Shown: piece by piece, positions 1 to 32,022 of the stretch
How positions within the stretch are numbered: position 1 is the stretch's first letter
Layout: the number at the start of each line of letters is the position of its first letter
Origin: a virus
IMG/VR virus record: IMGVR_UViG_3300046536_000093
Span: 1-32,022 of that record
Length of the DNA: 32,022 nt
Reading direction: 5' to 3' (one strand)
Program-made: the position numbers and the translations under genes
Notes under the pieces: model-generated
What the model saw: the letters and a program-made list of their open reading frames with translations, nothing else
What the model was told of the DNA's origin: nothing
Database searches by the model: none

Positions 1-1
1 C

Positions 2-346
2 GACTACATCATCGAGATGGGCCAGTCGGGCTATGGCACCGGGACCGCGTGCATGCTGTCCGCCTATCACCCGCCCGCACCGCCGACCGATACCAAGCCA
101 CCGACAGGAGGGGAACCAGTGCCGCTGCCCGTGTCCAAGCCGAACGATCCGGTGCTCCTCGCGTCCCCCGCGCCGGTCACCCACTACAACCTCGACGCCA
201 CGGTGGAGTCCACCGGTCACAGCGCGCTCATCGACCAGTTCAGCCCGATCGAGATGGTCAACGGCACCAGCCACTTTCGCCTCATCACGCGGTCATCCGA
301 CCATCGACTCATCCTCGTCAAGGCCACCTCGACGAAGCCCGCCTGA
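2..346 (+). CDS. Partial hypothetical protein, 5' end outside window
   Basis: The frame is open from base 2 to the TGA at 344-346, so the gene probably begins upstream of the window. The first part is rich in Gly and Ser. It is followed by a Pro/Thr linker (PPAPPTDTKPPTGG), which often separates domains in phage lysins. A strong Shine-Dalgarno-like stretch (aggagggg, 106-113) precedes a GTG at 119 in the same frame, so a separate 75-residue protein starting there is also possible. The C-terminal part has alternating polar and hydrophobic residues without a recognised motif. Three small membrane-protein genes follow, so a link with lysis is conceivable but unproven. All three forward frames are open near the window start, which weakens the frame choice. 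Confidence 0.45.
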   Translation, partial: DYIIEMGQSGYGTGTACMLSAYHPPAPPTDTKPPTGGEPVPLPVSKPNDPVLLASPAPVTHYNLDATVESTGHSALIDQFSPIEMVNGTSHFRLITRSSDHRLILVKATSTKPA

Positions 347-386
347 TGATGACGGCAGTACCATCGACCACGGCATGGAGGACTAG

Positions 387-647
387 ATGATCCTGGGACG
401 TCCGACGAACCTCTGGCTGGGGTTCCTCACATCGGCCACGAGCCTCGTCGCCCTGCTCGTCGTGACGCTCGGCCACGCCGACGGCGACGTGGTCGCCACG
501 GTAGCGGCAGCCATCACGCTGGTCGAAGGCGCGTTCATCGCACTGGTCGCAGGCCAGCCGCCCACGGTCAACTCGGGCGACACCGTCAAGGTCGTCACCC
601 AGACACCGCAGGGCCAGCCCAACACCGTGACGCCGACCACCGTCTGA
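387..647 (+). CDS. Small two-helix membrane protein, holin-like candidate
   Basis: This 86-residue protein has two hydrophobic segments, about residues 8-28 and 35-57, separated by a short acidic turn (HADGD). The tail (58-86) is polar and Thr/Gln-rich. The ATG is preceded by a good ribosome site (GGAGG at 378-382). Size, two-helix topology and a hydrophilic C-terminus match class II holins, small phage proteins that permeabilise the inner membrane at lysis. It is the first of three consecutive tiny membrane-protein genes, and its stop overlaps the next start as TGATG. No holin family motif can be named, so the lysis role is inferred from topology and position only. Confidence 0.6.
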   Translation: MILGRPTNLWLGFLTSATSLVALLVVTLGHADGDVVATVAAAITLVEGAFIALVAGQPPTVNSGDTVKVVTQTPQGQPNTVTPTTV

Positions 648-862
648 TGGCCCTCGCCTTGACTGTCGTCGTCATCCTGGTCGCGCTCGCGGTCGTGTCG
701 CTCATCGAGGGCTGGGCCGTTGCGCATCATCAGCCGACCATCAGCGAGGACGCCCAACGCTTCAACTTCGCGGCCGGCGGTCAGATCGTGGCGGGGCTGT
801 CGCTCCTCCTCGGTGTGGTCATCGGCTGGTTCGTCGCACACTTCAACGACACCCCGCACTAG
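647..862 (+). CDS. Small two-helix membrane protein
   Basis: This 71-residue protein has an N-terminal hydrophobic helix (about residues 2-24) and a second one (about 41-66), with a charged loop between. The ATG shares its A with the stop of the previous gene, so translation is probably coupled. With the preceding and following genes it forms a trio of membrane proteins of 68-86 residues. Such pairs or trios in phages are often holin with antiholin, but nothing in this sequence identifies which is which. It could equally be a membrane protein of unknown role. Confidence 0.6.
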   Translation: MALALTVVVILVALAVVSLIEGWAVAHHQPTISEDAQRFNFAAGGQIVAGLSLLLGVVIGWFVAHFNDTPH

Positions 863-871
863 GAGCCGCCC

Positions 872-1078
872 ATGTTGAGCCGTCTCGTCCTTGCACTAGT
901 CGTCGCAGTCGTCGTCGGTCTGGTGTGTATCCTTCTCGGCAACATCCTCGCCACGCTGAAGGTGCCGATCGCCATCACCATCGGGGACTTCCTCTCGGCG
1001 TGGGGATGGGTCATCGGCGTCCTGGCAGGTCTCTGGTACTTCTTCTCGGGCGGATCGTTCCCCTCATTCGGCAAGTAG
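872..1078 (+). CDS. Small two-helix membrane protein
   Basis: This 68-residue protein has a strongly hydrophobic N-terminal helix (about 2-29, Val/Leu-rich) and a second helix (about 44-61) containing Trp and Phe. A short Gly/Ser tail ends in Lys. An AGGAG ribosome site at 861-865 lies seven bases before the ATG. It is the third member of the membrane-protein trio between the partial gene at the left edge and the terminase genes. A holin, antiholin or other lysis accessory role is possible from topology, without motif support. Confidence 0.6.
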   Translation: MLSRLVLALVVAVVVGLVCILLGNILATLKVPIAITIGDFLSAWGWVIGVLAGLWYFFSGGSFPSFGK

Positions 1079-1088
1079 GAGGCATCAC

Positions 1089-1370
1089 GTGGCAGACACA
1101 CTCGTCGCAGGCACCCCGCGCCGGCTTCTCGTGGACGGTCGCAACCCGTTCGCAGACGAGACCATCACGGCAACGGGCAACATCGTCATCCGGGCAGCCG
1201 ACGCCGACGGCAACGTCTTCGTCGACACGGCCGATGGCGCAGCGGATGGCGACGTCGCCTCCGTGAGCGTCGATCCGGGCAGCGAGGACACCAACCGCAC
1301 CGCAGGCTCCGACGACATCACGATCAGCGTCCCGGTCGTAGCGACGCCGCTCGCCGTCACCCTCGAATGA
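1089..1370 (+). CDS. Hypothetical acidic Thr/Asp/Ala-rich protein
   Basis: This 93-residue protein starts at GTG, eight bases after the ribosome site AGGAGG (1077-1082). It is acidic and rich in Asp, Ala, Thr and Val, in short alternating stretches typical of beta-structured virion or decoration proteins. No cysteine, membrane segment or known motif is visible. It sits between the membrane-protein trio and the terminase genes. A small structural protein is a guess from composition only. Its stop overlaps the next start as ATGA. Confidence 0.55.
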   Translation: MADTLVAGTPRRLLVDGRNPFADETITATGNIVIRAADADGNVFVDTADGAADGDVASVSVDPGSEDTNRTAGSDDITISVPVVATPLAVTLE

Positions 1371-1639
1371 ACCGCTGCGGCGACACCGACCATCGGTTCG
1401 CCAAGTTCGACGACGCCACAATCTTCTGTCAGCGATGCGGCGAACAACGGGTGATGGACGTGCAGGCACTCATTGCCAAGCTGCCGACCATCACCTACCT
1501 ATCCTGTCCGCATCCGCACTGGTCGCCTTACGTCTACCCGACGTGGCTGCCGACCATCACGTATGGCACGGTGACGACTGGCAGCACGACGAGCGCGCCA
1601 CTCGATGACCACAACGTCACCTATACGGTGATCTCGTGA
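1367..1639 (+). CDS. Hypothetical protein with N-terminal zinc-ribbon-like motif
   Basis: The 90-residue product begins with a candidate metal-binding module: C4, H9, then CQRC at 21-24. A helical stretch (VMDVQALIAKL) follows, then a Pro/Tyr/Thr-rich C-terminal half. The arrangement resembles the very short zinc ribbons found repeatedly elsewhere in this window. The start ATG overlaps the preceding stop, and the end overlaps the next GTG start. Function is not recognised. Confidence 0.55.
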   Translation: MNRCGDTDHRFAKFDDATIFCQRCGEQRVMDVQALIAKLPTITYLSCPHPHWSPYVYPTWLPTITYGTVTTGSTTSAPLDDHNVTYTVIS

Positions 1640-1821
1640 GCGCCAAGGTCGTCATTGAGCAGACCGATGTCGGCTGGAACGTGGAAGTCACCGACGCCGA
1701 CCTCGTCGATGTGGTGACAGCCGGCACATCCGTCGCGGTGTCGGTCCACCCCGACGAGGACGACCACGGCAAGCCGCTAGCCGTCAACCTGGCACCGAGC
1801 GTCACAACGACCGTCACCTAG
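1636..1821 (+). CDS. Small hypothetical protein
   Basis: This 61-residue acidic protein starts at a GTG that overlaps the end of the preceding gene. It is mainly Val, Thr, Asp and Ser with predicted beta character and no cysteine, and it ends in a Thr-rich tail. It lies immediately upstream of the small terminase gene, separated by nine bases that include a GAGGGG ribosome site. Composition resembles the protein encoded at 1089-1370 (Asp/Val/Thr-rich), but no clear homology is visible. Function unknown. Confidence 0.5.
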   Translation: MSAKVVIEQTDVGWNVEVTDADLVDVVTAGTSVAVSVHPDEDDHGKPLAVNLAPSVTTTVT

Positions 1822-1830
1822 AGGGGATAC

Positions 1831-2256
1831 ATGGCGCGTCCGACGAAGCTGACGCCAGAGCTGATGACGGGCATCGTCACGCTCATCCAGCACGCCGTCC
1901 ATCCGACTGTGGCGGCGGCTTCGTTCGGTGTGGCATCGTCTACCTTCTTCGAATGGATCGCTCGCGGCGAAGGTCGGTCTGAGCGCGGCATGGGTGACCC
2001 TCTCTACATGGAGTTTGCGGATGCCGTGCGTGCGGCAGAGGACCAGGCCGAGTCCGCGTTGGTGCAACTCGCCATCACCAAGGCCAAGACGTCGGCCGAT
2101 GCCATCGCCATCCTCGAGCGACGGTTCAGGGATCGGTGGAAGCGGACCGATGAGGTGAGCGTCAACATCCGCCTCCTGGCAGAGAAGCTGGCGGGCGAAG
2201 GACTCGATCCGAAGGAAGTCATCGCCGAGGCAGAGCGCATCTTGAGCGAGGCATGA
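1831..2256 (+). CDS. terS: Terminase small subunit (HTH DNA-binding)
   Basis: This 141-residue protein starts with MARPTKLTPEL and a helix-turn-helix (about 10-50) in which a helix with the TVAAASFGV turn is followed by the recognition helix SSTFFEWIARG. This layout is typical of small terminase subunits, which recognise the phage packaging site and recruit the large subunit. A helical region (about 65-105) follows, likely for oligomerisation, and the C-terminal helix ends in ILSEA. Length suits the family (about 120-180). The gene directly precedes and overlaps the large terminase (ATGA at 2253), the standard order. A GAGGGG ribosome site is well placed before the ATG. Confidence 0.85.
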   Translation: MARPTKLTPELMTGIVTLIQHAVHPTVAAASFGVASSTFFEWIARGEGRSERGMGDPLYMEFADAVRAAEDQAESALVQLAITKAKTSADAIAILERRFRDRWKRTDEVSVNIRLLAEKLAGEGLDPKEVIAEAERILSEA

Positions 2257-3572
2257 CGAGCCTCTACAAGCTCCCGTATGAGGAGGCGGCTGGCGTCATG
2301 GCGCTGGCCGCAGCCTCTATCCGGGCGCGCGAGGGCAAGGCTCCCGAGTGGAAGCCGTATCCGCACCAAGTCCCGCCGGACGGCCTGTGGAATGTTTGGC
2401 TCCTCATGGCCGGACGCGGCGCCGGCAAGACGGACGCGGGCGCTCACTATGTCGATGCTCACGCCAACGGTCCAGCCTGTCTACCGGGCAAGACGCCACA
2501 CCGTATCGCCATCGTCTCCACGACACACGACGACGCAGTCGATACCTGCGTTCGTGGTGAGTCGGGACTACTCAACGTCAACCGTCGCATCCGCTTCCGT
2601 CCTGGCGCGCAACTGACCGCAGATCTGACGTGGCCCAACGGCGCTGAGGCGGCACTGTTCGGGACGTTCGCACCCGAGGACGTCGAGCGGTTCCGTGGTC
2701 CGCAGCATTGCCTTGTGTGGGGTGATGAGGTCGCCTCGTGGCGCAAGCTCGAAGAGGCGTGGGACATGATCCAGTTCGGGCTGCGGCTCGGCTCGCACCC
2801 GCACATCGTTCTGACGACCACGCCCAAGGGCCGGCGCAAGTTCCTCGAGATCATGCGTGAGGCTGGCACCATCACCGTCACGGCGCGGACCGACGACAAT
2901 CCGGCGCTGCCATTCGAACGACGCGAGGCCCTCTATCGCAAGTACGGCGGGACGACCATCGGGCGTCAGGAGTTGAACGCCGAGATACTGACCGAGGTCG
3001 CAGGCGCGCTGTGGAAGCGTGCGATGATCGAGATGACCCGCGCACCGATGCCGGACCTGACGCGCATCGTGGTCGCCATCGACCCATCGGCCACGTCCAC
3101 CGAGAGCGCGGACGAGTGCGGCATCGTCGTCGCGGGCATCAACATCATGGGCCACGGCTTCGTGCTGGAAGACCTGACGCAGCGCACGGACCCGGCGTCG
3201 TGGGCTGCTATCGCCATCGGCGCATATCGACGATGGAAGGCTGATCGCGTCATCGCCGAGACGAACAACGGTGGCGAGATGGTCGGCCTCGTCATCCACT
3301 CGCTGGACTCGTCAGTGTCGTACAAGGCAGTCACCGCATCACGCGGCAAGCAGACACGAGCCGAGCCGATCTCCGCGCTGTACGAGCAGGGCAAGGTTCA
3401 CCACGTCGGCTCGTTCGAGCTACTCGAGGACCAGATGTGCCAGTGGATACCGGGCGAGAAGTCGCCGGACCGCATGGACGCGCTCGTCTGGGCGCTGACC
3501 GAGCTGATGATCGATGACGGCTCTGACCCGTGGGCGCAGCTGGCCGGTCAGCGGGTCGGGGCGGTGGCATGA
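2253..3572 (+). CDS. terL: Terminase large subunit (ATPase-nuclease)
   Basis: This 439-residue packaging motor pumps DNA into the prohead and cuts it. The N-terminal ATPase domain has a Walker A motif AGRGAGKT (53-60), a Walker B strand ending in GDE (LVWGDE, 154-159) and the coupling motif TTTPKG (188-193). The C-terminal RNase H-like nuclease domain begins around 270. It carries acidic residues at D277 (VAIDPS), E336 (IAETNNG) and D406/D409 (PDRMDAL), the expected metal-binding triad. Length is normal for the family. It overlaps the small subunit upstream and a tiny membrane-protein gene downstream, just before the portal. All key motifs appear intact. Confidence 0.95.
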   Translation: MTSLYKLPYEEAAGVMALAAASIRAREGKAPEWKPYPHQVPPDGLWNVWLLMAGRGAGKTDAGAHYVDAHANGPACLPGKTPHRIAIVSTTHDDAVDTCVRGESGLLNVNRRIRFRPGAQLTADLTWPNGAEAALFGTFAPEDVERFRGPQHCLVWGDEVASWRKLEEAWDMIQFGLRLGSHPHIVLTTTPKGRRKFLEIMREAGTITVTARTDDNPALPFERREALYRKYGGTTIGRQELNAEILTEVAGALWKRAMIEMTRAPMPDLTRIVVAIDPSATSTESADECGIVVAGINIMGHGFVLEDLTQRTDPASWAAIAIGAYRRWKADRVIAETNNGGEMVGLVIHSLDSSVSYKAVTASRGKQTRAEPISALYEQGKVHHVGSFELLEDQMCQWIPGEKSPDRMDALVWALTELMIDDGSDPWAQLAGQRVGAVA

Positions 3573-3721
3573 ACTCCCCCTACATCGAGCCCGCCTACGC
3601 ACTCATCGTGGCCGCCGCTGCCTGGGTTTGGCCCCCCTTGGCCCTCGCAGTGGCGGCCCTCTACCTCATCGCCATCATCATCATCAACGACCGACGCGCT
3701 GTCCCAGAGGTGCGTGAGTGA
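3569..3721 (+). CDS. Tiny membrane protein between terminase and portal
   Basis: This 50-residue protein has a start ATG overlapping the terminase stop. A longer reading from an upstream start would sit inside the terminase gene and add an Arg/Gly-rich segment, so the overlapping ATG is preferred. Residues 10-39 are almost entirely hydrophobic with a Pro-Pro kink at 22-23, giving one long or two short membrane helices. The polar tail is DRRAVPEVRE. The end overlaps the portal start as GTGA. Function is unknown. A membrane protein in this position is not a standard part of the packaging module. Confidence 0.55.
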   Translation: MNSPYIEPAYALIVAAAAWVWPPLALAVAALYLIAIIIINDRRAVPEVRE

Positions 3722-5967
3722 GCATCAACGTCCTGCCGCGCACCATCGTCGCCAAGGCGTCCCCGATGGGACCGGCTGCCGGCATCCTCCAGACCGAGTA
3801 CCCGCTGATGTCCATCCTCGGCAAGCAGACCGAGCAGCAGAAGATGCAGATGGCGTGGAAGCTCGGGATCTCGGTGCCGTGGATACGCGCAGCCGAGCGC
3901 GTCATCGGCGGCGAGTTCGCGACCGTGCCGTGGCACCTCGAGGACGACAACGAGGAGACCATCGAGAAGGGCGACGCCTTCGACCTCATCGCCACGCCGC
4001 AGATGAACACGACGCTCGGCAAGAAGCTGACGCGCAACGACCTCTGGCGGCTGACGTGCCGGCACATGGGGCTGTGCGGCAACGCCTTCTGGTACCTCGA
4101 CGGGCTGAACACGTACGGCCAGCCGAACGCCATCCTGTACATCCGCCCGGATCGCATGACGCCCGTCGACGATGAGCAGGGCAACCTCATCGGCTGGCTC
4201 ATCGACAAGACGCAGAACGACCCCGGCATCGGCGTGCGCCTGGAGCAGATCGTCCAGTTCATGTTCGAGCCACCGGACGTCGGGCATTTCGGCATCGGCC
4301 TCGTGGAGTCGGCGCTGATGAAGGCGCAGCTTTCGACGGCGCTCGACCGCCATCTCGGCAACGTCATCGACGCGGGCGGCAGGCTGTCGGGCATCATGGC
4401 CCCGAAGGGCGGCGCGCTCGGGCCTGACCAGATGATGTCGCTCGAGCGCGACTGGCGCAGCGTGGTGGAGCAGGACAACGCGGCCAAGCGGCTCCAGCTC
4501 GTGGCCGCTCCGGTGGACTTCACCCCGACCACGATGACGCTCAACGAGATCGGCATCCGCGACCTCATCACCGGGGCTCGTGACGACCTGCTCGGATTGT
4601 GGGGCGTCCCGATCTCGAAGCTCGGCATCCACGACCGCGGCAAGGGGCTCGGCGCGTCGAACATCATCGAGAACGACGACGCGGTGCTGTGGATCGATGC
4701 CGTCAAGCCCCGACTCGGTGGGCATGACGAGGGCGGCTTCGTCGAGGCGGTGCAAGCGCTGCTCGACCGCTTCGCCGTCACCGACGGGACGTGCGAGCTC
4801 GTCATCGAGGAGCCGACCTTCGACGACGACGCACCGAAGTACGTCGAGGCACAGCAGGCGCTCAACCTCCCGCTCCGCAACCGCGAGCGCCGGGACATCT
4901 TGGGCCTCGAGCCGCTGGGCGACGACGTCATCAACCCCGAGACCGGGCTGCCGCTCGACGACGAGGTGTGGATGCCGATGACGATGGTCCGCGCGTTCAT
5001 CGCGCCATCCGAGGGCCAGCTGCTGCCGGCACCCGCCGCGGCGACGCCGATGGAGACCGACGCGGCAGGACGGGCAGCGGGTGAGACAGGCACGAGCGGC
5101 ACGGCGTCCGATACGTCCGTCAACGCGCAGGGCAGCGCGTTCGGCAAGGCCGATACCAGCGGGCTGCACCAGAGCCTCGTCAAGCTCCGCACCGGCATCG
5201 ACGCCCGCCTGACGCCACGGGTGCGCCGTGCGGTAGCCACGTTCCTCGACGAGCAGCGGCACGACATCGCGGAGCGCATCCGCAAGCACGCCGCGCACCT
5301 TGCATCCGATCCGGGCGACACGTCCGTCTGGTTCCCGGCCAACGTCTACGACAAGAAGCTCGCCGCCGCACTCGCACCATCGCTCGAGACGGTCGCTTCC
5401 ACGGTCTCGACGCACATCGGCACGGCCCTCCCGACGATGAAGGCGCAGCCGGTCGGCGGACCCGTCGACAAGGTGCTCCAGCGCGGCGCGGCACGGGTGA
5501 CGCGCATCAACCAGACGACACGCGACCGCATCCAGTCCATCCTCGCGTCGGGCGTGGCCGAGGGCTACACCGTGCTCGAGATCGCGGACGCCATCGAAGC
5601 CGGCGCGTCGAACCTCGTGGACAGCGTCCTCGGCAGCATCGGCACCGTCTTCGACGAATACCGCTCGGAGATGATCGCGCGCACCGAGCTGATGGACGCC
5701 TACAACGCCGCCGCGCTCGGTTCCTACTCCGACGCGGGCATCGAGATGGTCGAGGCCATCGACGGCGACCAGGACCAGGAGTGCATCGACCGCGTGGCGA
5801 ACAACCCGTACACCATCGGCGAGGCCGACGCGGAAGAGGATCATCCGAACGGCACGCTGGACTGGGTGCCGGTCATGCCGGGGATGGCGTCGCTCGGATG
5901 CATCACACCAGAACTGGTGCCCGACGACCAGGTGCCGTTCATCCTGCTCACGACTGGAGGAAGATGA
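3718..5967 (+). CDS. Portal protein fused to C-terminal MuF-like domain
   Basis: This 749-residue protein starts at GTG overlapping the previous stop. Residues of about 1-430 read as an HK97-type portal, the dodecameric ring through which DNA enters and leaves the head. Helical segments such as SVPWIRAAERVIGGEFATVP, a DRM/TPV region and the basal GVPISKLG motif are visible. A Pro/Ala/Gly-rich linker (about 430-480) leads to a helical region. From about 560 to 735 comes a MuF (minor head protein) domain with the ARTELMDAYN helix at 654-663, a conserved C-IDRVANNPY element and DHPNGTLDWVPVMP near the end. The common HPxCRC cluster is replaced, so the cysteine pair is missing. MuF proteins are ejected or structural head proteins usually encoded separately. 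Confidence 0.85.
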   Translation: MSINVLPRTIVAKASPMGPAAGILQTEYPLMSILGKQTEQQKMQMAWKLGISVPWIRAAERVIGGEFATVPWHLEDDNEETIEKGDAFDLIATPQMNTTLGKKLTRNDLWRLTCRHMGLCGNAFWYLDGLNTYGQPNAILYIRPDRMTPVDDEQGNLIGWLIDKTQNDPGIGVRLEQIVQFMFEPPDVGHFGIGLVESALMKAQLSTALDRHLGNVIDAGGRLSGIMAPKGGALGPDQMMSLERDWRSVVEQDNAAKRLQLVAAPVDFTPTTMTLNEIGIRDLITGARDDLLGLWGVPISKLGIHDRGKGLGASNIIENDDAVLWIDAVKPRLGGHDEGGFVEAVQALLDRFAVTDGTCELVIEEPTFDDDAPKYVEAQQALNLPLRNRERRDILGLEPLGDDVINPETGLPLDDEVWMPMTMVRAFIAPSEGQLLPAPAAATPMETDAAGRAAGETGTSGTASDTSVNAQGSAFGKADTSGLHQSLVKLRTGIDARLTPRVRRAVATFLDEQRHDIAERIRKHAAHLASDPGDTSVWFPANVYDKKLAAALAPSLETVASTVSTHIGTALPTMKAQPVGGPVDKVLQRGAARVTRINQTTRDRIQSILASGVAEGYTVLEIADAIEAGASNLVDSVLGSIGTVFDEYRSEMIARTELMDAYNAAALGSYSDAGIEMVEAIDGDQDQECIDRVANNPYTIGEADAEEDHPNGTLDWVPVMPGMASLGCITPELVPDDQVPFILLTTGGR

Positions 5968-7013
5968 TGGCTGAAGGCACACTCGGCGGGACGAAGATCA
6001 GCGACCTCCCGCGCTCATCGTTCGCATACTGCGAGCCCAACGGCGGGACCTGCCACTTCCCGATCCGCGACAAGAACGGCAAGGCCGATGCCGCGCATGT
6101 CCGCAACGCGCTGGCGCGGCTGTCGTCGTCACCGTTCGAGGCGAAGGCACGCCCGAAGGTCGAAGCGGCTGCGAAGGAACTTGGCATCGGCGAGCCGGCG
6201 GGCAAGGCGCTCGGCGAGCTGAAGGCCGAGCCGATGTCCACCAACCAGCTCGACAAGTGGCTGTCCGGTCGCATCCCCCGCCGCGTGCTGGTGCTCCCTT
6301 TCGGCGGTCCGATCCCGCGCGCAGGTGCGCCCTACGGCGTGGACATCGACGACGAGTGGTTCGATGAGCGCACGGACACCATCGACGGCCACGCCGCGCT
6401 CAAGGCGTCGAACCGCCGGCTGGTGGACTTCCACCACGAGCAGGACCCGACCGGCGTGATGAAGGGTGCCATCCTCGGGCACGTGGACATCGACGACGAG
6501 GCCGAGACCGTCAGCATCGACGGCAACGACTACGTCGGGCGCTGGGGCGATTTCTGGGCCAACGCGGGCGAGAAGCGCCGCCAGCTGGTCGCGTACCTCG
6601 AGAAGCGCAACGTGCCGCTGTACGGATCGAGCCAGGCGGCGTACAAGAAGGCCACCGGCGGCCACATCGACACGTGGCCGCTCATCCGCCACACCATCAC
6701 CACCTCACCGCAGAACACCTACGCGGTCGTGCCGTCCCTGAAGGCGATGTTGACCGCTCCGACCCTCGACGAGATACCGGCCGACGCGCTCAAGGCGCTG
6801 CTGGTCGGACTCGACACCCAGACGCAGGAACTTCTCCTGAACTCACCAGACGCGGCGGTGCAAGCTTCCGCGCTGGTCGGCGATGGGGCGGCGAAGGCAG
6901 GCCGGGTGCTATCCGCTAGGACTATCCAACGGCTGCAGGAGGCGATGGACATCCTCGATGCACTCGTGGCATCGGGAGCCGTCGTGCTCGCACCCGAACA
7001 GGAGAACACATGA
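5967..7013 (+). CDS. Prohead maturation protease with N-terminal DUF6582-like domain
   Basis: This 348-residue protein was assigned to ATG 5967 because GGAGG (5956-5960) lies six bases upstream; ATG 5964 is the alternative. Residues 12-75 match a short phage domain in which LPRSSFAYC, HFPIRDKNGKAD and AHVRNALARL precede a basic helix. It resembles DUF6582 by memory. Residues of about 105-260 look like the phage prohead serine protease group, which cleaves scaffold and capsid. Candidate catalytic residues are H156/H157 (VDFHHEQ), S221/S222 (LYGSSQ) and a GHIDTWPLIRHT element near 232. The C-terminal helical tail (310-340) may act as a scaffold-like segment. It sits between portal and capsid, the expected place. 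Confidence 0.75.
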   Translation: MAEGTLGGTKISDLPRSSFAYCEPNGGTCHFPIRDKNGKADAAHVRNALARLSSSPFEAKARPKVEAAAKELGIGEPAGKALGELKAEPMSTNQLDKWLSGRIPRRVLVLPFGGPIPRAGAPYGVDIDDEWFDERTDTIDGHAALKASNRRLVDFHHEQDPTGVMKGAILGHVDIDDEAETVSIDGNDYVGRWGDFWANAGEKRRQLVAYLEKRNVPLYGSSQAAYKKATGGHIDTWPLIRHTITTSPQNTYAVVPSLKAMLTAPTLDEIPADALKALLVGLDTQTQELLLNSPDAAVQASALVGDGAAKAGRVLSARTIQRLQEAMDILDALVASGAVVLAPEQENT

Positions 7014-8533
7014 GTGACTCAGAGGAAGCCCTCGAGAGGGCTGTCGAGGAGTTGACGGCGAAGCTCGGCAAGATCGCCGGGCGCGTCGAGGACTCCAGCG
7101 ACGGCGGCCGCAAGGCCGCAGGCATCGACGGACTGGCAGCCGTCACCAAGCAGATCACCGATGCCAGCGACGCCATCGAGCGGCGCGACCAGGCAGCGGC
7201 GAGCAAGGCCGAGCAGGAGCGCATCGACGACATCGTCGCCGACGCGGTCAAGGCGGCCGTCAAGGGCATCCGTGCACCGAGCGCCGTCGAGACGATCGGG
7301 CAGGGCAAGCCGCTGACGACGCAGCAGAGCCGCATGCTCCAGATGTCGGAGATCAGCTCCAGCCCGTATCTCAAGTCCATCTTCCGCGACTACCGCGCCG
7401 GGGAACTCATCCTCGGCATCCAGAACCGCCACGGCATCGGCGCGCACGGCTTCGACTCGGAGCTCGTGCAGACCGGCAAGGCGCAGCTGGCCGACCTCGG
7501 GCTCATGCACATGGGCGGTGCCGAGAAGGCTTCGACCTACGTCGAGTCGTACGGCGAGGTCGATCCGAACGACACGTCGGGCGGCTTCGGCAAGGCCACG
7601 ACAGGCGCGTCCGGGTCGACCGGCGGCTACGTCCTGCCGAACAACCTCGTCGATACGCTCGTCAAGCCGGCAACACAGCGAGCGGTGCTTCAGCTGATGG
7701 TCACCGTCCGCAACGGCGTCAACGTCCGCGGCGTCGACCAGCCGTATCGCCTCGGCGCTCCGGCCCGGATGACGTTCCAGGACTGGAACTCGTCCAAGGA
7801 GAACGTGAATGAGACCTACGGGTCTTACACCGCCAACCTCGGCACGCTCGCGCGTGTCATGGACATCACAAAGCAGTACGCCCGGTTCTCCGCAGGCAGT
7901 GCAGAGGCGGACGTCATCGACGAGCTGACCAGGGCAGCAGTCCTCGGCGAGAACTACTACATGATCGGCGGACTCGGCACCGGCTCTGTCGGCACCGGCG
8001 ATCCGACGACAGGCGTGTACACGGCGCTCAACGCCTCGGGCGTGGCCGCGTACAAGACGGCGTTCTCTCCGGTCGCCACGACCCTCGCGGGTTCGGCGGC
8101 ATCGGGCTTCGCATCGGCCATCGGGGCTCTCGCCGCGCGTTCGCGCGAGGCGTCGGGCATCGTGGTCGACTCGGTGACGTACTGGACCATCGTGGCGCAA
8201 GGAACAGATACAGCAGGATTTTGGACCGAGCCCGAGATCGGCCCGACCGGCTTCACCCGGACCTCGTCCGGTGCCATCTCGTTCTGGGGAGTCCCGATCT
8301 ACTGGGACGCCAACCTCACGACCGAGTCCACGTCCAAGATCGCGCTCATCGCGCAGTGGGACGTGCTCAAGCTGTACCGAGGCATGGAGTTCCGCATCGA
8401 CACCAGCGACACTGCTGGAACCCGATTTGATTACAATCTAATCGGTTTCAGGGGCGAGGAAGAGATTGGCTTCGACGCTCGAACGGCACTGGGTGTCGGT
8501 GCGTTGCAGCTGGTCACGGGCATCATCGCCTGA
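7010..8533 (+). CDS. Major capsid protein (HK97 fold) with N-terminal scaffold domain
   Basis: This 507-residue shell protein overlaps the protease gene by ATGA and has an AGGAG site upstream. Residues 1-100 are charged and helical (EALERAVEELTAKLGKI), resembling the delta or scaffold domain that the protease removes. From about 185 the HK97 fold begins with STGGYVLPNNLVDTLV, followed by LGTLARVMDITKQYARFS and the C-terminal strand WDVLKLYRGMEFRIDTSD. Length suits a capsid with an attached scaffold region. The last 40 codons use AT-rich triplets unlike the rest of the gene (8427-8452), just before the inserted endonuclease gene. Confidence 0.88.
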   Translation: MSDSEEALERAVEELTAKLGKIAGRVEDSSDGGRKAAGIDGLAAVTKQITDASDAIERRDQAAASKAEQERIDDIVADAVKAAVKGIRAPSAVETIGQGKPLTTQQSRMLQMSEISSSPYLKSIFRDYRAGELILGIQNRHGIGAHGFDSELVQTGKAQLADLGLMHMGGAEKASTYVESYGEVDPNDTSGGFGKATTGASGSTGGYVLPNNLVDTLVKPATQRAVLQLMVTVRNGVNVRGVDQPYRLGAPARMTFQDWNSSKENVNETYGSYTANLGTLARVMDITKQYARFSAGSAEADVIDELTRAAVLGENYYMIGGLGTGSVGTGDPTTGVYTALNASGVAAYKTAFSPVATTLAGSAASGFASAIGALAARSREASGIVVDSVTYWTIVAQGTDTAGFWTEPEIGPTGFTRTSSGAISFWGVPIYWDANLTTESTSKIALIAQWDVLKLYRGMEFRIDTSDTAGTRFDYNLIGFRGEEEIGFDARTALGVGALQLVTGIIA

Positions 8534-9071
8534 ACCGATTGATGTACTCGACCGCCGCGAGTAGCAAGGTCGGGTCATCGTAGAAGGAGCCGATACCGGT
8601 GTTGCAGGAATGGCAGAGCAGGGCACGAACGGAGCCGGTCACGTGATCGTGGTCGACGGCCAGTCGCACCGTCTCGCCATTCCTGTCCCGGTGGGTTTCG
8701 ATCTTGCCGCACACAGCGCATACGCCGTTCTGTGCGGCAAGCATTCCCTCATATTCACCGACGGTCAGACCGTACAATCGTCGCAGTCGACCGGCTCGGA
8801 GAGAGGCGCTTTTCTTCGCCGGATTGGCTTGCCGCCATCTCTCGGTGGCCTCGTTCATCCGATCCCGGTTCGCGGCGCGATACTCGCGGCCCTTGCTCTC
8901 ATACCATCGCCTCTGACCAGCCTTGTGCTCTTCGGGATGCGCGATGTTCCAGGCGTTCGCCTGTTCGATCAGATGTTCCCGATGAGCCAGATAGTAGGCT
9001 CGGTTGCGTGCCCGCCGAGTCTCGGGGTCCGTGCTTGGCATGGTTTCAGTATACACGGTTTCAGGCGATGA
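8443..9071. repeat. Short direct and inverted repeats bracketing the HNH gene
   Basis: CGGTTTCAGG occurs at 8443-8452, inside the capsid gene, and again at 9056-9065, just upstream of the endonuclease start. GGTTTCAG also occurs at 9042-9049. An inverted, one-base-shorter version, TCATCGCCTGAACC, lies at 8523-8536. It is the near-complement of GGTTTCAGGCGATGA at 9057-9071. The endonuclease gene is thus bracketed by related short sequences, as if duplicated during insertion or serving as the enzyme target. Between the two GGTTTCAG copies is the palindrome GTATAC, and on the minus strand TATACT could act as a -10 box for the nuclease. Confidence 0.6.
8523..9041 (-). CDS. HNH homing endonuclease, endonuclease VII-like
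   Basis: This is the only convincing minus-strand gene. The 172-residue protein starts at the ATG complementary to 9039-9041. A longer reading to 9203 would add an Arg/Cys-rich segment that is antisense to the next gene, so it was rejected. The basic N-terminal part (1-85) has repeated Arg/Tyr helices (RRARNRAYYLAHREHL) for DNA contact. Residues 90-168 match recombination endonuclease VII: YGLTVGEYEGMLAAQ, a zinc pair C108/C111, the catalytic DHDH at 130-133, a second pair C143/C146 and N147. It overlaps the end of the capsid gene tail-to-tail by 11 bases. Such free-standing homing nucleases cut alleles lacking them and spread by repair. Confidence 0.88.
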   Translation of the reverse strand: MPSTDPETRRARNRAYYLAHREHLIEQANAWNIAHPEEHKAGQRRWYESKGREYRAANRDRMNEATERWRQANPAKKSASLRAGRLRRLYGLTVGEYEGMLAAQNGVCAVCGKIETHRDRNGETVRLAVDHDHVTGSVRALLCHSCNTGIGSFYDDPTLLLAAVEYINRFRR

Positions 9072-9730
9072 CGGTCGGCATCTACTCGACGAACTTCTAC
9101 GACGGCACCGTCCCGGAGCTGCCGCAGTCTGCGCCGCGTACCCTGCTGACCGACCGCACGCATCGCATCGCGCCCGACGATCCGCGCATCTCCGACGTCT
9201 CATGGTGGAAGCCGACCGGACCCGGCGACAACTTCTACGGGCGCGTCCAGTCGGCGTGGTGGGGCTTCCATCCCGAAGCCGCGCTGCCTGGCGTGGACGT
9301 GACCGTCGTCATCGGGCAGAACTTCACGACGTACGTGCCCGACCTCGCGGAACGCTGTCTCGAGGAACTCGGCGACGACGACCTGCTGCTCATCCGCCAT
9401 CCGTGGCGCGACGACATCCTCGAGGAGGCCGAGGCATCGCTGGCAAGCTGGAAGTGGGACGAGCAGCCGGTCGTCGAGCAGGCGCAGTCGTACATCGACG
9501 CCGGCCATCCGCGCCATTGGGGCCTCTTCCACGGCGGCATGGTCGTCCAGCGCGACACGCCCGCCATGCGCGCGTTCAACGCGGCGTGGTGGGGCGAATA
9601 CTGCCGCTGGTCGAGCCAGAACCAGGTCAGCCTGCCGCCCCTGCTCCGCACGAGCGGGATCAAGTGGCACACCTACGACCCGTTCGCGCTCGGCTGGGTC
9701 AGCTGGGGACCGCTCGGAGTGGCGGCGTGA
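9068..9730 (+). CDS. DUF616-like (TOD1/MUCI70 type) glycosyltransferase
   Basis: This 220-residue protein was started at the first ATG after the endonuclease insertion. The frame is open further upstream, but only across sequence antisense to the endonuclease. Conserved features of the DUF616 group are seen in order: an N-terminal strand (VGIYSTNFYD), the acidic strand DDLLLIRHPWRDD (103-115), an EAEA helix, HWGLFHGGMVVQRD (150-163) and NAAWWGEYCRWSSQNQVSLP (171-190), where WW-E and the S-QNQ-S-P signature are typical. The family transfers sugars using a GT-A-like fold. It is the first gene of a dense sugar-transfer island between capsid and connector genes, and it overlaps the methyltransferase gene by GTGA. 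Confidence 0.72.
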   Translation: MTVGIYSTNFYDGTVPELPQSAPRTLLTDRTHRIAPDDPRISDVSWWKPTGPGDNFYGRVQSAWWGFHPEAALPGVDVTVVIGQNFTTYVPDLAERCLEELGDDDLLLIRHPWRDDILEEAEASLASWKWDEQPVVEQAQSYIDAGHPRHWGLFHGGMVVQRDTPAMRAFNAAWWGEYCRWSSQNQVSLPPLLRTSGIKWHTYDPFALGWVSWGPLGVAA

Positions 9731-10236
9731 GTGCGCTCGATGCGACCGACCTCCAGTCGTGGGCCGATGAGCAGGTGGACATGGCCCCGCACTACCGGAC
9801 GCTCACCCGGTACGCGCTCGAGTGCATCAGCATCGTGGAGTTCGGCGTCCGTGGCGGCGTCTCGACGTGGGCGCTCCTCGACGGGCTGCCGGCGGATGGA
9901 CTGCTGTACTCGGTGGACGTCATCGACTGCATCGTGCCGCCCCGTGTCTCGGCCGACCCGCGCTGGTTCTTCTTCGTGGGCGACGACCTCGATCCGGTCA
10001 TCCAGCGCAAGCTGCCGAAGTTGGCGGACCTCGTCTTCATCGACACCAGCCACACCTACGAGCAGACCGTCGGAGAATTGGCGTATGCGGCGACGATGAG
10101 GCCCGCTAGGATAGTCATGCATGACTACGTGATGGAGCCGGTGGCTCAGGCTGCGACGGAGTTCTGCGCGCGGGAGGGATGGGCCGTGGTGGACAACGAA
10201 CTGCCGTTCGGGCTAGCGACGCTGGTGAAGACGTGA
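9727..10236 (+). CDS. Class I SAM-dependent methyltransferase
   Basis: This 169-residue protein starts at a GTG overlapping the previous stop. Motif I VEFGVRGG (37-44) forms the SAM-binding loop, SVDV (62-65) ends with the ribose-contacting acidic residue, and ADLVFIDTSHTYE (100-112) is the motif IV region. VMHDY (131-135) is typical of the methyltransferase 24 family, which modifies sugars, sialic acid-like or small-molecule hydroxyls. Length is short but complete for that family. Between glycosyltransferase genes, it most likely methylates a sugar put on by the neighbours; the actual acceptor cannot be told. Confidence 0.78.
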   Translation: MSALDATDLQSWADEQVDMAPHYRTLTRYALECISIVEFGVRGGVSTWALLDGLPADGLLYSVDVIDCIVPPRVSADPRWFFFVGDDLDPVIQRKLPKLADLVFIDTSHTYEQTVGELAYAATMRPARIVMHDYVMEPVAQAATEFCAREGWAVVDNELPFGLATLVKT

Positions 10237-10508
10237 GCAACGGGTCTTCGCATAAGCGATCCTCGACGCGACATACATCCAGTCGTCGCGGCCATCCCCA
10301 GACGCCCAGCTACGCTCAGGCACTCGAACTTCGTAATCTCTTGCCGAGCCTAACGGCCAAGGTGACGCATACCAAGCCTTGTAAGCGATGCCAACAGGCG
10401 ACGTCTAGCGAGATGGAAGACCTGTGCATCAACTGTCTTCGGGGATACAAGACAGTCAGACCATCGTTGCGGGCACCACGACCTGAGCCAGGACCGAGGC
10501 TCCTATGA
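10233..10508 (+). CDS. Small basic zinc-ribbon protein
   Basis: This 91-residue protein starts at a GTG overlapping the methyltransferase stop. The first third is Ser/Arg/His-rich and probably disordered. A helix follows (YAQALELRNLLPSL), then a clean zinc ribbon CKRC (about 54-57) and CINC (about 69-72) separated by eleven residues. The tail is basic and Pro-rich. The DNA is noticeably less GC-biased here than in the adjacent glycosyltransferase genes, which suggests a separate origin. Possible roles are nucleic-acid or protein binding; it has no evident part in sugar transfer. Its end overlaps the next ATG. Confidence 0.6.
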   Translation: MSNGSSHKRSSTRHTSSRRGHPQTPSYAQALELRNLLPSLTAKVTHTKPCKRCQQATSSEMEDLCINCLRGYKTVRPSLRAPRPEPGPRLL

Positions 10509-11491
10509 GAGCGGCGCTGCTTCCGACACCGGGCGACCCGTTCATGCTCGCCTACTGGCTCCGCAACTTCGAGACGTGGCACCAGGAGGTCGACGAGCTG
10601 ATCGTCTACGTCAACGGCCAGCGCGACCCCGAAGCCGTGGCCTACGACCGGCGCATCATCGAGGAGCACGGCGGGCGGATGCTGTACTCACCCGACACCG
10701 TGGGCCATGACGGCGCGCTGCTCGGCCTGCTGCTGGAGACGAGCGCCGAGTACGTGGTGCTGTGCGAGGACGACGCCTACGTCCGCAAGCCGATCATGGT
10801 CGGCGTGTCGTTCGTCGGCATCGAGGACGGAAAGTACGACATCGTCGGCTCGCCCCGTCACGAGGACTACGCGGGCCAGACGATGGAGTGGGGGCCGTAC
10901 ACGCCCGGTGCCCTCGACGAACTGCGCCATGGGCTGTGGCCGGCGTTCCTCTTCGCGCGGCGGAACGACCTGCTGGCGACCGACCGCATCTTCGGGGATC
11001 GTGCCTGGCCGCGTGGCGGCAACATCCCCGGCTGGGGCTACGTCGGACCGGCGGCATGCGACTACATCGGCATCGCGGCCGAGTTCGTCCACCTCGACAC
11101 CTTCTTCGGGACGACCTTCCAGCTCCGCGCGGCGGGGCTGCGGACGCATCTCGTCCACCACGTCCGGCTGTACGACCCCAAGGCGACCGAGGACTGGCTG
11201 GCCGAGGACCCGCCGTGGTTCCACGTCACCGGTCTCTCGACGCTGCCGCCCGTCCTCGACGGCACCGATCCTGCGACATTGCCCGACATGGACGCCCACG
11301 GTGGGTTGTGGACGCGCCGGATGGCGTGGTGGGAGCTGGTGACGCAACGCGGGGCCGACGTTCCTGGCATGGCCGAACGATGGCGGATACTGGCTGACTT
11401 CCGACGGCGCTCCGGTATGCGGGCCGAGGACGATGAGGCATGGCTCCTCCGGTTCCTCAAGTGGGAACCACGTGCGATGGTGCCCGCATGA
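10505..11491 (+). CDS. GT-A (family 2-like) glycosyltransferase
   Basis: This 328-residue protein opens with a strand and nucleotide-binding region (ALLPTPGDPFMLAYWLRNF). It then has ELIVYVNGQRD (31-41) and the acidic metal-binding motif YVVLCEDDAYVR (83-94), in which EDD plays the DxD role that holds the sugar-nucleotide metal. A Trp/Gly-rich acceptor region (RGGNIPGWGYVG) and an HHV-RLYDP segment follow. These are the features of GT-A transferases. About 70 C-terminal residues form a helical extension. It is encoded in the middle of the island and overlaps both neighbours. Donor sugar and acceptor are not deducible. Confidence 0.72.
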   Translation: MRAALLPTPGDPFMLAYWLRNFETWHQEVDELIVYVNGQRDPEAVAYDRRIIEEHGGRMLYSPDTVGHDGALLGLLLETSAEYVVLCEDDAYVRKPIMVGVSFVGIEDGKYDIVGSPRHEDYAGQTMEWGPYTPGALDELRHGLWPAFLFARRNDLLATDRIFGDRAWPRGGNIPGWGYVGPAACDYIGIAAEFVHLDTFFGTTFQLRAAGLRTHLVHHVRLYDPKATEDWLAEDPPWFHVTGLSTLPPVLDGTDPATLPDMDAHGGLWTRRMAWWELVTQRGADVPGMAERWRILADFRRRSGMRAEDDEAWLLRFLKWEPRAMVPA

Positions 11492-12531
11492 ACGTCGTGC
11501 AGTGCCTCAGCCACTCCATCGAAGAGCGCGACATGCTCGACCTCTACACGCGCATCGGCGTGGACGCCTTCTCGGTCGGCGGCTACATCGACCCGCGCTC
11601 GCCGCACGATCCGAAGCGGCCGGCCGTCGGTAGCCCGTTCCATCCCGACCTCAAGGCGGCCGTGGACTCGCTCGGCCAGTACGACAACCTCGCCGCGGCC
11701 CAGGTACACCTGCCAGAGGCGCTGCTCGACTGGGCGGATGTCATCGTGTACCACCACCATCTCGACCGGCTGTTCGGGCAGTGGCCGCGCATCCGCCGCT
11801 GGCTCGACGAGGACTCGGGGCACCGGGTCATCTGGCGCAGCATCGGCCAGTCCGTGACGGGCAACGAGCAGGACGCCGCGCCGTTCATGGCGCAGGGCTT
11901 GGAGCGCGTGCTTTACTCGCCGAAGGAGCGCCACATCCCCGGCTTCTCGGGCGGTGACTCACCCGTCATCCGCTTCGGCAAGGACCCGGCCGAGTGGCAT
12001 GGCTGGACGGGCGAGGATGCGCGGGTGCTCAACATCAGCCAGCACGACGCGACGCCGCATGCGCGCGACGTCTGGCTCAACTGGGGCTTCTGGGAAGAGG
12101 CGACGGCTGGGCTGCCGCGCGTGTTCGCGGGTCCGAACTCCGAGAAGGTCGGCGGCCTCGGCACGCTCGAGCTCGACGACATGAAGGCGCTTCTGCGATC
12201 CTGCCGCGTCTACCTCTACACCGGCACGCAGCCCGCGTCGTACACGCTCGGGCTCGTCGAGGCGATGATGACCGGCATCCCCGTCGTGAGCATCGGGCCT
12301 GAGTGGATGCGGATATTCCCGTTCGGATCGCAGATGTTCGAGGGACATGAGCTGGCACTCGACTACGAGAACAGTCCTGCTGCGGCTCGGTCGCTTCTCG
12401 ATGACCACCTGTCGAACAGCCCGAACGTCTCCTACTCGGAGTTGCAGCGCGAGGGTGCCATCGAACTCTTCGGCATCGACACCATCGCGGACCAGTGGGC
12501 GGCGCTCCTCGGCGTCAAGGTGCCGGCATGA
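11488..12531 (+). CDS. GT-B (family 4-like) glycosyltransferase
   Basis: This 347-residue protein starts at the ATG overlapping the preceding stop; a longer in-frame reading would intrude into that gene. The N-terminal half has Rossmann-like strands including ADVIVYHHHLDRLF and HRVIWRSIGQS. The C-terminal half contains RVYLYTGTQPASYTLGLVEA (about 251-270) and MMTGIPVVS, the conserved loop and helix of family 4 enzymes that grip the nucleotide sugar. The canonical EGFG-xx-E is changed to ASYTLGLVEA, so the glutamate is kept. The next gene, a LuxR-like HTH protein, overlaps it. Confidence 0.78.
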   Translation: MNVVQCLSHSIEERDMLDLYTRIGVDAFSVGGYIDPRSPHDPKRPAVGSPFHPDLKAAVDSLGQYDNLAAAQVHLPEALLDWADVIVYHHHLDRLFGQWPRIRRWLDEDSGHRVIWRSIGQSVTGNEQDAAPFMAQGLERVLYSPKERHIPGFSGGDSPVIRFGKDPAEWHGWTGEDARVLNISQHDATPHARDVWLNWGFWEEATAGLPRVFAGPNSEKVGGLGTLELDDMKALLRSCRVYLYTGTQPASYTLGLVEAMMTGIPVVSIGPEWMRIFPFGSQMFEGHELALDYENSPAAARSLLDDHLSNSPNVSYSELQREGAIELFGIDTIADQWAALLGVKVPA

Positions 12532-12770
12532 TCGACGCGACGTACGGCCTCACCAAGCGCGAGTGGGATGCACTGAGCTTCGCCGCCGAGGGCATGAACT
12601 GTCGCGAGGTCGCGGCCGAGATGGGTATCGCGCTCCAGACGGCCAAGAACCACCTGCACGCGGCCTACGACAAACTCGGCGCGCGCAATCTCATCGAAGC
12701 CCTCAACATCGTCGGCTGGGTGCAGGTGCCGACGGCCCGCATCTCCCAGAAGACGTGGTCGGCAGCATGA
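12528..12770 (+). CDS. Small LuxR-type (GerE) helix-turn-helix protein
   Basis: This 80-residue protein is essentially one LuxR DNA-binding domain. Residues 8-60 read LTKREWDALSFAAEGMNCRE, then VAAEMGIALQTAKNHL and KLGARNLIEAL. The Thr-x-x-x-x-His recognition helix and the terminal KLGARN turn are textbook. No receiver, ligand or dimerisation domain precedes it, so it resembles the free-standing GerE-like regulators. It overlaps glycosyltransferase genes on both sides (ATGA), so it is cotranscribed and could regulate the island or host genes. A role as a small terminase-like or structural HTH is less likely. Its start is the ATG overlapping the upstream stop. Confidence 0.8.
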   Translation: MIDATYGLTKREWDALSFAAEGMNCREVAAEMGIALQTAKNHLHAAYDKLGARNLIEALNIVGWVQVPTARISQKTWSAA

Positions 12771-13753
12771 ACGTCCTCGCCGACCGCCACCACGCGGGAC
12801 TGTTCCACTCGCTCCAGCTCCTCGGCAAGCGGATGGGCTGGACTGTCTACGCCCCCGCGGGCATGGGCTGGTGGGACGAGTGGTACTGGTCGTTCGGGCG
12901 CTCGACCTACAACGACGACCGCCTCGCCGCGCAGTTCCTCCGACAGGAGCCCGGTGTGGATGGGCTGGGCCCGCTGCCCGATGGCGAGTTCCCCGACTGG
13001 CCGATCCCGACCGTGACGCTCGAGCAGGCGCGGCAGATGGACTGGGACTTCGTCATCGCCACGGTCCCCGACAACGAGCGCGGCTTCGCCCGGTTCGCGC
13101 AGGAGATGGGCGCGCAGTACGTCGTCCAGGTCGGCAATACCGGCCAGTACGTGGACTGGTCGCTCGCCCCGCTGGTGTTGTCGTCCTCGGAGTTCGATCC
13201 GGGGCACAACGGCATCATCTACCACCAGGAGATGGACCCGGTCGCCTTCGTTCCCCCCCGCGAGGTCACGGCCGGGTCCTATCTCCGCTTCGCCGCGTCA
13301 TTCGTGAACTGCATGCCCTCGATGGGCGCGTGCTACGACCTCCTCGCTCAGGTGCCGTTCCCGGTGGACGTGTACGGCATCGACGGCCCGCAGGGCATCG
13401 TCAAGCCGTACCGCGAACTGGTGCGGCTGATGGCGCTGTACGGCTGGGGCTGGCACGACAAGGCGCAGGGCGACGGCTTCGGGCACGTCATCCACTCATG
13501 GGCGGCGGTCGGCCGACCGCTCGTGGGCCATGCGGCGCACTATGCGGGCAAGATGGGCTCCGTCTTCTGGACGCCCGCCACGAGCATCGACCTGGCGCTC
13601 GGCGTCGAGGCTGCGGTGGAGACGATCCGCTCCATCTCACCATCCGCGCACTCGGCGATGTGCTACGCCATCCGCGAGGAGTTCGACCGCATCGACTACG
13701 ACGGCGAGGCCGAGATGATCGCGGACTTCCTCGGCGTGCGGGTGGCGGCATGA
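12767..13753 (+). CDS. GT-B-like glycosyltransferase
   Basis: This 328-residue protein starts at the ATG overlapping the HTH stop. The N-terminal region has a glycine-containing strand-loop (HAGLFHSLQLLGKRMGWTVY), as in enzymes that process glycan heads. Strands DFVIATVPD and QYVVQVGN follow, and the C-terminal half has PVDVYGID, VIHSWAAVGRPLVGH and a terminal helical region. The layout, with two Rossmann-like halves, fits GT-B. It lacks the clear EGFG-xxxxE signature seen in the next gene, so activity is less certain. Many Trp residues (GMGWWDEWYW) suggest sugar or carbohydrate contact. Function is inferred mostly from the island. Confidence 0.6.
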   Translation: MNVLADRHHAGLFHSLQLLGKRMGWTVYAPAGMGWWDEWYWSFGRSTYNDDRLAAQFLRQEPGVDGLGPLPDGEFPDWPIPTVTLEQARQMDWDFVIATVPDNERGFARFAQEMGAQYVVQVGNTGQYVDWSLAPLVLSSSEFDPGHNGIIYHQEMDPVAFVPPREVTAGSYLRFAASFVNCMPSMGACYDLLAQVPFPVDVYGIDGPQGIVKPYRELVRLMALYGWGWHDKAQGDGFGHVIHSWAAVGRPLVGHAAHYAGKMGSVFWTPATSIDLALGVEAAVETIRSISPSAHSAMCYAIREEFDRIDYDGEAEMIADFLGVRVAA

Positions 13754-14973
13754 AACTCCTGCTGTGGGGCGCGCTCGATGCCGGCACCGGCTTCGGCTCC
13801 GTGACGCTGGGACTCGGCAAGGCGTTCATGGACGCGGGCGTGGACGTGCGCTGCGTCGCCATCAACGACGAGCAGGCCGCTCCCGAGGGCTACACGGTCA
13901 TCGACCTTGGCGATCCGCGCTCGTGGATGCAGGCCGACCCCGCTGGCGGCGCGCTGGCGTGGCTGGCGCACGTCAAGCGCATCCTGGCGGGCGATGACGA
14001 CTGGCGGGCGGACGCCATCCTCGTGACCGGCGACCCGGCGAGCATCATCCGCTCCGACATCCCGTCGCTCATCCCCGACGGCATGGCCGCCTATCACTAC
14101 TGTCCGATCGAGGGAACGGGCATCCCGCCGCGCTGGGTCGAGATGTGGCGGAACATGACGCCTATCGCGATGTGCGAGTTCGGGGCGCAGGAGATATCGA
14201 CCATCACGGGCACCGTGCCGCCGTTCGTGTACCACGGCGTCTCCGAGGCGTTCTACCCCGTCTCGTCCGAGCGGCCCATCGTGCTGCGGACGAACGACGC
14301 CGGCGGCCTCAAGGTGCTGCGCTCCAAGGACGACTGCAAGCGGCTCTTCGGGGCGAGTCCCGAGACGACGGTGCTGCTGCGGACCGACCGGCTGATGGAC
14401 CGCAAGCGGTACGGCTCGATGCTGCGCGCGGTCGCGCCGGTCCTCGAGCGCCATCCCGACGTGCAGGTGTGGATGCACTGCCGGACGGTGGACGAGGGCG
14501 GCAACCTCGACGACATCCGCTCGCACTTCCCGCCCGACCTGGCACAGCGGATGCTGACGACCGGCTACCGGGATCGCGGGATGGCCGTTCCGCTCGACAT
14601 GCTGAACGCGCTCTACAACGCCGCCGACGTCTACCTCTCGACGAGCGCCGAGGGCTTCGGGCTCACCATCGCCGAGGCGGTGGCGTGCGGCGTGCCGGTG
14701 GTGGCGATGGACTACACGAGCGTGCCCGAAGTCGTCGGGCCCGCCGGGACGCTCATCCCTCCGGGCTTCCTCGTGGAGAACATCTACTCGTATGCGTGGG
14801 CCAACATCGACGAGGCGAAGTACACCGATGCGGTCGAGTTCCTGGTGACCCACAAGATGCGCCGCCGTGAGATCGGCAGGCTGGGCCCGAAGCACGCCGC
14901 GCGGTTCACGTGGACGGCGGCGGCCGAGAAGTTCCTCAGCATCATCGACGTCAAAGAGGCGGTGGCAGCATGA
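13750..14973 (+). CDS. Family 4 glycosyltransferase
   Basis: This 407-residue enzyme is the clearest transferase of the island. The N-terminal domain begins KLLLWGALDAGTGFGSVTLG (2-21), a glycine loop, and contains AYHYCPIEGTGIPP. The C-terminal domain has VLLRTDRLMDRKRYGSMLRA and then DVYLSTSAEGFGLTIAEAVA, where the EGFGLTIAE element provides the catalytic and UDP/GDP-binding glutamates. CGVPVVAMDYTSVPEVVG completes the signature. Length is right for glycos_transf_1 proteins. It starts at the ATG overlapping the previous stop and overlaps the connector gene downstream, so the island is translationally linked to the neck genes. Confidence 0.88.
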   Translation: MKLLLWGALDAGTGFGSVTLGLGKAFMDAGVDVRCVAINDEQAAPEGYTVIDLGDPRSWMQADPAGGALAWLAHVKRILAGDDDWRADAILVTGDPASIIRSDIPSLIPDGMAAYHYCPIEGTGIPPRWVEMWRNMTPIAMCEFGAQEISTITGTVPPFVYHGVSEAFYPVSSERPIVLRTNDAGGLKVLRSKDDCKRLFGASPETTVLLRTDRLMDRKRYGSMLRAVAPVLERHPDVQVWMHCRTVDEGGNLDDIRSHFPPDLAQRMLTTGYRDRGMAVPLDMLNALYNAADVYLSTSAEGFGLTIAEAVACGVPVVAMDYTSVPEVVGPAGTLIPPGFLVENIYSYAWANIDEAKYTDAVEFLVTHKMRRREIGRLGPKHAARFTWTAAAEKFLSIIDVKEAVAA

Positions 14974-15851
14974 CCGTGGCAGCCTGGCAGACCGGCCATG
15001 CTTACGTGGCGGGCGACATCGTGAACCCAACCGTCGCCAACGGCCACTCGTATCGCTGCACCGTCGGCGGCACCTCGGGCGGGACGGAGCCGACGTGGGT
15101 CGGTCGCTACCAGACGATCACGGACGGCGCGACCGTGACGTGGGTCGTCTACACCGTCATCACCCCGGCGCAGGTGCGCTCGCAGCTCGCGTTGACCGGC
15201 ACGACGGGCCAGTACGACGACACCGTCATCGGCGGCTACATCCTCGATGCTATCGGATCGCTCGAGCAGTCGACGTGGCGCTTCCTCGTCAACCGTCCGG
15301 GTGCCACGTACCAGACGACCTCGTACGGGCGCCCGATCCTGAACATCCCCGGCGTCCGCTCCGCGACGAACGTCATCTGGCTCTCCACGACGCAGACGGC
15401 ATCGGGCGCGAACCTCGGCAACGGCTACACCCTGCTCCCGGACGCCATGAACACGGGCGTCTACACCGGCATCCAGTTCCGGCCGCTGCACACCGAGGGC
15501 AACTATCCGTGGTGGCTCTCGCTCGGCGATGGGCGAAATTCCTGGTTTGATACGGCTGCGGATAATCCCTTCGACCCACGCAACTATGCGGCGGGGTACA
15601 TCTTCACCAGCGTCTCGCTCGACACCGCCATCACCGGCGACTGGGGCTACGAGCCGCTGTTCGAGCCTGGCAACTTCGTCCACGCGCTCGAGATACTGTC
15701 GGAGTGGTACGTGCTGCGGCCACCCGCCATCCTCGCGGACTCGGCCATCACCCCGGCCGGCGGGATCGTGTCGTATTCGCAGATGCCGCCAGAGGTGCAG
15801 CAGTTCGTCAAGGGCTTCTCGGCAGGGACGGGAGTGGTGAGCATTGGGTAG
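14970..15851 (+). CDS. Head-tail connector with N-terminal W/EPTW module
   Basis: The 293-residue protein starts at the ATG overlapping the glycosyltransferase stop. Residues 5-60 form a small repeat-like module (WQTGHAYVAGD, Y-x-C, GGTEPTW, TDGATVTWVV) that also occurs at the start of the protein encoded at 16489-17106. From about 64, ITPAQVRSQLALTGTTGQYD and then a helix with an E-x-x-T-W-R element match head-tail connector (gp6-like) proteins, which sit under the portal and bridge to the tail. Trp-rich segments and LEILSEWYV follow. Position just after the head genes agrees. The added N-terminal module may be exposed on the virion. Confidence 0.65.
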   Translation: MTVAAWQTGHAYVAGDIVNPTVANGHSYRCTVGGTSGGTEPTWVGRYQTITDGATVTWVVYTVITPAQVRSQLALTGTTGQYDDTVIGGYILDAIGSLEQSTWRFLVNRPGATYQTTSYGRPILNIPGVRSATNVIWLSTTQTASGANLGNGYTLLPDAMNTGVYTGIQFRPLHTEGNYPWWLSLGDGRNSWFDTAADNPFDPRNYAAGYIFTSVSLDTAITGDWGYEPLFEPGNFVHALEILSEWYVLRPPAILADSAITPAGGIVSYSQMPPEVQQFVKGFSAGTGVVSIG

Positions 15852-15993
15852 GCTGCCGCGCTGCCGCTATCCCGCCTGCAAGGCCGTCGGCAAGCCCGTC
15901 CGCCTGCCGTTCAGCGATGGCTGGACGTGCGTCTGTGATCTCCATCGTGGCCCTGCATTTCTGGTCGTGATGGCCGGATTGGTGGCGCACTGA
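15844..15993 (+). CDS. Tiny zinc-finger-like protein, TTG start
   Basis: This 49-codon gene was found by reading the gap between two neck genes. It starts at TTG 15844, since the same frame has a stop at 15838, and ends with a TGA that overlaps the next ATG as TGATG, as for most genes here. It begins with a candidate metal site (CRYPAC, then CVCDLH about 24 residues later), fitting Cys4 or Cys3His zinc binding. The middle has basic residues, and the last 13 are hydrophobic. A GGGAG at 15829-15833 could serve as ribosome site. It could be a non-coding gap, but the overlap and cysteine spacing favour a gene. Function unknown. Confidence 0.5.
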   Translation: MGRLPRCRYPACKAVGKPVRLPFSDGWTCVCDLHRGPAFLVVMAGLVAH

Positions 15994-16475
15994 TGGCTGA
16001 GGTCGTGGGGCTGTCGGCGCTGCACGCCCGGTTCCACGCCCTCGAGAACGCCAACATGACGAAGGGCATGATGCTGAAGGCCGCCTCGTACACGCGCGGG
16101 CAGATGGTCAAGAACATGATCGCAGTCGGAGCGCGCAAGACCGGCACGACCGCGGGCAGCATCCAGCCGCGTAACGTCACCGAGACGAGCGCCGAGATAT
16201 GGGGCTCGAAGGTGCTCGTCTACATCGACGAAGGCACGGGCGTCGAGGGGCCGTTGCATCATCGCATCACCCCGAAGGCGGCGCGCGTGCTGGCATGGCA
16301 GGGCGGCGGCTCACGGCTCACCGGGCGTGGCAAGGGCGCGACGTGGCACTTCGCCAAGTCCACGAAGGGCATGGCACCCCGGCCGTACATCAAGCGATCC
16401 GTGCAGGAAGCCGGTCAGGCCATCGACACCGAGTTGTCGTCGGTCGTCATCGACACCTGGAACGCCGGAGCCTAG
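15993..16475 (+). CDS. Neck/tail completion protein, HK97 gp10-like
   Basis: This 160-residue protein has the sequence pattern of HK97 gp10-like tail-completion proteins. An N-terminal helix leads into MLKAASYTRGQMVKNMIAVG (50s), followed by ARKTGTTAGSIQP and then beta strands including VLVYIDEGTGVEGP, and MAPRPYIKRSVQEAGQAI near the end. These proteins join the neck to the tail tube. Length is typical (about 130-180). It lies between the connector and tail terminator genes, as expected, and overlaps the tiny upstream gene. Confidence 0.72.
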   Translation: MAEVVGLSALHARFHALENANMTKGMMLKAASYTRGQMVKNMIAVGARKTGTTAGSIQPRNVTETSAEIWGSKVLVYIDEGTGVEGPLHHRITPKAARVLAWQGGGSRLTGRGKGATWHFAKSTKGMAPRPYIKRSVQEAGQAIDTELSSVVIDTWNAGA

Positions 16476-16488
16476 ACGACGTGACGCT

Positions 16489-17106
16489 ATGACTGCACCC
16501 GCGTGGCAGGCCAACACCACGTACCTCGTCACCGCACGCGTCACGAAGGTCACGCCCGACGGGACGGCATGGTGGGCGACATCCGCGACGGGCGTCAGTG
16601 GCAATGTCGAGCCGACATGGCCGACCGTCGAGCCGTGGACCGTCGTCGACAACACCGTGACATGGGCGCTGGCATCATCCGAGCGGCAGCAGCAGGTGGC
16701 GGGGCTGCTCACCGTCCTCCAGACGTTCCAGGCGGCGAACCCGACGCTGCTGGTGCAGGTCTCCGCGTCCCGGCCGCGGTCGCTCACCAACGCCTCGATG
16801 CCGTTCGCGTACGTCGGGGATCGTGACGAACAGATGGACGTCGGGTCGCACATCCGCACCCGCACCTTCACGGGCCTTCAGGTCATCGTGTGTGACGTGA
16901 CTCCATCCAACATCGAGTCCGAGGCGCGCATGGACTTCCTCGTAGATGGCCTCGTCGACTGCTTCACCAAGTACTACCACGCGGCGTCGTCGCGCGCCCT
17001 CACCAACCCGTCAGGAGTCAATGGCTTCCAGCCCCCGGAGGAAGGCTTGTACTGCCAGCTCATCAGCATCGGAGATACCCAGTCGACGATGGGTACCGAC
17101 GCCTAG
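16489..17106 (+). CDS. Tail terminator with N-terminal W/EPTW module
   Basis: This 205-residue protein starts at an ATG 13 bases after the previous stop; a longer reading would overlap that gene. The first 60 residues (PAWQANTTYLV, SGNVEPTW, VVDNTVTWALAS) repeat the module of the connector protein encoded at 14970. From about 64 the pattern of a tail terminator appears: VAGLLTVLQTFQAANPTLLV, then PFAYVGDRDEQMDV, a beta strand TFTGLQVIVCDV and a helix with EARMDFLVDGLVDCF. Tail terminators cap the growing tail tube and contact the neck. Position just before the tail tube gene supports this. Classification is by position and pattern. Confidence 0.58.
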   Translation: MTAPAWQANTTYLVTARVTKVTPDGTAWWATSATGVSGNVEPTWPTVEPWTVVDNTVTWALASSERQQQVAGLLTVLQTFQAANPTLLVQVSASRPRSLTNASMPFAYVGDRDEQMDVGSHIRTRTFTGLQVIVCDVTPSNIESEARMDFLVDGLVDCFTKYYHAASSRALTNPSGVNGFQPPEEGLYCQLISIGDTQSTMGTDA

Positions 17107-17175
17107 ACTACGTAGCGGCCCTGCTCGAGTGCGAGTGAAAGCAGGCTCCGGACCCTCTACTCGCGAGGAGTAACA

Positions 17176-18198
17176 ATGACGACTCTGACCCCGATCGCGG
17201 GCGTCACCCGGCTCCGGGCGTTCCAACTGGGGCTAGAGACGACGCCGCTCACCTCCCACGCTGCCACGCGCCGGATGCCGTGGGCGTTCCAGCCCACCGT
17301 CAACCCCAACTGGACATTCGTCACCGCCGACACCGGCACGCTCGACGAGGCCATCGCGCCGTATCGCCTGGCCCTCGATGTCACCGGCACGACGACGGGC
17401 GAGCTCTACGCCAACGACGTCCCGACGCTCGGCTCGGCGGGCATCATGGGCGGCATCTCGGCCGTCGGCGCGGTCGCCAAGTCGTGGACGTACGCACCCG
17501 CCTCGACGTCGCAGGATGTCCTCGACACGTGGACGGGCGAGTGGTTCGACGATGCCACGGCCGACGCCTTCTCGGGTGCCGGCGGCGTCATCAACGACTT
17601 CACGCTGACCTACCCGAACACGGGCGGGATCATCACCCACACCGCCAACTGGCGGTTCGCCTCGGTCACATACCCCGCGACCCCGACCGGCGCATTGTCG
17701 GTCGATGCCGCACCGACGCCGCTGTACGCCACGGACACCACGCTGTCGGTCAACGACACGGCGGGCGCAATCGGCACGACCGTCTTCACCAACCAGGTCT
17801 ACGACATCGCGCTCACGCTGAACAACAACCTCGACATCAAGCGGTTCGCCAACGGCTACTCGACGCGCTTCCAGCTCAACGGCTACTCGCGCGGACCGCG
17901 CACGTTCGACCTGACCATCACCTTCGCGCAGGCCACCGCGGCCATCGCCGAGACGGTCAAGTGGCTGGCGGTCGCACCGTCCGAGCGGTTCTTCCAGATC
18001 GACACCGTCTCGACGGCTCTGGTCACGGGTGCCACGCCCTACGAGATGCGCTGGCGCATCCCTGGCTACTGGTTCACCCGGACCGACACGACCATCAACA
18101 CCAACGTCGGCTTCCAGCTGATGGCCCACGGCATCTACGACACCACGCTGACGTACCCGTTCCAGCTCTACACCGTCGGCTCCCGGTCGACACTGTGA
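17176..18198 (+). CDS. Major tail tube protein
   Basis: This 340-residue protein is rich in Thr, Ala, Gly and beta strands. It carries the sequence features of siphovirus tail tube proteins: a C-terminal region with FQLNGYSRGPRTFDLTITFA (about 236-255) and a strand RWRIPGYWFTRTDT, plus many short aromatic strands. The tube polymerises from this subunit around the tape measure. A strong GAGGAG ribosome site (17166-17171) precedes the ATG after a 69-base gap, consistent with high expression. It is followed by the small gene and chaperones seen in standard tail modules. Confidence 0.78.
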   Translation: MTTLTPIAGVTRLRAFQLGLETTPLTSHAATRRMPWAFQPTVNPNWTFVTADTGTLDEAIAPYRLALDVTGTTTGELYANDVPTLGSAGIMGGISAVGAVAKSWTYAPASTSQDVLDTWTGEWFDDATADAFSGAGGVINDFTLTYPNTGGIITHTANWRFASVTYPATPTGALSVDAAPTPLYATDTTLSVNDTAGAIGTTVFTNQVYDIALTLNNNLDIKRFANGYSTRFQLNGYSRGPRTFDLTITFAQATAAIAETVKWLAVAPSERFFQIDTVSTALVTGATPYEMRWRIPGYWFTRTDTTINTNVGFQLMAHGIYDTTLTYPFQLYTVGSRSTL

Positions 18199-18437
18199 GC
18201 ACGCTTGAGCCCTTCCGATACCCGAAGCTCCGCATCGAGGTGCCAGGAGGTCGGACGGTCCTCACCAAGGTCACGCTCGACGGCAGGATGTTGCCGGCGA
18301 CCCGCGTCTCGTTCGACAGCGGAGACGTATCGAAGCATGACGGCGGCGTGGTCAAGGTCCGGCTGGAGTTCTACGCGGACATCGAACTAGATGCCGACCT
18401 CCCGCTCGCTGTCACCGGGATCGAGGCGCTAGCGTGA
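18195..18437 (+). CDS. Small hypothetical protein of tail module
   Basis: This 80-residue protein starts at a GTG overlapping the tail tube stop; a long reading from upstream is a shadow of the tube gene. It reads mostly as beta strands with basic residues (LRIEVPGG, LTKVTLDGRMLP, VKVRLEFYADIELD), and has no cysteine or membrane segment. It ends in GIEALA and overlaps the next GTG. Its position between tail tube and chaperones suggests a small tail assembly or immunoglobulin-like accessory protein. No family is recognised. Confidence 0.55.
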   Translation: MSTLEPFRYPKLRIEVPGGRTVLTKVTLDGRMLPATRVSFDSGDVSKHDGGVVKVRLEFYADIELDADLPLAVTGIEALA

Positions 18438-18913
18438 CCGCGAATGTCGAGGTGGCGGTCCCGCGCGGGACCGTCTACCTCATCCCGGTCCTGTCCAACC
18501 CGATGGCGATGGGCATGCTGGCCGCGATGGAGGGCACGCCGGCAGACGTGCCGTCCATGACGGCCACGTTCGTCGCCGTCGCGTTCCAGCCGGTCCCCCG
18601 CGGTGCCATCGCGGGCTGGTCGTTCATGGAGGGCGAGCCGCTGCCCGAACCTGTCCCGGTCACCGACGAGAACATCGCACGCCTCCTGGGATGGACGCAG
18701 GGTGGCAAGGAGGTCGCTGAGAAGTGCAGCGAGCTGTACACAGCTGACCTCTTCGCCCCTTTCACGGTCGGACCCAAGAGGTCATCGCGGCGTACGCCGA
18801 CGGATCACTTGACATCTCAGACCCGCAAGTCTGGCTCGCCTCGCCCGAGGCAGTCCAAGCCATCCTCGCCCAACGGTTCGGCTGGGATGTCGTCCGTGGC
18901 CCCGGCCCGCTGA
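18434..18913 (+). CDS. Tail assembly chaperone, short form (gpG-like)
   Basis: This 159-residue protein starts at a GTG overlapping the previous gene. Residues 1-110 look like a real folded protein, beta then helical (ENIARLLGWTQGGKEVAEKC). From residue 111 the sequence turns into an Arg/Ser/Pro-rich tail (KRSSRRTPTDHL), which is typical of reading the next gene in the wrong frame. This is the unshifted product. In siphoviruses the short chaperone and a frameshifted longer version share the N-terminus and coat the tape measure during tail assembly. The stop here is unusually far past the slip site, about 50 codons. Confidence 0.72.
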   Translation: MTANVEVAVPRGTVYLIPVLSNPMAMGMLAAMEGTPADVPSMTATFVAVAFQPVPRGAIAGWSFMEGEPLPEPVPVTDENIARLLGWTQGGKEVAEKCSELYTADLFAPFTVGPKRSSRRTPTDHLTSQTRKSGSPRPRQSKPSSPNGSAGMSSVAPAR

Positions 18914-19056
18914 CGTGGGCTGAGGCCAAGTTGTCCCTCCAGGTGATGGCCGAGGAGCGCGTCGGCTGGCTGAAGCGTGAGCGCGCCTACCAGGCGAAGG
19001 CGCAGGAAGACGCCGCGTGGGCGGCGGCGGTAGGGGCAGCCAATGGCACTGGCTGA
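18434..19056 (+). CDS. Tail assembly chaperone fusion product via -1 frameshift (gpGT-like)
   Basis: Reading 18434-18763 in frame and then slipping back one base (joining 18434..18763 to 18763..19056) yields a 207-residue protein with a natural-looking C-terminus (HGRTQEVIAAYADGSLDI and later WLKRERAYQAKAQED, ending VGAANGTG). The -1 frame has no start codon before it that could express the tail alone, and it has an upstream stop at 18745-18747. The slip must therefore happen between 18748 and the start of conserved sequence. It ends 14 bases inside the tape measure gene (ATG 19043). This mirrors the gpG-gpGT pair. The shift has not been measured. Confidence 0.75.
18757..18763 (+). promoter_or_regulatory. 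Slippery heptamer for -1 ribosomal frameshift
   Basis: CCCTTTC fits the X XXY YYZ rule exactly (C CCT TTC). In the unshifted frame the codons are CCT-TTC; after slipping they are CCC-TTT, and the proline and phenylalanine tRNAs can still pair. It lies 12 bases after a -1-frame stop and before the region where the -1 frame becomes protein-like. The palindrome CGGCGTACGCCG at 18788-18799 is 25 bases downstream, with too small a loop to be a proven stimulator. Confidence 0.75.
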
Positions 19057-21226
19057 GACCTCCCAACTCCTCGTCGAACTCAAGATCGGCGGCGTCACCC
19101 AGTTCAAGGCGGGCATCTCCGAGGCTGATGCCGCTGCGGCTGGGCTGGGCAAGTCGGTCACGACCGCAGGAACGGCAGTCACCTCGACGGGCTCGGTCTT
19201 CAGCCAGTTCGGCGGCAAGATGGGCTTCGTCAAGCAGGCCGTCGTCTCGACCGGGCAGGCCATCTCGGGGATGGCGTCGCACTTCAAGAACGTCATCACC
19301 GGGCCACTGGGGCTCATCGGGCTCGGCGCTGGTCTGTTCACCGTGGCCGGTGCCATCAAGTCCGGCATCGACGAGGCGCAGTCATTCGGGCTCGAGGTCG
19401 CCAAACTCGCCGCGCTGACTGGGCAGTCGGTCGAGGCCACGTCCGCGATGGCATCGGCTCTCGACCACTTCGGGATCAGCGGCGACGCAGCCGTCCGCAC
19501 GGTCGGGATGCTCACCAAGAACATCGGCAACATCGTCAACGCCAAGGGCGGCACAGCCAAGTTCTTCACGGACTTCGGGCTTCAGCTCCGTGACTCGCAC
19601 GGCAACCTCGTCAGCGTCAACGAGGAGATCCTGCGGACCGCCGACTACTTCAACAACAAGAACATCCCGGCGACCGAGAAGGCAGCGGCGCTCGCCAAAC
19701 TCTACGGCCGATCCTGGCAGACGCTCATCCCGTTCCTGACGGCGGGACGGAAGGGCATCACCGAAGCAGAGCAGGCTGCCAAGGACCTCGGGCTGACGCT
19801 GACCGCACAGAACCTCGGCGACCTGAAGACATACCGTGAGAACTTCCTGACCCTCGGCGATGCCGTCAAGGGGCTAGAGCTTCAGGTCGGGCTCGTCCTG
19901 ATGCCGACTCTGTCCGATCTCGCCAAGCAGGTGACGGGCTTCCTCTCCCATGGCGGCCGCCAGACCATCACGGACTTCTTCAAGCAGGCGCTCCAGGCGG
20001 CAAAGGACCTCGGAGGGGTCATCACTGGCACGGTCATCCCCACGATCAAAGGACTGGCTGATGCGGCACTCGGTCTGTGGAACTCCATCCCGGCTCCGCT
20101 CCGCGACATCCTCGCCAAGGGCTTCATCGCCGACCGGACCATCCACTTCCTCTTCGGCGTGTCTCCGCTGAACCTCGCCAAGAACCTGCTTGGCGACATC
20201 ATCGGGCCAGTGCTCGGCAGGCTCGGTGGCGGGTTCCTCCAGCGGGGCGGGTCACCAGCTAATCCACTGTGGGTCCAGACGGTCGGCGGCGGACCGGGTG
20301 GCGGACCGGGTGGCGGACCGGGCGGCATCGCCGGTGCACTCGGCGGTCTCGGCCTCTTTGGTGCGCTCGGCCTCGGTGCTGTCGGAGCGGGCATCTCGAA
20401 GGCCGTCTCGGACTTCACGAACCAGCAGTTCGGTGACGCGGGCGTCAAGACGAACTTCGTCGGCCCAGGCTCGGCTGGTGACAATCCGCTGCTGGCTGCG
20501 CTGCCGTTCGGTATCGGCGGCGCGATACAGGACATCTCGGAGTTCCTCCGCATCTCTACGGCCAAGTTGTCTACTCCGCAGCCGGTCACGATCATCGGCC
20601 CGGACATCGAGAAGCTGCGCGGTGGGATCGGTGATGCGCTCGCCAAGTCCGAGGCGGCAGCGAAGGAACTCCACGACGCCATCCTCGCCGACCGGAAGGC
20701 GCGCAACGTCACGAACGCGCACCCGAACGCAAACCCGGCCGTGCGGGCGCTGCTCACGATGGAGCATCAGCTGGCATTCCTGAGCGGGCACCATACGGGC
20801 GCGCAGGACGTCGCTGTCGCGCACGACCTGACGCTCGGCTTCGAGCACGGCATCGGCTCACCGAGGGACATCGCGAAGGCCATCAAGGAACTCCAGGCCG
20901 ACCAGAAGACCGTCGGCGCGAAGGACGCCGCCATCATCGGCGGCTATATCGACCGGCTGAAGGCGGCTCTCAGTGTCTCGCAGGCGAAACAGAAGACGGC
21001 GACCGACCAACTCGCCACGGCGGCCCGCCATGACGCGGAGACGAGCGGAAGCATCAAGACCGCCATCGCCAACATGAAGCCGCCGTCGGTCTCGGTCGCC
21101 ATCTCCATCGGCGGCGCGGCGCTTGCCCAGTCGGTCATCCACCGGACCACGACCGTCCACCGCTACGGGCCTACGGGCGGCACGCGACAGACCAGTGCGC
21201 GGCAGAACGAGGCGTTCTTCCCGTGA
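19043..21226 (+). CDS. Tape measure protein
   Basis: This 727-residue protein sets tail length and is packed inside the tube. It starts with helical and small-residue segments (KAGISEADAAAAGLG, TTAGTAVTSTGSVF). A membrane-like glycine-rich helix (ITGPLGLIGLGAGLFTVAGA, about 93-112) follows, then long helices with KTYRENFLTLGDAV and ATEKAAALAKLYG. A Gly/Pro repeat near 415-428 divides the protein. The C-terminal half is Ala/Lys-rich, with an Arg/Thr-rich end. Length would suit a tail of roughly 110 nm, applying the usual residue-length rule as a rough guess. Position right after the chaperones is diagnostic. Confidence 0.85.
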   Translation: MALAETSQLLVELKIGGVTQFKAGISEADAAAAGLGKSVTTAGTAVTSTGSVFSQFGGKMGFVKQAVVSTGQAISGMASHFKNVITGPLGLIGLGAGLFTVAGAIKSGIDEAQSFGLEVAKLAALTGQSVEATSAMASALDHFGISGDAAVRTVGMLTKNIGNIVNAKGGTAKFFTDFGLQLRDSHGNLVSVNEEILRTADYFNNKNIPATEKAAALAKLYGRSWQTLIPFLTAGRKGITEAEQAAKDLGLTLTAQNLGDLKTYRENFLTLGDAVKGLELQVGLVLMPTLSDLAKQVTGFLSHGGRQTITDFFKQALQAAKDLGGVITGTVIPTIKGLADAALGLWNSIPAPLRDILAKGFIADRTIHFLFGVSPLNLAKNLLGDIIGPVLGRLGGGFLQRGGSPANPLWVQTVGGGPGGGPGGGPGGIAGALGGLGLFGALGLGAVGAGISKAVSDFTNQQFGDAGVKTNFVGPGSAGDNPLLAALPFGIGGAIQDISEFLRISTAKLSTPQPVTIIGPDIEKLRGGIGDALAKSEAAAKELHDAILADRKARNVTNAHPNANPAVRALLTMEHQLAFLSGHHTGAQDVAVAHDLTLGFEHGIGSPRDIAKAIKELQADQKTVGAKDAAIIGGYIDRLKAALSVSQAKQKTATDQLATAARHDAETSGSIKTAIANMKPPSVSVAISIGGAALAQSVIHRTTTVHRYGPTGGTRQTSARQNEAFFP
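20288..20323 (+). repeat. Three tandem 12-bp units in tape measure gene
   Basis: Three adjacent 12-base units (GGCGGACCGGGT, the last ending GGGC) encode a Gly-Gly-Pro-Gly spacer. Such a spacer may act as a flexible hinge, and slippage here would change protein length in multiples of four residues. Confidence 0.9.
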
Positions 21227-23046
21227 TCCGCATCTACGCCGCCAACGACTCGAACGTCCTGACGGACATCTCGCAGTACGTCAACCTCCAGACACCGGGT
21301 GTCATCAGCGTCACCGAGAATGCCGAGGAGCAGAGTGTCGCGACGGCGAGCGTCGAGTTCGAGGACCCGACCGGCGCGCTCGACCTTGTCGGACTGCGAG
21401 ACATCGTCATCGACGACGACCTGGCATCGTTCGCGCGCCTCTTCCGGGGACAACTCGCGGAGCGCCACATCAGGCGCGGCAACTTCCGGGCCGGGGCGCT
21501 GGCGCGGACGTGGACGGCTGGTCTCAACGATCTGAACACGCGCCTCGCATGGCCCAACCTCGAGAGCTCCGCCGCCAACCGGCCGGCCGAGACGGATGTG
21601 GCGCGGATGTCGTGGCTCATCACGACCGTCGCCATCACCGACATCTGTCAGGACACCAGCACGTACTTCGACACGACGAACCCGGTGGCGATGGACGCCG
21701 TCGACTATCGCGGCCAGCCGATGGCCAGCCTCATCAGCGATTGCCTGCTGGCGGCGGTGAACTTCCACAAGAACTGCTACCTGCTAAATGTGGCTGGTGG
21801 GTCGAGCGGCTACCAGGTCGCACTCTGGTACGGAAGCGCGGACCTGACGACCTTCTCATCATCCATCCAGATCAGCAACGTCCTCGCCGACGTGGACGGC
21901 ACGACGACCTTCGCGCCTTACGTCGACGCGGAGCTCGTGCGCTCACCGGAACGTGTGTTCTCCGAGTTGCACACCAACTACGACGGCGGATCGATCGCAC
22001 AGACGCGGAGTGCGACGTACGCGCAGTTCTTCGCCACCCGAGGGACGATCTACGACGCGGTCAACGTCAAGAGCTCGACCACGGCTGCCAGCCGTGGCCT
22101 CGCGCAGCTTGAGGTGATGGCGACCGAGGACGACGTGGTGACGTGCACCATCCTTGTGCCGTCGTCGAAGGTGAACAGCGTCCGGGTGGGGATGCGGATA
22201 CAGGCCAAGTTCAGCCACCTCGTCTTCAGCTCGAGCGGCACGTCCTACAACGCATATACGTGGTTCCGGGTGCTCAACCGGACCGTGACGTTGGTGTCGC
22301 CGCCCGACGCCACGGGCTCGTCGCTGTACAGCGTGTTCCTGACGCTATCACCGCCGACACCCACGCCACCAGCTCCGAGTTGCACGACAGAGCTCGCTGG
22401 TCTGGTCGTTACTGAGAATGGCCCGCACTTCCATACCACCGTGATCGACACACCGCCAGCCCCGATCGCCCTCCCGTCGATAATCATCGGCGGCTTCGGC
22501 GGCGGGTCGGATACGGGCGGTCAGGTCTACGGCCTGTCGAACACGGACTACACGCAACTGGATGATCTTGGTGGGGCAAACCTCTTCGTCTTGACGTGCT
22601 ACCGAGCACAATCCGCAGCTGGGACGCCTCCGCCGTTCCTGTTCGGCGAGACGTTGCCTGACCCGCCGTACGGCGGGGCACAGGGCTACACCTACCTATT
22701 CACCTCGTTCGCAACCAGCGCGACGAGTCCCGTGCAGCAGGCGGCACAGCTTGGCGGCGGCGCGACCCTGACGTTCCCCGGTTCAGTCACCGCAGGCAAC
22801 ATCATCATCGCGTTCTCGCTCGACTCGCTCAACAAGAGTTCCAGCCCGCGTGACCTCAGCATCCACGGCTGGACGCTCCTCTACATGTCGGACGGGGCTG
22901 GCTCCGGCTTCGACACGGGCGGGGTCACGTCGGTGGGCTTCGGGATGTGGGCGCGCTGCGCGCTTGGTGGCGACGGTGCGACGTATGCCGTGGGCGATGC
23001 CTCGTTCCCCCACTACACATGGGCGAGCGAGTGGGCGATCACCTGA
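21223..23046 (+). CDS. Distal tail / hub protein
   Basis: This 607-residue protein starts at a GTG overlapping the tape measure stop. The N-terminal region (RIYAANDSNVLTDISQYVNL, then TPGVISVTENAEEQSVATAS) and the arrangement of Trp-rich strands fit tail hub or distal tail proteins that start baseplate assembly. A Pro/Thr linker (PPTPTPPAP, about 385) precedes a C-terminal region, mostly beta with FHTTVIDTPPAPI and IIIAFSLDS elements, which may be a carbohydrate-binding or fibre-attachment domain. Position between tape measure and fibre agrees. The C-terminal domain is not recognised. Confidence 0.62.
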   Translation: MIRIYAANDSNVLTDISQYVNLQTPGVISVTENAEEQSVATASVEFEDPTGALDLVGLRDIVIDDDLASFARLFRGQLAERHIRRGNFRAGALARTWTAGLNDLNTRLAWPNLESSAANRPAETDVARMSWLITTVAITDICQDTSTYFDTTNPVAMDAVDYRGQPMASLISDCLLAAVNFHKNCYLLNVAGGSSGYQVALWYGSADLTTFSSSIQISNVLADVDGTTTFAPYVDAELVRSPERVFSELHTNYDGGSIAQTRSATYAQFFATRGTIYDAVNVKSSTTAASRGLAQLEVMATEDDVVTCTILVPSSKVNSVRVGMRIQAKFSHLVFSSSGTSYNAYTWFRVLNRTVTLVSPPDATGSSLYSVFLTLSPPTPTPPAPSCTTELAGLVVTENGPHFHTTVIDTPPAPIALPSIIIGGFGGGSDTGGQVYGLSNTDYTQLDDLGGANLFVLTCYRAQSAAGTPPPFLFGETLPDPPYGGAQGYTYLFTSFATSATSPVQQAAQLGGGATLTFPGSVTAGNIIIAFSLDSLNKSSSPRDLSIHGWTLLYMSDGAGSGFDTGGVTSVGFGMWARCALGGDGATYAVGDASFPHYTWASEWAIT

Positions 23047-23047
23047 G

Positions 23048-24397
23048 ATGAAGATCGCCAGAGTCAACGACCGCCCGTACACCGTCATGTCGAGCCCCTA
23101 CGGCATGGGCGGCACGACTGCCCAGCCGTCGATGGAGCAGTTGGCCGACGTCAATGCTGCCGGCATCAGCAGCGGCAACGTGCTCGTCTGGAATGGCTCT
23201 CAATGGGTGCCGGGGGCCGGGTCCAGCGGAGGCGCGGGGGTTCCCGGTCGTGATGGTGACGATGGCAGCGATGGATCGCCTGGCACGCCTGGCACGCCAG
23301 GGGCCACAGGGGCCACAGGAGCCACAGGAGCTACAGGAGCTACGGGCGGTGCCGCGCAACTTGCCAGCATCACCTCGGCCTCGAGCGCGATCGCGAATAC
23401 CGAGACGGTCGTGGTATCGGCATCGCTTGGGGCGAACTACCTCCTGGCCGGGATGTCCTTCCGCATCCGGGCGGCCGGTGTCGGGACGACGGGCCTGACA
23501 CCGGGCGCAGACACCTTCCGCATCCGCATCGGCACGACCACACTGACCGGCAACATCGCAACATCAGTGGCACCGACCGCGACGGCCTCGGTGACGGCGC
23601 AGCCGTTCAGCTTCGAGGCCATCGTGACGGTGCGGACCATCACCGCGTCGGGCACGATCATCGGCGAGTGCATTGCTCACGACGACAGCGTGACGACCGG
23701 TCTGTTCACGCAGCTCAACGCGCTCTCAACGACGACGGCGACGGTGGCCGTGGACTCGACGGTCACCAATCTCCTGCAACTGACATTCCAGAGCGGGACG
23801 GCCGGCTCATCCTGTACCTTCCACGTCGCCGAGATCGAGGTCTTGTCAAGCGGTGCGGCTGGCGGTTCCAGCGGCGCGCTCGTGCTGCTCGAGCAGCACA
23901 CCGCATCATCCTCGGCCACACTCGACTTCACGGCGTTCATCTCGGCCACGTACGACGAGTACATGATCGACATCATCGACCTGGCCCCGGCGAACAACGC
24001 CGTCAATCTCGAGGTCGAGATGGGCACGGGCGGCGGGCCGACGTGGGATACGGGCAACAACTACGAATGGGCGTTCGCAGGTCATGCGACAGGCGGGGGC
24101 GCGCCGACCTTCGCGGGCTCGACCGGCATCGCCGTTCTTGCCAATAGCATCAGCAACAACGCGGGCTACGGCTTCGTCCACGGGACATGGCGTGCCACGA
24201 ACCTCCAGAGCACGGCCCACCGCAAGACGCTTCAGGGCACCCTGCAATACGTGGACAGCAACCCGCAGAGCAACTTTGGGATGGGTGGCATGCAGTGGAC
24301 GACGCTGGCGACCGCCGTCACCGGACTCCGTTTCCTGATGTCAGCTGGCAACATCGCCAGCGGCACGATCCGCATCTACGGCATCGCCAAGACGTGA
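23048..24397 (+). CDS. Collagen-like tail fibre protein
   Basis: This 449-residue protein starts at ATG 23048, since a longer reading overlaps the hub gene in another frame. It opens with a common phage motif (QLADVNAAGISSGNVLVWNG, then SQWVPG). Residues 64-102 contain thirteen collagen-type G-x-y triplets, ending in five GAT-type ones, which form a trimeric stalk. The remaining 340 residues are beta-rich with repeated Thr/Ser strands, probably the receptor-binding head; the last part (about 295-449) forms a distinct domain ending in RIYGIAKT. It is the usual last large structural gene. Confidence 0.78.
   Translation: MKIARVNDRPYTVMSSPYGMGGTTAQPSMEQLADVNAAGISSGNVLVWNGSQWVPGAGSSGGAGVPGRDGDDGSDGSPGTPGTPGATGATGATGATGATGGAAQLASITSASSAIANTETVVVSASLGANYLLAGMSFRIRAAGVGTTGLTPGADTFRIRIGTTTLTGNIATSVAPTATASVTAQPFSFEAIVTVRTITASGTIIGECIAHDDSVTTGLFTQLNALSTTTATVAVDSTVTNLLQLTFQSGTAGSSCTFHVAEIEVLSSGAAGGSSGALVLLEQHTASSSATLDFTAFISATYDEYMIDIIDLAPANNAVNLEVEMGTGGGPTWDTGNNYEWAFAGHATGGGAPTFAGSTGIAVLANSISNNAGYGFVHGTWRATNLQSTAHRKTLQGTLQYVDSNPQSNFGMGGMQWTTLATAVTGLRFLMSAGNIASGTIRIYGIAKT
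23300..23344 (+). repeat. Five 9-bp units encoding collagen-like triplets
   Basis: Five near-identical 9-base units of the form GGnGCnACn encode Gly-Ala-Thr triplets. They drift at third positions, so they are conserved as protein repeats. Copy number can change by slippage, varying fibre stalk length. Confidence 0.85.
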
Positions 24398-24406
24398 GGT
24401 CTCTGA

Positions 24407-24712
24407 ATGGCAGTCAGTGATGTCGTCCTGTCGGGCCTCTGCTCGCTCTATCTTCGAACGCCCGTCGCATCACCCGTGGACACGGCATGGACGTTCAACC
24501 CGCCCCTGACGACCGCCGAGCAGGCGACCTTCGCGGACCTTCAGTCCATGGCGAACTTCAGCGTGGATATGACCCTTGCCGAGTGGCAGTCGATCAAGGC
24601 TGATGCTGCCAACCTGAAGGCCTACGTTGGCATCGCCTCACCGACCCTCGCCCAGACGGCGGCGGCGACCAAGAGCATCATCCGCGTCCTGGCGGTCATC
24701 GTCCGAGCATAG
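24407..24712 (+). CDS. Hypothetical tail-associated protein
   Basis: This 101-residue protein starts at ATG with a GAGG site seven bases upstream. It contains Trp-Thr-Phe and several helices (EQATFADLQSMANFSVDM, AEWQSIKADAAN) and a hydrophobic C-terminal helix (TKSIIRVLAVIVRA). The C-terminal helix is amphipathic rather than a convincing membrane segment. It follows the fibre and precedes another small structural candidate, so a fibre chaperone or tail accessory is plausible, without homology. Confidence 0.5.
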   Translation: MAVSDVVLSGLCSLYLRTPVASPVDTAWTFNPPLTTAEQATFADLQSMANFSVDMTLAEWQSIKADAANLKAYVGIASPTLAQTAAATKSIIRVLAVIVRA

Positions 24713-24721
24713 GAGAGACAC

Positions 24722-25060
24722 ATGGCTGGCACCATCAAGCGCACGTTCGGACCGGTGGCGTTGAGCGCGACCCTGACGACGAACGTCTACAACAACACCT
24801 CGGCGCTTATCTACGACGTCATCCGCCACATCCACGTCGCCAACAAGACAGCCGGTGCAGTGACCTTCTCGCTGTGGCTCGGCGCGACCGGAGCCAACGC
24901 GGCCGGGACGGAGATATTCAACGGCTACAGCGTGGCAGCGAACTCGACGTTCGACTACTACTGCAACCTCAAGATGGTGTCGACGGACTTCCTGGTCGGC
25001 GGGGCATCTGCGGGCACGTCGCTGACGATCTACGGTGAGGGGGAGCAATACGTGGTCTAG
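24722..25060 (+). CDS. Small beta-rich putative virion protein
   Basis: This 112-residue protein has an AGGAG ribosome site nine bases before the start. It is built from Thr, Ala, Asn and aromatic residues in short strands (TFGPVALSATLTTNVYNN, VTFSLWLGATGANAAG, EIFNGYSVAANSTFDYYC), the usual look of small phage surface or decoration proteins after the fibre. No catalytic motif appears. It is the last gene before the strongest promoter of the window, so it may end the late transcript. Function unknown. Confidence 0.6.
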   Translation: MAGTIKRTFGPVALSATLTTNVYNNTSALIYDVIRHIHVANKTAGAVTFSLWLGATGANAAGTEIFNGYSVAANSTFDYYCNLKMVSTDFLVGGASAGTSLTIYGEGEQYVV

Positions 25061-25098
25061 GGCTTGACATTCGCCCTAGCACCGCTAGGATGTACGGT
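25057..25098 (+). promoter_or_regulatory. Strong sigma70-type promoter with inverted-repeat operator; leaderless
   Basis: A perfect -35 box TTGACA (25064-25069) and a -10 box TAGGAT (25086-25091) are 16 bases apart. The expected start of transcription is near 25098, and the best gene start is ATG 25099, so the mRNA would be leaderless. Inverted repeats sit on the promoter: CTAGGGC (25057-25063) pairs with GCCCTAG (25073-25079), and CCTAGC (25075-25080) pairs with GCTAGG (25084-25089) across three bases. A repressor bound there would cover both boxes. The small HTH protein encoded next is the obvious candidate. Confidence 0.72.
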
Positions 25099-25311
25099 AT
25101 GACACAGACGACGACCCCACCGTACAAGGCGCTACGTGATGTCACCGAGCTGTCACAGCGCGAAGTCGAGCGGCGGCTCGGCTGGGAGAAGCGCGGCCAT
25201 CTCTCGCTGATCGAGCGCGGCGTGCCGCCGACACCGGAGCAGCGACGCGACCTCATCCGCTTCTACACCGGATGGCTCGCCGAGCAGCTGCGTGAGGAGG
25301 AACCAGCGTGA
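25099..25311 (+). CDS. Xre-like helix-turn-helix regulator (small)
   Basis: This 70-residue protein was started at ATG 25099, because ATG 25090 lies inside the -10 box. Residues 11-58 read as an Xre/Cro-type HTH: ALRDVTELSQREVERRLGWE, then HLSLIERGVPPTPEQRRDLI. The LSQ-EV-LG first helix and the S-IERG turn are typical, and there is no extra domain. It follows a strong promoter overlapped by inverted repeats, so autorepression like Cro or CI-type regulators is likely but unproven. The end overlaps the next gene start as GTGA. Confidence 0.78.
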   Translation: MTQTTTPPYKALRDVTELSQREVERRLGWEKRGHLSLIERGVPPTPEQRRDLIRFYTGWLAEQLREEEPA

Positions 25312-25472
25312 ACCGCACCCTCGACCATCTGCGCCATGCGACGCGCATCGTCATGGCCCGTCACCGCGTCATCCGCTGGCAGCCGATGGCCGAAGCGAAG
25401 CCCGCGTTCGTCCCCGAGTGGCTGCGGCGCGGCATGGTCGTCAAGGACTTCACCGGGACGACGGCGCTGTGA
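25308..25472 (+). CDS. Tiny hypothetical basic protein
   Basis: This 54-residue protein starts at GTG 25308, overlapping the HTH stop, and ends at 25472, overlapping the next GTG. It is basic and helical (LDHLRHATRIVMARHRVIRW), followed by a short Pro-Ala linker and a basic, hydrophobic C-terminus (WLRRGMVVKDFTG). It was found by reading the frame left uncovered between neighbouring genes. Immediate coupling to the regulator supports a true gene. Function unknown. Confidence 0.5.
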   Translation: MNRTLDHLRHATRIVMARHRVIRWQPMAEAKPAFVPEWLRRGMVVKDFTGTTAL

Positions 25473-25627
25473 AGCCTCAGCCCAAGGTGCAGCGCCGCTC
25501 GATGGCGCACCGATTGACCCACGAGCCGCCGGACAACCCCTGGCACGACGTGACCGCCGTCATCGTGGCGATGATCGCGCTCGGCATCGTCGCCATCGCC
25601 GCCAGCATCGTCCCGCTTCGGCCATGA
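25469..25627 (+). CDS. Tiny single-pass membrane protein
   Basis: This 52-residue protein starts at GTG overlapping the previous stop. Residues 1-27 are basic and polar. Residues 28-49 form one clear membrane helix rich in Val, Ile and Ala, followed by a short basic end (PLRP). The polar N-terminus is basic, so an inside-in orientation is favoured. It overlaps the next ATG. Small membrane proteins in phage early regions often alter host physiology or superinfection, but no motif supports a specific job here. Confidence 0.5.
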   Translation: MKPQPKVQRRSMAHRLTHEPPDNPWHDVTAVIVAMIALGIVAIAASIVPLRP

Positions 25628-25770
25628 GTCCGCTTCCTCGGCGAGAGCAGCACCCGGACGGAACGGACCCCAAGGTGACGGGGGGATCGAACCGTGGCGC
25701 GGAGGCGTCTGCTGCTCTCGCCGAGGCGTCGGACCCGGCTGGTTCCCTCCCGGTGCCGCTCCGGGACTGA
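25624..25770 (+). CDS. Tiny hypothetical protein, Pro/Ala/Gly-rich
   Basis: This 48-residue protein starts at the ATG overlapping the previous stop (ATGA). It is likely disordered (Arg/Pro/Ser/Gly/Ala) and ends in PVPLRD before a GC-rich hairpin. Coupling is the main support; coding quality is weak, and an untranslated tail is possible. Confidence 0.35.
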   Translation: MSPLPRREQHPDGTDPKVTGGSNRGAEASAALAEASDPAGSLPVPLRD

Positions 25771-25777
25771 CGCTCTC

Positions 25778-25810
25778 AGCCCGCCGCCGTTCCCTTGGCG
25801 GCGGCGGGCT
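25778..25810 (+). terminator. Strong GC-rich hairpin, terminator or regulatory stem
   Basis: AGCCCGCCGCC (25778-25788) is complementary over eleven bases to GGCGGCGGGCT (25800-25810), with an eleven-base loop. The following sequence (atctcac) is not a real T-run, so intrinsic termination is weak or partial. The loop contains CCCTTGG, complementary to the first CAAGGG repeat downstream, so an RNA switch is an alternative. Confidence 0.55.
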
Positions 25811-25820
25811 ATCTCACTAC

Positions 25821-25844
25821 CAAGGGAGCAAGGGGACAAGGGAA
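25821..25844 (+). repeat. Three 8-bp CAAGGG repeats at a ribosome site
   Basis: CAAGGGAG, CAAGGGGA and CAAGGGAA follow each other with a strict 8-base period and end at ATG 25844. The second copy has the best spacing for ribosome binding (eight bases between AAGGGG and the ATG). All three can pair with the CCCTTG of the upstream hairpin loop. Confidence 0.7.
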
Positions 25845-26107
25845 TGAACAAGCGTTACGCGACCATCTCGGGGACATGTGAGGCGTGGGTTCGCAAAGAG
25901 CAAGGGGAATACGGCTTCACCAACTTCATCCGATGCACGCAATCGGTGGGGCTCACGTCGCTCCTCGATGCAGCGGGCATCACGCACCACGCGTGCGCCC
26001 GGTTCGGACATCGCGACCAGCTCGTGCGCCGCTTCGGTGAGACGATCCTGCCGGAAGAGCCGGATGCCATCGATGAGGCCAAGTGGTACGCCGAGGTGAC
26101 GGCATGA
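25844..26107 (+). CDS. Hypothetical cysteine/histidine-containing protein
   Basis: This 87-residue protein was started at ATG 25844, because the upstream frame covers a GC-rich hairpin and a triple ribosome-site repeat. Residues include C12, C31, then HHAC (48-51) and a following H56, so metal binding is possible. The C-terminal half is helical and acidic (LPEEPDAIDEAKWYAEV). It is the first gene after the hairpin and repeats, and its expression may be tuned by them. Overlaps the next gene by ATGA. Function unknown. Confidence 0.6.
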   Translation: MNKRYATISGTCEAWVRKEQGEYGFTNFIRCTQSVGLTSLLDAAGITHHACARFGHRDQLVRRFGETILPEEPDAIDEAKWYAEVTA

Positions 26108-26379
26108 GCTACACCATCGATGACTCGCTCGCTCGCGAGAACGCCTACTTCATGGCTCACATGAACGAGCCGAACGACCTGGGTCCTTGCGGCAAGGAAG
26201 GCCACGTCCCCGGTTGTCCCGGCAAGGCTGGTGGCGACCATGAGTGGCTGCCTGACTGGATCGACTGCGCCTACTGCAACGACGGTCTCGACCTCGCGGG
26301 CGATGATGTCGTCCACTCGTGGGCGCTCGACGTGGATGTCCACCGCGACTGCCTCATCGACTCGGGAGAGGTCGCATGA
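26104..26379 (+). CDS. Hypothetical zinc-ribbon-like protein
   Basis: This 91-residue acidic protein starts at the ATG overlapping the previous stop. It carries several Cys/His: C29 within GPCGKEGH, a GCPG at about 37-39, then CAYC (about 55-58) and HRDC near the end. The last pairs resemble a zinc ribbon, and the earlier ones may form a second site. Trp-rich linkers (HEWLPDWID) separate them. It lies upstream of recombination genes. No family is recognised. Confidence 0.55.
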   Translation: MSYTIDDSLARENAYFMAHMNEPNDLGPCGKEGHVPGCPGKAGGDHEWLPDWIDCAYCNDGLDLAGDDVVHSWALDVDVHRDCLIDSGEVA

Positions 26380-26600
26380 CCACGCAACGCGCACCCAAGA
26401 CGGCATGGTGCTGGTGGTGCCGACGAGCCGTCCGCCAGGACGACGATGAGGCCCGCCGCGTCATCGTCGGCTTCGATACCGAGTGGATGTGCGGCCGGTG
26501 CTGGGAGAAGGCCGATCCGCAAGTCCCGCTCGACTACACCGAGACGCGGGATGACCACGAAGGCGACCCCGCCTGGAACGGAGCGTTCGACCGATGGTAG
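26376..26600 (+). CDS. Small zinc-ribbon protein
   Basis: This 74-residue protein starts at the ATG overlapping the previous stop (ATGA). CWWC (11-14) and CGRC (37-40) form a plausible four-cysteine zinc ribbon of about 30 residues, with basic and acidic residues between. An acidic C-terminus (DYTETRDDHEGDP) follows. Single zinc ribbons occur in phage recombination and transcription factors. Overlap with the ERF gene downstream suggests a common operon with recombination. Function unknown. Confidence 0.6.
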   Translation: MTTQRAPKTAWCWWCRRAVRQDDDEARRVIVGFDTEWMCGRCWEKADPQVPLDYTETRDDHEGDPAWNGAFDRW

Positions 26601-27472
26601 ACGACATGGACCCACGAGCGGTTGCCAATCTGGCCCTCGCGTTGAGCAAGGCGCAGGCAGCCTTCCCGGCTATCCCGCGCGACAAGACCGTCACCGTGAA
26701 GACGCGGACGGGTGGCGAGTACACCTTCAAGTACGCGCCGCTCGATACGGTCCTCGCCAAGGTCCGCGAACCTCTGGCCGCGAACGGACTGGCGATCTCG
26801 CAGCTCCTCGACGGCGGCTATCTCGTCACGCTCCTCATCCACGAGAGCGGCCAGTACCTCGAGGGTCGGACGCCACTACCGCGCGACCCCGACGACACGG
26901 TGCAGGCGTTCGGGTCAGCCATCACCTACCTCCGCCGCTATGCCATCCAAGCCCTGCTCGGTATCGCTACCGAGGAGGATGACGACGGCAACCGAGCGAG
27001 CGGCAACAAGGCACGCACGCAGCCTGACCGTGCCAAGGCGAGAGAGGAGTGGGACGCGGCGCACGATGAGCAGCCCGACCTCGGCCGTCCCGAGCTGGAG
27101 CGCCGCGCCGACGGGCTCATCGGCACCGTCGTCAAGGGAGCGACGCCGGCCGACCTCGAGCTTCGGTACGATCCCGACGGCATCGCCTTCTGGGGGTTCA
27201 AGCTGAAGGCGGGCAAGACGGCATACCAGGCGTTCGCCACCGGCCCGCTCGCCGAGCAGCTGCGCGACGCCGCCATCCTCACTTCCGAGGCGTTCGAGGG
27301 CCAGAGGGTCGCGGTCTGGGGCAAGGTGGAGATGGTGCCGTGGTTCAAGGGCGACAAGGCGATGCCGCCGTATGCGCGGATCGTGGTCGAGCGGCTGGCG
27401 ACCTCCGAGTGGGCGATGCCACCTCTCCCGGACACGCTCACCGTGCCGATGTTCGATGAGGCAGGGTCGTGA
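26594..27472 (+). CDS. ERF-type recombinase fused to SSB-like OB fold
   Basis: This 292-residue protein has residues 8-140 with the ERF single-strand annealing pattern: YTFKYAPLDTVLAKV, AANGLAISQLL, GSAITYLRRYAIQALLGI (107-124) and EEDDDGN (127-133). ERF proteins anneal complementary DNA during phage recombination and circularisation. From about 174 another domain reads GLIGTVVKG, then LELRYDPDGIAFWGFKLK, LAEQL and RVAVWGKVE. This closely resembles single-stranded DNA-binding proteins (DPELRY and GRV-type strands), an OB fold that holds ssDNA. Both domains appear intact. The start ATG overlaps the zinc-ribbon gene; ATG 26606 is an alternative. Confidence 0.82.
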   Translation: MVDDMDPRAVANLALALSKAQAAFPAIPRDKTVTVKTRTGGEYTFKYAPLDTVLAKVREPLAANGLAISQLLDGGYLVTLLIHESGQYLEGRTPLPRDPDDTVQAFGSAITYLRRYAIQALLGIATEEDDDGNRASGNKARTQPDRAKAREEWDAAHDEQPDLGRPELERRADGLIGTVVKGATPADLELRYDPDGIAFWGFKLKAGKTAYQAFATGPLAEQLRDAAILTSEAFEGQRVAVWGKVEMVPWFKGDKAMPPYARIVVERLATSEWAMPPLPDTLTVPMFDEAGS

Positions 27473-27696
27473 GCGGGGCGATATGTGGCGTTCCGCGCGA
27501 CAAGGTCTACAAGACTGAGCGGGACGAGCGGTGGTGCTTTGCCGAACGCAAGCGACTGCCGGGAACATGGACATTGGCAGGTCCGTCGTTCGAGACGTTG
27601 ATGGCGACTGAGGCGTGGGGATGGGGTGAGCCAGTCTGGAAATACAAGTGTGACGGCTGTGGGCGAGATGCTCACGAGTTCGGGAGCGGTTGGTGA
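27469..27696 (+). CDS. Small Trp-rich zinc-ribbon protein
   Basis: This 75-residue protein starts at a GTG overlapping the ERF stop. It has C6, C23 and a CDGC pair (about 61-64) followed by H68, plus Trp and Tyr-rich stretches (TEAWGWGEPVWKYKCDGC). The last 20 residues may bind one zinc atom. Position immediately downstream of the annealing protein suggests an accessory to DNA processing. The TGA overlaps the next ATG. No family match is visible. Confidence 0.55.
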   Translation: MSGAICGVPRDKVYKTERDERWCFAERKRLPGTWTLAGPSFETLMATEAWGWGEPVWKYKCDGCGRDAHEFGSGW

Positions 27697-27878
27697 TGCG
27701 TGACAAGGTGACACCCGACGTGGCGCTCTTCGTCCTGCAACGGGATCAGGGCTGCGTCGCCATCCGGCTAGGCGGTTCCTCGATGGACTGCTGGGGACGC
27801 AACCGCCTCGAGCACGTCCAGGAGGGCGGCGGCCGGATGGGCCGGCGAGCTCCGTCCGATGCTGAGCCGAAGCCATGA
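27696..27878 (+). CDS. Truncated HNH-like nuclease
   Basis: This 60-residue protein was started at ATG 27696, overlapping the previous TGA. Residues of about 5-54 match the front half of a common phage HNH protein: VTPDVALFVLQRDQGCVAIR, DCWGRNRLEHVQEGG and RMGRRAPSD. A full enzyme continues with a second zinc pair and a histidine pair (LC, HH) that are absent here. The gene ends in DAEPKP within a direct repeat. It is probably a broken remnant, although a short functional domain cannot be excluded. Confidence 0.6.
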   Translation: MRDKVTPDVALFVLQRDQGCVAIRLGGSSMDCWGRNRLEHVQEGGGRMGRRAPSDAEPKP

Positions 27879-28042
27879 ACGATGACACCTACACGACGGC
27901 ATCGCTTAGGGCTCTTGGGCGGAATATCGCTGAGATGTTCCTCGGACTCATCGAAGGCGGGATGTCCCGCCGTGAGGCATTGGCGGTCATATCTGAGTAC
28001 GTCCGTGCGCTGGCGACACAGAAGCCTGAGCCAAAGCCATGA
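27862..28042 (+). repeat. 17-bp direct repeats bracketing a mini-gene
   Basis: CTGAGCCGAAGCCATGA (27862-27878) and CTGAGCCAAAGCCATGA (28026-28042) match at 16 of 17 bases. Each contains the overlapping stop and start (ATGA) of two genes. The exact interval between them (164 bases) is the mini-gene at 27875. Recombination between the repeats would remove it cleanly. Confidence 0.85.
27875..28042 (+). CDS. Tiny helical hypothetical protein (cassette-like)
   Basis: This 55-residue gene is defined by the ATG overlapping the truncated HNH stop and a TGA overlapping the next ATG. The protein is helical: LRALGRNIAEMFLGLIEGGM, then SRREALAVISEYVRALATQ, with a tail KPEPKP. Related short helical proteins occur in phage early regions. 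It is exactly bracketed by 17-bp direct repeats. Codon use (CTT, AGG, ATA) is less GC-biased than its neighbours, which supports recent gain. Function unknown. Confidence 0.6.
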   Translation: MNDDTYTTASLRALGRNIAEMFLGLIEGGMSRREALAVISEYVRALATQKPEPKP

Positions 28043-28311
28043 CCGCCTTCCGAACGTCCGCGCTCATCAAGGTCGGCCCCGGTCGATGCATGGGCTGCGG
28101 CACCCGCGTCTGGTGGAACGGCAAGCGATGGCGCAACGACGACCAGCGCAGCGGCGGCCACGTCTGCCCGTCGGATCGAGCAGAGTGCGGCTACCTGATG
28201 CCTCACGCCAAGGAGCGGTGCGCCCGCAAGCCGGGGCATGCCGACAGCCATCGGTCGCGCTGGGTCATGGACGACACCGCGCGGCGAAAGCGTCGCCATG
28301 TGGCAGCGTGA
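28039..28311 (+). CDS. Small double zinc-finger-like protein
   Basis: This 90-residue protein starts at the ATG overlapping the mini-gene stop. It has CMGC at about 17-20, HVC at about 41-43, then C50, C61, H67 and H71 in a C-x10-C-x5-H-x3-H spacing. Basic stretches (KRWRNDDQRS and the final RRKRRHVA) would suit DNA or RNA binding. It is the last gene before the leader of the replication gene, and may act in replication or regulation, without direct proof. Confidence 0.62.
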   Translation: MTAFRTSALIKVGPGRCMGCGTRVWWNGKRWRNDDQRSGGHVCPSDRAECGYLMPHAKERCARKPGHADSHRSRWVMDDTARRKRRHVAA

Positions 28312-28397
28312 GCGGTACAATGTATGGTGCAACGGGGCGGATGGCGTCGGTCCGCAAGTCCTCCGCTCCGTCTCGTTGCACCTAGAGGACTTGCGGT
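28312..28397 (+). promoter_or_regulatory. Structured leader of replication initiator gene
   Basis: This 86-base gap contains the sequence GGTGCAACG (28326-28334), a perfect inverted match to CGTTGCACC (28374-28382) over nine bases, separated by 39 bases that can also pair partly (GCGGA with TCCGC). TACAAT (28316-28321) could be a -10 box although no good -35 is seen. AGAGGA (28384-28389) is a well-placed ribosome site immediately after the stem. The structure could be an attenuator or operator. Confidence 0.5.
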
Positions 28398-28877
28398 GTG
28401 CGTATTCGTGCAGTCAGGCCTGACTTCTGGCAGGACGACAAGCTCGGCCATCTGTCGGACTCCGTCCGGCTCTTCTACATCGGCCTGTGGTGTGTCAGCG
28501 ACGATGCGGGCTGGCTCGAGTGGCGACCGTCGCAGCTCGGGGCATCGCTCTATCCGTACCGTGGCGCGGCCAGGCGGGAGCACGACATCGAGGCGTGGGG
28601 CGACATCCTCGTCCAGACAGGCCGGATCGTGAGACACCCGTGCGGTTGTGCGTTCATCCCGACCCTCGTCAAGCACCAGCGGGCGGGCGGGAACCCGACG
28701 TACCAGTACCGCGAGAAGCACAGATACCACACAAGTATGGATGAGTCTGTACCAGTACGTACCGATACGTCCCTAGAGGGAAGGGAAGGGAAGGAGAGTA
28801 AAGGTATGGGGGGGTCTGGGGGGACGGATTGGGAAACGAAGATCACGGAGATGCGACGACGGGGGCAAGGAGCATGA
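28398..28877 (+). CDS. Replisome-organiser-like replication initiator
   Basis: This 159-residue protein starts at GTG 28398, the only possible start after an in-frame stop at 28383. The N-terminal 120 residues match the winged-helix domain of phage replication proteins: RAVRPDFWQDDKLGHLSDSV, RLFYIGLWCVSDDAGWL, QLGASLYPY and VKHQRAGGNPTYQYRE. They load the replicative helicase at the phage origin. The C-terminal part is short, Gly/Lys-rich and encoded by a purine tract, so a helicase-loading domain is missing or replaced. It overlaps the following gene by ATGA. The start region carries a structured leader. Confidence 0.68.
   Translation: MRIRAVRPDFWQDDKLGHLSDSVRLFYIGLWCVSDDAGWLEWRPSQLGASLYPYRGAARREHDIEAWGDILVQTGRIVRHPCGCAFIPTLVKHQRAGGNPTYQYREKHRYHTSMDESVPVRTDTSLEGREGKESKGMGGSGGTDWETKITEMRRRGQGA
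28700..28823 (+). other. Candidate replication origin: short iterons and purine/G-run tract
   Basis: Inside the initiator gene, GTACCAGTAC occurs at 28700-28709 and 28749-28758, and GTACCGATAC follows at 28759-28768. A run of 24 purines with three GGG groups spaced by AA lies at 28775-28798, followed by seven Gs (28808-28814) and six Gs (28818-28823). Lambda-like phages place the origin inside the initiator gene with repeats plus an asymmetric easily melted or structured tract. The combination resembles that plan; it could also reflect protein repeats. Confidence 0.48.
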
Positions 28878-29071
28878 CCACCATCGGAACCTGCGACCTC
28901 TGTGGAGCTGTCCGCGTACCCATCGAGGCGCACGTCGTGGCCTGGCGCGTCCCAGTCGCAGGACCGTTCGGTGCCATCGACCGCTGCGTGGATCGTGAGA
29001 CGTGCCGCAACCGCGTGTTCGCCAACGGCGAAGAGTGGCCCATCCTCGAGCCAGCGGAGCGTCCGGCGTGA
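28874..29071 (+). CDS. Small zinc-ribbon protein
   Basis: This 65-residue protein starts at the ATG overlapping the initiator stop. CDLCG (7-11) and C41, C47 spaced by DRET form a four-cysteine zinc site. The middle part includes HVVAWRVPVAGPFGAIDR. The C-terminus is acidic and Pro-rich. It lies between the initiator and the RlpA-like gene and overlaps the latter as GTGA. Function unknown; similar CxxC proteins recur in this window. Confidence 0.6.
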   Translation: MTTIGTCDLCGAVRVPIEAHVVAWRVPVAGPFGAIDRCVDRETCRNRVFANGEEWPILEPAERPA

Positions 29072-29403
29072 CCGACCTCATCCTCGCCATCGTCCTCGGG
29101 CTGATCGCGCTGCTGCCGGCGTCCGTCACCGGCACGGCCACTTGGTACGCCACCGGCCCCGGAGCGGGACACGCCGCCGCCGGCCCGGCCCTCCGCACCG
29201 GCGACTGGCGCGGCCGTCACGTCACCGTCTGCGCGACGCGCTGCGTCACGGTCGTGCTCGACGACTGGTGCGCCTGCCCGGACCGGGTCATCGACCTTGC
29301 CGCGGCGGACTTCGCCGAGCTCGCGCCGCTGTCGCAGGGTGTGCTCACGGTCACGATCACGACAGGGCTCCCGATCGCGCCACCGACGGACACGGCATCG
29401 TGA
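29068..29403 (+). CDS. Secreted RlpA-like (double-psi beta-barrel) protein
   Basis: This 111-residue protein starts at GTG 29068, overlapping the zinc-ribbon stop. Residues 1-21 form a hydrophobic signal segment (LILAIVLGLIALLPASV). The rest matches the RlpA/expansin barrel: TATWYATGPGAGHAAAGPAL, WRGRHVTV, VTVVLDDWCAC and DRVIDLAAADFAELAPLSQG. RlpA-type proteins act on peptidoglycan sugar chains, and the aspartate in DDWCAC is the usual catalytic position. It is small and has no SPOR domain. It sits in the early-type region, away from the holin-like genes. Export to the cell envelope is inferred from the signal. Confidence 0.75.
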   Translation: MTDLILAIVLGLIALLPASVTGTATWYATGPGAGHAAAGPALRTGDWRGRHVTVCATRCVTVVLDDWCACPDRVIDLAAADFAELAPLSQGVLTVTITTGLPIAPPTDTAS

Positions 29404-29414
29404 AGGAGGACGAG

Positions 29415-29723
29415 ATGAGCGAGCCGACGGAACTGGACGAGCGGTGGCGGCTATTCCGAGATGAGGCCGTCAGACACGCTGGTAGTCCGTCGCGGATAGC
29501 GACCGTGTTCGACGATCATCGGGCGCTCATCGAAGCCGAAGCCCGCGCCTCGCTGGACGTGGACGCGCTGGCGAGGGCGCTCTGGAGTCAGCAGCATGCC
29601 AGCGATTGGCACGCCTACGACAAGTGGGTACCGCCGAATAGTGCCAACCGTGCCGAACACGAGAGGCGGGCTACTGAGAGCATCGTCCTGTACCTCGCCA
29701 TCCTCGCCGAGGCCGACCGATGA
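29415..29723 (+). CDS. Hypothetical helical protein
   Basis: This 102-residue protein was assigned to ATG 29415 because AAGGAGG (29403-29409) lies five bases upstream; GTG 29400 is the alternative. It is highly helical and charged (LDERWRLFRDEAVRHAG, LIEAEARASLDVDALARALW, ERRATESIVLYLAILAEA) with no cysteine. It resembles other unknown proteins in the early regions of actinophages in style only. It overlaps the next gene by ATGA. Function unknown. Confidence 0.6.
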   Translation: MSEPTELDERWRLFRDEAVRHAGSPSRIATVFDDHRALIEAEARASLDVDALARALWSQQHASDWHAYDKWVPPNSANRAEHERRATESIVLYLAILAEADR

Positions 29724-30064
29724 GCGGAGCGAGAGAGCCGTATCGGCTGGTGCGAGTTGCGCCCGAGCTGATCGACCAATGGGGGACTCGGACCGAGAAC
29801 GGTCAGCGCATCACGGCCGCATGGGGCGAGCCAGTCGCAAGTGTCGGAACGGAGCCGGGGCTGACGTTCGACATCTACGAGCCGATATTCACGGTCAGCG
29901 GTGATACCGAAGCCGAGCGGATCGCCGAAGCCGCCGAGAAGGCGCTGCACTCCGCAGCAGAACGGGTGCGGGCGCTGCCGGTCGCGAGTGCGCAGGACTG
30001 GAAGGCGCTGAACTGGGTGAGGGAGTCCGCCGTCCTCGCCATCCTCCAGGTCGCATCCGAATGA
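29720..30064 (+). CDS. Hypothetical protein
   Basis: This 114-residue protein starts at the ATG overlapping the previous stop. The first half is mixed strand (YRLVRVAPELIDQWGTRTE, FDIYEPIFTVSG), the second half helical (AERIAEAAEKALHSAAERVR, AVLAILQVASE). No cysteine, signal or motif is visible. It forms an overlapping series with the genes at 29415 and 30061. Function unknown. Confidence 0.6.
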   Translation: MSGAREPYRLVRVAPELIDQWGTRTENGQRITAAWGEPVASVGTEPGLTFDIYEPIFTVSGDTEAERIAEAAEKALHSAAERVRALPVASAQDWKALNWVRESAVLAILQVASE

Positions 30065-30384
30065 CCGCCGATGACACGCGGGAGGCGCTGACGCAACTGC
30101 TCAGTGAGGTCAGCTTCATGCGCTCGTGTATCGCTAGCGGCGAGCGGCTGAACGCGGACGACCTCACGCGCCAAGACGACGTGATGCGACGTGCTCGTGC
30201 CGCCCTCGTCGCAGCCCGTCGTGACCCTGAGCCGACACCATTCTCGTCCACGAGCGCGACCCACTACCTCCGCGACGCACTCGTCCACTGGCTCAGGAAT
30301 AGCTCGTCTATCGAGGCTGCCGATGACCTCAGAACAGCCGCCGCCGAATGGCTGCGAGACATCGAGGATGGAAACGATGAGTGA
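30061..30384 (+). CDS. Hypothetical helical acidic protein
   Basis: This 107-residue protein starts at ATG 30061, overlapping the previous stop. It is mostly helical (REALTQLLSEVSFMRSCIAS, VMRRARAALVAARRD, HYLRDALVHWLRN, AEWLRDIEDGNDE). One cysteine is present, so no metal site is likely. It overlaps the next gene start at 30377. Function unknown; coding support is coupling and length. Confidence 0.6.
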   Translation: MTADDTREALTQLLSEVSFMRSCIASGERLNADDLTRQDDVMRRARAALVAARRDPEPTPFSSTSATHYLRDALVHWLRNSSSIEAADDLRTAAAEWLRDIEDGNDE

Positions 30385-30775
30385 CCCCGAGCCGGTCGCG
30401 TCGGCGGATGCGGAGGCACTTGACGACTTGCGAGCCGCGTGGACCGAAGGCGTCGAGGAGGGACCGTGGTTCCCGGCTCACCGTCCGGGCGGACCCATCA
30501 TGCTCGACAACAAGAACGGCGACTCACTGTTCGTGAGCGCCGAGGATGCGACGACCCTCGTCAATGCGTTCCTGCAGCCAGCCGCCATCCGGGGCACGGA
30601 AGCCGTAGACGTGGAGCGGCTGGCGGACGAACTGGCGCGGCACGTTGAGCGCGACGGGAGATACACGCCGCCCATCGTCCAAGATGCAGTCGAGCGTTCG
30701 CGGCTGATGACGACCAACGAGTTCGCCGCGTATATCCTCGCCCGTCTCGCATCCGCAGACAGCGAGCCGTCGTGA
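30377..30775 (+). CDS. Hypothetical protein
   Basis: This 132-residue protein was assigned to ATG 30377; a longer frame reading upstream overlaps the previous gene in another frame. GAGGATGG upstream acts as ribosome site. The N-terminal half is acidic with WTEGVEEGPWFPAHRPGGP, IMLDNKNGDSLFVSAEDA and a helix. The second half is helical (VDVERLADELARHVERDG, NEFAAYILARLASAD). The family is not recognised. It ends with an overlap to the next GTG. Confidence 0.6.
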   Translation: MSDPEPVASADAEALDDLRAAWTEGVEEGPWFPAHRPGGPIMLDNKNGDSLFVSAEDATTLVNAFLQPAAIRGTEAVDVERLADELARHVERDGRYTPPIVQDAVERSRLMTTNEFAAYILARLASADSEPS

Positions 30776-31029
30776 TCCTCGCCGTCGCCCTCGCGCAACT
30801 GCTCGACCTGGCGACCTACAGCCTCGTCATCGGCAACCCGAACGGCTACGAAGCAGGAGCCCTCGGAGCCGTCAGCCCACAGCAGGCGGTCATCATCAAG
30901 GCCGCGGCCATCGTCGTGATGCTGCTCATCCTGGCGGCCCTCCGGCCGCGCTGGCGTCGATGGGGCGCGGTGCTGGCCGTGGTCGTGGGCTGCGTGGGGG
31001 CGACCAGCAACCTGTGGGCGCTGGCATGA
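30772..31029 (+). CDS. Small three-helix membrane protein
   Basis: This 85-residue protein starts at a GTG overlapping the previous stop. Three hydrophobic stretches are visible: about 1-19, 39-57 and 64-83, with a charged RPRWRRW loop between the second and third. The first segment is followed by a conserved-looking NPNGYEAG loop. It could be a holin-like or DUF5658-like membrane protein. It lies about 450 bases before the coiled-coil membrane protein at 31491, so a lysis function is possible. Confidence 0.6.
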   Translation: MILAVALAQLLDLATYSLVIGNPNGYEAGALGAVSPQQAVIIKAAAIVVMLLILAALRPRWRRWGAVLAVVVGCVGATSNLWALA

Positions 31030-31241
31030 GGGGGTCGCTCGACCGGCAGGATGCCGAACTCGGCCTCGTGCGCCATTGCAACCGCTGCGGGGAGGAGTGG
31101 CCGAAGGATGGCGAGTTCTTCTACTTCGACAAGCGCGGCGATGTCATGGGTCATTGCAAGGCGTGCTGGTCGGAGCGCCCGCGGTTCGTCCCTGGCGCTG
31201 TCAGGACGGCGGCTAGCTATCGGCCGAGGACGGCTGCGTGA
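31026..31241 (+). CDS. Small zinc-ribbon protein
   Basis: This 71-residue protein starts at the ATG overlapping the membrane-protein stop. The two zinc knuckles are CNRC (18-21) and CKAC (about 44-47), spaced by about 22 residues with FFYFDKRGD between. A basic tail follows. It resembles the widespread phage zinc ribbons with a W-x-K-D-G-E-F-F core, thought to bind DNA or RNA. Ends in overlap with the next GTG. Role unknown. Confidence 0.62.
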   Translation: MRGSLDRQDAELGLVRHCNRCGEEWPKDGEFFYFDKRGDVMGHCKACWSERPRFVPGAVRTAASYRPRTAA

Positions 31242-31360
31242 GGCTCCTCCTCCTCGCAGCCGCCCTCCTCGGCATCCTCTGGCTCGCATCACGAGCGCAC
31301 GACGAGCCGGTGGCGGCGTGGCTCGAGGATGACGACGGCGTGCCACCGATGTTCGTGTGA
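31238..31360 (+). CDS. Tiny membrane or secreted protein
   Basis: This 40-residue protein starts at GTG 31238, overlapping the zinc-ribbon stop. The N-terminal 18 residues (RLLLLAAALLGILWLAS) form a membrane or signal segment, and the remainder is acidic (LEDDDGVPP). It is shorter than the usual gene threshold, but coupling and hydrophobic N-terminus support it. A small holin partner or membrane peptide is possible. Confidence 0.5.
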   Translation: MRLLLLAAALLGILWLASRAHDEPVAAWLEDDDGVPPMFV

Positions 31361-31490
31361 CCCACTAGACAACCGCCGCCGTAGGTGTACCGTTACCGTC
31401 CGTGGACCGTGCGCCGCTCCCAGTCCGTGCGTTCAGCGTTCCACCGACCCCAGAGTGCGCCCATGACGCCGCTCCGCGTTGGCTCCGTGA
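31361..31490 (+). other. 130-base non-coding gap with weak promoter candidate
   Basis: No gene was seen here: the frames are shadows or too short. TAGACA (31366-31371) resembles a -35 box and TACCGT (31388-31393) a poor -10 box, 16 bases apart. This may drive the following membrane-protein gene. Repeats in the area (accgt, ccgtg) are short. Support is weak. Confidence 0.3.
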
Positions 31491-31946
31491 GTGACACAAC
31501 GTCGCCGGGTCACCGATCGCTTCCCGCTCTCGGACGCCGTCACCAAGGTCAACCTCGACGACCGGCTAGCGGCGGCCGACGAGAAGATGCACGGGCACTG
31601 GCGGCTGGACGACGAGCGGTGGATATCGCACAAGGAGATGCACTCCGAGCTCGGTGCCAGCCTGCGCGACTACAAGCGCGAGTCGAACGAGTGGCGGCAG
31701 ACAGTCAGCGACCTCCGCACGACGTTCATGGCGAAGGCCGAGGTGCAGTCCGAGCTGCGCCGGCTCGAGGCGCTCATCGCGGCAGTGGACAATCGCCTCG
31801 ACATCATCGAGCGCGCCGTCCAGTCGATCAACGACACGAACGTCGCCACGCGGAGCCTGCTGTCGTCCGGCCGGAACCTCATCATCCTCGCCTTTACGAT
31901 CATCGGCGGCTTGATCGCGGTGGCCGTGTACTTCCACGGGCCGTGA
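31491..31946 (+). CDS. Coiled-coil protein with C-terminal membrane helix, holin/XhlA-like
   Basis: This 151-residue protein starts at GTG 31491 immediately after an in-frame stop. Residues of about 20-120 form charged helices with heptad-like spacing (LDDRLAAADEKMHGHW, AEVQSELRRLEALIAAVDNR, LDIIERAVQSI). A single membrane helix occupies 129-148 (NLIILAFTIIGGLIAVAVYF) with a short polar end (HGP). This is the plan of XhlA-type haemolysins, which act with a holin and lytic enzyme, and also of some tail or spanin-like proteins. The next gene begins after two bases, and a lytic enzyme would be expected there. Confidence 0.6.
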   Translation: MTQRRRVTDRFPLSDAVTKVNLDDRLAAADEKMHGHWRLDDERWISHKEMHSELGASLRDYKRESNEWRQTVSDLRTTFMAKAEVQSELRRLEALIAAVDNRLDIIERAVQSINDTNVATRSLLSSGRNLIILAFTIIGGLIAVAVYFHGP

Positions 31947-31947
31947 C

Positions 31948-32022
31948 ATGACCATCCACATCAGCCGGACGCCGTTGACCGCCGACCGCTGGTACCAGGC
32001 GCGGGCGGCATCGATCCGGGCC
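31948..32022 (+). CDS. Partial CDS, first 25 codons only
   Basis: An ATG two bases after the previous stop opens a frame to the window edge (MTIHISRTPLTADRWYQARA). The sequence is too short to identify. Following a coiled-coil membrane protein of lysis type, it may be an endolysin or peptidase, a guess from order only. The frame ends exactly on a codon boundary, and continuing into base 1 of the window gives a low-quality reading, so circular joining is not supported. Confidence 0.5.
   Translation, partial: MTIHISRTPLTADRWYQARAASIRA

Follow-up and report, generated by a model that had tools for sequence, protein, structure and literature searches.

The window analysed here is the 32,022-nucleotide stretch formed by positions 1 to 32,022 of IMG/VR record IMGVR_UViG_3300046536_000093, an uncultured virus of bacteria. 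It carries an eight-ORF island at positions 9068 to 14973, flanked on one side by an HK97-type capsid gene and on the other by an adaptor/neck-like connector gene, with the following features:

7010 to 8533, plus strand: HK97-fold major capsid protein, the left border (PHROG 10, E 1.3e-17; 46 capsid relatives in IMG/VR).
8523 to 9041, minus strand: endonuclease VII-like (His-Me finger) gene in the gap between capsid and island (PF02945, E 8.3e-22; a homologue 62% identical in the same slot of L021).
9068 to 9730, plus strand: gtA, a TOD1/MUCI70 (formerly DUF616)-like glycosyltransferase (PF04765, E 0.0014, sub-threshold).
9727 to 10236, plus strand: Methyltransf_24 SAM methyltransferase (PF13578, E 1.4e-6; identity 72% in L002 and 70% in L005).
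10233 to 10508, plus strand: tentative 91-aa protein with two CxxC motifs, zinc-ribbon-like from its sequence and not called on codon usage.
10505 to 11491, plus strand: GT2-like (GT-A fold) glycosyltransferase with an EDD motif (AlphaFold pLDDT 84.7; matches to GT-A enzymes in the PDB).
11488 to 12531, plus strand: GT4a, a divergent GT4-like enzyme in which EX7E reads A..E (Pfam GT1/GT4 models, E 0.0045).
12528 to 12770, plus strand: 80-aa GerE/LuxR-type HTH protein, a private accessory gene (PF00196, E 1.1e-11).
12767 to 13753, plus strand: GTB, of a divergent GT-B-fold glycosyltransferase family (AlphaFold pLDDT 88.4; fold match to TarM).
13750 to 14973, plus strand: GT4b, a canonical GT4 glycosyltransferase (EGFGLxxxE) and the constant gene of the slot (PF13692, E 7.6e-15).
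14970 to 15851, plus strand: head-tail connector (adaptor/neck) with an N-terminal CBM5/12-like extension, the right border (match to the phiPsal1 neck protein; CBM_5_12, E 2.3e-4).

Every island gene named in an earlier sequence-only reading was found, with the same coordinates, and a codon-usage gene caller trained on the phage group finds all of them but the small CxxC protein. That reading had also described all of the genes as overlapping, and this holds for eight junctions, each with a 4-bp overlap in the ORF coordinates and including that between GT4b and the connector gene, but not for the capsid-island gap, where the minus-strand endonuclease VII gene lies (8523 to 9041) and the capsid is therefore not translationally coupled with the island. 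A plus-strand ORF at 8610 to 9071 was considered as a head gene and rejected; it scores as non-coding and overlaps the reverse-strand endonuclease VII gene. On the single transcript with structural genes that the reading assumed, scanning for promoters and terminators gave no signal above chance. The connector profile has a weak match (17.5 bits and E 2e-6 among 14 proteins compared) to the HK97 gp6-type neck protein of phiPsal1, and no Pfam match as an HK97 gp6-type adaptor; its N-terminal CBM5/12-like extension was seen only in the window and L006.

The glycosyltransferases differ in how closely they conform to known families. Both EX7E glutamates of GT4b (E301 and E309) are present in 27/27 sequences. 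GT4a has alanine (A250) at the first Glu and keeps E258, both invariant in 19/19, and in GTB the first Glu is replaced by D236 and the second residue is variable, with D236, H240, and H243 invariant in 22/22; the EX7E positions of GT4a and GTB were matched by motif, by eye. One member of the GT4a family reaches the Pfam GT1/GT4 models at E 9.6e-7, and the gtA homologue in L005 (39% identity) matches PF04765 above the cut-off (E 3e-7). The GT2-like protein of the window has no significant Pfam match, and Pfam GT2 is significant for just two of the seven members of its family; its model aligns best with GT-A enzymes in the PDB (Z 14.4, 186 residues), and the EDD (DxD-like) motif lies at residues 88 to 90, a region conserved in A9. 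GTB has no match among Pfam or PHROG models, but its model has two Rossmann-like domains, as in the GT-B fold, and aligns with TarM over 283 residues (Z 21, rmsd 3.0). The fold prediction proposed earlier as a check thus yields, for the GT2-like and GTB enzymes, a predicted GT-A and a predicted GT-B fold, respectively. The fold of GTB matches TarM, GtfA, SdgB, HepE, and T4 AGT, all at Z 17 to 21, and the structure was rejected as a guide to its acceptor, since transferases acting on protein, teichoic acid, and DNA give similar scores.

Two of the small genes are private additions of the window, the zinc-ribbon-like CxxC protein, which has no homologues among the relatives searched, and the LuxR-like protein, which has the GerE HTH domain alone (80 aa) and no sensor or receiver domain. 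The only relative of the HTH protein outside the window is in L012 and is weak (32% identity), and the proposal that the island includes its own regulator gives way to a private extra rather than a conserved regulator.

Comparison of gene order among relatives, which had been suggested as a check, used 28 complete capsid-based intervals, two wrap-around contigs, and 19 connectors retrieved in a connector-based search, giving 47 distinct complete capsid-connector intervals overall. GT4b is present in 28/28 of the capsid-based intervals, in both wrap-around contigs, and upstream of 19/19 of the query-found connectors, such that a glycosyltransferase of the GT4 family occupies the same slot in 47/47 distinct intervals and is directly upstream of the connector in 43. 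The description of the island as inserted is thus wrong for this lineage. Relatives with the same capsid and connector but lacking the island had been named as evidence that would count against the sequence-only reading; L047 and L048 (one distinct interval) come closest, with the slot reduced to GT4b and all other island genes gone, but no relative lacks GT4b. Because L047 and L048 keep only GT4b, the lineage can do without the accessory enzymes.

A single-sequence capsid scan of IMG/VR returned zero relatives, and isolated phages searched at the nucleotide and protein levels with the capsid, GTB, GT2, GT4a, and a relative's FkbM gave no match, nor did a scan of bacterial genomes with GTB. 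Among approximately 85,000 bacterial and archaeal species genomes there are only two capsid relatives, both on Chloroflexi MAG contigs, and the actinobacterial host implied by the earlier actinophage setting is unsupported. The capsid-bearing bacterial contigs are short and show no integration junction that would provide prophage evidence for the host.

The remainder of the slot is variable, and nearly all of the cassette cargo that can be assigned is glycan chemistry. Type A cassettes code for FkbM/MT24 methyltransferases, GT4a, and GTB, with the gene order FkbM-GT4a-GTB-GT4b recurring, and type B cassettes have GT2s together with GDP-mannose dehydratase, FdtA, acyltransferases, and a cytidylyltransferase; other genes in relatives code for a methyltransferase, GNAT, UDP-sugar dehydrogenase, and hexapeptide acyltransferase. 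Numerous cassette genes are confined to one phage each, and endonuclease VII/HNH genes lie within the slot in the window, L002, L021, L052, and L053. Cassette type changes at least four times along the capsid tree. Within type A cassettes (26 taxa), GT4b tracks the capsid phylogeny (capsid-GT4b rho 0.65; capsid-connector rho 0.61), but GT4a and GTB do not (rho 0.06 and 0.03 with the capsid, respectively). We considered GT4b as a strictly co-inherited core, but while the 26 type A taxa fit this, the 17 type B (GT2-type) taxa, where capsid-GT4b rho is 0.01, do not, and GT4b is thus constant by presence and position, and not always by lineage.

We propose that the capsid-connector interval is a virion-glycosylation slot, with cytoplasmic glycosylation of a virion protein and exchangeable glycan chemistry, and put the probability of this at about 0.7. 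The constancy of GT4b, its 4-bp overlap with the connector gene, the glycan-chemistry cargo, and the cassette switches all point in this direction, as judged from genomic sequence. The earlier idea of virion decoration with methylated sugars, shorn of insertion, is the reading with the most support, with relatives adding predicted acyltransferases and sugar-nucleotide genes. The enzymes would presumably be expressed late and use nucleotide sugars in the cytoplasm to decorate an abundant protein of the virion, perhaps the capsid, tail tube, or fibre, with a short glycan capped by methyl or acyl groups. GT4b would perform the step common to all members, possibly attachment of the initial sugar, with extension and capping of the glycan falling to the variable enzymes, such that a cassette swap would give new particle surface chemistry with the capsid itself unchanged. 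Collagen-like Gly-X-Thr repeats were rejected as a universal acceptor, having been found in just 12 loci, although many loci are too short to show them.

The genomic neighbourhood by itself is also compatible with a host-surface target, and an unlikely but credible alternative is that late in infection these enzymes alter a glycan on the host cell surface, for superinfection exclusion or to keep progeny off debris. The gtr serotype-conversion genes remodel host surface glycans. Glycosyltransferase genes in structural modules have already been interpreted as host-surface modifiers, as suggested for Gratiaviridae phages (PMC8008677); moreover, GTB has its top fold match in TarM, which transfers GlcNAc to wall teichoic acid, and the GT2-like enzyme has TarP among its matches. 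Against this, GtrA (PF04138) is present in 0/17 records, which may be incomplete, with the control giving a signal in 7/14 genomes; a simple hydropathy screen of 234 interval genes, with a partial Pfam scan, brought no multi-spanning flippase, polymerase, or ligase to notice; and the slot keeps its fixed place among the head genes, with GT4b overlapping the connector gene by 4 bp.

Two further explanations are considerably less probable. A tolerant moron site spread by homing-type endonucleases, its sugar enzymes having no common function, would account for the endonuclease genes in five of the slots and for the many single-phage cassette genes, but GT4b is found throughout the 47 intervals with an invariant EX7E motif, the assignable cargo is nearly all of one kind, and the FkbM-GT4a-GTB-GT4b order recurs, and we consider this improbable. 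Glycosylation of hypermodified DNA bases is marginally more doubtful still; GTB matches T4 AGT, among others, in fold (Z 17) and a thymidylate-synthase-family gene (PF00303) is present in the record of L047, but this is 1/17 records, with the window lacking it (the window and other records may be fragments), the coupling is to head genes, and sugar-nucleotide synthesis, acyltransferases, and methyltransferases in the cassettes fit an oligosaccharide.

Returning to virion glycosylation, we note that this diverse uncultured lineage has one glycosyltransferase fixed among its head genes while the remainder varies, which suggests diversifying pressure on particle surface chemistry in nature. Phage virion glycosylation has so far been seen in a few mycobacteriophages, and a GT4 gene between capsid and adaptor offers a simple genomic signature with which to search for glycosylated virions; the natural variants, including the one-gene minimal form, could serve to probe coat function. 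More tentatively, and with the odds somewhat against it, the interval could be a 'virion serotype locus' analogous to O-antigen loci, with complete glycan cassettes exchanged through recombination in the head genes on either side, with homing-type endonucleases assisting, and the constant GT4 priming the glycan on a head or tail protein that is itself conserved.

The layout had been described as unusual, but there are precedents. Between the genes for major capsid and neck/adaptor, Pontimonas phage phiPsal1 (MG835450) has a GT4b homologue (82 bits), a GT2, and a methyltransferase, and in the same slot Microcystis phage Mae-JY09 (PP395641) has a GT4b homologue (65 bits) and a sugar epimerase-like gene, although neither capsid has a profile-detectable relation to that of the window. 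The published phiPsal1 paper is silent on this capsid-neck glycosyltransferase layout. In the Cluster O mycobacteriophage Corndog, gp35 to gp38 are an O-methyltransferase, two glycosyltransferases, and a GlcNAc-transferase, for which capsid modification was proposed (PMC4351075); the window and its relatives likewise have phage glycosyltransferases and a methyltransferase inside the head module, but in Corndog the block is placed between portal and protease rather than between capsid and connector. Capsid and tail proteins of Che8, Corndog, and Myrna are reported to be glycosylated, in work cited in PMC12363180. GT4b and GTB have no significant profile match to the tested Che8 gp108 to gp110, and the c23 family of the relatives has weak GT-A similarity to Che8 gp109 (E 3e-4). 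In contrast to Corndog and Che8, the content here is exchanged across a diverse lineage, with relatives adding sugar-nucleotide synthesis.

Chlorovirus PBCV-1 glycosylates its capsid in the cytoplasm with its own GDP-mannose dehydratase, glycosyltransferases, and methyltransferase, and the glycans of antigenic variants differ (PMC7019647). The GT4b profile also matches B736L, a solved chlorovirus glycosyltransferase, and the virus-encoded glycan enzymes are of the same kinds; PBCV-1, an algal virus with an unrelated capsid, is an analogy in mechanism alone. Members of the Megavirinae decorate particle fibrils using clade-specific clusters for nucleotide-sugar synthesis and glycosyltransferases (PMC10117803), but these giant-virus clusters have 6 to 33 genes, and the particle and the location are unrelated. 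Glycosylation of a virion protein by viral enzymes, the reading preferred here with exchangeable glycan chemistry, was thus proposed earlier for Corndog and is known for chloroviruses.

In this group of phages, the slot between the capsid and connector genes is an enzyme locus in which one canonical GT4 glycosyltransferase, GT4b, is nearly universal and the remaining genes are exchanged. A search of 50,697 phage records gave no DNA match to the window, a linear and possibly incomplete IMG/VR record of 32,022 bp, and no protein match to its capsid. On the + strand the capsid is followed by the island, the connector, tail genes, the tape measure, and a collagen-like fibre:

1831-2256, +, small terminase
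2253-3572, +, large terminase
3718-5967, +, portal, C-terminus MuF-like
5964-7013, +, putative protease/scaffold
7010-8533, +, HK97-type capsid
8523-9041, -, endonuclease VII-like gene of homing type, immediately following the capsid (Pfam 8.3e-22)
9068-9730, +, gtA
9727-10236, +, methyltransferase (MT24)
10233-10508, +, CxxC protein
10505-11491, +, GT2-like
11488-12531, +, GT4a
12528-12770, +, HTH
12767-13753, +, GTB
13750-14973, +, GT4b
14970-15851, +, connector

The island comprises eight + strand ORFs (9068 to 14973), and the overlaps described in the sequence-only reading are confirmed: each ORF shares a 4-bp start-stop overlap with the next, and GT4b likewise with the connector (14970). 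Its coupling to the head genes needs correction: because the endonuclease VII-like gene lies on the - strand after the capsid, the island is coupled on the connector side and not on the capsid side. That gene, and not a + strand one, occupies the stretch between capsid and island. The proposal that the island has its own regulator finds no support as a conserved feature, since among the relatives HTH has one weak match and the CxxC protein none. A 62% identical endonuclease VII counterpart lies directly behind the L021 capsid (11388-11912, -), HNH genes are within the slot in L002, L052, and L053, and such genes could promote cassette exchange. Immediately after the capsid, about a dozen relatives code for short proteins that look disordered and are often rich in Thr, Pro, and Ala (L002 4243-4416, L012 9206-9385, L004 2583-2819, and others).

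Pfam directly supports the methyltransferase, HTH, and GT4b assignments, and supports gtA via its L005 homologue; for GT4a it is weak for the window copy and clear for the family. The GT2-like protein lacks a significant hit and its predicted model has a GT-A fold (pLDDT 84.7; best structure match Z 14.4). GTB has no model in Pfam or PHROG, and is predicted to adopt a GT-B fold (pLDDT 88.4), with TarM as best match (Z 21.0, rmsd 3.0, 283 residues) and GtfA, SdgB, HepE, BshA, and T4 AGT at Z 17-19. The EX7E glutamates are missing from its family (22 members), in which D236, H240, and H243 are invariant. In GT4b, EGFGLxxxE is present in 27/27 family sequences. A CBM5/12-like N-terminal extension of the connector occurs in two members only (window 14970-15160, L006 11805-12000), and a similar-looking stretch (APAWQANTTYLV...) lies at about 16489-16680 of the window.

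A GTB query returned three contigs with GT4a, GTB, and GT4b in the same slot, with capsids only 34-42% identical. Profile scans yielded 46 contigs for the capsid and 19 for the connector, and the best 80 of 233 contigs were used for GT4b. GT4b is present in all 28 complete intervals of the capsid-based set (the window and 27 contigs, of which L047 and L048 are near-identical), in two more contigs whose interval wraps the contig ends, assuming circularity, and upstream of 19/19 connectors. After removal of near-identical capsids, it is in 47/47 complete intervals of the merged set (2.2-9.2 kb; 43/47 directly before the connector), a count that includes contigs found via GT4b, whereas the counts that start from the capsid or the connector do not carry this bias. 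GT4b also has more divergent relatives, at about 31-34% identity, in L160, L161, L164, L166, L167, and L168. These adjoin other large phage genes, some with GDP-mannose 4,6-dehydratase (GMD) upstream, and do not precede a window-type connector; they form a second group of phages whose glyco-locus lies at another position.

In type A cassettes (29/47) GT4a and GTB are present and in most cases FkbM too; type B cassettes (17/47) begin with a GT2 (family c13) and often end with a second GT-A-like gene (c23); in L047 GT4b is the sole gene. Cargo includes GMD, cytidylyltransferase, GT2, SAM methyltransferase, FdtA ketoisomerase, GNAT, SDR, KAS III, asparagine synthase, GDSL hydrolase, UDP-sugar dehydrogenase, FkbM, hexapeptide acyltransferases, and HNH. 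The richest cassette (L015 12170-16511; FdtA, GNAT, SDR, and KAS III ketoacyl synthase) suggests an acylated amino sugar product. L024 has a DNA cytosine-methyltransferase-like gene (17847-18479; PPCQ motif, by eye) between GT4b and connector.

Types A and B require four switches on the capsid tree, all forced by well-supported branches of a quick tree, compared with 13.8 for shuffled labels, and the window capsid falls in a mixed clade. Between the window and L002/L005, MT24, GT2, and GTB share 62-72% identity, whereas the capsids share 41-42% and the connectors 31-36%. Among 26 type A taxa, distances correlate for capsid-connector (0.61), capsid-GT4b (0.65), and connector-GT4b (0.68), and not for capsid-GT4a (0.06) or capsid-GTB (0.03), a pattern repeated in a 15-taxon set. 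In 17 type B taxa the capsid-GT4b correlation is 0.01 despite 0.59 for capsid-connector, and GT4b is therefore exchanged there too. The window also codes for an ERF-family single-strand annealing recombinase (26594-27472; Pfam 1.7e-17), consistent with recombination-prone exchange.

We infer that the enzymes glycosylate a virion protein. Four features point to such a glycan: the constant association with head genes, enzymes of a cytoplasmic type (GtrA is in 0/17 records, and no multi-spanning protein was noticed on a hydropathy screen), genes for sugar nucleotides, and capping enzymes. A host-surface glycan is a possible target. DNA glucosylation is disfavoured, with the thymidylate-synthase family in 1/17 records. 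A possible O-glycan acceptor is the fibre-like protein at 23048-24397, whose collagen-like repeats are rich in Gly-Ala-Thr; such repeats are found in 12 loci.

Among about 85,000 bacterial and archaeal genomes (one per species), capsid relatives occur on two contigs only, both from Chloroflexi MAGs, with one further strong match among 400 genomes of that phylum. These Chloroflexota contigs (L059, L060, and L066; 8.7, 3.2, and 4.8 kb) are short, so binning error is possible, and we regard Chloroflexota only as a lead to the host group.

Among open-licence papers, we found none that treats this slot as a locus both conserved and exchanged. Capsid glycosylation in the cytoplasm is known from chloroviruses, which use their own GMD, glycosyltransferases, and methyltransferase (PMC7019647), and Che8, Corndog, and Myrna have glycosylated capsid and tail proteins, as reported in two papers (PMC12363180, PMC12619734) that cite Freeman et al. 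2023. Corndog has an O-methyltransferase and three glycosyltransferases between portal and protease, for which capsid modification was proposed (PMC4351075), and S-CBS4 has a glycosyltransferase/methyltransferase block at that position. The gene order in phiPsal1 is capsid, GT4, methyltransferase on the - strand, GT2, neck, and that in Mae-JY09 is capsid, hypothetical, GT4, GT-A-like, epimerase-like, hypothetical, adaptor. Against the GT4b profile their GT4 proteins score 82 and 65 bits, respectively, and the connector profile matches the neck protein of phiPsal1.
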